From: Enterococcus sp. DIV0212c
GTDB lineage: Bacteria; Bacillota; Bacilli; Lactobacillales; Enterococcaceae
Assembly: GCF_017377505.1 (NCBI RefSeq)
Contig: NZ_JAFREN010000033.1
Coordinates: 1 to 64,000, forward strand
Length of the DNA: 64,000 nucleotides
Direction: 5' to 3'
Shown here in pieces: positions 1-64,000 of this stretch (position 1 is its first letter; each line of letters opens with the position of its first letter). The notes below the pieces were generated by a model. It did not search any database. It was not told the DNA's origin and saw nothing but the letters and a program-made list of their open reading frames with translations. The position numbers and the translations under genes are program-made.

Positions 1-50
1 TGGGGCGCACATCAAAACTAAAAATCAGTTTTGTTTCGGTCTCTAGATGC

Positions 51-88
51 AAATAAACGGTGGGAGCAGAAGCAACTTCTTTAATAAA
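51..88. repeat. Short intergenic repeat copy
   Basis: The first 80 bases hold no gene. Bases 51-88 resemble 26767-26805: both read AATAAA, then GGTGG, then CAGAAGCAACT, then a CTT-containing tail, at roughly three bases in four identical. A weak 7-bp hairpin (CAAAACT/AGTTTTG) lies at 13-33. This looks like a decayed copy of an interspersed intergenic sequence that may act as a terminator region; only the resemblance is seen. Confidence 0.4.
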
Positions 89-860
89 AAAGACTAAACA
101 AAAACAGATTGATAATTTTTGAACCGCCTAATAATTGAAATATAAAATAAATAACACCAAAAGAGAGTATCAAAGTGAACAGTGTCAAACAAAATCGAAC
201 CCAAACATCTTCTTGTTTCCACAAGTTATCTGTAAATGATAAGCTAACTAATAAAGCCGATAAACAAAATAGTCCTGAAACGATCATGAAAGAACTACTT
301 AGCAAAAAGGAAAGCACTAACGATAACAGACTGACGTAAACTGCTAAACTCGCTGGACTAAATAAAGAATCGAACGCAGTAGAAAATAACATTTTTTTCT
401 TAGTTCGCTTATTGGAAATAAAGTAGAATACCACAACGAAAAGGAAAAAATACGTTCCTAGCAATAACAAGCTTTCAATAAATAAAGACAACGGTGTCTC
501 ACTAGAAAAATAGCTTATAATCACAATACTACGACTGATTGCTATACTATTAAAAACAATCAATAATAAGAAATTAATCACTCCAAAAATGGGAATTCTT
601 TGTGCTTTTTCTTCCTCTGTCCCTTTTATCTGAGTATTTAACCAGCTAAAATAATTTTTACTTTCCTTTTTCAATTGCTGAACGGTTTGATTACTTTTTA
701 GTTGTTCATTTAAATTTTGCTGCATTTGAACTGTTTTTTCTAAAACTGTTTCTTTTTGAGGCGTATCTACTGGTTCAGGTTTGCTCTGACTTTTACCACA
801 CGTTGGGCAAAACTTTGCCTCTTTTTTAATTTCTTTACCACAATGAATACAATTGTTCAT
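81..860 (-). CDS. Zinc-ribbon membrane protein
   Basis: 259 residues. The N-terminus carries a zinc ribbon with two CxxC pairs (CIHC at 4-7 and CPTC at 18-21), then a polar linker to about residue 90 and at least four hydrophobic segments that should span the membrane. The architecture, a cytoplasmic zinc ribbon fused to a multi-pass membrane domain, is common in Firmicutes and has no assigned reaction. It starts 10 bases after the GH3 stop codon, so the two are probably co-transcribed. Another zinc-ribbon membrane protein is encoded just upstream (2170-3741). Function unknown. Confidence 0.8.
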   Translation of the reverse strand: MNNCIHCGKEIKKEAKFCPTCGKSQSKPEPVDTPQKETVLEKTVQMQQNLNEQLKSNQTVQQLKKESKNYFSWLNTQIKGTEEEKAQRIPIFGVINFLLLIVFNSIAISRSIVIISYFSSETPLSLFIESLLLLGTYFFLFVVVFYFISNKRTKKKMLFSTAFDSLFSPASLAVYVSLLSLVLSFLLSSSFMIVSGLFCLSALLVSLSFTDNLWKQEDVWVRFCLTLFTLILSFGVIYFIFQLLGGSKIINLFLFSLFY

Positions 861-870
861 TTTTACACCT

Positions 871-2085
871 CTACCCTTTTATTAACCCTACAGCTAGTTT
901 CATTTTTAATACTCGATAAACAGATTTATTTAATTTTTCTTCGGTATACGCTCCTTGCTGGATTCCTTGTAGAACAAATGGAATCTGTTCTTGAAATGAG
1001 GAAGACAAAATCAAATCATTCCCTGCTTTTAAGGCAGCTAGGCCAGCTTCTTCTTGAGAAATAAAATCCGCAAGACCCGCCATATCCATATCATCTGTCA
1101 TGACCACTCCTTGAAACCCCAATTCATCGCGCAAAATATCATGGACTGGTTGAGAAATCGATGCCGGCATCGTCTCATCGATACTAGTAATAATATTATG
1201 AGACACCAAAATACTATCTGCTCCAGCAGCAATACCCGCTTTAAATGGCAAGAAATCGTTGCTTCTTAACTCTTCTAAAGGTCGAGTATCATAGACGACC
1301 TCAACATGAGAATCGCGATTATTTCCATAACCTGGAAAATGTTTTAGCGTGGATGTAATTTTTTGTTTTTTCAATTCCTCCACACTTATCTGTACATACT
1401 CACTTGTTTTCTGTGCATCTAACCCTAATGTTCGGTCATAGATAAATGCTTCTGGATCAGTTGCAACGTCCGCATCAGGAAATAGACCACCTTGAATCCC
1501 ATAAGAGTGTAAGACGTCGGCTTTTTTTTGAATCTCTGAGCGAATACCTGTCCAGCCAGACGCTTGATACACTTCTTGTGGGGATTGAAATACTTCTGGA
1601 ACTAAATCTGTACCTCGGCTCAAACGTGAAACCGTTCCGCCTTCTTCATCTGACGCAATAAATAATGGAAGTTTACTTGCAGCCTGATAAGAAGCTATTT
1701 TCTTCTTTAATGAGGTTGCTGTTTCTGACTCTACATCACGACCAAACAAAAGATAACCACCTAAATGATAATTCTGAATACTTTCTAATTGTCCATCGAT
1801 CGGTACACGAGCTAAAAATAATTGTCCGACTTTTTCTTCCAAGCTCATGGATGCAATTAGTTCGTCGATGATTTTTTCTTGATTTTTAACAGGTATTTGC
1901 TCTTTTTCGCTTGAAGAACTAGCGGTTTTTTGCTTCTCTTTATCAGTTGAAATAATGGTACTCTCCTGTTTTTTTGTATTTTCCTGATTCCCTTTTTGAT
2001 TTACTAGCCAAATAATAGCTAAACTGATTCCGAAAATCATTAGTAAAATAAGCCCTGCGCTGACGATCATTTTTTTAGTATTAAT
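871..2085 (-). CDS. Glycoside hydrolase family 3, beta-N-acetylhexosaminidase type
   Basis: A membrane-anchored, extracellular GH3 enzyme, likely acting on N-acetylhexosaminides from peptidoglycan. The conserved region begins with MSLEEKVGQLF; the motifs DEEGG, KHFPGYG and TDDMDM follow. KHFPGYGNNRDSH matches the NagZ-type loop with its catalytic Asp-His pair. One hydrophobic segment lies at the N-terminus, followed by a Ser/Lys-rich linker. The first ATG (2070) is about 22 bases from a perfect AGGAGG, too far for a usual start. An in-frame ATT at 2085 lies 7 bases from it and adds a short Lys-containing segment before the membrane helix, so I place the start there tentatively. Probably the first gene of a two-gene unit with 81-860. 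Confidence 0.88.
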   Translation of the reverse strand: MNTKKMIVSAGLILLMIFGISLAIIWLVNQKGNQENTKKQESTIISTDKEKQKTASSSSEKEQIPVKNQEKIIDELIASMSLEEKVGQLFLARVPIDGQLESIQNYHLGGYLLFGRDVESETATSLKKKIASYQAASKLPLFIASDEEGGTVSRLSRGTDLVPEVFQSPQEVYQASGWTGIRSEIQKKADVLHSYGIQGGLFPDADVATDPEAFIYDRTLGLDAQKTSEYVQISVEELKKQKITSTLKHFPGYGNNRDSHVEVVYDTRPLEELRSNDFLPFKAGIAAGADSILVSHNIITSIDETMPASISQPVHDILRDELGFQGVVMTDDMDMAGLADFISQEEAGLAALKAGNDLILSSSFQEQIPFVLQGIQQGAYTEEKLNKSVYRVLKMKLAVGLIKG

Positions 2086-2169
2086 TGTTTTTCCTCCTAA
2101 ATTTAAAAGTATGGCAGGCTTGAGATGTTAAATAGGAAAAAATCGAAACGAGTCCATGAAATCAACTGT

Positions 2170-3741
2170 TTATTCAATTCCTCCATTATCCACAACTTCA
2201 AAGTTCTCTTTGCCGCCTAAGCTTTGAATTTTAAAGCGATCTTCTCCCTCATCATAAATGAGCGTTGCCTTTTTGTAACGGAAAATCTGTGTGACATCTT
2301 GTTGTTTGTAATCTTTGTAGACGGTTTTATATTTGATCAGATACTGAACATCATATGTGTTCTTACCATTCATTTTAACCGATTCTACGGTTGCCGTCCC
2401 ATTTACTGAATTTTTGACTTTACTATCACGGACCGCTTGGATAAATGTATCAAAATCCTGATATTCTGAATTGCCTTTTCCATCAGTAAAAAACGTTGAA
2501 AATTTTTGCTTCGTTGTTTCATCATAGGTCATGTACGTACTCGTATAGCTGGTAACATTCGAGTAAAAACTAGCTAGAAAATTTTCTACATCTGATTCAG
2601 ATTTTATTCCTGAAAAATCTAAATTAATCGTCGATGAAAAATAATCCGGATCATATTTACTTGCTTCAAAACTAGCATCATTGATCTCGTATTGTTTGGT
2701 TTCTATAACACTTTTATTTGCCAATGTTTTTTTCAACTGAAGCGTGATTCCTTGGTGCCAAATCAGATCTTTGACTTCCAGTTCGCCTGTTGATAGTTGA
2801 CCTATTTTTTTATCATCAATAAAAACATCCGCATCGGAAATATTTGATGTCACTTTAAATGAAACTTTACGAAAATCAAGATTTACTTGGTTCATCTGCT
2901 CATAGTCACTGCCTTGAGACTGAACTAAATCAATGGTTGTTTCGCTTTTTTCACCAGCTAACTCGCCTTTTACCGTGTATTCTGCTGGGGTCAACGGTCC
3001 CCAAACGGTTTGAAATTGCGTTTTGTCTGTTGTTTCTTTTTCTTGATTATTTAAAAATAATTTCATGTCTTTTTGATTTGCGGTAACAGTGATATATTTA
3101 GGTTTTAACTCCAACTGATAGTCATCAAATAAAAAGAATTTCTTACCCTTTTTTTTCAGTGCCAGCTCACTTGTTTGATTATTTTTGCTTTCTAAATTTG
3201 TGATCAAACGTGAAAAAGCTGCTTTGTGTTTATTTTGTTCGTAATAAGCAAAATAAGTTTTTAATTCATCCTTTGTTACATTATAATTAGGATCTGTTGA
3301 AACCGTCAATTTTTTCATCTGATCTATGTCTTTGTTTTTAACGATTTCTATCATTCTTTTTGATTGGCTCTCATAACTATAATAACTTTTTGCAACAAAA
3401 TAGCTCCCGCCAATCAGACACATTACTACCGCTGATATTGTTATCAGTATTTTTTGTTTCTTATTCATCGGTGGTTTAGTTGCGATTGGCAATTCTTTTT
3501 TGCTTGGTTGTGACGTTTCTTGTGAGACTGACTTTCCACACGCTGGACAGAATTGATCATCCTCTTCTAGAGATGCTCCACATGAACATGTCGCGTGTTT
3601 AACGGTTTCTTGTTCTTTAGCTTCGCTTTTTACTTCAACCTTTGTTTGATCGTTTCCAGAAGTTGTTAGCTTCTCTCCACAATTTTCACAAAACAATGCT
3701 TCTTCTTGATTTTCATATTGACAAGAATGACAAATCTTCAT
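2170..3741 (-). CDS. TcaA/YvbJ-like zinc-ribbon membrane protein
   Basis: 523 residues. Two zinc ribbons occupy the N-terminus (CHSC/CENC, then CSCG/CPAC), followed by a polar linker, one transmembrane helix at about 103-125, and a long extracellular part. This layout matches the TcaA/YvbJ family, whose extracellular part contains repeated small domains and an NTF2-like end. S. aureus TcaA affects glycopeptide susceptibility and wall teichoic acid retention. That role is known for the family, not shown here. Transcribed in the same direction as the GH3 gene, 84 bases upstream of it. Assignment rests on architecture. Confidence 0.75.
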   Translation of the reverse strand: MKICHSCQYENQEEALFCENCGEKLTTSGNDQTKVEVKSEAKEQETVKHATCSCGASLEEDDQFCPACGKSVSQETSQPSKKELPIATKPPMNKKQKILITISAVVMCLIGGSYFVAKSYYSYESQSKRMIEIVKNKDIDQMKKLTVSTDPNYNVTKDELKTYFAYYEQNKHKAAFSRLITNLESKNNQTSELALKKKGKKFFLFDDYQLELKPKYITVTANQKDMKLFLNNQEKETTDKTQFQTVWGPLTPAEYTVKGELAGEKSETTIDLVQSQGSDYEQMNQVNLDFRKVSFKVTSNISDADVFIDDKKIGQLSTGELEVKDLIWHQGITLQLKKTLANKSVIETKQYEINDASFEASKYDPDYFSSTINLDFSGIKSESDVENFLASFYSNVTSYTSTYMTYDETTKQKFSTFFTDGKGNSEYQDFDTFIQAVRDSKVKNSVNGTATVESVKMNGKNTYDVQYLIKYKTVYKDYKQQDVTQIFRYKKATLIYDEGEDRFKIQSLGGKENFEVVDNGGIE

Positions 3742-3979
3742 TTTTCTCTCCTATTTTCTTTCATTTTTTTTGCCCTATTCCATCATTCTATTTTACACCC
3801 AAAAAGTCAACTATTTTTGTGATTTTATTCAATATATTTTTGTTTTTATTGATATAAGGACAAAATTTTTTATCTATTTAAATAACTAATCTAATTTAAT
3901 TCCTAATTTTTGACAAAAAAATAGGCACATGAGATGCTTTAAACGTAGTAAACAAAAAAAGAGAGAAGGTTGGATTTTT

Positions 3980-4378
3980 ATGTCAACAATGGTTTTTGTA
4001 AATTTCCCAGTTACTGATGTAAAACGTTCTACTGAGTTTTATGAAAAGTTAGGTTTTAAGCAAAACGTGGATTTTTCTAATGAAGAAACAAGTTCAATGG
4101 TTTGGGATGATAATTTTTGGATTATGCTGTTAAATCATGATTTCTATAGTAAATTTATCAAAGATAAAAAAATTGCAGATGCGAAAACAACTAGCGGTGC
4201 TTTGATTGCATTTAGTATGGAAAGTGCTGATGCTGTGAAGAAATTTGGCGAGACAGCGAAAGCAAATGGCGGCGATTTTTATAAAGTGGATATGGGGATT
4301 CCTGAGGATATGATGTTTGGACTTGAAGTACAAGATCCAGATGGTAATACTTTGGAACCTAATTGGATGAAGATGTAA
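3980..4378 (+). CDS. VOC-family (glyoxalase/bleomycin-resistance fold) protein
   Basis: About 132 residues. The start is the ATG at 3980, preceded by GAGAGAAGG with good spacing. Typical VOC features are the opening FVNFPVTDVKRSTEFYEKLGF and the closing QDPDGNTLEP. This resembles the PhnB/YcfA-type subgroup often annotated as extradiol dioxygenase or glyoxalase. Substrate cannot be told from sequence. It is monocistronic, divergent from the TcaA-like gene, and ends in a strong hairpin. Confidence 0.85.
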   Translation: MSTMVFVNFPVTDVKRSTEFYEKLGFKQNVDFSNEETSSMVWDDNFWIMLLNHDFYSKFIKDKKIADAKTTSGALIAFSMESADAVKKFGETAKANGGDFYKVDMGIPEDMMFGLEVQDPDGNTLEPNWMKM

Positions 4379-4387
4379 TATTGAAGT

Positions 4388-4438
4388 AATAACTTGTAAA
4401 ACTATCAGTTAAATTGATTGATAGTTTTACAAGTTATT
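4388..4438 (+). terminator. Strong hairpin after the VOC gene
   Basis: A perfect 20-bp inverted repeat (arms 4388-4407 and 4419-4438) with an 11-base loop directly follows the VOC stop codon. The T-run is weak, so it may act as a terminator or as an RNA end stabiliser. Confidence 0.7.
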
Positions 4439-4539
4439 TATAGGGTGTAAGACTCGATTCGTTTTAGTCTATATGTTATGAATAGGTTAGATACTGGATT
4501 GTGTCTTCATCATTATCAGCACGCACTAACAATCAAGCT

Positions 4540-4934
4540 TTAAGAAGGTGATGAAAATACACTAAGGACATTCATTTTTATTTCAGTATAACGTTTAAAT
4601 GTTTTTTCATTTCTAATATCTCTCAATTGTTTTGCGTCCATTGTTACTAACGGAAAAATTAACGGTACAAAGTAATTTAAGCTATCCACATGTTCACTGG
4701 TATCTTCTTTTGAAAATAACTTTTTTCCTTCTTTTTTTCTTCTTTTTTTCTTCTTGCTCTTCCTTCATACTTTTAGAAAGCCAACCTGTACTTATTATTG
4801 AATAGATAAACGGAAATAGTGAAAAAGTCCAATCTCCCATAAATGAAATCAAGAAATATTTTATGATTAGCAGAGGGAATACTATAAGAAATGATAATTA
4901 GACCAGCAATTATTTTTTCTTCACAATAAAACAT
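4540..4934 (-). pseudogene. Frameshifted remnant of a small membrane protein gene
   Basis: On the minus strand three reading frames in succession give protein-like text. They are a start region (MFYCEEKIIAGLII...), a hydrophobic stretch containing GDWTFSLFPFIYSIIS with a Lys/Glu-rich tail, and a C-terminal part containing DSLNYFVPLIFPLVTMD that ends at 4540. The last shift falls in an A/G-rich run near 4720-4750. It reads as one decayed gene with two frameshifts. The parent family was not recognised. Sequencing error in the homopolymer run could explain the second shift. Confidence 0.45.
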
Positions 4935-4986
4935 TTTTGGGTTTCAAAGATATGAAATTTTATTAAATTAAACTACTTCTACTATT

Positions 4987-5724
4987 TTATTCACTATAAT
5001 CCACTAGCACTGCATAAATTTCCCGCATTTCCCGGTGTTCATTGAAACCAATACGCATCGCTTGAGACAACTTTTTTTTCTCATTTGCTTCGTCATCATT
5101 ACTAAATAAGACAATTTTTTCATTTGTCGGGCGCTGTTCTATTTCCTCATAGTCATTTTTAAAATTATCGATTGCTCGATCCTGTTCTACTTTTGGCAAC
5201 CCAATTAGCTTGCCTGCTCGTTGTACTAATTCATAAAAATTATCGTTAGGATATAACGCATCACTACCATAATTGGACATTGATAAACTTTGCGTTGTTA
5301 ATTTTACTTGTTTGTTCTCTTTGTCAAATTTGTAAACTAAATCAATATACGCAAATACAGCCAGTTCATTTTGGTGGTTAAACGGATAAAAACCGCGTAT
5401 CTGAAGTTGATCGCCTCTGGCAAAAATACTGTATTCTGGTTCTGCTTCTTGAATTGATGAAGTCAGGATTTCTTCTTGAAACATTTGTTTGGTTTGTTCT
5501 AAAAATGCTGGAAGCTTTACTTGAAATTTATTCGTCAATAAATCGATTGCTTCTCTTTCCGAGATTTTAGGGTAGTCAAACATGCCAAAGGCTTTTTCTC
5601 GCTCATCATGCCAAATAAGATGTTGTTGACTAGTATCGATTGTTTCTGCTGTTTTGCTTGAACAACCACTGATTCCAACAATAATAAGTGCTAATACCAG
5701 GATTTTTCTATAGTTCCGCTTCAT
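4987..5724 (-). CDS. Lipoprotein of unknown function
   Basis: 245 residues. A short signal peptide ends in the lipobox ISGC, so the mature protein should be lipid-anchored on the outer face of the membrane. The rest is a soluble alpha/beta-looking sequence without a family I recognise. It follows the next lipoprotein gene by 15 bases in the same direction and appears to be the last gene of the WxL operon. A shared role in surface assembly is inferred from position only. Confidence 0.75.
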   Translation of the reverse strand: MKRNYRKILVLALIIVGISGCSSKTAETIDTSQQHLIWHDEREKAFGMFDYPKISEREAIDLLTNKFQVKLPAFLEQTKQMFQEEILTSSIQEAEPEYSIFARGDQLQIRGFYPFNHQNELAVFAYIDLVYKFDKENKQVKLTTQSLSMSNYGSDALYPNDNFYELVQRAGKLIGLPKVEQDRAIDNFKNDYEEIEQRPTNEKIVLFSNDDEANEKKKLSQAMRIGFNEHREMREIYAVLVDYSE

Positions 5725-5739
5725 TTTTTACCTTCTTTT

Positions 5740-6696
5740 CTAATTTATTTTTGGAACATTGATCAATTGACTAGTATTCGTTTGGAAAATCGCCTCAATG
5801 GGAACTAGTTCTATTGGCTGATCTGTTTTTAACGAGTAAATTGTGACACTATCTAACATTTGCCCGGAGGCGATGGTTTCGGTTCGTTGATCCAGTAATT
5901 TTGAAAGATCTAGCATGGGATTATCTTCGGGCAATGCGGCTTGTTCTAATTCTTGGTCCGCTTGTTTTACCTTAATCAGTTGGTTCCATTTTTCTGGCGT
6001 TATCGCTTCTTCCGATTGTTTATTCGTAACCTTGTAGCGCAATGCTACCATTTGATTGTTTTGATTACTTTGAATCGGCATCACTCCGATTAGCTCTAAT
6101 GATATTTTCTGGTTTTCAAATAGAATTGGCTTTTCAAACGATTCATCTTCCCCTAGATCCTTAATCTCTTGTAGTGTTAAAAGTGATTCATGCAACATTT
6201 CCGATCGTTTTTTATAGTTCCCGTCATTTGCCGAGTAAATAACAACTTGAACCATGCCGTTCGCACTTTCTACATAATACAAATGAAGCCAAACATTTTG
6301 CTTATCAAAATTAGTACGTAACGTATATTTATAAAACGTTTTGTCCTCCTTTTTTTCTTCCTTAAAATAGATATCCGACGCTTTTTTATAGCCATAGCGT
6401 ATCGCGATTTCTTGCTGCATTTCTTTCCCAAATTCTTTAGTATTAATTTTATTTTTACGATCAACGAGCACATAAAGTTGTGATTTACTTTTAGTATCTT
6501 CGGCTCCAAATACTGCTGACTCATTAAACTTAGTTTGATAGTTTGTTGTCTTTTTCCATGAGTCTGGCAATTGAATTGTATACTCCAAGCTATTTCCTGT
6601 AAAAGAAGCTTCTTTTTCTGATAATTTTTGCCCGCAACCACTCATAAACAAAAGGAAAAGCAACATACTGACTATATAATTTTGTTTTCTGATCAT
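5740..6696 (-). CDS. Lipoprotein with an N-terminal PsbP-like domain
   Basis: 318 residues with a lipobox MSGC at about 18-21. The first half (YTIQLPDSWK, then AVFGAED... and a VVIYSA strand) looks like the PsbP/DUF-type fold frequent in Gram-positive lipoproteins. The second half begins near EKPILFENQKISLELIGV and resembles a small extracellular beta domain of DUF4352 type. Its start lies immediately after the yfhO stop codon, so translation is probably coupled. Function unknown; domain calls are moderate. Confidence 0.7.
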   Translation of the reverse strand: MIRKQNYIVSMLLFLLFMSGCGQKLSEKEASFTGNSLEYTIQLPDSWKKTTNYQTKFNESAVFGAEDTKSKSQLYVLVDRKNKINTKEFGKEMQQEIAIRYGYKKASDIYFKEEKKEDKTFYKYTLRTNFDKQNVWLHLYYVESANGMVQVVIYSANDGNYKKRSEMLHESLLTLQEIKDLGEDESFEKPILFENQKISLELIGVMPIQSNQNNQMVALRYKVTNKQSEEAITPEKWNQLIKVKQADQELEQAALPEDNPMLDLSKLLDQRTETIASGQMLDSVTIYSLKTDQPIELVPIEAIFQTNTSQLINVPKIN

Positions 6697-6697
6697 T

Positions 6698-9265
6698 TTA
6701 GTTTCTCCTTTTACTCTTTTTTTGCTTCCAGTTATATGCGATGAAAAGGCTTGTACATCCTATAAAAAGACTAAGTCCCAGCCTAAATCCTTGCGGTATG
6801 AACTCGAAGGTAATGGTATGCTGCCCTTTAGGAACAACTAGAGTTAAAAAGGCTTCTTTAAAGGTTGGTATTTCTGCTTGTTTTCCATCTATATAAGCTT
6901 TCCAGCCTTGATCATAAGGAATTGTTGTTAGAACAACCTGTTCTTTTTCAAGGTCAACTTCAGCCGTTGCTTTTCTTCCTGACGTGTGAAATACCACGCC
7001 TTTTTCTTGAACGGCCGAAACAGCTTCTTCGAATACCCTTGTATCTAAAAACATCGCAATCGGTTTGCTTAATTGGACGACTGCTTCACCAACAAACTCG
7101 ACCGTAACGTCCACTGTTGTTTTTTGTTCATAGTAGCCTAAGTCATAATATTGACCAGATGCCAGCAAATCAGTTTTCCGAGTGACATCTCCGATTTTTG
7201 TCAGTACATTAACATCACCATATCCATACAAACTCAAATAGCCTTGGGAAAAGGCCGGCACTTCTACCGAATAAACCACTTGTCGCCTTTTCTTTGTTGA
7301 AATAGGCGAATAAAAAACGGCCTCTTCTTTTTCTTTGATTTCAACATACTTTTGACTTTTCAACGTTACTTCTGAAAAAGTGAATAATGGTTTTTTTACG
7401 TCTGATAAATACTGCATTAATTCCGTTTGATTTTTGACAGCTTCTTTCTCATAAATTTTCTGATCTGTTACTATTCCTAAAGGTAAGGCAAACTGATTCT
7501 CATACAATCGATACTTACCGCTACTAGTTTTTTCTTTAAAACCATATTTACTCAACGGTTCTTGGCTCAAATTATATTTTATTCCCAATAAAGCATCCAT
7601 AATCAACGTATTATTCTCGTATAGGATAACCAAGTTCGTCCCAGTAGAACGAAATCCAAGTAAATTTAAATATTGTGAGGAATGTCGATTGCGAATGGAT
7701 GAAAACATTGCGACACCGCTATAACCATAAATAAAACTTTCATTCCGCGAAGTCGCGTCTAAATTAGTTAAACGATAATTGCCTTCATCTTCAGTGTTCG
7801 CTTGCTCCACCAGCGACTGAATGTCTTTGTAATACTTATCATATGCTTTACGCTCAGGATAGCCCCACTCGTTGTTGATCCCACCAATTGTGTTAAAGGT
7901 GTTGAAAGAAACTTCGCCTAAAAATAGTAAGCAAAAAAGCAACCAGATCCAATTCGTTTTCTTTTTATTGTTTAGTTGAATCATCAATAAAACTAAATAG
8001 CTTAATAGGAGTACCACTGTTATGATCAAGCTACTTTTTCCTAAATAATCATATTTTCTGCGATTCGCCAAAAATGAAGCGAAAATATATACAAGTAGCA
8101 GTATAATCGAACAATTCACTAGCCGATTACTATCTTCTTTTGTAATTTTTTCCATCGCGAAACCGGCTAAGAATAAACCGAAGAATGAAAATAGAAAGCT
8201 AAATCGGAATAAAAACATATACGGCGCATGAAAGCCATGCCAAAATAAGTTTAATGGATCAATATAAACACTTAGAATAAGGAAAATAAATAAACCACCA
8301 TAAAGGATTCTTTTTCTTTTGGCAATTTTTGGATGAATGAAATACACTAAGCAAAAAAGCAGGCCAATCTGCCCAAAATAAATAAAAGGTGCACTGCCAT
8401 ATTTACTAGTATCGTAAATACCTACCATCGTTTTTACTGGAATATCCCACAGTCCTGTATCTCTCGTCCAAAAATTTGTTAGCGAGTCTAAACTTTCACC
8501 ATTATTTTTCAAATCTAATAACGTCGGTAAAATCGTCACCATTGAAGCACCACCAGCTAGTAACGAAGTAATAAAATAAGCAGGTAAACGTTCAATATAC
8601 TGCTTTGGATTGGTTAAACTACGACAAAGTGCATACAAAAATGTAAAAACGCCGATCATAAATGCCATATAGAAATTTGATAGAAATAAGAATAAATAGC
8701 TGAAAAAAAGTAGAACTACACGTTTTTCATCCATCAATTGATGAATCCCCAATACGATTAATGGTAAATAAAATAAACCATCTAACCACATTTGTTGCGG
8801 TGAATAGGCAACCGCAAAGCCACTTAACGCGTAACTAATGCTTAGAACTATTTTTGCTGGTTGTGGTAAGTTGTAAATCTTGTCACTCATAAACCAAAAA
8901 GATCCGCCGATTGTCCCAAATTTCAATAAGAGAATCACATACAGCGCATCCGGCATCCATTGCTTATCAAAGAAGAAAACAATTGGACTAAAGATACCGT
9001 TCAAGTAATACGCCATCAAAGACCAATAATTCAAACCTAACGAGCCATGCCAGGAATAAAAAAAACTTCCTTTCCCATGTAAAACATCACGCAGACTTGC
9101 AAAAAAATTTGAGCCTTGTGACAAGGCATCACTTGCTAAAACTACGCGATCGCTGCCAGGATAGATTCCATAACTTAAATACACGATAGCCATAATAAGC
9201 ATCGGTATAACGACACTCAAACCTAATGCCCAACCTTTTTTTTTCATCCATTTTATTCCCTTCAT
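6698..9265 (-). CDS. YfhO-family polytopic membrane protein
   Basis: About 855 residues from the ATG at 9265, chosen because AAAGGAGAGG precedes it at normal spacing. More than ten transmembrane segments cover the first 60%, then an extracellular C-terminal domain, then a last helix. The opening loop (YPGSDRVVLASD) and the Trp/Tyr-rich region after it are typical of YfhO. YfhO proteins are GT-C-type glycosyltransferases; in Listeria and Bacillus they act in glycosylation of lipoteichoic acid or other surface polymers. A matching role for this WxL locus is inferred. The gene is in the operon 28 bases after the signal peptidase. Confidence 0.85.
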   Translation of the reverse strand: MKGIKWMKKKGWALGLSVVIPMLIMAIVYLSYGIYPGSDRVVLASDALSQGSNFFASLRDVLHGKGSFFYSWHGSLGLNYWSLMAYYLNGIFSPIVFFFDKQWMPDALYVILLLKFGTIGGSFWFMSDKIYNLPQPAKIVLSISYALSGFAVAYSPQQMWLDGLFYLPLIVLGIHQLMDEKRVVLLFFSYLFLFLSNFYMAFMIGVFTFLYALCRSLTNPKQYIERLPAYFITSLLAGGASMVTILPTLLDLKNNGESLDSLTNFWTRDTGLWDIPVKTMVGIYDTSKYGSAPFIYFGQIGLLFCLVYFIHPKIAKRKRILYGGLFIFLILSVYIDPLNLFWHGFHAPYMFLFRFSFLFSFFGLFLAGFAMEKITKEDSNRLVNCSIILLLVYIFASFLANRRKYDYLGKSSLIITVVLLLSYLVLLMIQLNNKKKTNWIWLLFCLLFLGEVSFNTFNTIGGINNEWGYPERKAYDKYYKDIQSLVEQANTEDEGNYRLTNLDATSRNESFIYGYSGVAMFSSIRNRHSSQYLNLLGFRSTGTNLVILYENNTLIMDALLGIKYNLSQEPLSKYGFKEKTSSGKYRLYENQFALPLGIVTDQKIYEKEAVKNQTELMQYLSDVKKPLFTFSEVTLKSQKYVEIKEKEEAVFYSPISTKKRRQVVYSVEVPAFSQGYLSLYGYGDVNVLTKIGDVTRKTDLLASGQYYDLGYYEQKTTVDVTVEFVGEAVVQLSKPIAMFLDTRVFEEAVSAVQEKGVVFHTSGRKATAEVDLEKEQVVLTTIPYDQGWKAYIDGKQAEIPTFKEAFLTLVVPKGQHTITFEFIPQGFRLGLSLFIGCTSLFIAYNWKQKKSKRRN

Positions 9266-9293
9266 AGTGACCTCTCCTTTAGTTCTAGTTCTC

Positions 9294-9869
9294 TTATTGG
9301 ACATTACCAATTTTATCAAACGGATAATAACGATAGATCACCATTCCTTTAATTTGGCTTGCTCGAATCAGTCCAAATTGACGGCGATCTTTTGACTTTT
9401 GACGATTGTCGCCTAATACAAAATAGCAATCATCAGGAATCTTTCCTAGTCGTCTTAAATTTCTTGCTACTTCATCTGTAACGTCAAATTTTTGCAGACT
9501 ATCTGGTAACTCACTCGCAAAAGAGCGATCTGTTAACGTGAGTCCAGTCCTTTTTGCTTCTTTTGATTGCAGATAAACAACATTTTGTTCAACGGCCAGC
9601 TCATCGCCTGGCATCCCAATAACTCGCTTTACATAACTAGTTTCTCTAGGTATTTCAGGATCTATGATTACCATGGCATAGCGTGTGGGCGTGTTTCTCT
9701 TATTAACCAAAATATAATCGCCTTCAGCCAAACTGGGAAACATAGACTCTCCTTGGATGCGATGGGTTTTATTTTGTAGTAGAAATAAACTCACAGCCAT
9801 GACAACTAAAATAAAACGCCAATTCTTAAGTATTTTCCAGGCTAAAGCCCGCCTTGTTTGTTTTGACAT
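9294..9869 (-). CDS. lepB: Signal peptidase I (catalytically intact)
   Basis: 191 residues from the ATG at 9869. The TTG at 9884 overlaps the ribosome binding site GGAGG and is unlikely. One N-terminal helix, then Ser42 in GESMFPS and Lys81 in YVKRVIGMPGD form the Ser/Lys catalytic dyad; GDNR follows. The last box reads SKDRR rather than the usual SxDSR. The enzyme removes signal peptides at the outer membrane face. Encoded in the WxL operon, it may serve the WxL proteins preferentially; that is inference. Confidence 0.92.
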   Translation of the reverse strand: MSKQTRRALAWKILKNWRFILVVMAVSLFLLQNKTHRIQGESMFPSLAEGDYILVNKRNTPTRYAMVIIDPEIPRETSYVKRVIGMPGDELAVEQNVVYLQSKEAKRTGLTLTDRSFASELPDSLQKFDVTDEVARNLRRLGKIPDDCYFVLGDNRQKSKDRRQFGLIRASQIKGMVIYRYYPFDKIGNVQ

Positions 9870-9899
9870 TTCTTTTTCCTCCAATCCTCTTTCAAGTAA

Positions 9900-10643
9900 T
9901 TAAAACTGAGTCATTTGATGGATCGGAAAAAGGCGAAATTTCACTACACCTGATAGCTGGTCTTTCAAAATCCAGCCAAATTGGCGACTATCAGCTGAAA
10001 AGGGGCGATTATCGCCTAATAGGAAATAGGCATTTTCAGGTAATTCATAGACTCCTGTCAATTCGGTCAAATGAAAATCTTCAGTCCATACTCGATTATC
10101 TTGCTTAGCTTCCGTGATTGCTTGCTCTAAAAATCGCTCGCTCACTAATTGCTGATTAATAAAAAGCTGCTCACCTTTATAGGAAACCGCATCACCTGGA
10201 AGCCCGATAACTCGACGAACCATTCGTTGATTGCTGCCTGGTTTTTTAAAGTAAACTAAATCAAATCGCTGAATCTTACTATACTTGCTGATAACTACAC
10301 GATCACCATTTTCCAATGAGCCTGACATCGCATAACCATCAATCTTTGGTAAAAAAAAGAACAGCCATTGAATAATCATTAGTAAAGAAATAACAAGAAA
10401 TAGACTATAAATAAGCTCCCTCAAAAGGCCACGCCTTTTTTGTCTCATTTTAACTTTACGTATAACGACTTGTTTCTTTCGTCTTTTAGGTGCTTTAGAA
10501 GGAGTATGTGCCTTTAAGTTTTTTTTCTTGTCAACTGATTCTTTTAATGAATTTTCTTTAGATGCTCTTGGGTCAAAGTCTTGCTTTTTTTTTGGATGAA
10601 AAGTTGAGTTTCCCCTCTTTTTTCGATCCATTTTCTTACTCAT
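9900..10643 (-). CDS. Signal-peptidase-I homologue lacking both catalytic residues
   Basis: 247 residues from the ATG at 10643 (AAGGGG six bases upstream). A very Lys/Arg-rich cytoplasmic tail of about 75 residues precedes one membrane helix. The fold boxes are preserved (ENGDRVV, RRVIGLPGD, GDNR, SADSR). However, the nucleophile Ser is Ala105 (YAMSGS where the active paralogue has ESMFPS), and the general-base Lys is Arg143 (MVRRVIG in place of YVKRVIG). The codons GCG and CGT were checked in the DNA. Peptidase activity is therefore unlikely. Known parallels are SipA-type pilus-assembly chaperones in streptococci. A chaperone role for WxL proteins is inference. Confidence 0.88.
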   Translation of the reverse strand: MSKKMDRKKRGNSTFHPKKKQDFDPRASKENSLKESVDKKKNLKAHTPSKAPKRRKKQVVIRKVKMRQKRRGLLRELIYSLFLVISLLMIIQWLFFFLPKIDGYAMSGSLENGDRVVISKYSKIQRFDLVYFKKPGSNQRMVRRVIGLPGDAVSYKGEQLFINQQLVSERFLEQAITEAKQDNRVWTEDFHLTELTGVYELPENAYFLLGDNRPFSADSRQFGWILKDQLSGVVKFRLFPIHQMTQF

Positions 10644-10664
10644 ACTTTTCCCCTTCATTCTTTC

Positions 10665-11333
10665 TTATTGCTTATTTTTTAAAGCTGACTCATTGACTTT
10701 AAAGTAAGTGAATACATCTTGTTGTCGGTGCTTTAATTTACTTATATCTTTTAAGTATGCGGTCATCGTTTCTCGTTGTTCTAGATCTGTTAAACGTAAA
10801 CTTGATAAATTCGCTCCCACATCTCTCATCATTACCCGATAGCGCATCAGTAATTTTGTTCCTTGTTTAGATAAACCACTAGAGATTGGTTTGTTACTAT
10901 AGCTTACGAGTAATGAACTTACTTCTTGTAATTGAGGATGAAGCTTTTCAACGCTTACACCTTCTTGGATGCTGTTGATTTTACCTTCTATCTCTTCTGT
11001 TAAAAAATAGCCTTGTACAACAATTTTTGAATCTTCTGAAGTTAAATTCGTCAATTGATAATAGCGACTATAAAAAGCACTACCAGTGCAAATCGCTCCA
11101 ACGACCAAAAACAGCAACACGTTTCGACTATTTTTTTTCTTACCTTTTTCTAACATATGGCGTTCTTTTAACCACATTTTTCTTCTCTGCTTGTTTTTTG
11201 GTCGTCTTCTCCAACTGACTTTTGTCAGCTCGTCACGGATAGAAAGAAAATAAATAAAGGAAAATACTGCCAATAATAAACAGAATGTAGCAACAGATAA
11301 AAACCCAACAAAAAACCAATCTAATAGTCCCAT
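10665..11333 (-). CDS. WxL-operon membrane protein of unknown function
   Basis: 222 residues. Two transmembrane helices are visible (about 6-30 and 72-92), separated by a strongly basic cytoplasmic loop with an RRRPKNKQRRK stretch. A roughly 130-residue helical, probably extracellular domain follows. No family was recognised. It lies between the WxL-interacting protein and the inactive signal-peptidase homologue with 6- and 21-base gaps, so it belongs to the operon and may be part of the export or anchoring machinery. Confidence 0.75.
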   Translation of the reverse strand: MGLLDWFFVGFLSVATFCLLLAVFSFIYFLSIRDELTKVSWRRRPKNKQRRKMWLKERHMLEKGKKKNSRNVLLFLVVGAICTGSAFYSRYYQLTNLTSEDSKIVVQGYFLTEEIEGKINSIQEGVSVEKLHPQLQEVSSLLVSYSNKPISSGLSKQGTKLLMRYRVMMRDVGANLSSLRLTDLEQRETMTAYLKDISKLKHRQQDVFTYFKVNESALKNKQ

Positions 11334-11354
11334 GATTTTATTCCTCCTTGGCTC

Positions 11355-12425
11355 CTATCTTTTTTGCGGCTTCGTTTTTCTCTTTTTCCTTTGCTCATTT
11401 TGTTTGCTTTTTTTCTTCTTATTAATTTGACGAATCACGAAGAATATAAGGATAAACACTCCAAAAATACTGCCGCCGATCAACAGAATTAATTTCCAGT
11501 TGATTCCTCTTTCTTGAATAAGAGAAACATCTTGTGCATTATATTTATCTGCTTCTTCTTTGGTAATTTTAAACTCTTGGTCCCATTCCCATTTAAGCGT
11601 CCCACTCGTCACTAAGATATGAGCGCTATATTCACCTGATTCCATTTCGTCACCATTCAACTCAAGCGGAAAATCGATCATAGAATTAGGCGCCATTCTC
11701 ATATCTGCTCGTTTTGTATCATATAAAACCGTTTTGGACCCTTTATTCATTACTTCCATTTCAACTGTCATGCCATTTAAAAAGACTGCTTGTGTATTAG
11801 AAAAATTCGCAAAGATACTGTTACGATAATTAGATAGCCCTGCGTAAACTTTATTCAAACTCAACTTAGGCATTATTTCCACGTCAGTTTCTTGAAGAAC
11901 CATGCCTACAACAAAGGCATATTCATTGACTACACCAGGTGTTTTCTTCTTTGCTTCTTCTTCTTCTTTAGTGATTTTTGATTTCAAGTAAATACCGCCA
12001 ACAATTTGACCGTCATAACTGACTTCCGGCATTGTGATGTCCAATTTTAATGGCGCACTTTCATTTGGAGCCAAGGTAACTTCGCTTGGACCTTTTACTA
12101 TGTCTTTAAAACGATGCTTTAAAGAAGGATCATCTTTTAATGTACTGGGGCCATATTCTAAGACACCATTTGAATTTGTTTTAGCACCATTTAACATCAC
12201 TTCAATTGTTTGCTCCTGATCCGCGCGATTCGTTAATTTTACTTCTACCGTTTGTTTTTGTCCTGGTGTCATTTTCAAATTAAAATATTCGAACTCGCCT
12301 TGCTGATTTTCAGGTTTCACCGCCTCATATGCAAACTGTAATTGGGCCTCAGCAGTCTGAGAAAAACCCAAAAGTGAAACTATGTATAGACAAAAAAATA
12401 CGCATATTTTCAGTTGTTTCTTCAT
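11355..12425 (-). CDS. WxL-interacting protein (DUF916-DUF3324)
   Basis: 356 residues: signal peptide, an N-terminal peptidoglycan-binding DUF916 domain (FEYFNLKMTPGQKQTVEVKLTN), a DUF3324 domain (GLSNYRNSIFANFSN onward), one C-terminal helix and a basic tail. Proteins with this layout are encoded with WxL proteins and bind both them and peptidoglycan. The start is at the ATG at 12425 after an AAAGGAT-like site. Its place directly after the WxL genes fits the family's usual operon arrangement. Confidence 0.92.
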   Translation of the reverse strand: MKKQLKICVFFCLYIVSLLGFSQTAEAQLQFAYEAVKPENQQGEFEYFNLKMTPGQKQTVEVKLTNRADQEQTIEVMLNGAKTNSNGVLEYGPSTLKDDPSLKHRFKDIVKGPSEVTLAPNESAPLKLDITMPEVSYDGQIVGGIYLKSKITKEEEEAKKKTPGVVNEYAFVVGMVLQETDVEIMPKLSLNKVYAGLSNYRNSIFANFSNTQAVFLNGMTVEMEVMNKGSKTVLYDTKRADMRMAPNSMIDFPLELNGDEMESGEYSAHILVTSGTLKWEWDQEFKITKEEADKYNAQDVSLIQERGINWKLILLIGGSIFGVFILIFFVIRQINKKKKSKQNEQRKKRKTKPQKR

Positions 12426-12454
12426 TAAATGTTTAATCCTTTCTCTTTATTAAG

Positions 12455-12501
12455 CATGAGGCTGTGACCAAGTTATCTTTTAGTCAGTCGCAACCTCATC
12501 C
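12455..12501 (-). terminator. Intergenic hairpin between WxL and DUF916 genes
   Basis: An inverted repeat with ATGAGG at one arm end and CCTCAT at the other lies between the 12552 WxL gene and the WxL-interacting protein. There is no T-run on the minus strand. It may be an RNA processing or partial termination site that raises WxL expression over the downstream genes. Confidence 0.45.
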
Positions 12502-12551
12502 TCAATTATTTCATTTTAAATCGACTATTCAGCTTTACAACGATTGCTCTT

Positions 12552-13319
12552 TTATAAAGGTGTATCTGATAATGTCCAAGTAATTGTAGCTGTATATTTT
12601 CCTGTAGTGATCTCATCTGCTTGATCTCCAGGAATTTCTAATTCTACAGATTTATCTGCTGCTTTTGCTGTATTCCCTTTTTCACCAAAGTAAACTGCGT
12701 AACGGCCACGACCTTTAGCCGCTTCTGTATTAGTAAATACTGCAGTACGCTCTGTTTCATTTACCAATGCGTCTTTCGGTAAAACTGTTGGTTTCAATTT
12801 TTCGTTATCTTTGTCTGCCACTAACATAGCATTTGTATAATGGATTGTAGCTCCTGTTAATTTTTTATCTTTTGTGGTTGTAAATGGTGTCGTAATTTGA
12901 GCTGATAATTCATATTTGTGGTCTTCAGTGATACGATCATCTTTAAATTGTACCCAGTTTCCGCGTCCTTCAACTTTTGTACCGTCTTCTGCTGTTGGGT
13001 TAGCCGTTGTCGGTTTTGCCCAGGCATTTACTTTTCCTAAAGTAACTGTTTGTGAACCAAAGTCCAATCTTGACATTCCTTGAACCACAAATTCTCCATC
13101 TCTTAAAGAGTGAGTTGTATCTCTCGTTGAATCTGTACTATTTGGCGGTACAACACCACCGGTTGTATCCCATGAACCATATGATTCTTTTGTAAATTCG
13201 ATGTCTCCAAAACCAGTATGGTCATCTCTTTCTGCGGCTTTCGTTACTCCTGGAACTGCTGCTGCAATACCAACTGCTGCTAATAAAACAGCACCTGTTA
13301 ATTTGTGTGTTAATTTCAT
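12552..13319 (-). CDS. WxL-domain surface protein
   Basis: 255 residues with a typical signal peptide (LLAAVGIAAAVPGVTKAAE). A C-terminal WxL domain ends in YTATITWTLSDTPL, the second WxL motif; the first motif reads YELSAQI, with Tyr in place of Trp. WxL proteins bind the Gram-positive cell wall non-covalently. There are no other domains, so this is the short WxL type expected to form the surface complex with the DUF916-DUF3324 protein. A good AGGAGG site precedes the start. Confidence 0.93.
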   Translation of the reverse strand: MKLTHKLTGAVLLAAVGIAAAVPGVTKAAERDDHTGFGDIEFTKESYGSWDTTGGVVPPNSTDSTRDTTHSLRDGEFVVQGMSRLDFGSQTVTLGKVNAWAKPTTANPTAEDGTKVEGRGNWVQFKDDRITEDHKYELSAQITTPFTTTKDKKLTGATIHYTNAMLVADKDNEKLKPTVLPKDALVNETERTAVFTNTEAAKGRGRYAVYFGEKGNTAKAADKSVELEIPGDQADEITTGKYTATITWTLSDTPL

Positions 13320-13350
13320 TTGTATTTCCTCCTAATTGTTTGTGTAATAT

Positions 13351-14151
13351 CTATGGTAACTCGGCTAAAATCCAAGTTAGCACCGTTGAATAGGTTCCTG
13401 TTTCTACTTCAGTTCCTTTAGGAATCAATAAAGTAATCGCTCGATTGCTATAAACAGGTTTTTTAAATATAGGATCTTGAATCTCTTTCCCTGACTGATC
13501 TTTTCTGGGCGTAAGTGTGTTCGGGCGGTCATTTTTATTATCTGAAGATGCCCCAAATATCACACTCCAAGTTCCTGTTCCTTTATTTGGTTGAGCGGTA
13601 GCCAAATTGTAAGTTGCACCTACGTTATTCATATGGATCACTTCTTTAGATACAGAAGGTGCTTTAGTGGCGTCCGTCTTAGAATTGGTCCAGGTTTGGT
13701 CAAGCGAGATGACTGCACCCTTTAACTGCGCATCAGCTTTTTCCGCATGTTTAAATTGACTTTCCTGTCTTACTTGAAGACTCCAACCAGTTGAATTATC
13801 TCGATAATCTGAGACTTGAATAAAATTTCCTCGGGCTCCTGTTTGATCATGAAACAACTGAGCATTCACCGGAAATACTTTATTTTTTTCGGTTAACTTA
13901 ACCGTACTAAACTCTAATTTCGGCACAAAATCAATACGCAAATCGCCTTCTGTTTGAGGTGATTCTCCTGGATCAATCTGAATATCTGGATTTTCAGGAT
14001 CACGAATCAGCGATTGATCTTCTTTATACTTTTGTAAATTGACTGCGGCCTCTCCTTCGTCTGTATCAGACAAGGCCAAAGTAGTTTCTTGATTTAAGAA
14101 TGCACCGAACACACTTCCTAAAACCAATAATGAATAAACTGTTTTTTTCAC
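13351..14151 (-). CDS. WxL-domain surface protein
   Basis: 266 residues, signal peptide then one WxL domain. The two motifs are GWSLQVRQ (near residue 127) and YSTVLTWILAELP at the end. Between the signal and the domain lies a short acidic Pro-rich linker (DPENPDIQIDPGESPQTEGD). It starts with GTG at 14151, whose G is the last base of the upstream TAG stop, so the two genes are translationally coupled. It is similar in size and layout to the downstream WxL protein but clearly diverged. Confidence 0.93.
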   Translation of the reverse strand: MKKTVYSLLVLGSVFGAFLNQETTLALSDTDEGEAAVNLQKYKEDQSLIRDPENPDIQIDPGESPQTEGDLRIDFVPKLEFSTVKLTEKNKVFPVNAQLFHDQTGARGNFIQVSDYRDNSTGWSLQVRQESQFKHAEKADAQLKGAVISLDQTWTNSKTDATKAPSVSKEVIHMNNVGATYNLATAQPNKGTGTWSVIFGASSDNKNDRPNTLTPRKDQSGKEIQDPIFKKPVYSNRAITLLIPKGTEVETGTYSTVLTWILAELP

Positions 14152-14498
14152 TACTTTGCCTCCTTTTCATTGGTCGTTTTTTTTCTTTTTGACCAAAAAA
14201 ATAACAAGACGTACATCAGAATTAGAATACCGCTTATGGATAAGCTTTTTTTAACTAACTCTCCTGTAGATGGGTATCTACCTTTTGGTTTGACTGTTGT
14301 CTCTATTTTAGGTGAGCTTCTTACAGAACTATTGGATGTAGAATCACTTGAATCTGAACCATAATTATCATCTACAAATGTGATGCCTGCCTTAGTTTGA
14401 ACATTTGCCTCCGCTGCCATGGTATATTCACCATTACTGAACAATCCACCTAAAAAAAGAAGGAAAATCAGTAGAAAATAAACATAACTTTTTTTCAC
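14151..14498 (-). CDS. Small sortase-anchored protein of the WxL operon
   Basis: 115 residues starting with GTG at 14498 (GGAGCGACC upstream). It has a signal peptide, a short Ser/Asp-rich middle, then YPSTGE followed by a hydrophobic helix and a basic tail (WSKRKK). This matches a cell-wall sorting signal in which the usual LPxTG is YPSTG. WxL operons usually encode a small LPxTG protein at this position. Whether the housekeeping sortase accepts Tyr at the first position is not known; no sortase gene lies in the window. Confidence 0.85.
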   Translation of the reverse strand: MKKSYVYFLLIFLLFLGGLFSNGEYTMAAEANVQTKAGITFVDDNYGSDSSDSTSNSSVRSSPKIETTVKPKGRYPSTGELVKKSLSISGILILMYVLLFFWSKRKKTTNEKEAK

Positions 14499-14513
14499 TT
14501 ATGGTCGCTCCTT

Positions 14514-17500
14514 TTAGGGTGTATTACCTAAAGTAAAAACAATCGTTGCTTGATAATTTCCCAACTGTTTTACATAATCTCCAGGAACATCCAGCTTAAA
14601 TCCTTTTCCTCTGGGACTCCAAAGTCCGCTTACATCATAATCAATGACATTATTTGCATTTTTGTTTGATAGTAAGTCTTGATCTTGCCCTAATGCAAAT
14701 TTCTTTTCTGAATTTCCACCATCGTTGTATCGAAGAATTCCTGAGATCGTCTTATTTGATCCATCAATCGTAGTAAATTCTTTGGTTATTTTTGCTTTCA
14801 AAGTCCAATTTTGCTTAACAGCCCTTGTATCTGAAACAATTAAATTTTTATCAATCGTCGCTGTATTCACTCGAATATCTTTTGCAGAGGCCTCTTCTAA
14901 ACCAAAATCTAGTTGCTTTGGTGCTGAAGAAAGGAATAAAATCCCTTTAAACTTATAGGTTACTGTAGAGCCACCTTTGACGATTTCAATATCATTTTCG
15001 CTGGCAAGTGGTTCTGAAAGCTCAAAGTTACGACTTTTCACATCTGCAAGGGCCGCCCTAACCGCTGTATTTTTAGTTAGATTGACGTGGGTTCCAATTT
15101 TGTCTGTTATTTTCACCGGTTCATGTAGCTTTGCTCCAAGTTCGTTCACAAAATGAACCATTAAATCGGCAATACTAGGAATGATCTTTACAGTGATTTC
15201 TCTTGTTACTCCAGGGTTACCTGAACCGTAGCTAAGTTTCACTTTATACGAACCGAGCGCAGGTACTCCACCTAATGGGTTTGGTAAAAGATTTTTGTCG
15301 ATCACAACATTATTTGGATCAAGCTTTTCCCCTGTAGCAACATTCCACAAACTGATTTCTGCATTATCCTTGATAAGCTTAATTAGATCAGCTTCTGTTT
15401 TTGGATATAAGTTACTCTCAACTTCAAAATCAACCCCTCGAAGTGCGAATCTTTTGTCTTCACTGACTACAGTGTTCTTATCTTTAATAAAAATTGGAAC
15501 CGAGATCGTACTACTATTTTTCGCTTCGTCAACTACATTAACTTCAAATTTAGGTAACACAGGACCCGCAACAGATAAATCTGGAATCTTGATTTTGCCA
15601 TACTCAGCACTTAGTTTAGGATGCGTTGTATTAAGCGACTTATCCCATAAATTAGCGACTAAATCTTTCGCTAACGGAAACTGATTTTGAGGTGTTCCTT
15701 GATCAATGATCGTGATCACAGGGTCACCTATTGGTGGTGAAACATCTATAACTTCTGTAAAGATAGGATCTGTTGTTCTAAAATCATAGAATATTTCGAT
15801 TTTAACTGTTGTATAAGGTTTGATATAAGCACCAGTTCCATCAACTCGTTTAGGAATGGTGATAGAATACTGTCCATCTCTATCAACTGTTCCTTGCAAA
15901 CTTTTGTTTCCTTCTCCATCATTATATGTAGCGACTACAATACCATCAATCGTTCCAGTACCTGTGATTTTTTCCATAGCATCCGTAATTTCATTAACTG
16001 TAACTTCCGGCTCGATTCCCATAGAAATGACCTTCAACTGATTAAAATTCAATGCAGTTGAATTAATTGTAGCGGGTTTGGCGTTTGAGACAGTCGTACT
16101 ATAATTATTATTTGCTATTCGTGTAATGTCGGCTGCAAATGAGATATTGGATAAATCCGGCAACGAAAAATGATGGTCTGGGGTAACATTAAATTTACTA
16201 GTCGGAACATTGGTACTCCACAAATTCATACTTTGTATATTCGCAGTCAATCTATTGGTATAGCCATTGGTTGTTGCTCTGATGATATTTCCTTTAGGGT
16301 TATAAAACAGCACACTTTTAGCATTATCAATATTGATACGACCATTTGAATTGTAGAATCTAAAGAATTCATCAGCCTGACCAGAACTAGCCGATTCGTT
16401 GTATAGATAGACTCTGGCACCATCTGCGACATTAAAGTCACCATTCATTTTAAATGATGGTAATAAATTATCTGCTGCATTTGAAGAAACCGTTCGAGTA
16501 ATCTTAAGCGTAGCATTTTTTCCCACATCCATTTTTGCAAATGACCTATTGACCGAGGATATATCATTTCGAATCAATCCACCACCAGTTATAATGTTAA
16601 CATTTGCTCCTTCTTCTATCTCAAATTCGCCATCTTTTGTTTCAAGATAAAAGAAACTTCGACCAATCGAATCGATCTTGACATTAGCATCTTTCTTGAT
16701 TACAAAACGACCATTAACGGTCCTTACATTGAAACCAAAACCAATCCAGACGATACTGTGGCGACCGTTATGAGATAGATCAAATTCACCGTAAATGTTG
16801 ACATAATGGCCTTCTACAAGCTCTTGAGTTTCAGTGGAACCCGCTTTTGATCCTGGAATTTGAACCTTCATATTATGGTAATCTGTTGTTCCATTCAAAT
16901 TATGGGTCAGCTGAGGACCGTTATATTCCACATTGGTATACGTCAAAGTGACATGGTAAGAACTATCATTTACATTAATTGGTCCATAATAGTTGTAACC
17001 ATCAATTTTAATGTCTTCTAAACCATAACTAGTATAATTACGTTGAGTGGCATTATTTGATACATGGATGTTGTCTGTACTACTTCCGCTTCGTGTTTCT
17101 TTGAGCGTATGGATTTTTCCTGTGCGGGGATTTTTCCCGGAAATTCTCATATATTTTTTTTCATACGGGATTTTTTGTCCACCGGTAAACGTAATATCAT
17201 TAATAAAATAAATATAGTTGATTCTAGTGCTGGCAATCGCTGCTTTCAGTTCCACAGCAGTACTTACTTCAGCACGATTGGCGGACGTTTCAGGTATATC
17301 CAAATCCCTAAACCACGGTTGAGCGTCATCAATTCCATAATTGATATTCTTGCCATCACTGTATTCACCATATTGCGTCGAAATAGGCTCCGGCTCTGCA
17401 ACTTCATTTGTACTTGCTTCTTCTGCTCCTAAAATAAGAGTTCCTTGCCTACCTATAACAAAAATTATCAGTATGCCTAAAAGAAAGAGTAGTGATAATC

Positions 17501-17516
17501 GTTTTTTCCTTTTCAC
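14514..17516 (-). CDS. Large WxL adhesin with beta-helix and Ig-like domains
   Basis: 1000 residues from the GTG at 17516, preceded by AAAGGAGG; the upstream TTG at 17549 is out of place. Signal peptide; a pectate-lyase-like right-handed beta-helix region at about 60-400 (repeating INDITF, GLEDIKIDGY, ADGARVYLY units); Ig-like extracellular modules at about 480-760; a MucBP-like segment (LMVHFVNELGAKLHEPVKI); and a C-terminal WxL domain. The first WxL motif is WTLKAKI, while the second reads FTLGNTP, with Phe for Trp. It is likely the main surface adhesin of the locus and the first structural gene of the operon. Confidence 0.9.
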   Translation of the reverse strand: MKRKKRLSLLFLLGILIIFVIGRQGTLILGAEEASTNEVAEPEPISTQYGEYSDGKNINYGIDDAQPWFRDLDIPETSANRAEVSTAVELKAAIASTRINYIYFINDITFTGGQKIPYEKKYMRISGKNPRTGKIHTLKETRSGSSTDNIHVSNNATQRNYTSYGLEDIKIDGYNYYGPINVNDSSYHVTLTYTNVEYNGPQLTHNLNGTTDYHNMKVQIPGSKAGSTETQELVEGHYVNIYGEFDLSHNGRHSIVWIGFGFNVRTVNGRFVIKKDANVKIDSIGRSFFYLETKDGEFEIEEGANVNIITGGGLIRNDISSVNRSFAKMDVGKNATLKITRTVSSNAADNLLPSFKMNGDFNVADGARVYLYNESASSGQADEFFRFYNSNGRINIDNAKSVLFYNPKGNIIRATTNGYTNRLTANIQSMNLWSTNVPTSKFNVTPDHHFSLPDLSNISFAADITRIANNNYSTTVSNAKPATINSTALNFNQLKVISMGIEPEVTVNEITDAMEKITGTGTIDGIVVATYNDGEGNKSLQGTVDRDGQYSITIPKRVDGTGAYIKPYTTVKIEIFYDFRTTDPIFTEVIDVSPPIGDPVITIIDQGTPQNQFPLAKDLVANLWDKSLNTTHPKLSAEYGKIKIPDLSVAGPVLPKFEVNVVDEAKNSSTISVPIFIKDKNTVVSEDKRFALRGVDFEVESNLYPKTEADLIKLIKDNAEISLWNVATGEKLDPNNVVIDKNLLPNPLGGVPALGSYKVKLSYGSGNPGVTREITVKIIPSIADLMVHFVNELGAKLHEPVKITDKIGTHVNLTKNTAVRAALADVKSRNFELSEPLASENDIEIVKGGSTVTYKFKGILFLSSAPKQLDFGLEEASAKDIRVNTATIDKNLIVSDTRAVKQNWTLKAKITKEFTTIDGSNKTISGILRYNDGGNSEKKFALGQDQDLLSNKNANNVIDYDVSGLWSPRGKGFKLDVPGDYVKQLGNYQATIVFTLGNTP

Positions 17517-17545
17517 ATTTTTCCTCCTTTCCTCATAGATTTTTA

Positions 17546-17570
17546 GCAATCAAGTTGCAAGTTTGATTGC
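17546..17570. promoter_or_regulatory. Inverted repeat upstream of the WxL operon
   Basis: GCAATCAA and TTGATTGC are separated by nine bases and sit 30-54 bases upstream of the adhesin start. The position fits an operator for the adjacent winged-helix regulator or a leader hairpin. No clear sigma-A promoter was recognised between 17571 and 17652. Confidence 0.4.
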
Positions 17571-17652
17571 TATCTATTTCAAATCTTTCAAAAAACAGTT
17601 TGATACCCTGATTTTAGAAAGATAGAAACCAATCGATACTCACTTTTTCAGG

Positions 17653-18357
17653 CTATGCCGATAACATATACCCTTTTGAGTGAATTGTTTTTATATATTG
17701 CGGATTAGCGATATCTTTTTCTATTTTTTTCCTAATATGACAAATTAAATTAGCCAAACGATATTTCTTGCATTCAAAACCGTCATTCCAAATTTTGTTA
17801 TATAACTCTTTATGGGACATCGCTACTCCTAATTGACTTTTTAGTATATCGATTACTTGAAATTCTAGCTTTGTTAAACTGATTTCGCGGTCGTTTTCAA
17901 TCAAGATACTTAAATTTGCATAGTTCAGTGCCCAGTGACCTTCAACATTTAGAGGTTCTTTTTCTGATTGCTTTGGTATCTCTAAGGGCTTTGCAGAATG
18001 TGAAAAAGTAGCTAATATACCCAATATAAAAACTGAAAACTCTTCTGGATCAATTTGCTTGTCAACAGTTCCAGAGGCTCCCAACTTCATATAGATCATC
18101 CGACTAGTTTTATCTGATTTCTCACAAAGAATCCATATAGAAACAGACTTTTTTTCACGAATATTAATAATCGTTTTGCAGATTTCTCCCAACGTTAAGT
18201 GATCACCTAAAATAATTACTACCTCTAAACTAAGGGTCTTCAAACTAGTCAATGATTCTTCTAAATAATGAATATTGGTATTTTTTTCAATTTTTACAAT
18301 ATACGGACTTTTTTCTTTTCCTGAAATACAGGGAATTACACCTAACTCATACACCAA
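17653..18357 (-). CDS. Atypical response-regulator-like transcription factor
   Basis: 234 residues. The C-terminal 100 residues form an OmpR/PhoB-type winged helix (ISLTKLEFQVIDILKSQLGVAMSHKELYNKIWN, then RLANLICHIRKKI and YIKTIHSKGYML). The N-terminal 120 residues look like a receiver fold with poorly kept phosphorylation residues: an ILGDHLTLG strand end, Cys where the switch Thr/Ser sits, and VDKQ near the Lys position. It may act without a kinase. The start is TTG at 18357 or GTG three bases on, behind AAGGAGAG. It sits between the invertible segment and the WxL operon in the same direction, so it is the probable operon activator. Confidence 0.8.
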   Translation of the reverse strand: MVYELGVIPCISGKEKSPYIVKIEKNTNIHYLEESLTSLKTLSLEVVIILGDHLTLGEICKTIINIREKKSVSIWILCEKSDKTSRMIYMKLGASGTVDKQIDPEEFSVFILGILATFSHSAKPLEIPKQSEKEPLNVEGHWALNYANLSILIENDREISLTKLEFQVIDILKSQLGVAMSHKELYNKIWNDGFECKKYRLANLICHIRKKIEKDIANPQYIKTIHSKGYMLSA

Positions 18358-18477
18358 TGTGTCTCTCCTTAAATATATTTTTGTATTTTTTTATAATAAG
18401 GGCTTTTATTTTAATTTTTAGTGAAAAAATTTTATAATAACAGATATAGAAATTGAGAATCTGACTATTTATAAATT

Positions 18478-18502
18478 TCGTGTTTTTACCTAAAACATGA
18501 AA
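18478..18502 (+). repeat. Left inverted repeat / recombinase core site
   Basis: This 25-bp sequence is the exact reverse complement of 19997-20021. Each copy contains half-sites CATGTTTT and CGTGTTTT in opposing orientation around a 5-bp spacer, the usual form of a tyrosine-recombinase core site. It lies 121 bases upstream of the regulator gene. Confidence 0.85.
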
Positions 18503-18543
18503 AAGCCTACATAACAGCTTATAAACAAGTTTTACTCCATGTG

Positions 18544-18573
18544 TTGACGGCGATATTGACGGCGATAAAAAAA
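18544..18573 (+). repeat. Left pair of TTGACGGCG direct repeats (arm-type sites)
   Basis: TTGACGGCG occurs twice, 12 bases apart start to start, followed by ATAAAAAA. The same arrangement occurs at 19794-19822 in the same orientation. Such tandem sites inside the segment fit arm-binding sites for the N-terminal domain of the recombinase. Confidence 0.7.
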
Positions 18574-18623
18574 CAAATGGAATCATATCAAGAAGAGTTC
18601 ACTTCAAGATATAATTCCATTTG
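18567..18623 (-). terminator. Terminator of the recombinase gene
   Basis: A long stem with CAAATGGAAT at the outer arm, followed on the minus strand by seven T residues, lies 46 bases after the recombinase stop codon and inside the segment. It should stop recombinase transcription before it reaches the regulator. Confidence 0.85.
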
Positions 18624-18668
18624 TTGCTGATTTTGTAAGTCTTTCTGACTTCTATTTTCACTAAATAC

Positions 18669-19778
18669 TTATAGTTGCTCTAATTTTTTGATCGTTGCTT
18701 GTTGTTCTTCAAAAAACGAGGATGCATACGTATCTAAAGTCAGCTTAATTGATGTATGTCCCAATAAAGCACTGATAGACGCTATATTTGCTCCTAACTC
18801 AACACAACGAGTAGCAAAAGTATGTCTTAGTGAGTGAAAAGAGACTTGCTGCAGCCCAATTTCTCTTTTTATTTTTTCGAATCGATAATTTAAGGTTCGA
18901 GGTTCAACAGAATGAATACCGTTTGAAATAACGTAGGCAGAGTTTGTTCGATCAAGTTCTGCTATTAATAACTTTTTCAATTTTTTGGACAATGGAATGA
19001 TCCGATCGCCAGCCATTGTTTTAGGCTCTGTTTCAATTAAACAAGTACGTGAATCATTTGCATAAGTGTTGTTAACTCGCTGTTTTGTTCGTCTCACTTG
19101 CAAAGTTGATGAAGAGAAATTAATATCGCTCCATTTTAGTGCACATATTTCACCAATTCTCATTCCTGTTTCTAATGCTAACAATATCGGCAATCCTTTA
19201 TACGATTTAAGGCTTTCAACTTCAACTGCTTGCTGTTCTTGTCGAGTTAGCGCACGAACTTTCGTTTTTTTGTATCTTGGTAAAATCGTTTGTTCGCATG
19301 GATTAATATAGATATATCCCCGTTCCTTTGCAGCATAAATACAGCTTTTTAACAAGCGAAAAACGACGTGAACTGAACTAGGACGTAATTCTTTTGAAAT
19401 TTCTTGAATAAGCTGATCTATGTTGGCAGCCGTAATTTTTTCTAAAGAAAGTCTACCTAAATAAGGGAGTATATGAACTTGAAATTTATTGCTATAACTA
19501 GTATAAGTACTTGGTTTTAAACGTCCTTTCATTAGTTTATTTAGCCAAATATCAACCCAATCACCAAACGTACCGGAAAAATAATAAGGCACTGGTTTAT
19601 GTATAAGTTGCCATTGGGCTTTCTTCTCAATTATTTGCTCCCTTACAATCTTATAAGAACTTGAATAAATATACCCGTAAAGAAGAGAACCATCAGCTCT
19701 TCTTCCTTTAGGATAACGGCCTTCCCAACGGCCATCTTTTCGTTTATATATATTTTCTCCTCTAGCCAAATGAACCAT
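18669..19778 (-). CDS. Tyrosine recombinase (Tn916-Int-like layout)
   Basis: 369 residues. An N-terminal arm-DNA-binding domain (DGRWEGRYPKGRRADG, about 1-55), a SAM-like core-binding domain (about 65-155) and a catalytic domain with Arg207 (TGMRIGE), Lys253, His315-x-x-Arg318 (HSLRH), His341 (LLGH) and the nucleophile Tyr351 (DTYAS). The full catalytic set is present, so the enzyme should be active. It is preceded by AGAAGGG and has its own terminator. It lies wholly between perfect inverted repeats and has no excisionase or cargo genes beside it, which fits a DNA invertase better than an integrative element. Confidence 0.93.
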   Translation of the reverse strand: MVHLARGENIYKRKDGRWEGRYPKGRRADGSLLYGYIYSSSYKIVREQIIEKKAQWQLIHKPVPYYFSGTFGDWVDIWLNKLMKGRLKPSTYTSYSNKFQVHILPYLGRLSLEKITAANIDQLIQEISKELRPSSVHVVFRLLKSCIYAAKERGYIYINPCEQTILPRYKKTKVRALTRQEQQAVEVESLKSYKGLPILLALETGMRIGEICALKWSDINFSSSTLQVRRTKQRVNNTYANDSRTCLIETEPKTMAGDRIIPLSKKLKKLLIAELDRTNSAYVISNGIHSVEPRTLNYRFEKIKREIGLQQVSFHSLRHTFATRCVELGANIASISALLGHTSIKLTLDTYASSFFEEQQATIKKLEQL

Positions 19779-19793
19779 GTCCCTTCTAACAAT

Positions 19794-19822
19794 TTGACGG
19801 CGGAATTGACGGCGATAAAAAA
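19794..19822 (+). repeat. Right pair of TTGACGGCG direct repeats (arm-type sites)
   Basis: A second tandem TTGACGGCG pair with the same 12-base spacing and an A-rich tail, just upstream of the recombinase start. Its position would also let bound recombinase influence its own transcription. Confidence 0.7.
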
Positions 19823-19937
19823 TAACCCAATTTGCCTATTTCTAGATTAATCAGAGTTCCCAACTAATTAAAACTAAGATAATTTTTAAATAAAAAACGA
19901 AAAACACGATATTTAACGCCTCTTCAAAAAAATTGTA

Positions 19938-19966
19938 TTGATTTTTTTTATACAAACAGATAAAAT
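19938..19966 (+). promoter_or_regulatory. Outward-facing promoter inside the invertible segment
   Basis: TTGATT at 19938-19943, a 17-base spacer and TAAAAT at 19961-19966 form a good sigma-A promoter 30 bases inside the right repeat, reading rightward out of the segment. In this orientation it meets only the 20022-20410 intergenic region and two hairpins. After inversion it would read toward the regulator at 18357. Confidence 0.75.
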
Positions 19967-19996
19967 AAATTTATATCAGGTTTATTCACAACAGTA

Positions 19997-20021
19997 TTTC
20001 ATGTTTTAGGTAAAAACACGA
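19997..20021 (-). repeat. Right inverted repeat / recombinase core site
   Basis: Exact 25-bp reverse complement of 18478-18502; half-sites at 20000-20007 and 20013-20020 around the spacer at 20008-20012. Confidence 0.85.
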
Positions 20022-20237
20022 TTTTTTCTTATCACTAAACCCTATACTTTCTCGGTGCAACTAGGTTTGTTTTACTGTCTTTTACCATTATATACGTTAT
20101 TTAAATTTATTTTCAATATTTTTTTCACTTTTTTTAATTCAAAAATTCAAATTTTTTTCTTTTACTTGATATAATTTAATTGTCAAAAATCAAGAAATAG
20201 CGAACAGCAACAAATAGATCCATTAATTTTCTAGTTA

Positions 20238-20290
20238 TTTAAAAGCATTGTAGATGTTTTTAAATCAAAAACAACTACAATGCTTTTAAA
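20238..20290. terminator. Long hairpin facing the switch promoter
   Basis: A 16-bp perfect stem (TTTAAAAGCATTGTAG and its complement). Together with the next hairpin it should stop rightward transcripts leaving the invertible segment. The rest of 20022-20237 is AT-rich and holds no gene that I can see. Confidence 0.7.
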
Positions 20291-20292
20291 TC

Positions 20293-20346
20293 AAAAAAAT
20301 ACCCGTTTAATAGCTGATCTTTTCAACTATTAAACAGGTATTTTTT
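20293..20346. terminator. Bidirectional terminator of the FemABX gene
   Basis: The stem AATACC/GGTATT plus GTTTAATAG/CTATTAAAC is flanked by A- and T-runs on both sides, 65 bases beyond the FemABX stop codon. Confidence 0.8.
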
Positions 20347-20410
20347 GATTTACATATTTTTAACTATATTTATTACATAATGGAATGTCCATTTTTAAAA
20401 TAACAATTTT

Positions 20411-21754
20411 TTATTTAGTTTTCTGTTTATTTTTTAAGTATCGGTAAACATAATACTGAATTGGTTTCAAGATACAGTGATAACTTCCTAGATGCTCTTC
20501 TACAATTCCACCAAAAGATCGTTTAAAATTCAAGACCCCGTCTGTCCCATCATAAACTCCAGAAATTCCGTAAAAGTTATATCTTGGTATATGCCGTTCC
20601 AATGCGTAGGTCATCATATGATGTTGAAGTAAATGAGATGCTCCTTGAAAATTTTTATACTCTTCATACATACCACCAAATAGATAAATAATTTCGTTGG
20701 ACGTCTCAATAAATAATCCACCGGCGACTATCAAAGGTTGGCTATTTTCGATTGATTTTGATAACTGACAGATTTCATCTATGCGTTTTTGAATTGCTAA
20801 GCGCTCCTCTTTTAATCCTTGTTCTTGATTTTTCTTTTTAGGCGTATCTGCAATTAGCTGATTATGCTTTTCTTCGTTTACAACAAGTTGCTTAAATAAA
20901 CTTTTCATGTACATTTTGATATTTACTTCAGCGACTAAAAATTTGGCCTCCTTTTTAAACGTTTCCTTTAAAATCTGATAGTACTCTAGCTCTTTGTCAG
21001 AAAAACCTTTCCGATCACTAGTATGTTGCATGATATCCTTAAAAAGCGGTAGCTCTCGTTCACTTAATTCTCTGATTTGAATTCCTTTTTTGATGGAGCG
21101 ATTAATTTTTGTTCTAGTACTAGAGTGATAAGATTGCAATAACTTTTTTGACGTCATTTCTTTAAGCTCTTTTACAAAAATACAACGTGGGCTTGCATCA
21201 CAATAGCCTTGAGTAAAGCCTTCATGTGTCAATTTCAAACTCTGTAATAAGTTATGAAGGCCTTGATTAGGCTTCCTTATAATGGACCCATTTGAACGTT
21301 TTTGTTGGTAGACTACATTTGGCTTGATTGTTAATAATGATCCATTATGCTGTTTAACAAATTTTTTTATCTCATACATAAATTTGGCTACGACTTCTTC
21401 TTTATCATAATCTATTAGCATACCACCACAGATTTCATAATAATAACTTATTTTCATTTTCATGCCGGAAACTAGCGTTGCTCCGATGATTTGTTCATCT
21501 TCATTTTTAATACCTAAAAAGAAAACTCTCTGCCAGCCACGCTTTTCTAATAGCTCGGAAAATTCAACTGTCTGCTGGAAATTGGCTTGAGAGTGTATTG
21601 TTGAAAACTGCCGAAACTGACTTTTAGTTAATTCAACCAACTGATATTTTTGTTTTGTCTTGATAAATGCCATTTCTTCTTTCTTAGCACGATTCTCTTT
21701 TCGGATATGCGGAACGATTCCTATACTAGTAATTCCCCATTTTGTTCGTTTCAT
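20411..21754 (-). CDS. FemABX-family peptidoglycan aminoacyltransferase
   Basis: 447 residues. Two GNAT-like subdomains are split by a Lys/Glu-rich coiled-coil arm at about 290-345. Family marks include RTKINRSIKKGI, FKDIMQHTSDRKGFSD and, near the end, YNFYGISGVYDGTDGVLNFKRSFGG. FemABX enzymes add amino acids from aminoacyl-tRNA to the lipid II peptide bridge in the cytoplasm. The start is uncertain: ATG at 21754, or ATG at 21673 (MAFIKTKQ), which has a closer but weak site. A promoter motif shared with the adjacent ECF sigma gene suggests that sigma factor controls it. Confidence 0.9.
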   Translation of the reverse strand: MKRTKWGITSIGIVPHIRKENRAKKEEMAFIKTKQKYQLVELTKSQFRQFSTIHSQANFQQTVEFSELLEKRGWQRVFFLGIKNEDEQIIGATLVSGMKMKISYYYEICGGMLIDYDKEEVVAKFMYEIKKFVKQHNGSLLTIKPNVVYQQKRSNGSIIRKPNQGLHNLLQSLKLTHEGFTQGYCDASPRCIFVKELKEMTSKKLLQSYHSSTRTKINRSIKKGIQIRELSERELPLFKDIMQHTSDRKGFSDKELEYYQILKETFKKEAKFLVAEVNIKMYMKSLFKQLVVNEEKHNQLIADTPKKKNQEQGLKEERLAIQKRIDEICQLSKSIENSQPLIVAGGLFIETSNEIIYLFGGMYEEYKNFQGASHLLQHHMMTYALERHIPRYNFYGISGVYDGTDGVLNFKRSFGGIVEEHLGSYHCILKPIQYYVYRYLKNKQKTK

Positions 21755-21810
21755 TTTATTTCGACGCCCTTTCGATTAGTCTAATAAGCAGAATAACTGC
21801 TTCATTTAAA

Positions 21811-21839
21811 CTGTAGGGAAAAAAACTAGGTTGGTTTCA
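21811..21839 (-). promoter_or_regulatory. ECF-type promoter before the FemABX gene
   Basis: On the minus strand TGAAACC (21833-21839) is followed by an AGTTTTTTT stretch and CTACAG (21811-21816), 17 bases from TGAAAC. The same TGAAACC and AGTTTTTTT elements precede the sigma gene at 23337-23343. TGAAAC is the usual -35 core of ECF sigma factors. Confidence 0.7.
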
Positions 21840-21843
21840 AAAA

Positions 21844-22761
21844 TCATCTGTTTGGTTCTAAAATTGTAACACTTTCCTCTTTGTATTCTTCATGATTCTG
21901 ATCTTTTGGCAGTGAATTAGAAACTGGCCATAAAATAATTTTTTCTCCATCCCAATACATATCAAGACTTGCTGTATGCCCACCATAATTCACTAGCAAA
22001 TGATTCCCTTTTATTTCGTAGGTCCAGGTCATCCATTTTTCTTCCTCATCAATACGTTCTTTCATAAGAAACCCATCAAATGTAAGCGTGCTAGTTTGAC
22101 GATTTCCCTTGATCGACGATGTCCATGAAGAATATTTCGTTAAATCTGGATCAACGGCTGGCTGCAGTTTTTTGATTGTTTCTTCTGTGTATGGGAAAAT
22201 TTCTTCATTGTGAGGTTCTAAAATGAGACGTTGGTCCTCAGCATGTTTGGGTTCTAATACCAAGTTATTACCACTTTTCTTTACTTGATACGAATGGATT
22301 TCTTCTATTGGACTATCAGTCTCATTAAAGCTATCATATATAATATCCAATTGATTCCCTTTAAAGGTATATTTAGTTGTAAAAAGTGAAAAATAATGTT
22401 CTATTATTCGCACCTTGTCATTACTAAAACGATAATAATTCTCTTCATTTTGAACTTTCCAATATTTCGTTGATTGTAGCAATTTCACAGACATATCTTT
22501 TGTTGGTTCAGTTGAAGTTGAAGCAACAGCAGAACTTAATTTGGTAGTTTCTTTAGCTTTCGGCCACATTAATGTACCAATAAAAAGCAAACACACGATC
22601 ACTAGACTCGATAAAATGATTTCCCCCCATTTGTGTTTAGCCATGAGGTGTCTGCCTTGTCTCCTATCTGAGCTTTTCCTTAGTGCGTTGAGTGATTCTT
22701 CTTCGGGTACTTCGATTTGGTTCATGGCTTTTTGTAATATCTTTTTCTCGTTATCAGACAT
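21844..22761 (-). CDS. Putative anti-sigma factor, membrane protein
   Basis: 305 residues, overlapping the sigma gene by 8 bases. The N-terminal 45 residues are cytoplasmic and charged (EKKILQKAMNQIEVPEEES), one helix spans about 47-68, and a 235-residue extracellular beta-rich domain follows (SSIKGNRQTSTLTFDGF, WTYEIKGNHLLVNY). The layout fits a transmembrane anti-sigma factor that holds the ECF sigma until an envelope signal arrives. The outer domain is not the RsiV lysozyme-binding domain as far as I can tell. The signal is unknown. Confidence 0.7.
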   Translation of the reverse strand: MSDNEKKILQKAMNQIEVPEEESLNALRKSSDRRQGRHLMAKHKWGEIILSSLVIVCLLFIGTLMWPKAKETTKLSSAVASTSTEPTKDMSVKLLQSTKYWKVQNEENYYRFSNDKVRIIEHYFSLFTTKYTFKGNQLDIIYDSFNETDSPIEEIHSYQVKKSGNNLVLEPKHAEDQRLILEPHNEEIFPYTEETIKKLQPAVDPDLTKYSSWTSSIKGNRQTSTLTFDGFLMKERIDEEEKWMTWTYEIKGNHLLVNYGGHTASLDMYWDGEKIILWPVSNSLPKDQNHEEYKEESVTILEPNR

Positions 22762-23293
22762 AATAATCCTCTCCTAATCTCTTCCTAAGTGCGTCACGTC
22801 CCCGTTTCAAATTCGTTTTGACTGTTCCATCAGGCATCTCTAATAGTTCACTGATTTCTTTCACTGAAAAATCTTGGTAATAAAATAACTGCAAAATCAA
22901 ACGGTATTTATCTTCTAAATTCATGACCGCCGTTAACACATCGATTGCTTGATTTTCGTTTGTTGTTAAATCAGATGCCTCTTCAAATTCTGGATTGTTC
23001 TGTAACTCACGGATTTTGATCTTTTGATTAATCAATTTACTTGCTTGCCTTGCCATGATCGTGCAAAACCAGGTTAAAAAGTAGCTAGGCTCTTTTAACG
23101 TATGGATCGATTTCATGGATTGAATGGTTGCTTCTTGCATGATATCAAGAGCATCTTCTTTGTTACCGATGTAGATATAAGCCATTTTGTAAATGTACTC
23201 ATGATTTTTACCTAAAATTTTCCCTAATGCATTAGGATCTCCTTTAATTGCTTTTTTAATCAGTAAAATCTCTGAATAAGTAAACTTCCCCAT
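22754..23293 (-). CDS. ECF RNA polymerase sigma factor
   Basis: 179 residues. Region 2 (DALDIMQEATIQSMKSIHTLKEPSYFLTWFCTIMARQA) and region 4 (YRLILQLFYYQDFSVKEISELLEMPDGTVKTNLKRGRDALRKRL) are complete, with no region 3 or extra domains. It should direct an envelope stress regulon. The autoregulatory promoter motif and the overlapping putative anti-sigma gene support this. Its class (SigV-like or other) cannot be fixed from sequence alone. Confidence 0.93.
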   Translation of the reverse strand: MGKFTYSEILLIKKAIKGDPNALGKILGKNHEYIYKMAYIYIGNKEDALDIMQEATIQSMKSIHTLKEPSYFLTWFCTIMARQASKLINQKIKIRELQNNPEFEEASDLTTNENQAIDVLTAVMNLEDKYRLILQLFYYQDFSVKEISELLEMPDGTVKTNLKRGRDALRKRLGEDYYV

Positions 23294-23313
23294 TTTCTCA
23301 CCTCTTCACCCTA

Positions 23314-23343
23314 ATAGTGTAAAAAAACTACAGATAGGTTTCA
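23314..23343 (-). promoter_or_regulatory. ECF-type autoregulatory promoter
   Basis: TGAAACC (23337-23343), then AGTTTTTTT, then ACACTAT, 20 bases before the sigma start. It shares its -35 and the T-run with the promoter of the FemABX gene. Confidence 0.7.
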
Positions 23344-23367
23344 ATTAATTTTTTTATTTGAAACACT

Positions 23368-23402
23368 AAAAAAGAGCCAAAACTTTGTAAGTTTTTAGCT
23401 CC
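23368..23402 (-). terminator. Terminator of thiT
   Basis: The stem GAGCTAAAAACTT/AAGTTTTGGCTC followed by a T-run on the minus strand, 33 bases after the thiT stop codon. Confidence 0.85.
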
Positions 23403-23434
23403 GTTCATTAAATCATTTCAAATCTACCGCCATT

Positions 23435-24037
23435 TTATTCAACTTCATTGTTGTGCTGACTAATTTGTGCCATATTCGTTGGGAGAAACAGTTTAGGATT
23501 GATTTTAAGTAACAGCAACAACACAACTGACGTTGCGATTGCCGTAGCCAAGCCACTTAATCCATTCATTACAAATGAAAATAACCAAGGATTCATTCCC
23601 CAAAGAGCAAAACTTCCCCAGAAAATAACACCCGCAATAAAGTGCCAAAAATAGCGCATCAGAGTACCAAAAAAGGAAGCATAAATAATAATTCGACTAC
23701 TCTTCCCAAACTCTTTATTTCTGATAGCTTGTTGCAGTTTACCACTATAAACGCCAGCAAAACCTGCAAAGCCAAAAGCCAATATATATTCAATAATCAC
23801 TTGAATCGGCATCAAATAATACACCTGTGCCGTTGGAAAATGCAGCAGCCCCCAAATAAATGCAGAAAAGAAGCCAGCTTTAGCTCCCCTTCGTAAAGCA
23901 AAAAGAGTAATAGGAATCATCCCCAATGAAATTGAAAAACTACTACCGATATTCGTCGGAACAAAAGACAACACCATCGCAATCGCTGCAACGATCGTGC
24001 CTTCTATCCAAATTCGTAACTCTGATGTTCTTTGCAT
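23435..24037 (-). CDS. thiT: Thiamine transporter substrate-binding membrane subunit ThiT
   Basis: 200 residues from the ATG at 24037, behind AAGGAGGAG. Six hydrophobic segments; the conserved SFVPTNIGSSFSISLGMIPI and the aromatic-rich FIWGLLHF and FWHFIAGVIFWGSFALWG regions match ThiT, the S-component of an energy-coupling-factor transporter. It binds thiamine outside and works with the shared EcfAA'T module, which is not in this window. A TPP riboswitch controls it. Confidence 0.92.
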   Translation of the reverse strand: MQRTSELRIWIEGTIVAAIAMVLSFVPTNIGSSFSISLGMIPITLFALRRGAKAGFFSAFIWGLLHFPTAQVYYLMPIQVIIEYILAFGFAGFAGVYSGKLQQAIRNKEFGKSSRIIIYASFFGTLMRYFWHFIAGVIFWGSFALWGMNPWLFSFVMNGLSGLATAIATSVVLLLLLKINPKLFLPTNMAQISQHNNEVE

Positions 24038-24039
24038 AC

Positions 24040-24083
24040 AAAAAACTCCTCCTTGTAGAACGACCAATTCACAAAGGAGGAGT
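24040..24083 (-). terminator. Riboswitch terminator that also contains the thiT ribosome binding site
   Basis: On the minus strand ACTCCTCCTT...AAGGAGGAGT followed by TTTTTT forms a strong intrinsic terminator. Its 3' arm is the ribosome binding site itself, so this hairpin can block both transcription and translation. Confidence 0.8.
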
Positions 24084-24102
24084 AAAAGCATATCTTTACT
24101 CC
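24079..24102 (-). promoter_or_regulatory. Alternative (antiterminator) hairpin of the TPP switch
   Basis: GGAGTAAA pairs with TTTACTCC. Its 5' arm takes two bases from the riboswitch P1 stem and its 3' arm takes bases needed by the terminator, so it can only form when P1 is open. The switching model is inference. Confidence 0.6.
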
Positions 24103-24190
24103 ATCACAATTCCTACGCTCGTACTAACGAACAGGTTCAAGGGTTTAGAGTGGTTACTCATTCTCAGCCATGGCTCCCCTTTGTGATGGG
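24101..24190 (-). promoter_or_regulatory. TPP riboswitch (THI element)
   Basis: On the minus strand the hallmarks GGGGAGCC, GGCTGAGAA, ACCCTTGAACCTGTT and GCGTAGGAA occur in order, closed by a P1 stem CCATCACAA/TTGTGATGG. Thiamine pyrophosphate binding should reduce thiT expression. Confidence 0.95.
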
Positions 24191-24505
24191 TTCTATTTAA
24201 TTTTTAGTGGCTATCACTTTCTGATAACATTAAAAGAGTAACATGTTGTTCAAAAAAAGTAAAGAAACGACTTTAAGCAAAAAGAGTGGTCTTCCTCTAC
24301 ATCAATGAGCTAAAATGGTCTAATAAAAAAGTAAAATGAGCTTGAAAAAGCCCTTGATGATTCACAAGCGAATAGAAGAAGCTTATGATTACTTTGTTGA
24401 AAATGATGATAACACTGCTTAGATTGTTTAAAACCCGGAAAAAATTTAGCAAATAAAGCTCCTAACCTCGATGTCACTAAAGCTAAAAAACAATTGCTCT
24501 GTTTG
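24191..24505. other. Intergenic region without a recognisable gene
   Basis: The part nearest the riboswitch should hold its promoter, but no clear -35/-10 pair was recognised. The remainder shows only short broken frames; an 84-base frame at about 24337-24420 lacks a ribosome binding site. Confidence 0.5.
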
Positions 24506-24967
24506 CTAATATTCTCCTTTAATAACAAAGAAAGAACCTCGAATTGTTCCCGCTAATTTCGATTTTTGACGAGCAAATTTAAATTTACCTTCAAATTCAA
24601 CTGGAATGTCCATCCCATCAGATAACTTAAAGCCAACCGCACGTTTGCCACCTTCTTCAAGCGTATACATCACATTGACAGCCAAACCGTTCTCATAAAA
24701 AACATAAGCCATCTTAATACCATCTACTTCAAAGCTCGATATTTCCAGCGGTTTATAAGGAAAGTGCATATCTCGTTCAGCTAAAATCTTTTCGACCCAA
24801 TCCAAAGTTTCAGGATCATCACTTGCTGGTACTGTTACAAATTCATGTTTGTATTTGTTCCAATAATAGCGTGCTTCATTGGCACGTAAACCAGCTAACG
24901 CATCTGCGACTGGAGAGCTTTCAAATCCGATCGTTGATACGTTTTTAAAATCCACTTTATAAGTCAT
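24506..24967 (-). CDS. Conserved-looking hypothetical protein
   Basis: 153 residues from the ATG at 24967, which has AGAGGAG at good spacing; an earlier in-frame start at 25027 lacks one. It is a soluble, mixed alpha/beta sequence with a central DPETLDWVEKILAERDMHFPYKPLEIS and a beta-rich C-terminal half. No signal peptide or membrane helix. I do not recognise the family. It is divergent from nrdI. Confidence 0.75.
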   Translation of the reverse strand: MTYKVDFKNVSTIGFESSPVADALAGLRANEARYYWNKYKHEFVTVPASDDPETLDWVEKILAERDMHFPYKPLEISSFEVDGIKMAYVFYENGLAVNVMYTLEEGGKRAVGFKLSDGMDIPVEFEGKFKFARQKSKLAGTIRGSFFVIKGEY

Positions 24968-25133
24968 TTTTGCTCCTCTTTTCTTTAACTTTAGTTTTAT
25001 TATATGCAAAGTAGCACTTACTGACAAATAATAAAACTGATACTTTTTTTGTGGAATCTGTTGTAATTTGAATTTGTTTTTACTATAGTTAAAACTGTAA
25101 AAGAACTACTAGCAAAACTTTGGAGGACCTACT

Positions 25134-25568
25134 ATGAAAATTTTATATATATCAATATCTGGCAATACTCGATCTTTTGTTCAACGTTTAAAAATATATG
25201 CTTTTGATAAGTATAATTTGCCGATCGAAGTAAAAGAAATTCATGAAAATTCCGTTTTTGAAGACGAAACAGCGCCTTTTTTCACCTTTGTTCCAACTTA
25301 CTTAGATGGCGGAAATGGCGTAGATAATGGAGATACAGAAATTTTAACTGAAACTATGCGTGAATACTTAGAGTATCACGGAAACTACAGATATTGTTTA
25401 GGAGTAGTCGGCAGCGGCAACAAAAACTTTAATCATCAATATTGTTTAACGGCTAAACAATATGCACAAAAATTTGACTTTCCTTTTTTAGCAGATTACG
25501 AACTTCGCGGAACACAAGAAGACTTAGAACGTGTTTACACTATAATGAAACAAACAATTAGTGAATAA
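25134..25568 (+). CDS. nrdI: NrdI, flavodoxin-like partner of class Ib ribonucleotide reductase
   Basis: 144 residues. The flavin phosphate loop SISGNTRSF, the FVPTYLDGG region and VVGSGNKNFNHQYCLTAKQYA with ELRGT match NrdI. It supplies oxidant for assembling the dimanganese-tyrosyl cofactor of NrdF. It starts 9 bases after GGAGGACC. nrdE, nrdF and nrdH are not next to it here, an arrangement also seen in other lactic acid bacteria. Confidence 0.92.
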   Translation: MKILYISISGNTRSFVQRLKIYAFDKYNLPIEVKEIHENSVFEDETAPFFTFVPTYLDGGNGVDNGDTEILTETMREYLEYHGNYRYCLGVVGSGNKNFNHQYCLTAKQYAQKFDFPFLADYELRGTQEDLERVYTIMKQTISE

Positions 25569-25594
25569 TTGTTTTATAATTGATAATTTAAACG

Positions 25595-25651
25595 AAAAAA
25601 TGAGCCAGAAACAAACGAAAAATCAGTTTTGTTTGTTTCTGGCTCATTTTT
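25595..25651. terminator. Shared bidirectional terminator of nrdI and ddh
   Basis: A perfect stem of about 20 bp (GAGCCAGAAACAAAC and its complement) with A-run and T-run flanks lies between two convergent genes. Confidence 0.9.
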
Positions 25652-25661
25652 ATACCATCAA

Positions 25662-26633
25662 TTACAATAATTCTTTTCTTAATTCCTCATCTGTTCGATC
25701 AGATAAATACTTAGGTGCAATATCCAAAACTGTAAAGGCTCCAAATTGTTTTTCTTTAGCCAATCGTACACACGCTCTGGCATACACAACTAAAACACTT
25801 GCCGTAAATTCTGGATTACTTTCTAATTGCAGATTATATTCAATAACCTGTTTCGTATTTTCATGCGTTGTGCCAGTATGAAGAACCGTTCCTCCATGAG
25901 GCATTGCCTTGTGCTCTTGATCTAGTTCCGCTTGGGAAATAAAATGAACTTCGGTATCATACTCAGCAAAATAATTAGGCATTGAAATAATTGCTTCACG
26001 AATTTTTTCTCCATCGGCTCCTTCATCAAGCACGACAAAACATTCTCTAAAATGTTTATCACGAGTGGTTAAATCCAGCTGTTCACCCGCTTTTAGTTTT
26101 TCAATAACATCGTTATTTGGAATCGTATATTGAACGGCATCTGCAACACCGTCAATTCGTCTTAATGCATCCGAATGCCCTTGGCTGACTCCTTTGCCCC
26201 AAAATGTATTTGTCTGTCCGACAGGTAAAATACTTTGAGCATACAAGCGATTTAAACTAAACAACCCTGGATCCCATCCCGTTGAGATAATTGAGGTTGT
26301 TTGATTTTCTTTGGCCACTTTGTCCACTTTAGCAAAATGCTCTGGAATTTTAGCGTGTGTATCAAAGCTATCGATGGTATTAAATAAATGCGTCCATTCT
26401 GGCGTTTGTGTTGGTAAATCAGTTGCTGATCCTCCACATAAAATACAAACATCGATCTCATTTTTTTTATGTTTAAGCTGATCCATCGTGAAGGCATTCG
26501 CGCCTTCCGTCTGAACGGTTTCAGGGGCTCTTCTTGTAAAAACACCCACTAATTCCATATCGTTATTTTGCTTTATTGAACGCTCAACACCGCGTCCAAG
26601 GTTCCCGTACCCGACAATTGCTACTTTTATCAT
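25662..26633 (-). CDS. ddh: meso-Diaminopimelate dehydrogenase
   Basis: 323 residues. The Rossmann start VAIVGYGNLGRGVE, the substrate loop STGWDPGLFSLNR, the segment WGKGVSQGHSDALRRIDGV, and MPHGGTVLHTG match meso-DAP dehydrogenase. The enzyme makes meso-diaminopimelate from tetrahydrodipicolinate, ammonia and NADPH in a single step for lysine synthesis. Enterococci have lysine-type cross-links, so the DAP should go to lysine rather than the wall. No other lysine genes are adjacent. Confidence 0.93.
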   Translation of the reverse strand: MIKVAIVGYGNLGRGVERSIKQNNDMELVGVFTRRAPETVQTEGANAFTMDQLKHKKNEIDVCILCGGSATDLPTQTPEWTHLFNTIDSFDTHAKIPEHFAKVDKVAKENQTTSIISTGWDPGLFSLNRLYAQSILPVGQTNTFWGKGVSQGHSDALRRIDGVADAVQYTIPNNDVIEKLKAGEQLDLTTRDKHFRECFVVLDEGADGEKIREAIISMPNYFAEYDTEVHFISQAELDQEHKAMPHGGTVLHTGTTHENTKQVIEYNLQLESNPEFTASVLVVYARACVRLAKEKQFGAFTVLDIAPKYLSDRTDEELRKELL

Positions 26634-26725
26634 ACTTACATTCCTCCACTTCTATGCATCAAATTATACCAAAAGAAAAAGTCATTTGACAATCGGAAGT
26701 TGAAATGAGATCTTACCTAGGTCGG

Positions 26726-26886
26726 GACATAACTCTACGAGTCACATCCCAGCCTCAAGGAATCCGAATAAATGGTGGTCACAGAAGCAACTCCTTCGGA
26801 AATAAGCTGAAATTTACAAAAATTTGAAGAGCAATTTTCGTGAATTCCCTCTTATTTCTCGGAGTTAAACACTTCCGTCCCAACCT
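26726..26886. repeat. Intergenic repeat-like region before ddh
   Basis: The 26640-26890 gap has no gene. It opens with a hairpin (AGGTCGGGA...CCCAGCCT) and closes with TCCGTCCCAACCTC. In between it contains AATAAATGGTGG and CAGAAGCAACTCC, resembling 51-88. This is the form of the interspersed intergenic sequences of enterococci, although a genome-wide comparison was not possible. Confidence 0.45.
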
Positions 26887-26891
26887 CCATC

Positions 26892-28472
26892 CTACTCTAA
26901 ATTCAATTGTTTTTTTATTATAGCTATAGCTTTTTCCCTTTCAGCTTCAGGAATACGTTCATAAGAAATACCTTCCTCACCAGTATAACCATCTCCTGTA
27001 AATCCTTCACCTTGCAATTGGTAAGTTTCAATGTTACTTAGCGGTTTTTGATAATTCTTCATTAATTGCATCATTTGATCTAACGTCATATCTGTTTTTC
27101 CATTATCCCCAATTACATTCAGTAACTCTTGATAACGAAACGCATTCTTCATAGACAACAATTCTTTGCCCAGTTGAATAGTTACTTCACGTTCTCTCTT
27201 TTGTCTGCCATAGTCATTTTGTGGGTCTTCATGGCGCATTCTTGCATACTGTAGGGTTTCCCACCCACCTAAATGCTGTTCTCCTTTGGGGTAATGAATT
27301 CCTTCAGCATCGAACGCAAAATCATTATTGACGGTGACACCACCGACGGCATCACTCAATGCAGCCAACCCATCCATATTGATGACAAAATAATGATTGA
27401 TCGGGATGTCTAAATATTGCTCGACTGTATCGATCATCATCTCATCACCGCCAAATGAATGCGCATGATTGATCTTGTCATATAAACCATCTTTCCCAAC
27501 GATTTCTACATAAGCATCTCTAGGAATACTTGTGATCGTTGTCTTCTTTAATTGATTATTGACCGTCACGACCATGATTGTATTTGCTCGAAGATCGGTT
27601 TTACGTTTTGAATCATTTGCGATCCCTAGAAGTAAAAAACTAACAGGTTCACTATTGTTAAGCTCTACAGGTTTTGTTTTTCGATTCAATGGCTGATACA
27701 TTTTATCTGCTGTTTTTTGTACATTTTTAAACACTGATGCGCCATAAACGGATGCACCAGTTACGACCAATAATAGGAATGATAAGGCAATTAAAACCGT
27801 TCTTTGAATAAACCTTTTCTTATCCTCTGACGTTGAAAATTTTCTATTAAGATACATTCTTTGAAGACAAACATATGAGAGATTTACCCATGAAAAGCTT
27901 AAAAGAAACCCGCCAATAACATCACTCGGATAATGAACTCTTAAATAAATTCGACTGAAGCCAATCAAAAGCACATAGATGATCAACACCGTTTTTAAAG
28001 TTCTGTAATTTTTTGTCTGCTTTTTATAAATCGTTTGTGCCATTAAAATAACTGAACACGCCAAACACATCGCTAAAAGTGAATGCCCACTAGGAAAACT
28101 GTAAGACGTTCGTTCAGCTAACTGCTCCACATTGGGTCTCGTCCTTGCAACGCCATGTTTTAGAATAAATCCCAAAGCACTGACCACCAAAACATTACTG
28201 CTCATCCAAAATGCCAACAATTTTTGTTTTTTCCGCCAAAGGACAAATGAAACAATTAAACTTACAATAAAAATTGGCACGATCGTTGCCGTTTTAGCAA
28301 ATAAATTTACAATACTCGTAATCATTTCATTTGGTTTCCAGTTGAATTGGTAAATCGCTGAATCTAATTGATTAAACCACGAAACATTCTGAACAACTAA
28401 AACAGTTAAAAATAAAAACAGTACAACACTTAAAATGGCTGGAGTAAATTTTTTTTCTTTAAACGTATACAT
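26892..28472 (-). CDS. PAP2 phosphatase - LytR/CpsA/Psr fusion protein
   Basis: 526 residues. The first 210 are a multi-pass PAP2 acid phosphatase with all three motifs: KHGVARTRP (105-113), SFPSGHS (125-131) and SRIYLRVHYPSD (173-184). One more helix (about 224-246) leads to an extracellular LCP domain (about 278-526) with SIPRD (Arg318), YDKINHAH and YARMRHEDPQNDYGRQKRE. LCP proteins transfer undecaprenyl-linked polymers to peptidoglycan; PAP2 enzymes dephosphorylate undecaprenyl pyrophosphate. The fusion would join polymer attachment to lipid-carrier recycling; that link is inference. It is preceded by an M-box leader. Confidence 0.9.
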   Translation of the reverse strand: MYTFKEKKFTPAILSVVLFLFLTVLVVQNVSWFNQLDSAIYQFNWKPNEMITSIVNLFAKTATIVPIFIVSLIVSFVLWRKKQKLLAFWMSSNVLVVSALGFILKHGVARTRPNVEQLAERTSYSFPSGHSLLAMCLACSVILMAQTIYKKQTKNYRTLKTVLIIYVLLIGFSRIYLRVHYPSDVIGGFLLSFSWVNLSYVCLQRMYLNRKFSTSEDKKRFIQRTVLIALSFLLLVVTGASVYGASVFKNVQKTADKMYQPLNRKTKPVELNNSEPVSFLLLGIANDSKRKTDLRANTIMVVTVNNQLKKTTITSIPRDAYVEIVGKDGLYDKINHAHSFGGDEMMIDTVEQYLDIPINHYFVINMDGLAALSDAVGGVTVNNDFAFDAEGIHYPKGEQHLGGWETLQYARMRHEDPQNDYGRQKREREVTIQLGKELLSMKNAFRYQELLNVIGDNGKTDMTLDQMMQLMKNYQKPLSNIETYQLQGEGFTGDGYTGEEGISYERIPEAEREKAIAIIKKQLNLE

Positions 28473-28555
28473 GTATAAAATCCCTTCATTCTTACAATAA
28501 ATAAAATTGTTAGCTCAAAATCAGTACTCATGAAATTTCATCAAAAAATACCAAT

Positions 28556-28614
28556 AAAAAACCGCCTAGACTCATGCTTCTTGCAGTAGAAGTGGATGAT
28601 CCAGCGGTCTTTTT
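28556..28614 (-). promoter_or_regulatory. Structured leader element before the PAP2-LCP gene
   Basis: On the minus strand ACCGC and GCGGT close a fold that contains a perfect TGGATCATCCA hairpin and a CTTCT/AGAAG hairpin, followed by TTTTTT. It may be a second terminator or a structured regulatory RNA. A 26-codon frame starting with TTG behind TTTAGGAG overlaps it and could be a leader peptide. No known riboswitch class was recognised. Confidence 0.4.
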
Positions 28615-28694
28615 CCGTCAAATTACACTCCTAAAAACACAAGCAGGTACTAAGACGGTAAACAATCAGCAAATACGTTCTCTATTTACCAAAA

Positions 28695-28734
28695 GAAAAA
28701 AGCCAAACATTTTTTTCCTAGGACGTTTGACTTT
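28695..28734 (-). terminator. Terminator of the M-box riboswitch
   Basis: The stem GTCAAACGT/ATGTTTGGC followed by TTTTTT lies just after the M-box on the minus strand. Confidence 0.8.
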
Positions 28735-28741
28735 CAATCAA

Positions 28742-28898
28742 TCTCATCGTCTGAGTTTTAGCACTATACAACGTAAAGAAAAATTCTTAGCTATTTTATG
28801 AAAAGCCTTAATTCGACAATTCCTGTTTTACACATTGGCGTCTTTCGACGTTTCTGCGCAATAGCTTATGTTTGTATAGGAGCCTCACCTAACAAGGT
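28742..28898 (-). promoter_or_regulatory. M-box magnesium riboswitch (ykoK leader)
   Basis: The minus strand shows the M-box hallmarks in order: GTTAGGTGAGGCTCCTATAC, then a GTCGAAAGACGCCAATG segment, AATTAAGGCTTTTC, and GTATAGTGCTAAAACTC. These match the B. subtilis mgtE leader as I remember it. High magnesium should favour the following terminator. The next gene downstream is not a magnesium transporter but the PAP2-LCP fusion, 223 bases further on. Confidence 0.93.
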
Positions 28899-28920
28899 TA
28901 TTTATCTATTTATTTTCTAA

Positions 28921-28949
28921 AGAATAACGCTGAAAAGATTTTTTTTCAA
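28921..28949 (-). promoter_or_regulatory. Promoter of the M-box leader
   Basis: TTGAAA (28944-28949), a 17-base spacer and TATTCT (28921-28926) on the minus strand, about 23 bases before the aptamer begins. Confidence 0.7.
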
Positions 28950-29003
28950 GTTATTTTAGGTCTCTTTATGTTTTCTTAATTTAAATAAAGTACATTTTGA
29001 ATA

Positions 29004-29043
29004 AAAAGAAGCACTCATCATTTTTTTGATAAGTGCTTCTTTT
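29004..29043 (-). terminator. Terminator of the ABC exporter operon
   Basis: The stem AAAAGAAGCACT/AGTGCTTCTTTT with flanking T-run, 10 bases after the stop codon of the second exporter subunit. Confidence 0.9.
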
Positions 29044-29052
29044 AGACCATTT

Positions 29053-30894
29053 TTATTCATCTAACTCTTCAAACTGAGAGTTATAAAGTGAAGCATAGTA
29101 GCCACCTTCAGCAAGTAGTTCTTCATGTGTTCCTTGTTCTTTGATATCACCATCTTGCATATAAAGAATTTTATCTGCATCTTTGATTGTTGACAGACGG
29201 TGCGCAATAACAAAGGATGTACGGCCAGCCATTAAGTTGTTCATAGCCCCTTGAATCAAACCTTCTGTTCTTGTATCAACTGATGATGTTGCTTCATCAA
29301 GTATCAAAATCGGTTTGTCCGCTAAAATAGCACGAGCAATCGTTAGCAGTTGTTTTTGACCTTGAGAAATATTTGACGATTCTTCATTTAATTCCATATT
29401 GTAGCCGCCAGGTAACGTTTGGATAAAGTGGTGAACGTGAGCTGCTTTCGCTGCTTCATAAACTTCTTCATCCGTTGCATCTAGACGTCCATAACGAAGG
29501 TTTTCCATGATAGTTCCTTTAAATAACCAAGTATCTTGTAAAACCATCCCGATATTTTTACGTAAATCTGCGCGGTTAAAGTCTTTGATATTATAACCAT
29601 CGATTTTAATCGCACCAGATGTTACATCGTAAAAACGCATCAATAGTTTAACCATGGTTGTTTTACCTGCACCAGTTGGTCCCACAATTGCCACTGTTTG
29701 GCCTGGATCGACATGTGAACTAAAATCATTGATAATGATTTTGTCTGGTGTATAACCAAAACGAACATGTTCAAAGTCAACCATTCCTTTGGCTTTATCG
29801 ATTTTAACTGGGTTTGGTACTGTTTGTGCTTCCTCATCCTCTTCAAGAAATTCAAAGACACGTTCAGCAGCTGCTGCCATTGATTGAAGTAAGTTAGATA
29901 CTTGTGCCAATTGAGCAATAGGTTGAGTCAAGTTACGTACGTATTGGATAAATGCTTGGATATCTCCAACTGTGATTGTGCCATTATAAGCTAAGATTCC
30001 ACCAAAGATCGCTACTGCAACATAACCTAGATTTCCAACAAAGTTCATGATCGGTTGCATCAAACCAGAAAGAAATTGTGATTTCCAAGCTGATTTGAAT
30101 AAGACATCATTTTGCTTTTTAAATTCTGTAAGAGAATTTTCTTCATCATTGAAAAGACGTACGATATTGTAACCGCCGATCGTTTCTTCTACTTTACCAT
30201 TGATCACACCAAGATATTCTTGTTGTGTTTTAAAGTATTTTTGAGAGTTTTTTACCACAATCAAAATTAAGATCATTGAAATCGGTACAATCAAAATGGC
30301 AATCCCTGTCATTTGCACAGAAATCGATAGCATCATTACGATAACCCCAATGATAGTAAAGACAGATGTGATCAATTGTGTGATCGATTGGTTTAGTGAT
30401 TGACCTAACGTATCCACATCATTCGTGATACGTGATAGTACTTCACCCGTTGTACGACTTTCAAAATAGTTCATCGGCATGCGATTGATTTTTTCTGAAA
30501 TCTCTTTACGCATCCGATACGTGATTTTTTGCGAAATCGTTGACATGATCCAACCTTGAATGATCCCAAAGGCTGAAGCCACTAAGTAGAGTCCTAACAT
30601 GAAGAGTAAGATTCCACCAATTTTATTAAAATCGATTCCACCAGTTCCTTGATATTTTTTAATCAAGCCATTAAATAACTCTGTGATCGCTTGTGATAAG
30701 ATTTTTGGTCCCCAAATATTAAACACGGTTGAAGCAATTGCAAAGATCATTACAAAGAAAACGGGTATTTTATAAGCACCAATATAGGAGATTAATTTTT
30801 TTAGTGTTCCTTTAAAATCTTTGGCTTTTTCCACTGGAGCGCCATTTCCAGGTCCGCGTCCGCCACGAGGGCGATTTTGTGTTTGTTCTGCCAT
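29053..30894 (-). CDS. ABC exporter subunit with the catalytically competent NBD
   Basis: 613 residues: six transmembrane helices then a nucleotide-binding domain. Walker A is GPTGAGKTT, Walker B ILILDEATSSVD with the catalytic Glu, and the H-loop VIAHRLSTI is intact. The signature reads NISQGQKQ, so it departs from LSGGQ. The partner (30910-33291) has the complementary defects, so the two form an asymmetric heterodimer with one full ATP site, as in BmrCD or LmrCD. Multidrug or lipid export is likely. The N-terminus is Gly/Arg-rich (NRPRGGRGPGNG), an unusual cytoplasmic tail. MarR regulator upstream. Confidence 0.92.
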   Translation of the reverse strand: MAEQTQNRPRGGRGPGNGAPVEKAKDFKGTLKKLISYIGAYKIPVFFVMIFAIASTVFNIWGPKILSQAITELFNGLIKKYQGTGGIDFNKIGGILLFMLGLYLVASAFGIIQGWIMSTISQKITYRMRKEISEKINRMPMNYFESRTTGEVLSRITNDVDTLGQSLNQSITQLITSVFTIIGVIVMMLSISVQMTGIAILIVPISMILILIVVKNSQKYFKTQQEYLGVINGKVEETIGGYNIVRLFNDEENSLTEFKKQNDVLFKSAWKSQFLSGLMQPIMNFVGNLGYVAVAIFGGILAYNGTITVGDIQAFIQYVRNLTQPIAQLAQVSNLLQSMAAAAERVFEFLEEDEEAQTVPNPVKIDKAKGMVDFEHVRFGYTPDKIIINDFSSHVDPGQTVAIVGPTGAGKTTMVKLLMRFYDVTSGAIKIDGYNIKDFNRADLRKNIGMVLQDTWLFKGTIMENLRYGRLDATDEEVYEAAKAAHVHHFIQTLPGGYNMELNEESSNISQGQKQLLTIARAILADKPILILDEATSSVDTRTEGLIQGAMNNLMAGRTSFVIAHRLSTIKDADKILYMQDGDIKEQGTHEELLAEGGYYASLYNSQFEELDE

Positions 30895-30909
30895 TATATT
30901 CGCTCCTCC

Positions 30910-33291
30910 CTACTCAGCTTCTTCTATGCCTAATTCAGCATTGCTCAATTGTGATTGGGCAATTTCTTGATAGACAGTGGATGATTTCATTAATTCATCA
31001 TGTGTTCCATGATCGACTACACGACCTTCGTTTAATACGATAATATTATCCGCATGAAGAATCGTAGATATTTTTTGTGCAACAATGATTTGTGTTGCTC
31101 CTTTGATATTTTCAGACAATGCTTTACGTAACGCTACGTCCGTTTTATTATCAAGCGCTGAGAATGAATCATCAAAAATCAAGATTTTAGGATTTTTCGC
31201 TAAGGCACGCGCAATGGATAGACGTTGTTTTTGTCCACCAGAAACATTGGTTCCGCCTTGAGAAATTTCTCGACTATAGCCTTTTTCATTCGAATCAACA
31301 AATTCTTCTGCTTGTGCAATTTCAGCTGCTTTTCGCATTTGTTCATCTGAGATGTTAGCATCACCAAATTTTATATTTGATGCGATATCACCTGAGAATA
31401 AGATCCCTTTTTGCGGCACAAATCCAATGATTTCATGTAATTTATGCAAGCTCATTTCACGAATATCGATGCCGTCGATCGTGATTCGACCACCCGTTAC
31501 ATCAAATAAACGCGGAATCAAGTTAACAATCGTTGATTTACCTGAACCAGTTGAACCGATCAAGGCTGTTGTTTGACCTGGTTTGGCTACAAAGTTAATG
31601 TGATGCAACACATCTTCGTCAGCATCGCCATAACGGAATTCTACTGCTTCAAATTTCACTTCACCTTTAAAGTCGTGATCATCTTTTGGATGTTCTGGAT
31701 CTTTGATTGTTGGTTCTGTTTCAAGTACTTCTTCCACACGACCAGCAGCAACGTTGGCACGAGGTAAAATAATTGAAACCATTGATAACATCATAAAGGC
31801 CATCACGATTTGCATTGTATACGTGATAAATGCCATCATATCCCCAACTTGGAGTTGACCGTTATTCATATTATGTCCACCGACCCAAACAATCAAAACT
31901 GAAATACCATTCATCAATAACATCATGACAGGCATCATAATAGACATTGCACGGTTAACAAATAATTGAGTTTTCATTAAATCAGTGTTGGCACCATCAA
32001 AACGTTTTTCTTCGAATTTTTCACGAGAAAACGCACGGATAACCGGTAAGCCAGTAATGATTTCACGAGAAACCAAGTTTACTCTATCGACTAAGTTTTG
32101 TAGTGCTTTAAACTTAGGCATCGTTGTTAATAGTAGACTTCCCACTAAAACTAAAACAGCGGCTACTGCTACTCCAACGATCCAGCCCATGCCTGTTCCT
32201 GTTTGATAGACGTTGTAAATCCCACCAATACCTAAGATTGGTGCGTATAACACGATACGCATGATCATAACGATTCCCATTTGCATTTGTTGGATATCAT
32301 TGGTATTACGAGTGATCAATGAAGCTGGAGAGAATTTCTCCATTTCAGTGTTTGAAAATTGCAACGTACGTTCATATTGTCCAACACGTAAATTTCGACC
32401 AACCGATGCGGCTACTAATGAAGCAATTAGTCCAACAATGATGGCAGCAACAGCTGAAACAAGTGTTAATAGAACCATTTTGGTTCCTGTTTTGACCATA
32501 TAATCTGTTTGGATTTGTTGTGTATTCATGTCTAGCGCTTTGTATTCAGCAAGTGTGAATTGAATCCCCACTGTTTTCATTGAATCCTCGCCTAGATCAC
32601 CTAAGCCCTTTTTGGTTGCTTTACGAGCTGCTTCGACTTTCGCGGGCATAGCGTCTGTCGTTGTTTTGATTGAATCAGCTAAAGCTTTAGCTTGCGCACC
32701 TTTTTCTTGTGCTTGAGCTGCTAGCTCTTGTGCTTCTTGACCTTTTTCCATTGCCGTTGCAGGATCAGTTGCTGAAGCTGCCGCCGCACCCGCTGCTTTG
32801 GCTTGCTCGCCTAATGTCGTTGCTTCTTCACCAAGTTGTTTGGCTTTAGCAGCGTCTTCTCCAACTGCTTTATAATCTTCGATGATTGCTTTGGCTTCAC
32901 TTCCGCTTGAGGAATCTTTTGACTGGGAAGTTGCGAGCATCATCATTGGCAGATTAAAAATGTCTGCCAGTTTAGCTTCTGTCATATTGTCTTGAAGATT
33001 TAATTTATAGACTTCAACTTCTTTTCCATCGATTTTTTCAGTTGTTAGTTTATAGTTGTCTTCAATTGTTTTTTTCTCATCGTCTGTCATGAACATTTCA
33101 ATTCCCTGAAGAGATGTTTTCCTGATTTTTTCAGGTGTGGAGTATTCAAGCCCTCCTTGTTGAATACCGACATCGACGATACCCGATGTTAATTTTGGTA
33201 AGCTTAAATCACTATTTGCCTGTACAACTAAAAGCACAAGAACTGCGATGACCGCATACCAGTATTTGCCTAGATATTTGAAAATCTTCAC
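30910..33291 (-). CDS. ABC exporter subunit with degenerate NBD and a large outer insertion
   Basis: 793 residues, about 200 longer than a usual half-transporter. After the first helix comes an insertion from about 40 to 265, before helix 2 (MVLLTLVSAVAAIIVGL). It has a Lys/Glu-rich first part and an Ala/Gln/Lys-rich stretch (EEATTLGEQAKAAGAAAASA) suggesting helices or a coiled coil; it should lie outside the cell. The NBD has an intact Walker A (GSTGSGKST) and signature (VSGGQKQR). However, the catalytic Glu is Asp (ILIFDDSFSALD) and the H-loop His is Gln (IVAQKIST). It overlaps the MarR stop by one base. Confidence 0.92.
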   Translation of the reverse strand: MKIFKYLGKYWYAVIAVLVLLVVQANSDLSLPKLTSGIVDVGIQQGGLEYSTPEKIRKTSLQGIEMFMTDDEKKTIEDNYKLTTEKIDGKEVEVYKLNLQDNMTEAKLADIFNLPMMMLATSQSKDSSSGSEAKAIIEDYKAVGEDAAKAKQLGEEATTLGEQAKAAGAAAASATDPATAMEKGQEAQELAAQAQEKGAQAKALADSIKTTTDAMPAKVEAARKATKKGLGDLGEDSMKTVGIQFTLAEYKALDMNTQQIQTDYMVKTGTKMVLLTLVSAVAAIIVGLIASLVAASVGRNLRVGQYERTLQFSNTEMEKFSPASLITRNTNDIQQMQMGIVMIMRIVLYAPILGIGGIYNVYQTGTGMGWIVGVAVAAVLVLVGSLLLTTMPKFKALQNLVDRVNLVSREIITGLPVIRAFSREKFEEKRFDGANTDLMKTQLFVNRAMSIMMPVMMLLMNGISVLIVWVGGHNMNNGQLQVGDMMAFITYTMQIVMAFMMLSMVSIILPRANVAAGRVEEVLETEPTIKDPEHPKDDHDFKGEVKFEAVEFRYGDADEDVLHHINFVAKPGQTTALIGSTGSGKSTIVNLIPRLFDVTGGRITIDGIDIREMSLHKLHEIIGFVPQKGILFSGDIASNIKFGDANISDEQMRKAAEIAQAEEFVDSNEKGYSREISQGGTNVSGGQKQRLSIARALAKNPKILIFDDSFSALDNKTDVALRKALSENIKGATQIIVAQKISTILHADNIIVLNEGRVVDHGTHDELMKSSTVYQEIAQSQLSNAELGIEEAE

Positions 33292-33737
33292 TATTGGTCA
33301 CCTTCCTCTTTCTGGGAAATTTGTTGGGAGTAGTCTACGAATTTCGCAGTTAGCTCGATGAACTGTTTCGTGTCTGTTTCTCCCATTAGTTTAAAAATTC
33401 GAACGATCTTATCGCGCATCTCTTTCTTTTGAAGCTTCGCTACTTTTTTACCGCAATCCGTTAACGTAACATTGATTCGGCGACGATCATCTGGGTCCAT
33501 CTTACGTTCGATTTGACCCTTTTTTTCTAAACTGCCAAGAACGACCGCAATACGCGCGCTGGATAGGTTCAGTGATTCAGCTAGATGCTTAGGACTAGTT
33601 GGTTCGCCATAACGTGCAAGAAATTTGATGACGATACTCTCACCTTGGTTACTCTTTTCTAGTCTGCTAAATGCACTATGCCGATTTTGAACCATTAGAC
33701 GCATAAGCTCTTGTTCGGCTTCTTCTGCGTATGACAT
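33291..33737 (-). CDS. MarR-family regulator of the ABC exporter operon
   Basis: 148 residues from the ATG at 33737, directly after AGGAGGAG; the earlier in-frame start at 33776 has no site. Winged helix: TSPKHLAESLNLSSARIAVVLGSLEKKGQIERKMDPDDRRRINVTLTDCG, with the typical DPDDRR wing. First gene of the operon with the two exporter subunits; two dyads overlap its transcription start, so autorepression is likely. The ligand is unknown. Confidence 0.93.
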   Translation of the reverse strand: MSYAEEAEQELMRLMVQNRHSAFSRLEKSNQGESIVIKFLARYGEPTSPKHLAESLNLSSARIAVVLGSLEKKGQIERKMDPDDRRRINVTLTDCGKKVAKLQKKEMRDKIVRIFKLMGETDTKQFIELTAKFVDYSQQISQKEEGDQ

Positions 33738-33782
33738 ATGACTCCTCCTTTTTTCAAAATAATTACTTTCTACCATTAATAG

Positions 33783-33802
33783 CTAACAGTGTTAGTAACT
33801 AA
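33783..33802. promoter_or_regulatory. Putative MarR operators
   Basis: Two overlapping dyads, CTAAC-N3-GTTAG (33783-33795) and TTAGT-A-ACTAA (33792-33802), lie just downstream of the -10 element. Confidence 0.7.
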
Positions 33803-33811
33803 TGCTGTTTG

Positions 33812-33840
33812 ATATTAACGCAAATAGCTTTTAATGTCAA
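33812..33840 (-). promoter_or_regulatory. Promoter of the MarR-ABC operon
   Basis: Consensus TTGACA (33835-33840), a 17-base spacer and TAATAT (33812-33817). Confidence 0.88.
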
Positions 33841-33936
33841 TAGTATTGGATCAAAAATATAAATGAATACGGTTTTATTTTAAAATCTTAAAAACTATTG
33901 TAAATTCCCCCAAGTAGACCTACTTTTTTGAGAAAT

Positions 33937-33972
33937 AAAAAAACTGGAAACGTTGTTGTTCAACGCTCCCAG
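33937..33972 (-). terminator. Terminator of the metalloprotease gene
   Basis: On the minus strand CTGGGAGCGTTG pairs with CAACGTTTCCAG and is followed by TTTTTTT. It lies about 150 bases after the protease stop; the bases between hold no gene that I can see. Confidence 0.75.
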
Positions 33973-34122
33973 CTCGACTTCTATTTTCCGATGACATTTC
34001 TAAATTTCAAATCAAAAATTACTACTTCTAGTAACCTAATCTACATCATAATGTACCGCAACCTACTGAAACGGCTATTCTATTACGAAATTGTTTTCGT
34101 TTAGAAATATCTAACTATCTTT

Positions 34123-37100
34123 TTAGTTTTTGTATATTATCTTTTTCATTTTCTTTGCAAAAGTAATGACTAATAAAGCCAATCCAATCAGGATGAACAA
34201 ATTATTCTGTTGTTCTCCGGTATTCGGGAGAGCATTCTTTTTGTTTGATTGAGGTTTTTTCGTATTTTTTGATTGTTTATTTCCCTCTTCATTTGATTGA
34301 GATTTTGAGTCATTCGTATTATTATCATTTGGTTTCGTTGTATCGCCAACTACCGTAACAATGATTGATGTCGAAATATCATCCATTGTATAAGTAATTT
34401 TGTACGTTCCTTGTATATGACTGTTTACTGTGCCTTCCACTTGGAGTGCATCAAAATCAACAGTTTTTCCTGTTTTATCTTTGGCTGATATAAAGTTATC
34501 TTTCGCTTCCCATTTATCTCCTACATTAATTTGGGAGTCCTTAGCAAGGATTTCTGCTTGATTTTCTAAAACGGTCACAGTGATTGTTTTAGTTGCTCCG
34601 TCTATACTATAAATGATTGGATATTTGCCTGGTTTATTCACATCTATTGATTTTTCTACACGTACTATTGAAAAGTCTACTGGATTCCCTGCTTTATCTA
34701 TAGCTGATAGGAAGTTATCCTTCGCTTCCCATCTATCTCCCACATAAATTGTAGAATCTTTTGCTTCGATTGTCGCTAAATTTTCCTTGACTGTCACTGT
34801 GGCGGTCTTACTCAGACCCCCATATGAATACGTAAGCTTATATGTCCCAGCTTTTGCAGTATTCACTGTTCCTCCTACTTTTATATCTTTCCATTCAATC
34901 GGGTTACCCTCTTGGTTTGTAGCAGATACGAAATTATCTTTTGCCTCCCACTTATCACCCTCATAAATTGTAGTATCAGTTAATTCTATCAGTATTTTTT
35001 TTATGTTTCTAGGATCAGAATTCCGTAAGAAAGGCGTCTCTTTATCTACTGTATCTACATCCCAAACTTTCTCCGTATCCCATTTCAATGTATTTTTATA
35101 AAAATCAGGTTGTTGTACCTGTTCGGTTGAAGCCACTTTTACATCTAGTTCTGGAATTCCTACGGATGATAATCCTTTAGCTGCTTCCAGCTCATAATTG
35201 TTTTGATTAGTTCCATTTAAATATTCTCTTTGGACTTTTACCCCATTTTTCGTGTGGACATCTCCTAATGAAAGTGTGTTAGTAAGATTAAACGTAACAT
35301 CACCATATGAATAACTGGTCCCAAATACACCACCTGCATCACTGGCTTTTAAAGCAGTAATCTTCATGGCACTGTATGCATTTGTTAAGTTAGAAGAGTT
35401 AAATCCATTTCCGACTAATCCGCCTATTCGACGGCCTTTTGTGATTTCTCCAAGCGTATAAACATTTTCCATTGTACTTGCTTGTTCTGAACGTCCAACA
35501 ATACCACCTGTATCTCTTCCTGATAAAACAACATTGACACTACTTTCTTCTATTCTAGACGCAATTGCAATACCTGTAATACCACCAACTTCTACTGGAT
35601 CATCTGTTGATATACTGCCTTTTACATGGATATCCTTTACACTTGTCTTTAATAGTATCCTTGATAATGCGCCTAATCCTGCATCTTCTTCCCCATATCC
35701 GACAATACTCACTTGATCTAAAATCAGTGAAGTTATTTGCGCACCTTCAGCTTTTTCAATCAGTGGATGCGTTAATCCTGTGATTTTATGACCCTCGCCA
35801 AAAAGTCTTCCAGTAAATACAGGAACAACTGTATCCTTATATTGCCCTTGCGCTTTTAAATGTTGTTTCACGATAATTTTATCATTTGGATAGTTGAGCA
35901 TGGCTTCTATTAATTCATCATATGAGGTTACTTCATGGCTAAGATTCGCGTCTTCTCCAAAAATATCGGTTCTAAATTCATCCGTTAAATTCAGGTATTT
36001 TTTTGCCATTGATTTTTTTATTGAATAAAAGTTTGGTAAATTTCTTTTGACTGTTTCTTTTAACTCATCAAAACTTTGATCTTTCAGGCCTTCATTTTCG
36101 GCTTTTTCTAGATTAGTATGATAATTTTGTTTTAATAAACTGCGGTAAGTTAGAGTTGAATCATTAAATGTTTTTCTTAATCCTTCAATAGAATTTTCCA
36201 TTGAACCTGATTCTCTAATCGCTAAATTATAATTTTTAAACCCTTCCCAACCATCATAAGCGAACATTGTATTGATCATTCGTTGATTATGATGAATATT
36301 CTTCCCTTGATGTAAAAAGAAATCCGCATGGGTTAAAGAGGAACCATAATTGCTAAACGCTTTTGTTTTAGAGTTATCTGTTGGCTCAACAATCATCATG
36401 CCATTATCGATTAAATCATCAATTGTTTTGATATTTAATTTTCTTAAGTCATCTAAACTGATTTTATTACTTGTCGCTGATTTATCTCCCTTATCATCAA
36501 TTACCACACCATCTTTAATAAAGTAGCCTTTATCCACGTCAATATTGACTTTTTCAATGTATTGAGCTTGCTCTTCGATAGGTAAAGTTAATACTGATTC
36601 AGCAATAGCGGCGTCCATCGCATAAATCAATGACTCATATCTTGAGCTATAGTCGATTAAATCTTGTTTATTTTGAAAACGCTCTGCTGATTTATTTGTA
36701 TATTCTCGCTCTTTTTCATTTCCATCATTATACGTTCCATAGATATCAATAAATGCAGCATTTCCCCTTCTATTTTGATACGTAGAGAAAAATTCGCTGT
36801 CCGCATAGAACATAAAGTTCATTTCATGTGTAAATTCGTGAGCCAACGTACTATATTTATTCGCTTTATAGGATTGAAATTGAATCGTTCCATTTCCAGC
36901 TACCGCTGCAGACCCGTCTAGAAGTTTTAATTGATGATCATATAAATAATATTTAGCTAAATCGGATGTACTTCCTAAAATATCATTTGTATCACCAACA
37001 CGATCTTTAATAAATCGTTCCCCAACCTCTATTAAATCTTGTTCAGGATTTTCTTCTGTTCTCTCAACGGTCAACAAATAATTATCAATAATATTACCAA

Positions 37101-38091
37101 CTGTTCCGATAACTTCTGGTAATGCTTCACCATAATTTTCTATAGAAGTATAAAATGTTTCATTTCTTAATTCACCTATAACAAAATCTGTATTCGGTTT
37201 TAAAGTTAATAGATAGGGTAAATCATTTACTAACTTTTTATTCCATGAACCTACATCATATCTAGTATTCATTTTTTGATCTTTGTATATTTGACCATTA
37301 AAGTATTCTCTAAACCAAGTTGTATAATCAGTTGTATGCAATTCTTTTTGGACAAACCACTCTATCAATCCTTGATAGCTATGATTTTCTAAATTTATGA
37401 ATACAGGGTTATTTTCAAAACTATGATTCACATTTTTACTGTATATTTTTTCACTTTCTTTCAGGTAATTGATCCAGTTTACTATTGGCTCTATTGAATG
37501 AGGGGATGCCTTAGTAAGTTCTTGATTTTCAAACATTAATACTTCCCATAAATTTTCGTCCTGTAGTTGAATGTTATACCAGCGATTAAAATAAGTTGCT
37601 GCCAATAAGATGACTTTTGTATTTTCATTGATATTATCGATTGTCTCATCAGGATAGGCTTGAATAAAACGTGTAGCAAACAATTCTTTATTCATTTTGA
37701 TTTCTTGAAACGAATTATCTAGCTGGATTAAATCATAATTTTCTCCAGCACTAGCGTCATTCCCTGTAACGATACCAAATTTACGCCCTCCCACTATCTC
37801 TAACACTTGGTCAAAAGCTAAACTATCTATCATTTGGCTAAAACTTGCAATTTTTTTACTTTCCTCTTCTGTTGTTTCCTTTATTTTATTCTCATTCAAA
37901 AATCGATCGAAGTTATTTTTTTTACTAGAATCTGTACCAGATACTTGAACCACTCTATCTGACATCGTTAGCGCTATTGATTCGATATTGCTATCCGCTT
38001 CATAAACATCCGTAGCGTAAACACTAGGTGCAAAAGTAACTTGGCTAGCTAATAAAGCGACCAAGACCATTTTATTGATTTGTTTTTTCAT
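34123..38091 (-). CDS. LPxTG-anchored zinc metalloprotease, ZmpA/M26-like
   Basis: 1322 residues. Signal peptide; a long N-terminal region; the zinc motif HEFTHEMNF (about 418-426); then helical sequence up to about 700. GLUG-like beta repeats follow at about 820-960 (GGIVGRSEQASTMENVYTLGEI, GGLVGNGFNSSNLTNAYS). Next are three Ig-like repeats at about 1030-1240, each with WEAKDNF and a TYKITY/TYKLTY-like end. The protein closes with LPNTGE (about 1288), a hydrophobic helix and a basic tail. It is a sortase-anchored surface protease. In streptococcal M26 enzymes the GLUG region comes before the catalytic site; here it comes after. Substrate unknown. Confidence 0.85.
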   Translation of the reverse strand: MKKQINKMVLVALLASQVTFAPSVYATDVYEADSNIESIALTMSDRVVQVSGTDSSKKNNFDRFLNENKIKETTEEESKKIASFSQMIDSLAFDQVLEIVGGRKFGIVTGNDASAGENYDLIQLDNSFQEIKMNKELFATRFIQAYPDETIDNINENTKVILLAATYFNRWYNIQLQDENLWEVLMFENQELTKASPHSIEPIVNWINYLKESEKIYSKNVNHSFENNPVFINLENHSYQGLIEWFVQKELHTTDYTTWFREYFNGQIYKDQKMNTRYDVGSWNKKLVNDLPYLLTLKPNTDFVIGELRNETFYTSIENYGEALPEVIGTVGNIIDNYLLTVERTEENPEQDLIEVGERFIKDRVGDTNDILGSTSDLAKYYLYDHQLKLLDGSAAVAGNGTIQFQSYKANKYSTLAHEFTHEMNFMFYADSEFFSTYQNRRGNAAFIDIYGTYNDGNEKEREYTNKSAERFQNKQDLIDYSSRYESLIYAMDAAIAESVLTLPIEEQAQYIEKVNIDVDKGYFIKDGVVIDDKGDKSATSNKISLDDLRKLNIKTIDDLIDNGMMIVEPTDNSKTKAFSNYGSSLTHADFFLHQGKNIHHNQRMINTMFAYDGWEGFKNYNLAIRESGSMENSIEGLRKTFNDSTLTYRSLLKQNYHTNLEKAENEGLKDQSFDELKETVKRNLPNFYSIKKSMAKKYLNLTDEFRTDIFGEDANLSHEVTSYDELIEAMLNYPNDKIIVKQHLKAQGQYKDTVVPVFTGRLFGEGHKITGLTHPLIEKAEGAQITSLILDQVSIVGYGEEDAGLGALSRILLKTSVKDIHVKGSISTDDPVEVGGITGIAIASRIEESSVNVVLSGRDTGGIVGRSEQASTMENVYTLGEITKGRRIGGLVGNGFNSSNLTNAYSAMKITALKASDAGGVFGTSYSYGDVTFNLTNTLSLGDVHTKNGVKVQREYLNGTNQNNYELEAAKGLSSVGIPELDVKVASTEQVQQPDFYKNTLKWDTEKVWDVDTVDKETPFLRNSDPRNIKKILIELTDTTIYEGDKWEAKDNFVSATNQEGNPIEWKDIKVGGTVNTAKAGTYKLTYSYGGLSKTATVTVKENLATIEAKDSTIYVGDRWEAKDNFLSAIDKAGNPVDFSIVRVEKSIDVNKPGKYPIIYSIDGATKTITVTVLENQAEILAKDSQINVGDKWEAKDNFISAKDKTGKTVDFDALQVEGTVNSHIQGTYKITYTMDDISTSIIVTVVGDTTKPNDNNTNDSKSQSNEEGNKQSKNTKKPQSNKKNALPNTGEQQNNLFILIGLALLVITFAKKMKKIIYKN

Positions 38092-38497
38092 TTTAATTTC
38101 AACTCCACGTTTTTAATCTTATTTGTAGGAAACTCAACAACATACTTACTGCGCTAGTGATACTTATCACAAAATAAATAATAGCTATTTTTATTAAACC
38201 AAATAAACGTCAGTTTTATTATCAATTTTGTCATTAATGTGAATCATTTTTTGAGAATGCTATACAATAATAAACTAAATTTTTTTAGAATACTAGCGAC
38301 TATTTAATTTTCGGCAAATTTTTGTCGGCTGTTTACTTTGGTTGTCTGTGCTTTATTATTGCATGGATGTAAAAATAAAAAACTAAATATAATAGCTAAT
38401 AGATAGAAAATTAACAGTTGCTATTTATTTACTCTGTCCTTAAATCTTTTTTTTGAAAATTAGTTTCATAAACTGATACAGTTCTCTGAAAAAATAA
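38092..38497. other. Intergenic region between divergent genes
   Basis: AT-rich. It should hold the protease promoter, but no convincing -35/-10 pair was recognised for it. Confidence 0.4.
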
Positions 38498-38506
38498 TGG
38501 TATAAT
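38498..38506 (+). promoter_or_regulatory. Extended -10 promoter of the small membrane protein gene
   Basis: TGGTATAAT, an extended -10 with consensus TATAAT, 42 bases before the ATG at 38549; the -35 is weak. Confidence 0.65.
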
Positions 38507-38548
38507 CATTTTGTAACAAAATTATATCTTGAAAAGAGGAATTGAAAA

Positions 38549-38800
38549 ATGAAAAATGTTGTTGGTAAAATTGTCAAAGTTCTTTGCATCATCGTTATTA
38601 TTTTGGACATACTTGGTAGTGTCGCTTTGTTTTATGGAATGAATAAATACGACTCCTTAGGAATCTTTATTAATAATTGGCAAAATAATCTTTTTAACTT
38701 ATCAAATACAGACGCCAGAGCAATGAATTCCATGATACTATTTTTAGTTGTTCCTATTGTTATATTATTGCTTTTGCCAAAAAAAGAAAAATCGAATTAA
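38549..38800 (+). CDS. Small two-helix membrane protein
   Basis: 83 residues with two hydrophobic helices (about 8-30 and 61-77) around a polar loop (NKYDSLGIFINNWQNNLFNL). It has a good ribosome binding site (AGAGGAA), an extended -10 promoter and its own terminator, so it is a real single-gene unit. No family recognised. Confidence 0.75.
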   Translation: MKNVVGKIVKVLCIIVIILDILGSVALFYGMNKYDSLGIFINNWQNNLFNLSNTDARAMNSMILFLVVPIVILLLLPKKEKSN

Positions 38801-38812
38801 TTGTTAGAGTAA

Positions 38813-38841
38813 AAAAGAAAAGCCCTCGGGCTTTTCTTTTT
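38813..38841 (+). terminator. Terminator of the small membrane protein gene
   Basis: AAAAGCCC-TC-GGGCTTTT followed by CTTTTT. Confidence 0.9.
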
Positions 38842-38930
38842 ATCTTTCGTTAATCCGCATGTCCCTGGAAAGATAATGAATTTCAACATTGAGCATCTCC
38901 AAATAATTGATCCAACTTCAAAAAAACTAA

Positions 38931-40628
38931 CTAATTTTCGTCATTAAGCAAACTTTCAAGCTCAAAGCCTGTATTCATTTTAGAATAAATTGAGCACACT
39001 ACAAACAACTCTTTTCCTGCGAATTTAACCTTTTTATATCGACCTGAGGATGCTGGAATATGATGATGGCCATGAATAGCGCCTATTATGTTGTATTCTT
39101 CAAATAACTTTTCTATTTTCAGCTCCGAGCAAACATACTCTTTTCTATACGCTTGGCTAGCTGGTGAAAGCATGCTAAGTTCATTAAATAATGGCGCATG
39201 TGAAACGATTACCGTTGGTACATCGTACTCTTTTTTTAGTAAATAGCTTAATGAATTTAATATAAAATTTTGTTGTTCTCTTTTTCGTTTTACTAGTACA
39301 ACTGGAATTGTCAGTCCTATATAGCGAATACCATTATGAATAATACTACTATTGTTTAGCACGTTCATTTTAGGAAATCGTTTTTCCAGTTCGGCCTTTA
39401 CACACTCATAGTAGATATGATTCCCTATAGGCAGCTTAGACCACGAATCATTTGGATTCCTTAACAGATCTTGAAACCACTTATTTTTAAAAAATGGTTT
39501 CCATTTTTCCCACTCTTTATCTTCTATATTATGACTTTTTGGCAAGACATCTGCTAATTCATGATTTCCTATAACGTAGAGTCCATTAATATCTTCATTT
39601 ACTACCTGAGAATCTGATAGATCTCCAACCAAAATATTAAAGTTTTTATTTGTGAATGGAAGTTTCCCATCGATCGTATGAATATCGGAAATAACATTTA
39701 CTGAATTTGTATTTTCAGTTGGGAGAACATTTTCAAAGTATTGTTCTAGTTCTCTAGGATCAACGCTATGTGCGGTGTAATTTTTTCTAACTGCAGAAAG
39801 CTCTTTGCCAAACTCTGATCGTAAAAGTAACTTACTATTTGCAGGTACAGATTCTTTCCCAATGACGATAGCATTTTCTATCGTTTGTTTTACTTCTTGA
39901 GGAAGTAAACCTAATGCTGCTTCAATATCCGATTCAAAAGTTAACTGTTTATCCGAATTAAAACTGTTTTGCAAGTCTGATTCTAAGAGTCGTATATTTT
40001 TCCCATCAGTCATTATTGGTAATGCTTGGGTCAGCTGAACAACAAAATTTAGATATTCTGAAACATAGCCAGATATTCCTGTTTTTATATTTTCACTAAA
40101 TAAAAACTTCCCTGCAAGATTGGCAGAAAGCGCCCCAGTTTCATCATGTTGGAGTAAACGTCCTAGAATTTGAATTTCAAATAAGGAATCTTCAAATATG
40201 GCGTTATACGCTTGAACAACTTTCGAGGAGTTTTTATTGACCCGTTTGTTTGTTACTTGAAAAATACTTAGCTTAAGATAGGTTTCTAAATTTGCTTTAT
40301 GCGATTCGATATATCGGCGAACTTCTTCTGGATGAAGTAAATATTGGATCGCTGCACGTTGGATATAGTTTCTTGCGGTATCGTATGGAATCGCAGAGTA
40401 GACAAGATCACCTCTGGAAGCTACGTTTAGTGAGTTTTCTTTCATGTTAAACGTTAATTGGAAGTAATCATTTTTATATACTGTTTTATTGACTGGACGT
40501 CGTTTATTTTCTGGATAAAGATCGAAGCGGGTAGTAAGTTCTGGAGGTAATACAATTTCAGATTCCACTGGTGATGAAGAGGATTGATAAGCTATGCTTA
40601 AAGAGCCTTTGTTTTTATTGGATTTCAT
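38931..40628 (-). CDS. Metallophosphoesterase with a long N-terminal region
   Basis: 565 residues. The C-terminal 260 residues hold the calcineurin-like motifs: VISDIH (DxH), LVGDLSD (GDxxD variant), VIGNHE, VSHAPLF and HGHHH. The N-terminal 290 residues are unfamiliar and mostly helical, perhaps a substrate or partner domain. There is no signal peptide, so it is cytoplasmic. A GGGGGAA site precedes the start. The substrate could be a phosphodiester of nucleotide or nucleic acid; nothing decides this. Confidence 0.85.
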   Translation of the reverse strand: MKSNKNKGSLSIAYQSSSSPVESEIVLPPELTTRFDLYPENKRRPVNKTVYKNDYFQLTFNMKENSLNVASRGDLVYSAIPYDTARNYIQRAAIQYLLHPEEVRRYIESHKANLETYLKLSIFQVTNKRVNKNSSKVVQAYNAIFEDSLFEIQILGRLLQHDETGALSANLAGKFLFSENIKTGISGYVSEYLNFVVQLTQALPIMTDGKNIRLLESDLQNSFNSDKQLTFESDIEAALGLLPQEVKQTIENAIVIGKESVPANSKLLLRSEFGKELSAVRKNYTAHSVDPRELEQYFENVLPTENTNSVNVISDIHTIDGKLPFTNKNFNILVGDLSDSQVVNEDINGLYVIGNHELADVLPKSHNIEDKEWEKWKPFFKNKWFQDLLRNPNDSWSKLPIGNHIYYECVKAELEKRFPKMNVLNNSSIIHNGIRYIGLTIPVVLVKRKREQQNFILNSLSYLLKKEYDVPTVIVSHAPLFNELSMLSPASQAYRKEYVCSELKIEKLFEEYNIIGAIHGHHHIPASSGRYKKVKFAGKELFVVCSIYSKMNTGFELESLLNDEN

Positions 40629-40764
40629 TATTGTATTCCCCCTTCGTATAAAAAAAAGAGCAATATTTCACAGGATTAATACTACCAGAATAAAATATTG
40701 CTGATTATTTGTTGTCCTAATTGTAGTATGCATTATTAGACAAATCAATTCTTTTTCACTAGAA

Positions 40765-40813
40765 GAAGTCTATTTCATTATAGGATCTCAGGATCTATAA
40801 TGAAATAGACTTC
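40765..40813. repeat. Large perfect-arm palindrome
   Basis: An 18-bp arm from GAAGTCTATTTCATTATA and its exact complement flank GATC-containing centre sequence. There is no T-run on either side, so it may be an RNA stabiliser, a protein site or a mobile-element end. It stands where the accessory region begins. Confidence 0.6.
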
Positions 40814-41250
40814 AACTTTACCAATTTAAAATAAATCGCTATGTGATCTTTCCCTATTAGCGCTCGTATAAGTTAAATGAACTTAGCATATCAGTTTAAA
40901 ATTCCTAATGTATTACTATAAATTAATTTTCTTAAAAATTTTATCACTGAACTTTACTATATTAGTCCATTCAAAAATTCCTTTTCAATATCTTTAAACA
41001 ACACTTGATTAGCAACATATTTTTCCTCATAAATCAAATCTTCTAGCACAATTAATCATCGTTATTACATTTAAGTTACTTCAACATACTTGCACTGGGT
41101 GTTACAACTCCGTTTTAGCTACCTGACTAATATTGTTGCTACATTCCTATCTAATGACTTTTTGAAATTATCCAAATTACAAAATACGATTATTAAAAAT
41201 AAAATTATTTTAATCACTCTACTTTTCATCCTAAAAGAATATAAAGAATT
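40814..41250. other. Gene-free AT-rich region
   Basis: No frame has a ribosome binding site or family resemblance. A plus-strand frame at 41090-41335 overlaps the antisense of the next gene and is not supported. Confidence 0.5.
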
Positions 41251-41523
41251 TTACATTCTAACCCTACCCTCAGCTTCTTCAACAAGTTCTTTTATCTCTT
41301 CACTTAATTTTATCCTCAGTTCCAACAAATATTGAAATTGTTCTTTAAATAAGATATTAAAATCATACCCTAACCAAAAAAGTTCTTCTTTATAATTTTT
41401 AGCTATTTTCTTAGTCGTTTGATATGTCTGTTCAATCGCATCACTTTCAATAAACTCTAAAGCTCTAATTTGTTCAGCTTTCATACTTATTTCATATAAA
41501 TTTCCTTCTAAGTCTCTGTCCAT
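41251..41523 (-). CDS. Small helical hypothetical protein beside the listeriolysin-like cluster
   Basis: 90 residues, highly charged and helical throughout (ALEFIESDAIEQTYQTTKKIAKNYKEELFW, then LLELRIKLSEEIKELVEEAEGR). Preceded by AAAGGAA. It lies 171 bases after the last gene of the TOMM cluster in the same direction. An immunity or regulatory role is possible but unsupported. The gap between 41524 and 41694 contains a short hydrophobic frame without a start codon. Confidence 0.6.
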   Translation of the reverse strand: MDRDLEGNLYEISMKAEQIRALEFIESDAIEQTYQTTKKIAKNYKEELFWLGYDFNILFKEQFQYLLELRIKLSEEIKELVEEAEGRVRM

Positions 41524-41694
41524 AATATTATTCCTTTCGTATTATTGTGTCTTAGTAACTTTCACTTGAACACCAGCAATTTGAAGAAATGTAACAATCT
41601 GAATACTATAAATAAAAAGTAGAATGACAACTAAAAAGCAGTATAATAAAAATATACAAAGAATTAAAATACTAAGTTATCTCGTTATGTATTT

Positions 41695-42282
41695 CTACCA
41701 ATTCTTATAACTATCATACATGCTAATTCGCATTAGATAGACAAAAAAGTTAAATAGACTATGAATTAAGATAGTGACAAAGATATTTAAAGTTAAAATA
41801 AAGACTAAACTCAGAGTCAATGCGAAGATACATTTTACTGTTGAAGCTGCGCCTTGATAGAAAATATGCGCAATGACAAAAGCAAAAGTTGATAACAAGA
41901 TATATTGAAAGTTCTCATATCCTAAAATAAGACAATACTGATAAATAAAATAACGAAAAATTAATTCCTCCAAAATTGGAAAATGAACAATAGATTGAAT
42001 AACTGTTCTATTCTTTCTATAGACAGATAGTAATTTGTTATACTTCTTTTCAAGAATTAAATATTCAACAGCAAACAAAAGAAAAGATAGTATTAAAACA
42101 GAAATTGCAGCAATCAACACAAACCAACTTTGCTGAAAAAAGAAACCATTGATTATTGTTACCAAACTTAGGCAAATGAGGTATTGAAAAAAATTACTCT
42201 TTTTACCAATAATTGGAAGTCTCTTCGTCAAAAGTAGAAACATTCCAGGAAATAATGTAATCAGAAACAATAAATCATGCAA
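41695..42282 (-). CDS. llsP: CPBP-family membrane protease of the LLS-like cluster
   Basis: 195 residues, about six hydrophobic helices. CPBP (Abi/CAAX protease) motifs: EELIFRYF, FVIAHIFYQG and ILIHSLFNFF. In the streptolysin and listeriolysin clusters the protease (SagE/LlsP) is thought to remove the leader and may also give immunity. It overlaps the YcaO gene by 8 bases and is last in the operon, matching LlsP's place. Confidence 0.88.
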   Translation of the reverse strand: MHDLLFLITLFPGMFLLLTKRLPIIGKKSNFFQYLICLSLVTIINGFFFQQSWFVLIAAISVLILSFLLFAVEYLILEKKYNKLLSVYRKNRTVIQSIVHFPILEELIFRYFIYQYCLILGYENFQYILLSTFAFVIAHIFYQGAASTVKCIFALTLSLVFILTLNIFVTILIHSLFNFFVYLMRISMYDSYKNW

Positions 42283-43588
42283 TCGGATGTGGAAGATTGT
42301 TCACCACACCTCCTAGTCCTTTATATCTATTATGATGATATGGCGGATATGAAGGAAGATGTATGGACAATAACTCTGGCAAAATTACTCGACTCACTTC
42401 AAGGTTCATATGATTAAATTCTGGTGGAGTGATCGGTAAAAAAGCTGCATATTGACTAATTTCAGGCAAATCCTTTATTAGCTCCTTTAAATTTTTAACT
42501 TTTTCTGGACCTTTTTTTGTTTGATTTGTATTATGTGTTAATCTTGGCTTTCCGTATTTCGCATAAAAAATAACATTATCATCTAAATTATCTATAATTT
42601 TAGTCTCTTTAGAAACAGATAAAAACTTCTCTTTATCAGTCCAAGGTACATTCATATTGTATTCTAATACCGTCAAACACTCCATAAATGCCCGATAAAT
42701 AGATTTATCTAGTGAATAACCACCTTGAACGCCAACTGTATATTTAGGTAGGGTTCCCTTTTGATCTTTTGCCTCTATTTCACACAGAATTACATGAATA
42801 GACTTATCAAAAGTAATATCTGTAAAGGTGATTTGGAACTTTGATAAAAAGCTTTTTACTGCTAGCTGCTTATCAAACCAAAGTGAAAGACTCTCATTAT
42901 TATCTACATCAAGTATTTCCCCCTCAAAGCCACCATACCACCACAGATTAAACGAATCAATTTGTAAATATTCAATTAATGCATTCTCAATACTCTCAAT
43001 CATTGTTTCATGGCACGCTGTTCCTGTCGATACTGCACTGGTAATATATCTTTTTTCATTTTGGAATAGCTCTTCAGTGTACATCGTAACAAACTGTAAC
43101 GGCATCCAAACTTTTTGCTCTGGATCAATAAGAGAATTCATTGCAACCCATTGAATACCATCTTCTGGCAATATATAATTGTTTGGCTCAGACTCAGAGT
43201 AATATGAATTAATGTATTGTAATTCACATATCAAATCCTGTTTATATTCTTGTCTCAATTTTTCATATGAGCTGAAAACGACACGATCCTTAATAATCGC
43301 TGGTAATAACGAATACGTATAACGCTCAGCACTTTCACCTAAAAAGCTAACTAATGTTTCATTGAAATTAACACCATAACCACTTAAATGATAGCTTATC
43401 TTGGGCATATCCTTAGATATATGTTTTTCAAAATTGACAAAATTAGCTGTTAAGTAATGATATTTCATGATTGGAAAAGAGCTAGAACCTAGAAAAAAGT
43501 TGTTTTTATCCCAAATTCCAGTTACATTTCCGCTTAAAATATTCCACCGTAGCTGATTGTATGAAAGATTATTCCGAATATCAATCAC
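42275..43588 (-). CDS. llsD: YcaO-domain cyclodehydratase component
   Basis: 437 residues of the YcaO superfamily (SagD type). The opening is SYNQLRWNILSG, a GESAERYTYS segment carries ATP-site Glu/Arg residues, and STGTACHETMIESIENALIEYLQID follows. The end is GLGGVVNNLPHPIA. YcaO proteins use ATP to activate the peptide backbone so that Cys and Ser/Thr side chains close into thiazolines and oxazolines. Works with the E1-like partner (43581-44498), which it overlaps by 8 bases. Confidence 0.93.
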   Translation of the reverse strand: MIDIRNNLSYNQLRWNILSGNVTGIWDKNNFFLGSSSFPIMKYHYLTANFVNFEKHISKDMPKISYHLSGYGVNFNETLVSFLGESAERYTYSLLPAIIKDRVVFSSYEKLRQEYKQDLICELQYINSYYSESEPNNYILPEDGIQWVAMNSLIDPEQKVWMPLQFVTMYTEELFQNEKRYITSAVSTGTACHETMIESIENALIEYLQIDSFNLWWYGGFEGEILDVDNNESLSLWFDKQLAVKSFLSKFQITFTDITFDKSIHVILCEIEAKDQKGTLPKYTVGVQGGYSLDKSIYRAFMECLTVLEYNMNVPWTDKEKFLSVSKETKIIDNLDDNVIFYAKYGKPRLTHNTNQTKKGPEKVKNLKELIKDLPEISQYAAFLPITPPEFNHMNLEVSRVILPELLSIHLPSYPPYHHNRYKGLGGVVNNLPHPIA

Positions 43589-44498
43589 TAGTCATCAGCT
43601 CCTTCAAAACATTGATGGAACGTATATTCTGCTCTTCAAACAAAATATTATTAAACGTTGAACATGTTGTGCAACAGCTTTGAATTCTATTCGTATTAAA
43701 GGAATATTCGTAATTATTCATATTAAAATGAACGATATTTCCTAATAGAGAGGACTGACCATAAACACTAACATTGTCAATTTCTTTTCTTACTATAGAT
43801 AAAGCAAAAAGTATTTCAGCTATTGATACACTCACTTCTGTCTGTTCCATATAATCTTCTGCACAACCTTCAAAATGAGTCATCAGTTGTTGTTCTAAAC
43901 ATTCGTAGCAACCTGTTTCACCATGTTCAATACAAGTGATAAACACATTTTCATTATCGAAAAATGCAATCGTATTGATTGTCTCCGTTTGTTTCATTAA
44001 CTTGTTAAATCCACGTAAAAGAGATAAATTAGACATTTTTGTAATCAAATAAATCTGCCCAAAATTAGCAAGCATTTGCTTTTTTTGTTCAGAAAGAGCT
44101 GACAGCTTTAAAATATCTTTATCTTCCGTTAACAATTCAAGTTCCTTAAAGGATAGAAATTCAGAAGCTGGGACAATTTTATTTTCTACATTTAAATAAG
44201 CTTTTATCTCTTCAATTAAATCATCCTCAACAACAATCAAAGGTTGCACATTCTGACCTTTAACAACTGTCAGAAAACCAAATTTAGTTAAAGTTTCAAA
44301 ATCATCATACACAGAATCTTCCAATGAAACTGAAATATTGCTTTTTTGAGACAACTCCTGAAATGCTACTATAAATTCATTGGAGCTATCCTTTTTATTG
44401 ATAACCAATTCATTTTTATGAATAACACCACGCTTTAACGTAATATCGATTTCATTTTCAATCACTTTTGTTCCTGTTCTAATCATATATGTTTTCAT
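43581..44498 (-). CDS. llsY: E1-like leader-binding partner of the cyclodehydratase
   Basis: 305 residues from the ATG at 44498 (GGAAAGGAAT upstream). SagC-type: an N-terminal winged-helix region that binds the precursor leader, then a reduced ThiF-like domain. Cys pairs GCYEC and CCTTC match the zinc-binding site. The E1 ATP site is not kept, as is usual for this group. It presents the precursor to the YcaO protein. Position corresponds to LlsY. Confidence 0.87.
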   Translation of the reverse strand: MKTYMIRTGTKVIENEIDITLKRGVIHKNELVINKKDSSNEFIVAFQELSQKSNISVSLEDSVYDDFETLTKFGFLTVVKGQNVQPLIVVEDDLIEEIKAYLNVENKIVPASEFLSFKELELLTEDKDILKLSALSEQKKQMLANFGQIYLITKMSNLSLLRGFNKLMKQTETINTIAFFDNENVFITCIEHGETGCYECLEQQLMTHFEGCAEDYMEQTEVSVSIAEILFALSIVRKEIDNVSVYGQSSLLGNIVHFNMNNYEYSFNTNRIQSCCTTCSTFNNILFEEQNIRSINVLKELMTSD

Positions 44499-44505
44499 GC
44501 TACTC

Positions 44506-45381
44506 TTATTCCTTTCCACAAATATTAGTAAATACAATGTGATCGTTCACTCCGTCTAAATACAACAACTTTTCTATAGTCGATTTATTGAAACCTGCAA
44601 TTGGGCAACTAGTAAAATACATAGACTGACAAACCAAATCAAAATTATGAGAAATCCCGCCAAGTTCTACAAGAGTGTTTAACAAAGCAAGTTCTCCATA
44701 TTTCACAAAATTCTTGTTAATCGAATATTCAAAAAATACACAAAAATTCATGTTGGCAATATCAATATTTTCTCCCACAAAAAAATTATTTGAATCAATT
44801 TTTTCAATATTCAATGGATACAAGCTATGAGAATAAGGCTGATATTTATAAATTCCTTTTGAAATACCAGAAACGTGATTAACATATAGGTAAACATCGA
44901 TTGGATATAAGCCACCTCCAGAAGAATAATATCTAGTGCTAGCTACCAAATCATCGTAGACAAGTTTACGGCTGCCAAGACCAAATGAAAATTTAACGAT
45001 TGTAGAAAATGTGCCCTGATCCATCATTTCATATACAAATTTTCGAGTACTATGTCGCTGCTCAAGAACTTTAGAAAATTGAGTTTTAATTTTTTTTGCT
45101 ACTTTAGTTAAATATATTGTATTTTCATCTAACAATTCCTCTGCTTCTTTGGCTTCATTGATCAAAGAAGCTAGATTAGATTCGTTATAAAACATAATAC
45201 TTTTAAAATCATTTAAATTTTGCTTATTCATGTTCAACAAATAGCTCAACATTGACGAGGTTGTGTTACCAAACATCATTTGAGAATACATATGTTTATT
45301 ATCATTATTTGATCGGTTTGTATCATCCTTTACCAATAATGTATGAATATTAAAAAATCCTTTTTTCTCAAAATCAATCAT
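44506..45381 (-). CDS. llsB: SagB-type FMN-dependent azoline dehydrogenase
   Basis: 291 residues of the nitroreductase fold: RHSTRKF for FMN phosphate, STRYYSSGGGLYPIDVYLYV, and PIAGFNKSTIEKLL near the end. It oxidises thiazolines and oxazolines to thiazoles and oxazoles. Overlaps the preceding membrane protein gene by 4 bases (ATGA). Confidence 0.92.
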   Translation of the reverse strand: MIDFEKKGFFNIHTLLVKDDTNRSNNDNKHMYSQMMFGNTTSSMLSYLLNMNKQNLNDFKSIMFYNESNLASLINEAKEAEELLDENTIYLTKVAKKIKTQFSKVLEQRHSTRKFVYEMMDQGTFSTIVKFSFGLGSRKLVYDDLVASTRYYSSGGGLYPIDVYLYVNHVSGISKGIYKYQPYSHSLYPLNIEKIDSNNFFVGENIDIANMNFCVFFEYSINKNFVKYGELALLNTLVELGGISHNFDLVCQSMYFTSCPIAGFNKSTIEKLLYLDGVNDHIVFTNICGKE

Positions 45382-45695
45382 TCTATTTTTTCCTTTCTTC
45401 GTCTATTTACTACAGCTAAAATAATTTCTGTTGCGATAGCCAATACCATGGAAAAAATCAGACCAATAAACATCATATTGCTATTATTTGGCGTTCCTTT
45501 AAACTCTCCCCCAACTTTTTGAATGTCAAAAATAGAAAAACCGAAAACGTCTACACTATATTCAGACAAAGATGTGCCTTTAATGTGACTATAGCCTGAT
45601 CTAATCGCCATAAAACAAACAAAGACACCTACAACAATCCCTAAAATAATGGATACGATGACACGATTGGTAGGATTATTAAACTTTTTTTTCAT
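45378..45695 (-). CDS. llsX: LlsX-like small membrane protein
   Basis: 105 residues with two helices (about 11-31 and 72-93) around an outer loop (YSVDVFGFSIFDIQKVGGEF). By size, topology and place between the transporter and the dehydrogenase it corresponds to LlsX of the Listeria LIPI-3 island, a protein without a streptolysin counterpart. Sequence identity with LlsX could not be checked. Role unknown. Confidence 0.65.
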   Translation of the reverse strand: MKKKFNNPTNRVIVSIILGIVVGVFVCFMAIRSGYSHIKGTSLSEYSVDVFGFSIFDIQKVGGEFKGTPNNSNMMFIGLIFSMVLAIATEIILAVVNRRRKEKIE

Positions 45696-45753
45696 TTACT
45701 TAAACACTCCTCAACTAAATTGTTCCTTTTCCAACAAAAATACTTATACCCAA

Positions 45754-46497
45754 TTACTCTTTTTTCTTTTTATTCCACACAAACAGAAGAACTAAAATCA
45801 TCGTTAATATAATACCAAACACTGTATTCAACACTAGAAAATCGTTAACAAAAATTTCTTTTTCTATCCATATATTAAAAAAGTCATTCATCACATACTT
45901 CATAGGGATAAATTTACCGATTGCTTGAAACGACTCTGGAAGTTCTGAAAACGAAGAAAACGCTCCTGTTAAAATATAAGAACTAAACAGCAAAATCATC
46001 CCTACAGGCATTAGTATCCTTGTATTTTTCACAACTAATGCAATTAGCGCACCAAAAATCAGTAAAATTAAATTGCTGTACAAACACTGAATAATGTAAG
46101 CAATCAAATAGCCAACATGAGGAATATGTAATCCATACATCAAAAACCCGAATAGGATATTAGCGATGATGCTTAAAGCTGTTAATAAAACATACGAACA
46201 AACATCAGAAAAAATCATATTTTGTGTGCTCAATCCAAAATATTCCAAACGTTTATAGCTTTGATTTTGGATGCTTTCACCTAACCATATAGGAAAACTG
46301 ATTAATGAAATTGGCAACATTCCCATGCCTGTACTAATCAAAAAATATTTATCTACAAAGTGATACCCATTTCCTATATCAAAATTTCCATAAGATGATA
46401 CCATGGCAAACATCATAATCAGTGGAAACAGTAATGAAAAAAAGATCGATATTGGAATACGAAATTGTAATTTAATACTCGTCCATAAATACCTCAC
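45754..46497 (-). CDS. llsH: ABC-2 type permease of the LLS-like cluster
   Basis: 247 residues with about six helices (LFPLIMMFAMV, LFGFLMYGLHIPHVGYLIAYIIQ, GMILLFSSYILTGAF). It matches an ABC-2 permease that exports the mature peptide with the ATPase at 46497-47387; the reading frames meet at one shared base. Only one permease is present, as in listeriolysin, where streptolysin has two. Confidence 0.9.
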   Translation of the reverse strand: MRYLWTSIKLQFRIPISIFFSLLFPLIMMFAMVSSYGNFDIGNGYHFVDKYFLISTGMGMLPISLISFPIWLGESIQNQSYKRLEYFGLSTQNMIFSDVCSYVLLTALSIIANILFGFLMYGLHIPHVGYLIAYIIQCLYSNLILLIFGALIALVVKNTRILMPVGMILLFSSYILTGAFSSFSELPESFQAIGKFIPMKYVMNDFFNIWIEKEIFVNDFLVLNTVFGIILTMILVLLFVWNKKKKE

Positions 46498-47387
46498 TAT
46501 TTTGTCACCTCCAAAATAGATTGAGCAGATTTTTCTGTCGTTGCAAAGGCAACTAAGTAAGTTGTATAAATGTTTTGCTTGATCACATTATATGTAGCAT
46601 TCTTTTCTCCCAAAATACTTTCCACATTACTTTGGAGTTCTTGATTATGGCAAATAAACGCTGTACCGTCGCCAGTATCAGTCTGTGGAATTTTTCCCAT
46701 TTCAACGTTGTCTAACTTAGCCAGCTCACTATAATCAACTCTAACTACAGAATGATGAACAAACATAGCAAAATACTCTGTAATTGAACCGTAGAAAATC
46801 AGTTTTCCTTGTTTTAACATCAAAATTTTTGTCGCCCAATTTTCAATTTCATCAAAATAATGAGTAACGTTCAAAACTGTTCCCTCTGTAGTTTTTTCTT
46901 TCATCATTGCTAATAGAGCAAGCCTTTTCTTATAATCTAATCCTGAAGTTAATTCGTCAAAAAAATAGATAGATTTTTGACTCTCCAACACTAAACTTAA
47001 GGTTAATCGTTGCTTCTCACCACCGGAGAGATCCTTGATATATTTCTTTTTTAAATCTTCCAATTCATATCTCTCTAAAAACTGTGACAATGATTCTTTT
47101 TTTAGAGGCAGAACTAGCTCCACCAGTTCATAAACCTTCATTAATTCATTATATGAGTTCTCTTGAAAAACGATGCCACAATCCTTCTTCTGAAAATGTT
47201 TAATAATTTCCCCATCAAAACTAAATTCTCCCAAAATAGTATTTATTAGAGTCGTTTTACCTGCGCCATTTTCACCTAAAATTGCAATTTTATCTTTAGA
47301 TAAAATTTGGATTTCTCTATCTATATCAAGAATCATCTTGTCGTTTTTTTTTACTTTCAAATTATTTATTGCTAAAATAGCATCCAT
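46497..47387 (-). CDS. llsG: ABC transporter ATPase of the LLS-like cluster
   Basis: 296 residues from the ATG at 47387 (AGGATG upstream). Walker A GENGAGKTT, signature LSGGEKQR, Walker B SIYFFDELTSGLD and switch His in NVTHYFDE. The C-terminal 80 residues form the usual extension of this exporter group. It powers export of the modified peptide and perhaps self-protection. Separated from the precursor gene by an attenuator hairpin. Confidence 0.92.
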   Translation of the reverse strand: MDAILAINNLKVKKNDKMILDIDREIQILSKDKIAILGENGAGKTTLINTILGEFSFDGEIIKHFQKKDCGIVFQENSYNELMKVYELVELVLPLKKESLSQFLERYELEDLKKKYIKDLSGGEKQRLTLSLVLESQKSIYFFDELTSGLDYKKRLALLAMMKEKTTEGTVLNVTHYFDEIENWATKILMLKQGKLIFYGSITEYFAMFVHHSVVRVDYSELAKLDNVEMGKIPQTDTGDGTAFICHNQELQSNVESILGEKNATYNVIKQNIYTTYLVAFATTEKSAQSILEVTK

Positions 47388-47406
47388 TTCTATACACATC
47401 CTAAGT

Positions 47407-47433
47407 AAAAAGGGGGACTTGAATCCCCTTTCA
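47407..47433 (-). terminator. Attenuator between precursor and modification genes
   Basis: AAAGGGGA and TCCCCCTTT arms followed by TT, 7 bases after the precursor stop. A leaky terminator here would give excess precursor mRNA, as known after sagA. Confidence 0.8.
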
Positions 47434-47439
47434 TTTACC

Positions 47440-47589
47440 TTATTTTTTAGTTTCTGTAGCAGTTGATGCAGAACATGTACAGGTACATGTTGAACAAGAA
47501 CATGAGCAACATCCAGCAGCATAGTTCATTGCTTCAGCTCCAACACCTGTGTTGCTATACCCGTTCATTGACTGAGACTTGATATTCAT
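47440..47589 (-). CDS. llsA: Listeriolysin S-like precursor peptide
   Basis: 49 residues, preceded by AGGAGG at ideal spacing. The leader begins MNIKSQS and ends EAMNYAAG. The core is CCSCSCSTCTCTC followed by a short Ser/Ala/Thr tail and TKK. Cys, Ser and Thr in the core are the residues turned into thiazole and oxazole rings. As I recall it, the Listeria LlsA leader and core are nearly identical. The product should be a cytolysin or narrow-spectrum bacteriocin. The promoter may be TTGAAA-N17-TACGTT about 50 bases upstream. Confidence 0.95.
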   Translation of the reverse strand: MNIKSQSMNGYSNTGVGAEAMNYAAGCCSCSCSTCTCTCSASTATETKK

Positions 47590-47848
47590 AAAAACACCTC
47601 CTAATCATTTTCTTATTATTTTAATACAATATTAACGTAACATATTTTTCATCTCTTTTCAATATATTTTTTTTACTTATTATAAAATATAAATTCCTTT
47701 TAATTTTGTAGTCCAAAGCTATTAGCGATTCCTTTTAGACGAACCCGTTTGCTATTGAAATTGTTTATAAGTATGTAATTTTTATTCGTTTTTGTCCTAT
47801 TCAGCTTAGTTACCGCTATCAAATTATTTATATCAAGTATATAAAATA

Positions 47849-47889
47849 AAAAAGTTGAGTAAGTCCTGATACAGAACATACTCAACTTT
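47849..47889 (+). repeat. IS-associated terminator-like repeat, copy 1
   Basis: AAAAAGTTGAGTA...TACTCAACTTT with inner CCTGAT and CAGAAC; one of three related copies (also 50512-50554 and 60522-60563). The upstream 45 bases also resemble 60478-60521, so a longer sequence was duplicated. Confidence 0.65.
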
Positions 47890-48003
47890 ATAACAATTAA
47901 ATAGAGAGAGATTATTAGTTTATTTTTTCAAAAGTAATTCTCTTACATATCTGTTCAATAAAATTCACTTCTCTAAAAACTGTGTAATTATTTTACTATT
48001 TTT

Positions 48004-48797
48004 TTAGATTGAATGTAGTGTAAATAGTGACCCTTCTAAAATCTTTAACTCGGACTTTTGACTATCTTTTATCATATATTCATGGATGGGAACCCATTTA
48101 TCATCTGGCTCAACATTTTCAGAGGCTAAAAAGTATAAAACTGGTAGTTGAACTGGATAAGTTAAGTTAGCTAGCTTATCAAAGTTCTCTTGCATTACTT
48201 CTCCTTCATTCAAAGTCGCTTTATTCCCAATATTTTTTAAGGAAATATATTTAAACTGTTCAGTATCTTTTTTCGATAACTTAGGGGCATTCAAAAATGA
48301 AGGTTCTATATCTGAGAGTAGACGATAAATACCTGATTGACTCAATAACTTAATTGCTCCACCTTGGTTATCATCTGCCTCACCTTGATTGGGCAAACTA
48401 CTATCAATCCCAATAAAGCTTTTCACTTCATTGGGATACTCATTAATATAAGCAAGTGAATACACTATCATCACTTAACCCGTAGCCAAAGGGTTGCACC
48501 ACCACGATCTGATATTTTTTTTGATAACTCATTCACCATAGGTTGAAAATCAAGTACCGGCGAACCCGTTAGATAACCGGGTAATAACACCATTGTTTCG
48601 TCACCAATCCCCTTCACTTGAACACGTAGTAATTTTTTATCTACTTTCACTTCTTGACCATAAGGGATGATTTTTTTCATTTCTTTTTTTAGTTGAATTT
48701 TATTATTTACGTAAATTCCGATAAAAACAAGAAGCACAACCACCAATAAACTTCCGATTAAAATACCTAAAATCTTCAGTATTTTTTTCATATTCAT
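48004..48797 (-). pseudogene. Decayed alpha/beta hydrolase, paralogue of the next gene
   Basis: The 5' part (from 48797) encodes a membrane anchor and LLPGYLTGSPVLDFQPMVNEL, parallel to LLPGQGTASPYLDFKPMIDEL in the intact neighbour. A frameshift follows, then VVVQPFGYGLSD in another frame. About 45 residues are then missing, including the nucleophile elbow GHS, before the sequence resumes as YPNEVKSFIGIDSS. The C-terminal His region is also interrupted by a stop. At least three lesions make it a pseudogene rather than a sequencing artefact. Confidence 0.85.
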
Positions 48798-48809
48798 TTC
48801 TCAACTCTG

Positions 48810-49766
48810 TCAGTTATTCAAAAAATTGGTTGTTTCTTTTACGATTGTTTCCATTTGCGTGTGGTGTAAATAATGGGCGCCTGGCAATTGAATCAATTTT
48901 CCTTTATTTAAACCTTTCACCTGATCTTGATGCATCTCAAGCCAATTTTTTTGATTCATATCATTATCTGCAACAAATAATAAAACCGGCATATTTTTTG
49001 GATAGGTTAAGCCACGAGAATCAGGGAAGCTATTGCTTAATTCTTGAAGTTCATCTTTCATCGCAGGACTACTCATGTTCTTCATCGTCAATAACTTAAT
49101 CTGTTCAAAGCCAGGGTTATCTTGACTCACGCCTATACCTTTTTCTGGATTAACTTTGATTAACGCTCGAAAAACACCTGCTGTTTTTAAGAAGTCGAAG
49201 ACTGACATATCAATGCCAGGCCAAGGTTGTTCTGGTGTGCTAGAATCAATTCCAATAAAGCCTTCCATTTCATTTGGGTAAACTTGCGCGTAATTCACCG
49301 CATAAAGCCCCGCAATCGAGTGTCCCATCAATGTGTATTTAGAAATGTTCAGTTCTTTCGCTACTTGGTGGATTTCTTCCACAATATTTTCCACGCTACG
49401 ACGTCGATTCGTTTGGCTGCTTAAACCATAGCCAAATGGTTCAATCGTAACCACACGATACTCTTTCTTCAACTCATCGATCATCGGTTTAAAATCTAAA
49501 TAAGGACTAGCTGTTCCTTGCCCTGGTAAAAGTAAAATCGTTTTCTTTCCTTCACCTTCATCGACAATGTTCATCTCACCATCAAAGACTTTTAATTTCT
49601 CACCATATGATTCAATTCGTGTTGCTTCACTTTTCAAACTTATCTGGTGAATCGTAAAAGTAATCACTAAGGACACAATTAGGATAGTGATTATACCTAA
49701 GATTACTTTGCCCAATCCTTTTAATAGTCTGACACCTAGTGATTTAGTTTTCAGTTGTTTGGTCAT
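48810..49766 (-). CDS. Membrane-anchored alpha/beta hydrolase
   Basis: 318 residues. One N-terminal helix (about 17-40), then an alpha/beta hydrolase fold on the outer side: oxyanion region LLPGQG, nucleophile elbow GHSIAG, acid region FVADND and catalytic His in GAHYLHHTQ. A complete triad is present. The substrate is unknown. It overlaps the TetR gene by 23 bases, so the pair is one unit. The next gene downstream is a broken paralogue. Confidence 0.88.
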   Translation of the reverse strand: MTKQLKTKSLGVRLLKGLGKVILGIITILIVSLVITFTIHQISLKSEATRIESYGEKLKVFDGEMNIVDEGEGKKTILLLPGQGTASPYLDFKPMIDELKKEYRVVTIEPFGYGLSSQTNRRRSVENIVEEIHQVAKELNISKYTLMGHSIAGLYAVNYAQVYPNEMEGFIGIDSSTPEQPWPGIDMSVFDFLKTAGVFRALIKVNPEKGIGVSQDNPGFEQIKLLTMKNMSSPAMKDELQELSNSFPDSRGLTYPKNMPVLLFVADNDMNQKNWLEMHQDQVKGLNKGKLIQLPGAHYLHHTQMETIVKETTNFLNN

Positions 49767-50412
49767 TTAGTTCTGCCGCCTTTATCATAATTTGTTGGTC
49801 AAGTTGCTCTAAAAAAACATCACTGATAATTGGCATTCCACTATTTTCAAGCATTGTTTTGGCAGCCATTAATTTTTCAAAAAAGGTCTCTACTGTATTT
49901 GGAAACAAGGCTTGAATAAACCATGTACTTAAAATCAAGATCGCTAATTCAGCCATTTGTTTCGGTTGATCAACTGTGGCTGATCCATCGCTGTTTCCTT
50001 CGATCAAACAGGTTTCTACTAATGGTGCCATAATTTCATTCGTCGTCCGAATATACATTGAAAAGAATTTAGGATTATCTAATAACGTAAAGCTAAGGAT
50101 TCGAGATTGACTGGCCTCGCTATTGAACATTCCTTCAAATAACAAAGCCTGAATTTTCTCTAATCCATTTAAATTATCTTTTTCCATAATTGCTGTTAAG
50201 GCAGCTTCATTGGGAATAAATCGTCTGACAACGGCATCTATGATCTCATCTTTAGATGCATAGTGGTGATAAACAGCTCCTTTAGTTAAACCGTCTAAAC
50301 CTTTGACGATATCGGAAATGGACGTTTTTTCGTAACCTTTTTCTATAAATAGTTCTGTTGAAACATCTAGAATTAATGATTTAGCTTCCTCTGCTGTATA
50401 TTTTTTTGCCAT
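49744..50412 (-). CDS. TetR-family repressor
   Basis: 222 residues. N-terminal helix-turn-helix: AKSLILDVSTELFIEKGYEKTSISDIVKGLDGLTKGAVYHHYASKDEIIDAVV, typical of TetR. The C-terminal ligand domain is unassigned. It is co-transcribed with the hydrolase; an inverted repeat just upstream of the gene fits an operator. Confidence 0.92.
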   Translation of the reverse strand: MAKKYTAEEAKSLILDVSTELFIEKGYEKTSISDIVKGLDGLTKGAVYHHYASKDEIIDAVVRRFIPNEAALTAIMEKDNLNGLEKIQALLFEGMFNSEASQSRILSFTLLDNPKFFSMYIRTTNEIMAPLVETCLIEGNSDGSATVDQPKQMAELAILILSTWFIQALFPNTVETFFEKLMAAKTMLENSGMPIISDVFLEQLDQQIMIKAAELNDQTTEN

Positions 50413-50429
50413 CTAATCTCTCCTTTCTC

Positions 50430-50454
50430 AAAAACATTCAATCGGTATGTTTTT
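50430..50454. promoter_or_regulatory. Putative TetR operator
   Basis: AAAAACAT and ATGTTTTT separated by nine bases, 18 bases upstream of the TetR gene. Confidence 0.6.
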
Positions 50455-50511
50455 ATCATACGCTTTTTTTGAGGAATGTCAAATTATATTTTCATTGTTT
50501 TAGTTAATAAG

Positions 50512-50554
50512 AAAAAGCTGAGTAGGTTCTGTTTTAGAACATTACTCAACTTTT
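50512..50554 (+). repeat. IS-associated terminator-like repeat, copy 2
   Basis: AAAAAGCTGAGTA...TACTCAACTTTT with an inner GTTCT/AGAAC stem. Related to copies at 47849 and 60522. It sits after the 50606-52915 gene and may serve as its terminator. Confidence 0.65.
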
Positions 50555-50605
50555 AATTACTTAAATAGTTTCTATTTATTGAATTGTCATCAAATCAAAG
50601 ATATA

Positions 50606-52915
50606 TCATTCAACACTTTTAAGTGCTTCAGTCATTTTAATCTTATTGATTTTTTGATTGGAGAGATAATTAACAATAATGATTAAAACGATCGTAAAAA
50701 TAATCGTAATCAAATAACTCTGTCGATCAATAACGGGTCTGAAATAAAGCTCATCACCCATTCCTGCATTAGAAAAGATCTTTTCATGAATTTTAATCCC
50801 AAAAGGTATCCCTATAATGATACCGCAAAGAGATAAAATAATGTTTTCAGTTGAAAGAATCTTTTTAAGTTCAGAAAATCTAAAACCTAGAACAGACAAA
50901 GTCGCCATATCACGTTCTCTATCTGAAAAATTCAACGTGCCTAAATTATATAAAACAACAGTCAACAACAGACTAGCAGACACTATCAATAAAATTGACA
51001 TCGAAAGGGTACTTCCCATGCTAGCTAAAAAGTCACTTTCTTGTTTTTCTGTTAAGACAATTTTTTTCATTTCATCATTTGAGAATATTGCTTTTAGGTT
51101 TTTACCCAAGAAACTTGTTGGCACAAATACTTGATTGGCTTTCTCCCATGCAGATTTTGTTAAATAGAAGCCTTGTCCTATACTTAATTCTGCAATATCA
51201 GTCACCTTTAGTTTCACTAAATCTCCCGCAGCATTTCTAAACTGAATAGCATCTCCTTTATTTAAAGAAAAAATTTCAGCTGTTTTCTTTGTAATTAGCA
51301 AACGATCCTCTGATAATTTTACTTGTTTATCATCGTTATAAAACTTTATATACGAACTATTATCCTCTATAACGTGAATCAAACCACTCTTATTTTTACT
51401 ATTGGATAGAATAAAGTATGGTCGTTCTTCAAGTCCTTCTACCTCTTTATTATTTCGAGTTTTATCATACAGTTCGCTTGAATCCAAGTCGCTTGCTACA
51501 TAGGCCTTTTCTTCGTATAAGTATGATTTCTCGTAAACCGAACTAGCCACATGATTGATCGTGTCTCTAATTCCCAAAGCAGATAGCAAAAGACTCGTAC
51601 AACCAACCACACCTATGATTGTCATTGACATTCTAATTTTACTTCTAAACATTTGTCGCAACGTTAACTTTTGAGACGTTTTTAGTCCATTCCAAAAAGG
51701 TTTGATTCTTTCCAACAAAATATTATAACCTTTGGTGGTGCTTTTTTCTCTTAAAAGAGAAGCTGGTGACTCTTTCTCAACGTTATAAAAAACAATCAAC
51801 GTGGCAACGCATGTACTAAATACGGATAACGCAGAAATTATCGCCACTTGGTAGCCATTGATGACAATTTCAGGATGATCAAAAATAAATAACTCATTAA
51901 AAAATCGCCAGATATAATTAGGAATGACCTTCCAACCAATTAAAACGCCGAAAAACACGCCAATAACACTCACCCATATACCATAAAATAAATAATGCGT
52001 AATGATTTTAAAACTACTGTAACCTAATGCTTTCATCGTTCCAATGATCGCTCGTTCCTTATTGATTAGACGATACATTGTTGTAAAGCTCATTAGGATA
52101 ACAATCGCAAAAAAGATAATTGGAAACAAGTTGCCTATTGATTGATATTGTTGCACCTTTTGACTAGTGGCTAAATCATTCAATGTCTCTTTAGACTCGA
52201 GAATACTAATAATTTCCTGTTCGTATTTCTCTTCAATTTCTTTTTTGACTGTTTCGAGTCCTTTTCCCTCTGCTACTTTTATGACGAGTTTATTCGTCAT
52301 TACACTATTTTGTGTAAAATATTCCGTGTCTTTTTTATTCATGTAAATAAAACCGTAATCCTCGTGATTTGGTACCACGGTCGTTGAGTCTGGCGTAATA
52401 TAAATATAAGAAGAACTTACAGCCAATCCACTGATCGTAACCTCTTTTTCAAGTGAATTTATTTGAATCGTAAGTCTGTCACCAACATTTATATGATTTG
52501 CTTCAGCATAACTTTTATCGATAACAACTGTATTCTGTTTGTCTAAATCTTTTCCTTTAATAATCGTATACTGATTGAGTTTAGCTTCTTGATCAACACC
52601 GTTAATTAGAACTTCTTTGCCGTCACTACCTGTAATTGCTCCTTCTATTAGAAATTTTTCTTCGAGCTGCTTAATGTTTTCTGACTCACTAAGCTCTGAA
52701 AAATCTTTGTTGGTTGGATTGATCAATACTTCAATATCCGCTTTATTTTCTTTACGATAGTTCGTTTCAACATAATCATTTAAACTTCTCCAAGTACTGT
52801 CGATTCCTATATAAATCGCTACACCTAAAATCAACATCAATGCAATTGATAAAAGTTGGATACTGTTCTTTTTAAAACTACGAAGAAACATTTTTTTCAA
52901 AGAAGACATTACCAT
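50606..52915 (-). CDS. FtsX/MacB-type ABC permease
   Basis: 769 residues. Two repeats, each with FtsX-type helices around a MacB-like outer domain; helices near 18-40, 255-285, 305-330, 355-380, 430-450, 640-665, 690-715 and 735-755. Typical stretches are RAIIGTMKALGYSSFKI and RDMATLSVLGFRFSELKKIL. With the ATPase it should form a mechanotransmission or lipid/peptide-handling transporter. It overlaps the ATPase gene by 7 bases. No two-component system or peptide gene is adjacent. Confidence 0.9.
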   Translation of the reverse strand: MVMSSLKKMFLRSFKKNSIQLLSIALMLILGVAIYIGIDSTWRSLNDYVETNYRKENKADIEVLINPTNKDFSELSESENIKQLEEKFLIEGAITGSDGKEVLINGVDQEAKLNQYTIIKGKDLDKQNTVVIDKSYAEANHINVGDRLTIQINSLEKEVTISGLAVSSSYIYITPDSTTVVPNHEDYGFIYMNKKDTEYFTQNSVMTNKLVIKVAEGKGLETVKKEIEEKYEQEIISILESKETLNDLATSQKVQQYQSIGNLFPIIFFAIVILMSFTTMYRLINKERAIIGTMKALGYSSFKIITHYLFYGIWVSVIGVFFGVLIGWKVIPNYIWRFFNELFIFDHPEIVINGYQVAIISALSVFSTCVATLIVFYNVEKESPASLLREKSTTKGYNILLERIKPFWNGLKTSQKLTLRQMFRSKIRMSMTIIGVVGCTSLLLSALGIRDTINHVASSVYEKSYLYEEKAYVASDLDSSELYDKTRNNKEVEGLEERPYFILSNSKNKSGLIHVIEDNSSYIKFYNDDKQVKLSEDRLLITKKTAEIFSLNKGDAIQFRNAAGDLVKLKVTDIAELSIGQGFYLTKSAWEKANQVFVPTSFLGKNLKAIFSNDEMKKIVLTEKQESDFLASMGSTLSMSILLIVSASLLLTVVLYNLGTLNFSDRERDMATLSVLGFRFSELKKILSTENIILSLCGIIIGIPFGIKIHEKIFSNAGMGDELYFRPVIDRQSYLITIIFTIVLIIIVNYLSNQKINKIKMTEALKSVE

Positions 52916-53613
52916 ACTAATTCCTCCACATCTGAAGGACTTTCCTGCGTGTAAATATCTGCAATTTTCCCATTATGCATTTTAATGACTTTGTCCGCAA
53001 TTTTAGTAAACTCTGCATTATGGGTGACAATAATCACTGTTTTATTCATTTTTTTTGATGTGTCTATTAAAAGTTTGATGATCGTTTTACCTGTCTCTGA
53101 ATCTAAGGCGCCCGTTGGTTCGTCACACAGTAGCATTTTAGGATTTTTCGCAAGGGCTCTGGCAATAGAGACACGTTGTTGTTCGCCGCCTGAAAGTTGA
53201 CTCGGAAAATTCCCTGCTCGTTGATCAAGCCCTACACTAGATAATACCTCACGAGAATTAAGCGGCTCTTTACAAACTTCCACAGCTAACTCAATATTTT
53301 CCAAAGCAGATAAATTAGGGACTAGGTTGTAAAATTGGAAAACAAACCCAACATCATTCCTGCGATATTCTGTTAGTTCTTCTTTTTTTAGTGAAGAGAT
53401 TTCTTTATTGTCGATAACGATGATACCGGAACTTGTTTTTTCCATTCCGCCTAGTAGGTTCAAAAGGGTTGTTTTTCCAGCGCCACTTGCACCGACTATT
53501 ATAACAAATTCCCCTTCATTAATCGTGAAGTTTACTTGGTTCACAGCGTTTACCGTGACTTCTCCACTTACTTGATATTCTTTGCTGACCTCTTTAAAAT
53601 TGATGTATGTCAT
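52909..53613 (-). CDS. MacB/LolD-type ABC ATPase
   Basis: 234 residues from the ATG at 53613 (AAAGGAGG upstream). Walker [10 protein letters not shown], signature LSGGEQQR, Walker [14 protein letters not shown]-loop TH. Closest in style to the ATPases partnered with FtsX-like permeases in antimicrobial-peptide resistance or lipoprotein release. Operon with 50606-52915. Confidence 0.92.
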
Positions 53614-53763
53614 TTTTTTTCCTCCTTTGTTAATTCTTTTTATAATCCAACAACCCGACACATGAAAAAATGTTCATTTAATCATATATTAAGCGTACGA
53701 AAATAAATACTTTTAGTCAATATTTTTTTATTTGTTTTAGAAAAATTATTTTCCTTTATTCTT

Positions 53764-54450
53764 TTTTTCTCTGTTCGCCTTGATTCTCGCTGTCAGTTTA
53801 TTTATATGGCTCTATACTTTCTGATGTTCGTGAGAAATCACTGGCATCTTTTTTAATGCAAAATAATAGAAAAGACACCTCTTCCTCTGTTTATCGTGTC
53901 TTGAGACAATTTTATGAACCAAAATGAATCAATCTACTCACCTTACTTAAAATCCTTTGTTTCGATAAATCTGAATCAGTCAAGTAAGTCACAGCTTCGA
54001 TGAATTTTATTATAATGGATGGTCAAACAAAACATCGTTGAAAACTGTCAGTTGCCTTTTTTTGGAGCATTACTTTTCACGATTTCCTTTGTCTGTTCGT
54101 CAAACGGTAAAGTATATTGTTTGCGATATGTACGCAACTTATTTTTCACTAGTTTAACTTAAACAGAACTTGTTAATCGCTTACTTGTGTATGATGACGA
54201 GTTAAAAATTGGCTACAATTGGTAGCAGGACTTTCTTTATGCTATACAGACAAGAGATAACACGAGATTTAACGCGTTATTGAATGAAATTAAAAATTCA
54301 CTAGAATTACCTTATTCTAATAGACTACTGGAATGTTTAAATAACCATATTAAAGTGTTGAAGAGAAATGCATACGGTTTTAGCAACTTTTACAATTTCA
54401 AATTAAGAATTTCTTTATGCTTTGGCACTATTCTTTTTCAAGAAAACAAA
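53764..54450 (+). pseudogene. Decayed ISL3-family transposase
   Basis: Broken plus-strand frames read like an ISL3 transposase. The clearest part is the C-terminal end at about 54280-54450 (SLELPYSNRLLECLNNHIKVLKRNAYGFSNFYNFKLRI), matching the family's PYSNG-x-LEG-x-NN-x-IK-x-IKR block. Upstream pieces (FCSSNGKVYCLRYVRNLFF) are interrupted by stops. The start of the region shares about 40 bases with 60462-60500. No functional element remains. Confidence 0.8.
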
Positions 54451-54452
54451 AG

Positions 54453-54474
54453 CCTAGAGGAAATTTCCTCTAGG
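54453..54474. repeat. Perfect 22-bp palindrome after the transposase remnant
   Basis: CCTAGAGGAAA and its complement with no spacer. It may be a hairpin terminator or a relic of the insertion. Confidence 0.6.
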
Positions 54475-54594
54475 AATCATACTAATCGATTTAATTCTTT
54501 AAATTTTCTTCACCAACATTAGCTAACAAAGAGCTTTTTAGTGGTAGCTTTTTTATAGATTGTCTAATACTATTTTTCTTACTAAATAGTTTCT

Positions 54595-54912
54595 TTACTT
54601 CCCATATTTAATGAAGTGTTTAAGATATTTGTATATTGCAAATATAGAATATACTATCACTATTACAACTACTGAAATGATTAAAAATCTCGTTTGAATA
54701 CCAAAAAACATTAAAATATAAACGATTATTAAAAAGCCACCTACAAGAAAAGCAATAGATGAAGCTCCTATTGCACCTTTTTTTTGAACTTCAATCGGCT
54801 TATCTTTAAAAGTATTCCCAGCAACTACTCCATACCACTTGCCTCTTCTAAGTTGAATACCAACGATTATTAATAAAAGTCCAATAACAACTAACATGAA
54901 CAACACTACCAC
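54595..54912 (-). CDS. Small membrane protein, candidate immunity protein
   Basis: 105 residues with three hydrophobic helices (about 1-20, 46-68, 72-93). The start (LLIIVGIQLRRGKWYGVVAGNTF) resembles DUF3784/SdpI-like membrane proteins, some of which protect against peptide toxins. It is the last gene of the radical SAM peptide cluster, 12 bases after the exporter. Immunity is inferred from place and topology. Confidence 0.65.
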   Translation of the reverse strand: MVVLFMLVVIGLLLIIVGIQLRRGKWYGVVAGNTFKDKPIEVQKKGAIGASSIAFLVGGFLIIVYILMFFGIQTRFLIISVVVIVIVYSIFAIYKYLKHFIKYGK

Positions 54913-54924
54913 CTCCTTCGATCT

Positions 54925-56550
54925 CTAAAGTTGGATTATTTTATTTGCCAATTGATCAAAATAATTATCATGAGCCACGACAAAATAAATTTTATTGTTT
55001 TTTGTAGCGGCTAAATATTCAAGTAAATTTTCAATTGACTGTTGATCCAATCCTGAGAATGGTTCATCTAGAATCATTATTTCCTTATCTCTAACAAAAG
55101 CTCTCATTAAATTTATTTTTTGTCTTTCACCTCCAGATAAAACTCTAACATTTTTTTGAGTTAACTTATCATCAATACTTAAAATTTGCTTCATTTTCAT
55201 ATATATATTATTATTTCCATCACTTAAAAAGACATTTTCTTCAAGTGAATTTTGAAAAATATATGAGGTTTGAGTTGCAACAGATAGTTGTTCTCTTAAA
55301 GATCTTTTTTCAACTTTATTTAAATCAATGTGATTTATATGGATATTACCACATTCTAATGGTAATAATTTCGATAAAATTCGTATCAAAGATGATTTTC
55401 CAGCTCCATTTTCCCCTTTAATCAAAACAAAATCACCCTTTTCAACAGATAAATTGATTTCTGGAGAAATAGTATGGCTATTCAAAATTACTTCTACATT
55501 TTCAAATGTGATTGAATCAATACTGTAAATCTTGACATCTCCTTCATTTAATTGAGAGTCTTCCGTAAATGTTTTAAACCTTTGAATACTTACCGAACAA
55601 TCTTGATACTCCCATACAGTATTTAATAATGAACCAATTGATGTAGGTAGAAAATATACCATCTGTGATAAAAGCACAAACTGTCCTAGAGATATATCTC
55701 CTGTACTCAATAAAATCATTGAAATTACTGTAATTCCTATTAACCAAACTTGCACAATAATAGAAGAAAAACTTACTCCCAATAAATTAATTTTTTTTTG
55801 TTTCAGATATTTCGCAATAAGATCTCCAAATTTCAAATCAAAACTAATAAGTGAACTGGATTCTTTATTATATAGCTGAATTATCTCAATTCTATCAAAA
55901 TGTTCATTCATTTCCCCTACTAACTCTTGTTCCAACTTTTTGGTTTCTTCAAATGATTTTTTTAATGGTGATTGAAAATAAATAAACTGAATTACAAGTA
56001 CAATAATCATGATAATCGAAAATATTAGTATGAGAAAACTAATTCTGGAAACTATAATAATCACAACTAATAAAGTAAGCAATACAGATGGTGTATTAAT
56101 ATAGAATGTTTCTACCCCTCTAATCATAGTTGCAATATCATTAAACATTCTATATTGAATTTCACCAGTTCTTTTTGTTAGAGAGAATGTTAAAGTTTTT
56201 TCTTGAAGAACACTTAAAAAATTTGATTTAAGGTTGAAATCTGTATAAAACAAAAATTTTGATTTTTTATATTCATAGAAAAACCTAAAAACCAAAAATA
56301 TTATCTGAATACTAAAAATAAGGATAAGATTTCTTATATTTTCTACTAATTGACCATCAACATATTGACTCACTATAAAACTAGATAAAAAAGGAGTGAT
56401 TAAATTAGAAAGTGATATAAATAAAAACAAAATACTAAAAGCTATTAACTTTTTTTTCGATAGTTTTTTACTTAAGAAAATTATATTTTTCATATTAATA
56501 TTTTGCAAGAAATTGAAAAGAGTAAAAGCCCAAAAAGGGCTTTTATTCAT
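54925..56550 (-). CDS. ABC exporter of the radical SAM peptide cluster
   Basis: 541 residues: six-helix membrane domain, then an NBD with Walker A GENGAGKSS, signature LSGGERQK, Walker B IMILDEPFSGLD and His in VAHDN. No peptidase C39 domain, so leader removal must happen elsewhere. The start is either ATG at 56550, with AAAGG upstream but a hairpin inside, or ATG at 56493 (MKNIIFLSKK), after the hairpin. It presumably exports the peptide encoded just upstream. Confidence 0.88.
   Translation of the reverse strand: MNKSPFWAFTLFNFLQNINMKNIIFLSKKLSKKKLIAFSILFLFISLSNLITPFLSSFIVSQYVDGQLVENIRNLILIFSIQIIFLVFRFFYEYKKSKFLFYTDFNLKSNFLSVLQEKTLTFSLTKRTGEIQYRMFNDIATMIRGVETFYINTPSVLLTLLVVIIIVSRISFLILIFSIIMIIVLVIQFIYFQSPLKKSFEETKKLEQELVGEMNEHFDRIEIIQLYNKESSSLISFDLKFGDLIAKYLKQKKINLLGVSFSSIIVQVWLIGITVISMILLSTGDISLGQFVLLSQMVYFLPTSIGSLLNTVWEYQDCSVSIQRFKTFTEDSQLNEGDVKIYSIDSITFENVEVILNSHTISPEINLSVEKGDFVLIKGENGAGKSSLIRILSKLLPLECGNIHINHIDLNKVEKRSLREQLSVATQTSYIFQNSLEENVFLSDGNNNIYMKMKQILSIDDKLTQKNVRVLSGGERQKINLMRAFVRDKEIMILDEPFSGLDQQSIENLLEYLAATKNNKIYFVVAHDNYFDQLANKIIQL
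56524..56544 (-). terminator. Attenuator after the radical SAM cluster precursor
   Basis: AAAAGCCC and GGGCTTTT arms with a 5-base loop, 7 bases beyond the precursor stop codon; a leaky terminator between peptide and exporter genes. Confidence 0.65.
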
Positions 56551-56551
56551 T

Positions 56552-56761
56552 CTAACAACCTTTCACACCTGCAACACAAGCTAATAACCCAGCAAAAATT
56601 CCTGCTACATTTACTAAACCAGCATAATTTACAGCAGCGGCAGCAGACCAAACAGCCAGCGCATAAACCACACAAACAGCTCCTGCAACTCCGCAATAAG
56701 GTTGAATACCACCTGGATTTCTTACTTCTGTAATCTGAGGGGCTTGAAAATCTCCTTGCAT
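56552..56761 (-). CDS. Precursor peptide with a GG-type leader and four-Cys hydrophobic core
   Basis: 69 residues, AAAGGAG upstream. The leader of 18 residues begins MQGDFQAPQITEV and ends NPGG. The 51-residue core starts IQPYCG; it is rich in Ala, Val and Gly, with Cys at positions 23, 30, 63 and 69. The size, the double Gly and the operon with a PqqD-like protein, a radical SAM enzyme, a CxxC thioredoxin-like protein and an exporter mark it as a ribosomally made, modified peptide. I do not recognise the class. It could carry disulfides, sactionine links or epimerised residues. Confidence 0.8.
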   Translation of the reverse strand: MQGDFQAPQITEVRNPGGIQPYCGVAGAVCVVYALAVWSAAAAVNYAGLVNVAGIFAGLLACVAGVKGC

Positions 56762-56775
56762 TATAATTCTCCTTT

Positions 56776-57537
56776 CTATATTTTTTGTGAATATATATAT
56801 ATACTATTCAATCCAATTTCATTGTTCAAAACCCCTATAGGAGTTAAAGTTGGATTGAATGGTTTAACATCTCCACTAATGTAAACAAGCTCCATCTCTT
56901 GAAAAGACTGGAAGGTTTCCCCAAAAAAGTCAAAGTATCTTAAAATACACTTTTTTATGCTTTCCCCATTATTCTTGCAAAATTCACTTGTAAATTCTCC
57001 ATAAAGACTATTGACAATATAAGAGTTTGTAAAACGTGTAACTTCAACAACTAACATACCTGTGCAATTTCCTATTCTATCAAATTTACCTATATAGAAA
57101 ATCTTGTATCCCAACTCTAATTGTAATAATTTGCTATCTTGAAATAGACTATCAATTAGTAGATGATTATGAAAATTTAAAGATAAGTTATTTAGGTAAG
57201 GTGTCTCTATGAAAGAAGGTAATACTACAAAATCCCCTATTTCTAGTTCTAATTGACATATTTTAAAATCATTTGTTCTTTCAAAGTATATAGCCTGTTT
57301 CCAGATTGATATTATAAAACTTTCTGTAGCTGCTACTATTTCACTTTTTTCAGTGTTAGGATATTTTCTCTCCAAAATTTTAACTATTTTAGAAGTTGGT
57401 GTATCCTTAAATATCTCTTCACAGATCAACATTCCAACTTCATTTATTACAAGTGAATTTTCTCCAGAAAAAATTTCATTATTTTTTAAAAATACATGTT
57501 CTAAAAAACTAAAGTTGATATCAATTAAGCTCTCCAT
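56776..57537 (-). CDS. PqqD-like leader-recognition protein with an unknown C-terminal domain
   Basis: 253 residues. The first 90 fit a PqqD/RRE fold: FLKNNEIFSGENSLVINEVGMLICEEIF, then SKIVKILERKYPN and a helix ending IISIWKQAIYF. RRE domains bind RiPP leaders and bring them to the modifying enzyme. The other 160 residues are a beta-rich domain of unknown kind. It begins two bases after the GNAT-like gene stops and ends 14 bases before the precursor. Confidence 0.7.
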   Translation of the reverse strand: MESLIDINFSFLEHVFLKNNEIFSGENSLVINEVGMLICEEIFKDTPTSKIVKILERKYPNTEKSEIVAATESFIISIWKQAIYFERTNDFKICQLELEIGDFVVLPSFIETPYLNNLSLNFHNHLLIDSLFQDSKLLQLELGYKIFYIGKFDRIGNCTGMLVVEVTRFTNSYIVNSLYGEFTSEFCKNNGESIKKCILRYFDFFGETFQSFQEMELVYISGDVKPFNPTLTPIGVLNNEIGLNSIYIYSQKI

Positions 57538-57538
57538 A

Positions 57539-58015
57539 CTAGCTTTCCTCCAAATTTAAGGAATAAATATAATCATTTCCTGAAAGATATTTTACGGTTT
57601 CTTTATTTCCAAATCCAAACTGCATTCCCAACTCATCAGTTTCTTCAGTTAAAGTCAACTTTATTTTATTGTATTGCCTTTGAAATTGCTCTATGAGAAC
57701 ATTCTCACTTAAAGCTATGTCAACTTGGTTCCCATAATAATGAATTAATTCTAATGTCGTTGTTTTGGAAATTTTTGATGGCGTATAGAGTACATACACT
57801 GCTAAAATATTTTTAACATCCTTGATAAGTAGAACTCTACTATTATAATCAAATAATAATGTTCTTAAATACCTTGGATTAGCTATTCTTTGCCGTTCCA
57901 ATTCATCTTTATAGTCTGCTAAAAAATTGAGAATTCTTCCATTTTTTTTTCTTAACTCACTAACAAAATCTATTATTTCTTTTAAATCATTATCATTCGC
58001 AATTCTCAATATCAT
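57539..58015 (-). CDS. GNAT-like protein of the peptide cluster
   Basis: 158 residues. The start MILRIANDNDLKEIIDFVSEL and the end LGMQFGFGNKETVKYLSGNDYIYSLNL are typical of GNAT acyltransferases. However, the central acyl-CoA loop (Q/RxxGxG/A) is not obvious, so activity is uncertain. It overlaps the radical SAM gene by 4 bases. It may acylate the peptide or a self-protection target. Confidence 0.6.
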   Translation of the reverse strand: MILRIANDNDLKEIIDFVSELRKKNGRILNFLADYKDELERQRIANPRYLRTLLFDYNSRVLLIKDVKNILAVYVLYTPSKISKTTTLELIHYYGNQVDIALSENVLIEQFQRQYNKIKLTLTEETDELGMQFGFGNKETVKYLSGNDYIYSLNLEES

Positions 58016-59010
58016 ACCCTAATCTCCTCAATTTCCCTCATAAGATTTAAATTATCTTCTAAATACATTCTTGGAAGTTCCTTATCAGGGTAATACATAT
58101 CTTCTATAGAATAAACTCTGGATATATATTTTTTTATCAATGGATGAGCCAAAACTTTTTCTGGAATTCTTTTTTCAATGAACTCTGGTAATCCTCCTTC
58201 TTTTAAATCCCAAATTGTGAATGGTAAATATGGTGTTATCTCTATCTCACCATAAGCATTAATTGTCAAAAAAGGCAAATAATTGACTTCTTGCAACATA
58301 AAATAATGATCTACAGGATCTCCCCAATTAATTTCAGTTCTTGATGATTTATTTTTTAGTTCAAAATCTTTCTTTTTAAAAATATTTTTTAACTCTTCAT
58401 ATTCTTCCGAAGACAATGCTAATTCCATGTAATTTTCTTTTCCTCTACCTAACGGCATAAGAGGCTGCGCACGTAGCTCATAAAGACCATTATCATGGCA
58501 ATAATCAATTATTTTTTCAAACTCATTTAAACTTTTTTTATGAGGCAATGTAGCAATGCTGACCTCTAAACCCGATTCTTTAGCATTGATGATTCCTTCA
58601 AACACTTTTGAAAGACATCCATTTGATTGTCTCACAGCATCATAGGATTCATCTGTAAAACCATCTAAACTTATTTGTACCATATGAATTCCTGAGTTTT
58701 TTAGTCTCATGGCTTTTTCTTTAGTCAATAAAATACCATTGGTAACTATATTTACTAATGTTTGTGGTGAATTCTTTTTTATAATTGAACTTATTTCACA
58801 AATAAGCTCATATCTATATAAAGTCTCACCACCACATAAACAAATTGAATCTATATTCAATTTAGATAAATCCTTTGCTAGTTTTCTTAATTCTTCATCT
58901 GTCATTTCTTGCTTGCGAGGTACCCCACTAAAATTAAAACAATGTTTACATCTTAGGTTACACCTATAAGTTATATCTATAGATGCAGTTTTTATATTAT
59001 ACATTCTCAT
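58012..59010 (-). CDS. Radical SAM peptide-modifying enzyme
   Basis: 332 residues. The radical SAM cluster motif CNLRCKHC is near residue 17, then CGGET, SLDG and a partial barrel. The C-terminal part keeps the order of a SPASM/twitch region (LTINAYGEIEITPYLPFTIWDLKEG). However, the positions where auxiliary-cluster Cys are expected carry other residues, and no CxxC group occurs there. It therefore probably binds one iron-sulfur cluster. That separates it from classic sactipeptide synthases; chemistry could be epimerisation or C-C/C-S linkage. Confidence 0.88.
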   Translation of the reverse strand: MRMYNIKTASIDITYRCNLRCKHCFNFSGVPRKQEMTDEELRKLAKDLSKLNIDSICLCGGETLYRYELICEISSIIKKNSPQTLVNIVTNGILLTKEKAMRLKNSGIHMVQISLDGFTDESYDAVRQSNGCLSKVFEGIINAKESGLEVSIATLPHKKSLNEFEKIIDYCHDNGLYELRAQPLMPLGRGKENYMELALSSEEYEELKNIFKKKDFELKNKSSRTEINWGDPVDHYFMLQEVNYLPFLTINAYGEIEITPYLPFTIWDLKEGGLPEFIEKRIPEKVLAHPLIKKYISRVYSIEDMYYPDKELPRMYLEDNLNLMREIEEIRV

Positions 59011-59477
59011 TCCTCATTTTCCTGTAACCATTGTTTCAAGTTATTTTCACCTGTATTTTTAAACTTGGCTACATTTTTTTTAAACAGTAAATCATTATTC
59101 AATCGATCAATCTCCTTTGAATTCTTATAATATATAAGTGTTGGGGTATAAGAAAATTCAAAAGTTTTTTTTACTTTATTCTTATCTTCATTTTCAATAT
59201 AAAATACATATACTTTCTCCTTTACATTGGAATCCAATTTGTTCAAGTGAACATTAAGTTCCTTGCAATAAACACAATCCTTTTGAGAATAGTAAATAAT
59301 GACATCCTTATTTGATTTGATAATTTTTAATGCTTCATCCGAACTTTTAATCGTATATTTTGTTTCAAACTGCTTATCGTCCATATTTGATGTTAATTTA
59401 TCAGAAAGTCTTGTGAATAACATCACAATAAAGATTAACAAAACAATAGACAGTCCACCTAATAATTTCTTATTCAT
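59007..59477 (-). CDS. Membrane-anchored thioredoxin-like protein
   Basis: 156 residues. An N-terminal helix (about 6-24), then a thioredoxin fold outside the cell with the active pair CVYC (YYSQKDCVYCKEL) and the cis-Pro strand SYTPTLIYY. Similar to bacteriocin accessory proteins that form disulfides. First gene of the cluster; overlaps the radical SAM gene by 4 bases. It could oxidise the four Cys of the precursor. skfH in the B. subtilis skf cluster is a known parallel. Confidence 0.82.
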   Translation of the reverse strand: MNKKLLGGLSIVLLIFIVMLFTRLSDKLTSNMDDKQFETKYTIKSSDEALKIIKSNKDVIIYYSQKDCVYCKELNVHLNKLDSNVKEKVYVFYIENEDKNKVKKTFEFSYTPTLIYYKNSKEIDRLNNDLLFKKNVAKFKNTGENNLKQWLQENEE

Positions 59478-59498
59478 ATTCTCCTCCTTTATAATGCC

Positions 59499-59527
59499 AG
59501 TGTAGCAATTATAGAAAGCGCTGTCAA
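59499..59527 (-). promoter_or_regulatory. Promoter of the radical SAM peptide operon
   Basis: Consensus TTGACA (59522-59527), a 17-base spacer and TACACT (59499-59504), 22 bases before the start of the thioredoxin-like gene. AAGGAGGAG follows. Confidence 0.85.
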
Positions 59528-59563
59528 TATAATGTTAACAAATAAAGATAAATAACTAATTAA

Positions 59564-59725
59564 ATGAAACTAAAAAAAATCATTTGGTATGAACTTATAA
59601 TGAGGTTCCTACTAGAGAAATATGTTTGCCAAAAAAGGGATACTGAACTTACACCAGAAAAAGAAATATCACAGCAAGCATTTTCTATTTATAAGAAAAG
59701 TTTGTTAGAACGGTTAAAGGGGTAA
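59564..59725 (+). CDS. Small protein, conjugative-element type
   Basis: 53 residues: MKLKKIIWYELIMRF, a helical middle, and QQAFSIYKKSLLERLKG. There is no strong ribosome binding site. It precedes a small HTH protein in the same direction, an arrangement known beside bacteriocin genes and in Tn916-related elements. It may be a remnant. Confidence 0.45.
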   Translation: MKLKKIIWYELIMRFLLEKYVCQKRDTELTPEKEISQQAFSIYKKSLLERLKG

Positions 59726-59808
59726 TGAAAAGATAATCTCCGATTCGTTTATATACGGGTTACCCCTTAGAAAATTAATAAATTTTTTTTACGAAGGAAG
59801 GATAGAAT

Positions 59809-59997
59809 ATGGAAACTCTTACTGCTTTAGCACTTAAAGCTCAAAAAGGTGATCATGAAGCAATGGTACATTTTTACCAACAGTTTCAACCTTTATTACT
59901 AAAAGAATCTAAACGAGTTGGTGAGCTTAATTTAGATTGCTATCAAGAATTATCAGACCGCTTCATTAGGTTGATAATGGATTTTGAAGTTCGATAA
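59809..59997 (+). CDS. Small helix-turn-helix protein, conjugative-transposon (Orf8) type
   Basis: 62 residues, GAAGGAAGG upstream. LKAQKGDHEAMVHFYQQFQPLLLKESKRVGELNLDCYQELSDRFIRLIMDFEV matches the truncated sigma-region-2-like helix-turn-helix domain seen in Tn916 Orf8 and similar proteins near bacteriocin clusters. It may regulate the divergent peptide operon, whose promoter is about 280 bases away. Confidence 0.7.
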   Translation: METLTALALKAQKGDHEAMVHFYQQFQPLLLKESKRVGELNLDCYQELSDRFIRLIMDFEVR

Positions 59998-60045
59998 CAA
60001 GAATATCAAAAATTTTATTACAACCTATATTTAATTTAAACTAAA

Positions 60046-60079
60046 AAAAATGGCTGAGGTTAGAACCTCCGTCATTTTT
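60046..60079. terminator. Bidirectional terminator between convergent genes
   Basis: AAAAATG...GAGGTT and AACCTC...CATTTTT arms, with A- and T-runs on both sides. Confidence 0.85.
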
Positions 60080-60104
60080 CCGTATCTGAAAAGTTAAAGG
60101 AAAT

Positions 60105-60293
60105 TTATCCATGGACTTGCTCTTTATTTTTTCCGACAAGGTATTGTTTCATCTCTTCAACATCGTGTTTTTCAGGCTCCCAGCCTTCAATCATATCTGT
60201 ACTCAAAGCATACCAGACGCCTTTAAAGTCTTTTTGGGAATCAAATTGTACACCCATGATTGTTAATTTTGATCTATCTATATTTAATGACAT
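60105..60293 (-). CDS. Small hypothetical protein
   Basis: 62 residues from the ATG at 60293; an in-frame GTG at 60302 lies too close to AAAGGA. A soluble small protein (GVQFDSQKDFKGVWYALSTDMIEGWEPEKHDVEEMKQYLVGKN) with beta then helix order. No family recognised. Confidence 0.65.
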   Translation of the reverse strand: MSLNIDRSKLTIMGVQFDSQKDFKGVWYALSTDMIEGWEPEKHDVEEMKQYLVGKNKEQVHG

Positions 60294-60302
60294 AGCAAGC
60301 AC

Positions 60303-61144
60303 ATCCTTTGATTCGTAGTTAACTACTATTATACTAGATTTTGATTGAACTTTAAGGAAATGATTCTTATTATTTCATGCTAACGTAGTTTTTTAATCTT
60401 CAGGATTATTTAAAAATTGATGACATCATACAACAAATCCGAATTTTCGTTCGCTTTTTTCCTCTGTTCGCCTTGATTCTCGCTGTCGATTTATTTATAC
60501 TTAGTGTATAGAATGGAAATAAAAAAGCTGAGTAAGTCCTGATTCAGAACATCACTCAACTTTATGACAATTTAATCCTTGGCACCTTTTTGTTTGGCTG
60601 GAACCGAACAGAAATGGTCTTGAACTCTTCAAAAACTGTCCACATCAGTTTGCCAATAGTAAACGAATCACTAGCTTTTTTGTTGTGTCTCTTTTTGAGC
60701 TACAACTAGAACGGGTTGCTAGGCTTCTTTAAAGTACTATTGACTTATTCAGGTATTGGACATTGCGCCAATGCCTTTTTTGTTTCTATTCTATGTCTGA
60801 TTTTTATTGATGGTGGTGATAAGAAAACGTAACGATGTACAAGTTAAAAAATAGAAAAATAAAAAACGGCACCTTACAACCTGACTGGAATCATGTTGCA
60901 AGGCCCCGAATAAACAGCCACAAACTGCTTATCCGAGTTGCCGATAGCGCGTACCGAAGTACTCGCATGTTTTATTGTACTTAATTTTGATTGATTTTAC
61001 TAGTCTCTTTGCTGGATTCTTTCATCTTTTTGGCGATTTCATGTGTTCTTTGGCGAACTATTGCACACGATGAGGCACAGATAGGTCTGATCGTTTTTTA
61101 TTTTCCTGTTGGTTTTTCAAAAAAATAGGAATGGATGTGTAGTG
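60303..61144. other. Intergenic region with insertion-sequence debris
   Basis: No gene found. It contains a 40-base match to the start of the ISL3 remnant (60462-60500), the third terminator-like repeat (60522-60563), and a CCTT/CAAC hairpin near 60875-60905. Short T-rich frames are not supported. It looks like a site of repeated insertion and loss. Confidence 0.55.
60522..60563 (+). repeat. IS-associated terminator-like repeat, copy 3
   Basis: AAAAAGCTGAGTAAGTCCTG followed by ACTCAACTTT. The surrounding 95 bases resemble 47805-47900, so both are copies of one longer sequence. Confidence 0.65.
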
Positions 61145-61411
61145 ATGAGTAAAGAACAGAATTTGAAGGCGGTACCTTATCAGGATATTTTAGATGTGCG
61201 TAATGAGTTGATCAAGCTTCGGTCTTGGCAGAAGTCGTTGGTTTATTTGGATGAGTTTTTTGATGGGAAGGTTACGAGGAATAAGAAGGATATGCGGATG
61301 CGGTATTATTCTTGTCAGCAGTTGTATCAGGTTTTTTCTGAGGATTTTGAGGAGGTATTGAAGGAGACGGAGGAAGTTTTGGGTAGGATGATGCAGAGGA
61401 AAAAAATTTAA
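61145..61411 (+). CDS. Small hypothetical protein
   Basis: 88 residues from the ATG at 61145, with GGATG upstream. Helical and charged: DILDVRNELIKLRSWQKSLVYLDEFFDG, then YYSCQQLYQVFSEDFEEVLKETEEVLGRM. Codons prefer G at the third position more than the AT-rich neighbours, hinting at a different origin. A terminator follows. Family unknown. Confidence 0.6.
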   Translation: MSKEQNLKAVPYQDILDVRNELIKLRSWQKSLVYLDEFFDGKVTRNKKDMRMRYYSCQQLYQVFSEDFEEVLKETEEVLGRMMQRKKI

Positions 61412-61414
61412 TAT

Positions 61415-61462
61415 AAAAGAGACTGTGGAAATATTGTAACTGTTCCACAAGTCTCTTTTTTA
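61415..61462. terminator. Terminator between the small gene and the HNH gene
   Basis: AAAGAGACT-GTGGAA and TTCCACAAGTCTCTTTTTT arms; it serves the plus-strand gene and, weakly, the opposite strand. Confidence 0.85.
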
Positions 61463-61527
61463 ATAACTGTTTTACAAAAAGAAATAGGATAAATAAAAAA
61501 TTAATATTGCAGAAGATAAGAATTGTT

Positions 61528-62142
61528 TTAGAAATCTGTGTAATTAGTTTTTCTCCTAGCAACTCGATCAATAAAATGGATAATTTCAAGTATTTGAACA
61601 ATTAATAAGCAATCTTTTTTCTCTAATTCCATTTCACTGTGCAAAATTTTATTCAACGAACCATATACATAATCAATTTTATATAACTCTTTATGTAACC
61701 CTATCATTTTTAGGTAAGCTTCTGCCAATTTTGTTTCTTCAATAGACAATTTCTTATTAACAACTATTGCACCATACTTATTTCTATAAAATAATTTTTG
61801 AAAATCAGGATCTATTGGATCTATATAGTAATCAACTTCTTTATTATTTTTAGAACAATTACACACTGGACAAGCCAAAGCTAGATACTGATAGTCATCT
61901 ATTAGTTCACCATTTTTGGATTTACTCTTTGTATGCTCTATATGAAATACTGAATCCGAATAAGAAGTATTTTGCCACCCACAGTATACACACTTTGAAT
62001 TAAAATCTTCCATTAAATATCTTCTGATAATATCTCGGTCCTTTTGTTTTGAATATTTCAATAGTTGAATTTCTTTGCCTGTTCGCCTTTTTGGAATCTT
62101 TTCATAACCTCGATAATCTCTTTTATAAATTTTTCTTATCAT
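61528..62142 (-). CDS. HNH endonuclease, last gene of the kinase-receiver operon
   Basis: About 204 residues from the ATG at 62142; an ATG at 62157 in the same frame is possible, while the longer frame to 62241 overlaps the receiver gene. The HNH core is CVYCGW, then FHIEHTKSKSKNGELIDDYQYLALACPVCNCSKNN, with two zinc-binding CxxC pairs. The N-terminus is basic (RKIYKRDYRGYEKIPKRRTGKE), suited to nucleic acid binding. As last gene after a kinase and a receiver it is the likely effector. Confidence 0.82.
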   Translation of the reverse strand: MIRKIYKRDYRGYEKIPKRRTGKEIQLLKYSKQKDRDIIRRYLMEDFNSKCVYCGWQNTSYSDSVFHIEHTKSKSKNGELIDDYQYLALACPVCNCSKNNKEVDYYIDPIDPDFQKLFYRNKYGAIVVNKKLSIEETKLAEAYLKMIGLHKELYKIDYVYGSLNKILHSEMELEKKDCLLIVQILEIIHFIDRVARRKTNYTDF

Positions 62143-62146
62143 TATA

Positions 62147-62779
62147 CTATTCATCATCCTCTGAATATTTATCAATAATCTCAAATGCTCTCTCAATAAG
62201 TATTTTGAACTGATCTTCATCTTCTTCAGAATATTCTGCATTAAAAAAAAGAGAAAATTGTTTTTCTATTTTTTCTTCATTTTTTAGTACAGCATAAGAT
62301 ACAGAACTATCATTTTTCAATTCAGAATTTGTATTTTCTAACATTTTAATAGATTCAAGACCATGACTAATTTGTTGTAATAAATATCTAATCATTGCAT
62401 TAGCATGATCAGTATTCCCTTTCTCAAATATTATTTCTGCATTCTCATTTAAAGTTACTTCATCACTTTTTGAAGTATAAATTGCTAAAGGAAAAAATGG
62501 ATTTCCAGTTTTAATTCTTTTCCATATAGAATTTGCATTATCAAAAATACCACTGTCAACCAATCTATAGTCTAAGATCATACCATGGTAGTTTCCATTC
62601 TGAAGTCTTTCCCAAAAGTCATCTTGAGAATGTTCGTTTTTAATTTCTAAAAAACAAATATCAATATCAAATTGACGTAAATCCATTTTTACTATTTCAT
62701 CTTCGATATCAACTAAAGATCCATAAATTACTGACTCATCATCATCAATATAAGCAATATTAATTTTCTTCTTCTCCAC
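62147..62779 (-). CDS. Receiver-domain protein
   Basis: About 210 residues; GTG at 62779 has GGGAGG 11 bases upstream, while the GTG at 62791 is too close. The receiver has the acidic pair IDDDES, the phospho-accepting Asp in MILDYRL, the switch Thr/Ser region LAIYTS and a Lys in IFEKG. A C-terminal helical part of about 80 residues replaces a DNA-binding domain, so it is not an ordinary transcription factor. It overlaps the kinase gene and nearly abuts the HNH gene. Confidence 0.8.
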   Translation of the reverse strand: MEKKKINIAYIDDDESVIYGSLVDIEDEIVKMDLRQFDIDICFLEIKNEHSQDDFWERLQNGNYHGMILDYRLVDSGIFDNANSIWKRIKTGNPFFPLAIYTSKSDEVTLNENAEIIFEKGNTDHANAMIRYLLQQISHGLESIKMLENTNSELKNDSSVSYAVLKNEEKIEKQFSLFFNAEYSEEDEDQFKILIERAFEIIDKYSEDDE

Positions 62780-64000
62780 TAGATTCAACACCTCCCAATA
62801 ATACTATTTCTATTTCAAAAAATGATTTCCCAATTTCCGATAATAATTTCTTTTTACCGTTTAGACTTTTAATAATAGTACTGACAATCCACATTCCCAT
62901 ACCAGTTCCTTTTATTTTTTCCCCATAAGATTTATACGGTTCAAAAATATCGTTCTTATCTATTATTTTCTTACTTAATCCTATTCCGTTATCACTGTAT
63001 ATCATTTTCACTTTGTCAGCTGACTCCATTGATATATCTATATTAATCTCACGCTCGTTTATTTCGCCCTCTTCAAAATTTTTATGTGAATTTGATATTA
63101 AATTTAAAAATATACAATCTAATTGTTGGTCATCTCCATAAACAAAAATATTTCTCATGCTTTCATCTAACTCATTAAAATTAGACAATCCATTAATTGT
63201 ATACGAGTATTTATTATAGTTATCTCTTATTGAATCTGACCACCATAAAAAAATTTGCTCTAAATATTGGACAATATTAACTTTCTTTTTCTTACCTTTT
63301 TTAGGATTTTTAATAGCACTCTCAATAAAACCTAAAATATTTATATTTTTTCTATCTACAGTCTCAGAATATTTATATATATTGTTTTTATCATCAATTT
63401 CATCAAAATTCACATCATATTTAGTTGAATATAAATCACCCATTCTTCTAAGTACTTTTGAGGAATTTTTGAAGAAATTTTTGTCATTCTTGATTTGGTG
63501 TACAAAGGTAGACATTATAATACCTTGTGTAGCTAAAATCCTCAACATGTCTGATTCATCAATTAAAGAATCGTTTTTTTCTGTCATAACATCTGACAAA
63601 GCATACAATTCTAAAATGGTCTCTTGTGTGACAATTTTTTGATACTCTGGATCTTTGAAAAGTTGCTCTTGATCACCATTATTTTTACGTAACAAACGGT
63701 CAATTTTTCTTTTTGTATTTTTTCCTTTCTCACTATGAAAATCAATATCTGATGTTTCCTTTAAATATTCTATATACCATCTATGAATATCCGATCTAAC
63801 CATAGAAAATTCTTTGATAATTTCAAAAGTTGTTGCAACTAGATAATTAAATTCAGGAGTATTTTTTAATCCTTCCCTATTTGCTTGATCCTCAAATGCA
63901 TTGTTTTTTTCCTTTGTAATATTAATAAAACCACTTAGTTGATTTGCCTGCATCAAATAAGTTTTTCTAGCTACACCAGCAGGGTTTTTAGCTCTAGCAT
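62760..64000 (-). CDS. Histidine kinase, 5' end outside the window (partial)
   Basis: The frame is open to the window edge (ARAKNPAGVARK precedes the first in-window start), so at least 413 residues with an unknown N-terminal part. The phospho-accepting His lies in STFVHQIKND. The ATPase has the N box LNLISNSHKNFEEG, G1 YSDNGIGL and G2 GTGMGMWIV. No membrane helix is visible, so sensing is cytoplasmic. The cognate receiver and an HNH endonuclease follow in the same operon. Confidence 0.82.
   Translation of the reverse strand, partial: ARAKNPAGVARKTYLMQANQLSGFINITKEKNNAFEDQANREGLKNTPEFNYLVATTFEIIKEFSMVRSDIHRWYIEYLKETSDIDFHSEKGKNTKRKIDRLLRKNNGDQEQLFKDPEYQKIVTQETILELYALSDVMTEKNDSLIDESDMLRILATQGIIMSTFVHQIKNDKNFFKNSSKVLRRMGDLYSTKYDVNFDEIDDKNNIYKYSETVDRKNINILGFIESAIKNPKKGKKKKVNIVQYLEQIFLWWSDSIRDNYNKYSYTINGLSNFNELDESMRNIFVYGDDQQLDCIFLNLISNSHKNFEEGEINEREINIDISMESADKVKMIYSDNGIGLSKKIIDKNDIFEPYKSYGEKIKGTGMGMWIVSTIIKSLNGKKKLLSEIGKSFFEIEIVLLGGVESSGEEEN

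Follow-up and report, generated by a model that had tools for sequence, protein, structure and literature searches.

Several described systems place a promoter on an invertible DNA segment. In the Hin/fljBA flagellar switch of Salmonella, both the recombinase gene and a promoter lie within the invertible segment, and the promoter drives a surface gene and a regulator. The capsule switches of Bacteroides fragilis comprise many invertible promoters with a shared repeat motif and one shared recombinase, Mpi. In uropathogenic E. coli, tyrosine recombinases invert the promoter elements ipuS and fimS, with an ipuS element of 260 bp driving a regulator and a surface protein, repeats of 7 and 9 bp for ipuS and fimS, and recombinase genes that lie beside the elements and are shared between switches, with one ipuS repeat within ipuA (PMC6083910). 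The fimS element is given as 314 bp. The cmr switch of Clostridioides difficile has an invertible promoter upstream of response-regulator genes and is OFF in the reference genome; RecV alone serves several switches, and the target of cmr is a two-component system (PMC8844915). In gut Clostridia, inverton group 139 and recombinase group 35 represent a tyrosine recombinase family closely linked to invertons, and one example of the inverton is approximately 260 bp (PMC11892184).

Here we analyzed a window of 64,000 nucleotides from Enterococcus sp. DIV0212c (contig NZ_JAFREN010000033.1, positions 1–64,000). We interpret the segment at 18478–20021 of the window, which was seen in the OFF orientation, as a self-contained promoter-inversion switch and as one of eight independent switches in the genome, with OFF as the usual state; we assign this interpretation a probability of about 0.88. 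As in the Hin/fljBA system, the recombinase gene and the outward promoter are both inside the segment; whereas Hin is a serine recombinase, this locus has a tyrosine recombinase with arm-type sites, and there are eight repeat-flanked paralogous switches. The genome resembles B. fragilis in having many such promoters before surface operons, but in place of the shared recombinase and motif of the Mpi system each locus has a private recombinase and private repeats. By analogy, the logic is that of known promoter inversion, as in ipuS and cmr. The locus is like ipuS in the inversion of a promoter by a tyrosine recombinase and in having a regulator and a surface protein as targets, and differs from ipuS and fimS in that those are short elements with shared recombinases beside them, whereas here the recombinase is inside a segment of about 1.5 kb (PMC6083910). 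It shares with cmr an invertible promoter before a response regulator and the OFF state in the reference genome, and differs in the features of RecV and of the cmr target given above (PMC8844915). Inverton group 139 likewise ties a tyrosine recombinase family to invertons in Firmicutes, but the example given above is too short to contain the recombinase (PMC11892184).

Results

Boundaries of the segment and putative recombination sites

The segment of about 1.5 kb is bounded by 25-bp inverted repeats at 18478–18502 (left, operon-proximal, + strand) and 19997–20021 (right, − strand), each of which is a putative recombination core site. The two repeats are exact reverse complements of each other (25/25), and the chance expectation for such a pair in two 700-nt flanks of the same composition is approximately 1e-8. 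Within each repeat, the half-sites CGTGTTTT and CATGTTTT flank a TACCT spacer. Allowing up to two mismatches, the 25-mer was found at only two places in the 3.54-Mb genome. A second junction of the alternative orientation within the same assembly was ruled out, because the 25-mer is present only twice. Putative paired arm-type sites, TTGACGGCG, are located on the + strand at 18544–18564 (starts 18544 and 18556) and 19794–19814 (starts 19794 and 19806). All four copies have the same direction, with one pair on either side of the recombinase gene. The perfect repeats, the opposed half-sites around a 5-bp spacer, and the paired direct repeats on each side of the gene were thus all present as the initial annotation had described them.

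Tyrosine recombinase encoded within the segment

The sole substantial gene inside the inverted repeats (18669–19778, − strand) encodes a tyrosine recombinase of 369 amino acids with Phage_integrase and SAM-like domains. The residues R207, K253, H315, R318, H341, and Y351 were invariant in an alignment of 34 recombinases, and we take them to be the catalytic set of a tyrosine recombinase; the full catalytic set claimed earlier for this enzyme was confirmed to that extent. The R-K-H-R-H-Y set was accompanied by a catalytic-domain fold of the lambda-Int/Tn1549-Int type, and the recombinase resembled the Tn1549 and lambda integrases. Its Phage_integrase family and tyrosine recombinase fold are not those of a serine recombinase such as the Hin-type invertase. 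Three strands and one helix were predicted at residues 10–59, and the structure model aligned to full-length lambda Int from residue 4–8, with a large overall rmsd. An arm-binding domain had no Pfam match in the recombinase; the model suggests that the N-terminus probably carries one. A Tn916/Tn1549-type mobile element was considered and rejected, because no substantial gene other than the recombinase lies inside and the repeats are inverted, whereas such an element would have excision or conjugation genes and direct-repeat ends.

Genes on either side of the segment

The first gene that would be reached after inversion (17653–18357, − strand) encodes a regulator with an OmpR-type winged-helix C-terminus (PF00486, E 8.5e-16). 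Its N-terminus is receiver-like, with no match to a Pfam receiver model, and its structure model matched OmpR/PhoB response regulators, with KdpE as the best match (7.5e-15). All following genes are also on the − strand: a large surface protein with Pectate_lyase_5 and WxL regions and a Big_6 match below the cut-off (14514–17549), a 115-amino-acid protein with no Pfam match and two small WxL proteins of 266 and 255 amino acids (12552–14498), a WxL-interacting protein with WxLIP_PGBD and WxLIP_HBD domains (11355–12425), and, in the rest of the co-directional run (4987–11333), a 222-amino-acid protein, two signal peptidases I, a YfhO membrane protein, and two further proteins. Small WxL, large WxL, and WxL-interacting (DUF916/DUF3324) proteins are therefore found together, as in a WxL gene cluster. 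The operon had been described as comprising 12 genes; a WxL operon does lie to the left of the segment, but it consists of 11 co-directional genes plus the regulator.

To the right of the segment there is a gene-free stretch with two hairpins, at 20237–20291 and 20294–20346, the second with a T-run on both strands, followed by a FemAB-type gene directed toward the segment and head-on to the outward promoter. The second hairpin could terminate both the outward transcript and the transcript of the FemAB-type gene.

Predicted promoters and terminators at the window locus

A predicted promoter, TTGATT-N17-TAAAAT, is located at 19938–19966 on the + strand and is now aimed away from the operon, across the right repeat into the gene-free stretch that ends in the two hairpins. 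This promoter had been singled out in the initial annotation; it is present, but it was not significant alone, since 6.5% of 200 dinucleotide shuffles reached its score with our matrix, which was written from general sigma-A preferences and was used for the outward, regulator-gap, recombinase, and outside sites. Promoter-like matches in the whole region numbered 8, compared with 13.9 in shuffles. Outside the right repeat, a promoter-like sequence, TTGAAA-N18-TATAAT (20087–20116, − strand; 11/12 matches), is directed into the segment toward the recombinase and is stronger than the outward promoter, its score being reached by 0.3% of 300 shuffles. From its position, this site could supply transcription of the recombinase in the OFF orientation alone; its use would confine production of the enzyme to OFF, which would be a stabilising feature. 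The equivalent outside sites in four relatives of the window and at seven sister loci scored 3.9–9.4, compared with 11.9 in the window. The recombinase gene is followed by a terminator on the − strand at 18572–18625, in agreement with the earlier description; this structure was absent from the list of a simple terminator scan and was identified as a hairpin with a subsequent T-run.

Putative sister switches in the same genome

The genome encodes nine recombinases of the window type, namely, that of the window and eight close copies with 40–62% identity. Neither these copies nor the promoter-like sequence outside the right repeat had been mentioned in the initial annotation. Eight of the nine lie between locus-specific inverted repeats of 21–32 bp, which are perfect at six of the eight loci. 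At all eight of these loci the regulator is directly behind the recombinase and co-directional with it, which is the OFF arrangement. Pfam WxL domains were found downstream at seven of the eight; at the eighth, L018, two WxL-interacting proteins were identified by Pfam, and the WxL-like protein had no Pfam match. Repeats are absent around the ninth recombinase (C23:20657; L014), which is not followed by a WxL operon and faces a gene with an Mga domain.

Copies without repeats that resemble L014 were seen at L024–L026, L138, L144, L155, L168, L173, L180, L187, L207, and L215. In the loci of the genus, such a copy is behind a gene of about 410 amino acids, often preceded by a WxL-interacting-type gene, and faces a gene of about 500 amino acids, in which an Mga domain was found only in L014. 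Several of the no-repeat loci are without arm sites. The no-repeat copy may be retired, or may act on sites elsewhere. The 3.5-Mb genome contains 67 WxL-domain matches in many clusters, and a switch is present at only some of them.

Distribution in Enterococcus and other organisms

Each of the 22 genus genomes covered by the search, including that of the window, carries 6–13 copies of the recombinase, giving 194 matches at E 1e-60 or better. We examined 149 of these 194, taken from the better-scoring matches listed and including nine from the window's own genome. A repeat score of at least 16 was obtained at 122 of the 149 loci; this threshold is the best score of 447 shuffled controls, and two real loci scored exactly 16. 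The repeats were perfect at 62 of the 122 repeat-flanked loci, and the median segment was approximately 1555 bp. With regulator and WxL classes assigned by profiles derived from the loci of the window's genome, the regulator was in the OFF arrangement at 101 of the 122 loci, on the other side at 2, and not adjacent at 19. Some of the 19 segments without an adjacent regulator stand directly before WxL or other surface proteins; WxL cases include L148, L169, L194, and L250 by our own WxL profile and L149 and L150 by Pfam. At L205, also without an adjacent regulator, the segment is more than 1 kb ahead of a P-type ATPase gene.

In a sample of the family, 18 of 78 genomes and 4 of 17 genera had copies at E 1e-110 or better. 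The other genera contributed 20 stretches with 21 recombinases, 16 of which had repeats at the threshold of 16; 4 of the 20 stretches are contigs that also occur in an earlier 80-locus set. None of the 16 repeat-flanked recombinases showed a flipped arrangement, the gene behind the recombinase always being co-directional. In the 80-locus set, some loci of which are the same places as in the genus survey, repeats were found at 27 of 43 Enterococcus loci and at 30 of the 37 loci from other organisms, chiefly Clostridia; L046 was counted as repeat-less in this set, yet has a perfect 32-bp pair when a longer reach is used. Related recombinases between inverted repeats, often of a TTTCGCA type, were seen at L060–L098 (mostly Clostridia), except L068, L075, L080, and L083.

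In E. raffinosus, a copy with repeats (18/18 in L100; 25/25 in L099 and L101) precedes a regulator and an accessory Sec (SecA2/SecY2) locus. Among the megaplasmids with L099–L102, the cassette of L100 is about 79% identical to the other three and the upstream flank about 99%, which would fit a replacement of the cassette. In L102, the reading frame of the recombinase is split. L287 (G044:C28:85400-95100) has two tandem recombinase genes, of which only the second has repeats above the threshold, and a partial recombinase copy at G006:C1:2530721-2531518 contains two in-frame stops.

Conserved parts of the repeat-flanked loci

Arm sites were found on both sides at 100 of the 122 repeat-flanked loci, compared with 5 of the 27 loci without repeats, when one mismatch was allowed; 62 arm-site matches also occur inside coding regions of the 122 loci. 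The repeats, arm sites, and recombinase mostly co-occur.

On the outward strand at the 5′ side of the recombinase, the median promoter score of the 122 loci was 9.5, compared with 6.5 in shuffles, and 38% of the loci exceeded the shuffled 95th percentile, compared with 2–6% in the three other strand and side combinations. The −10 end was 30–69 nt from the repeat at 97 of the 122 loci. At the OFF loci, the outward promoter beat all ten of its own shuffles in 50 of 101 cases (9.2 expected), and there was no enrichment on the recombinase strand (8/101), between the repeat and the regulator (8/83; 7.5 expected), or between the regulator and the next gene (3/77; 7.0 expected), the denominators of 83 and 77 being what remained of the 101 loci after the exclusion of stretches that were shorter than 60 nt or had no ORF after them. 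Enrichment on the outward strand only, with none before the regulator or the next gene, argues that the regulator and the operon depend on the invertible promoter. By sequence prediction, this promoter is inside the segment and is aimed at the target in one orientation only.

A hairpin and T-run at or below −6 kcal/mol followed the recombinase at 86 of the 122 loci (mean −11.9, compared with −3.1 in shuffles), and would keep the recombinase transcript off the operon in OFF. Inside the segment, there was no general recombinase promoter on the recombinase strand (9/122; 11.1 expected), and just outside it there was little promoter signal toward the recombinase (17/122; 11.1 expected), strong outside sites with a score of at least 11 being confined to a minority (12/122; 2.1 expected). 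On the regulator side, promoters directed into the segment were found at 20 of 122 loci (11.1 expected). The consensus columns of an alignment at the repeat edge were A-rich and uninformative.

Repeat similarity tracked recombinase identity (rho 0.489; the maximum of 300 permutations was 0.058), a relation to which shared descent contributes. The two repeat arms differed by 2.5% within a locus, a rate biased low by the choice of arms for complementarity, compared with 12.1% between homologous loci in 354 pairs, which are not independent. In these pairs, 919 repeat positions had changed alike in both arms and 311 in one arm. Beyond the 5′ repeat, the nearest ORF of at least 120 amino acids points away from the segment at 36 of the 122 loci, and at 28 of these it is within 400 bp. 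At these 28 loci, a different gene might be transcribed from the promoter while the segment is OFF, and some loci could be two-way switches, so that OFF may not always mean silent.

Orientation of homologous loci

Two loci in other species were flipped relative to their homologs. L172, whose genome is in one contig, was flipped relative to L179 and L230, with an inverted match of about 1.49 kb at 84–85% identity. The inverted block extended from 3310/3311 to 4799/4800, and the repeats of L172 span 3311–3340 and 4771–4800. The flanks were collinear on both sides, apart from unaligned stretches of 134–150 bases preceding the left repeat and of about 0.85 kb beyond the right one, and a predicted TTGACT-N17-TAACAT promoter pointed at the regulator in the flipped state. 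L191, which is orthologous to L016, another switch of the window's own genome, was flipped relative to L016, L158, L183, L226, and L236. The inverted match of L191 started no more than 4 bases from the outer end of the left repeat in the two best cases, stopped 131 bases short of the outer end of the right repeat, and was followed by about 1.5 kb of right flank that was not shared before collinearity resumed. Its best promoter was weaker (TTTTCA-N16-TATAAT; score 8.0, compared with the median of 9.5). On the comparison of loci, inversion is a property of this recombinase family, and we infer that it extends to the window locus itself.

Of the 103 repeat-flanked loci that have a regulator next to the segment, 2 were flipped, whereas both members had the same orientation in 144 homologous pairs, which cover 84 loci. 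No inverted blocks beyond the L172 and L191 cases were found among the other fetched loci, including those of Clostridia. The initial annotation had proposed that related genomes be compared for the same segment in reverse; two sister loci were found reversed in other species, but the window locus itself was OFF, with no flips, in its four relatives with similar repeats (L139, L190, L213, and L223). No orientation difference was found between strains of E. raffinosus, either among four at the accessory Sec locus (L099–L102) or among three at the L045 locus. A strain comparison gave no match for L027, and the matches listed for L041 were insertion-sequence hits. For the E. faecalis plasmid locus, no second record covered 80% of the locus. 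Contig ends at repeats were considered as a sign of mixed populations and set aside; among the few loci at contig ends that were inspected, only L278, which begins 10 bases before a repeat, was of this kind, which is too little to use.

Discussion

The proposed mechanism is as follows. By binding to the two inverted core sites and to the TTGACGGCG arm sites inside the segment, the recombinase would invert the 1.5 kb that include its own gene. In the present orientation, transcription from the outward promoter would leave the operon behind and end in the gene-free stretch with its terminator (OFF). Once the segment is inverted, the promoter would read across the left repeat into the regulator (ON), and the WxL surface operon would be reached by read-through or via the regulator. 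The claim of the initial annotation that the locus is a promoter-inversion switch seen in its OFF orientation gained support from the two flips between collinear flanks at related loci, from the genus-wide enrichment of the outward promoter on that strand only, from the usual co-occurrence of repeats, arm sites, and recombinase, and from the repeat similarity that tracks recombinase identity. The anatomy of the window locus recurs in its copies; transcriptional control by the invertible promoter, independence of the loci, and a biological role are inferred. Because recombinase and repeat sequence are specific to each locus, we expect the switches to flip independently of one another and the surface to vary combinatorially, with the switches usually OFF.

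The segments might flip only slowly, on an evolutionary scale, or serve as a one-way lock, the recombinase being almost silent and OFF near-permanent, without phase variation within a population. The low proportion of flipped loci (2/103), the uniform orientation in E. raffinosus strains, and the lack of a general recombinase promoter agree with this, as does the fact that the only strong promoter toward the recombinase in the window sits outside the segment and would serve OFF only. However, the two repeat arms of a locus stay similar even though their sequence changes from one locus to another, and 100 of 122 loci have retained their arm sites, as would be expected for sites in use; moreover, a single assembly per species represents only the majority state of a culture. 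We regard slow or one-way inversion as doubtful, while granting it an appreciable minority chance. The position of the regulator, directly after the segment at 101 of 122 repeat-flanked loci, and the occurrence of such regulators at places without a recombinase, would also fit a switch that acts on the regulator alone, with the regulator controlling genes elsewhere and the WxL operon having its own non-consensus promoters. This is unlikely in our estimation, since promoters were not enriched between the regulator and the next gene (3/77; 7.0 expected) and some segments (L148, L169, L194, L250, L149, and L150) have WxL genes as their immediate neighbours and no adjacent regulator.

That the repeats are the ends of an integrated mobile element, of which the segment would be a vestige or a reduced version, seems very improbable. 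The likeness of the recombinase to Tn1549 and lambda integrases and the presence of arm-type sites would suit such an origin, but the ends are inverted and not direct repeats, the recombinase is the sole substantial gene inside, and the repeat sequence differs among loci yet follows the local recombinase. The constant position just upstream of the regulator at 101 loci and the inversion in place at two loci also speak against it. We favour the promoter-inversion switch.

We found no description of a promoter-inversion switch at a WxL locus among the matches listed in openly licensed papers. The location of the recombinase inside the segment with arm sites, the private recombinase of each locus, the large number of switches per genome, and the WxL target look new.

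WxL operons are large and numerous surface systems of enterococci and their relatives. We think it reasonably probable that, in the whole Enterococcus lineage, WxL operons and further surface operons are governed by several self-contained inversion switches in each genome, every one with a private recombinase matched to its own repeats. Any one cell would then display one of hundreds of possible coats (in this genome, two to the power eight), mostly with the switches OFF; at some loci, such as that of the window, the recombinase may be made only in OFF, so that ON would stabilise itself. An independently keyed set of switches would help to explain how one genome can hold more than 60 WxL-domain matches without showing all of them. 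It would also provide a natural set of recombinase and site pairs that possibly do not cross-react. Such a set would predict cell-to-cell heterogeneity of the surface, with possible consequences for colonisation, phage sensitivity, and antibody recognition.
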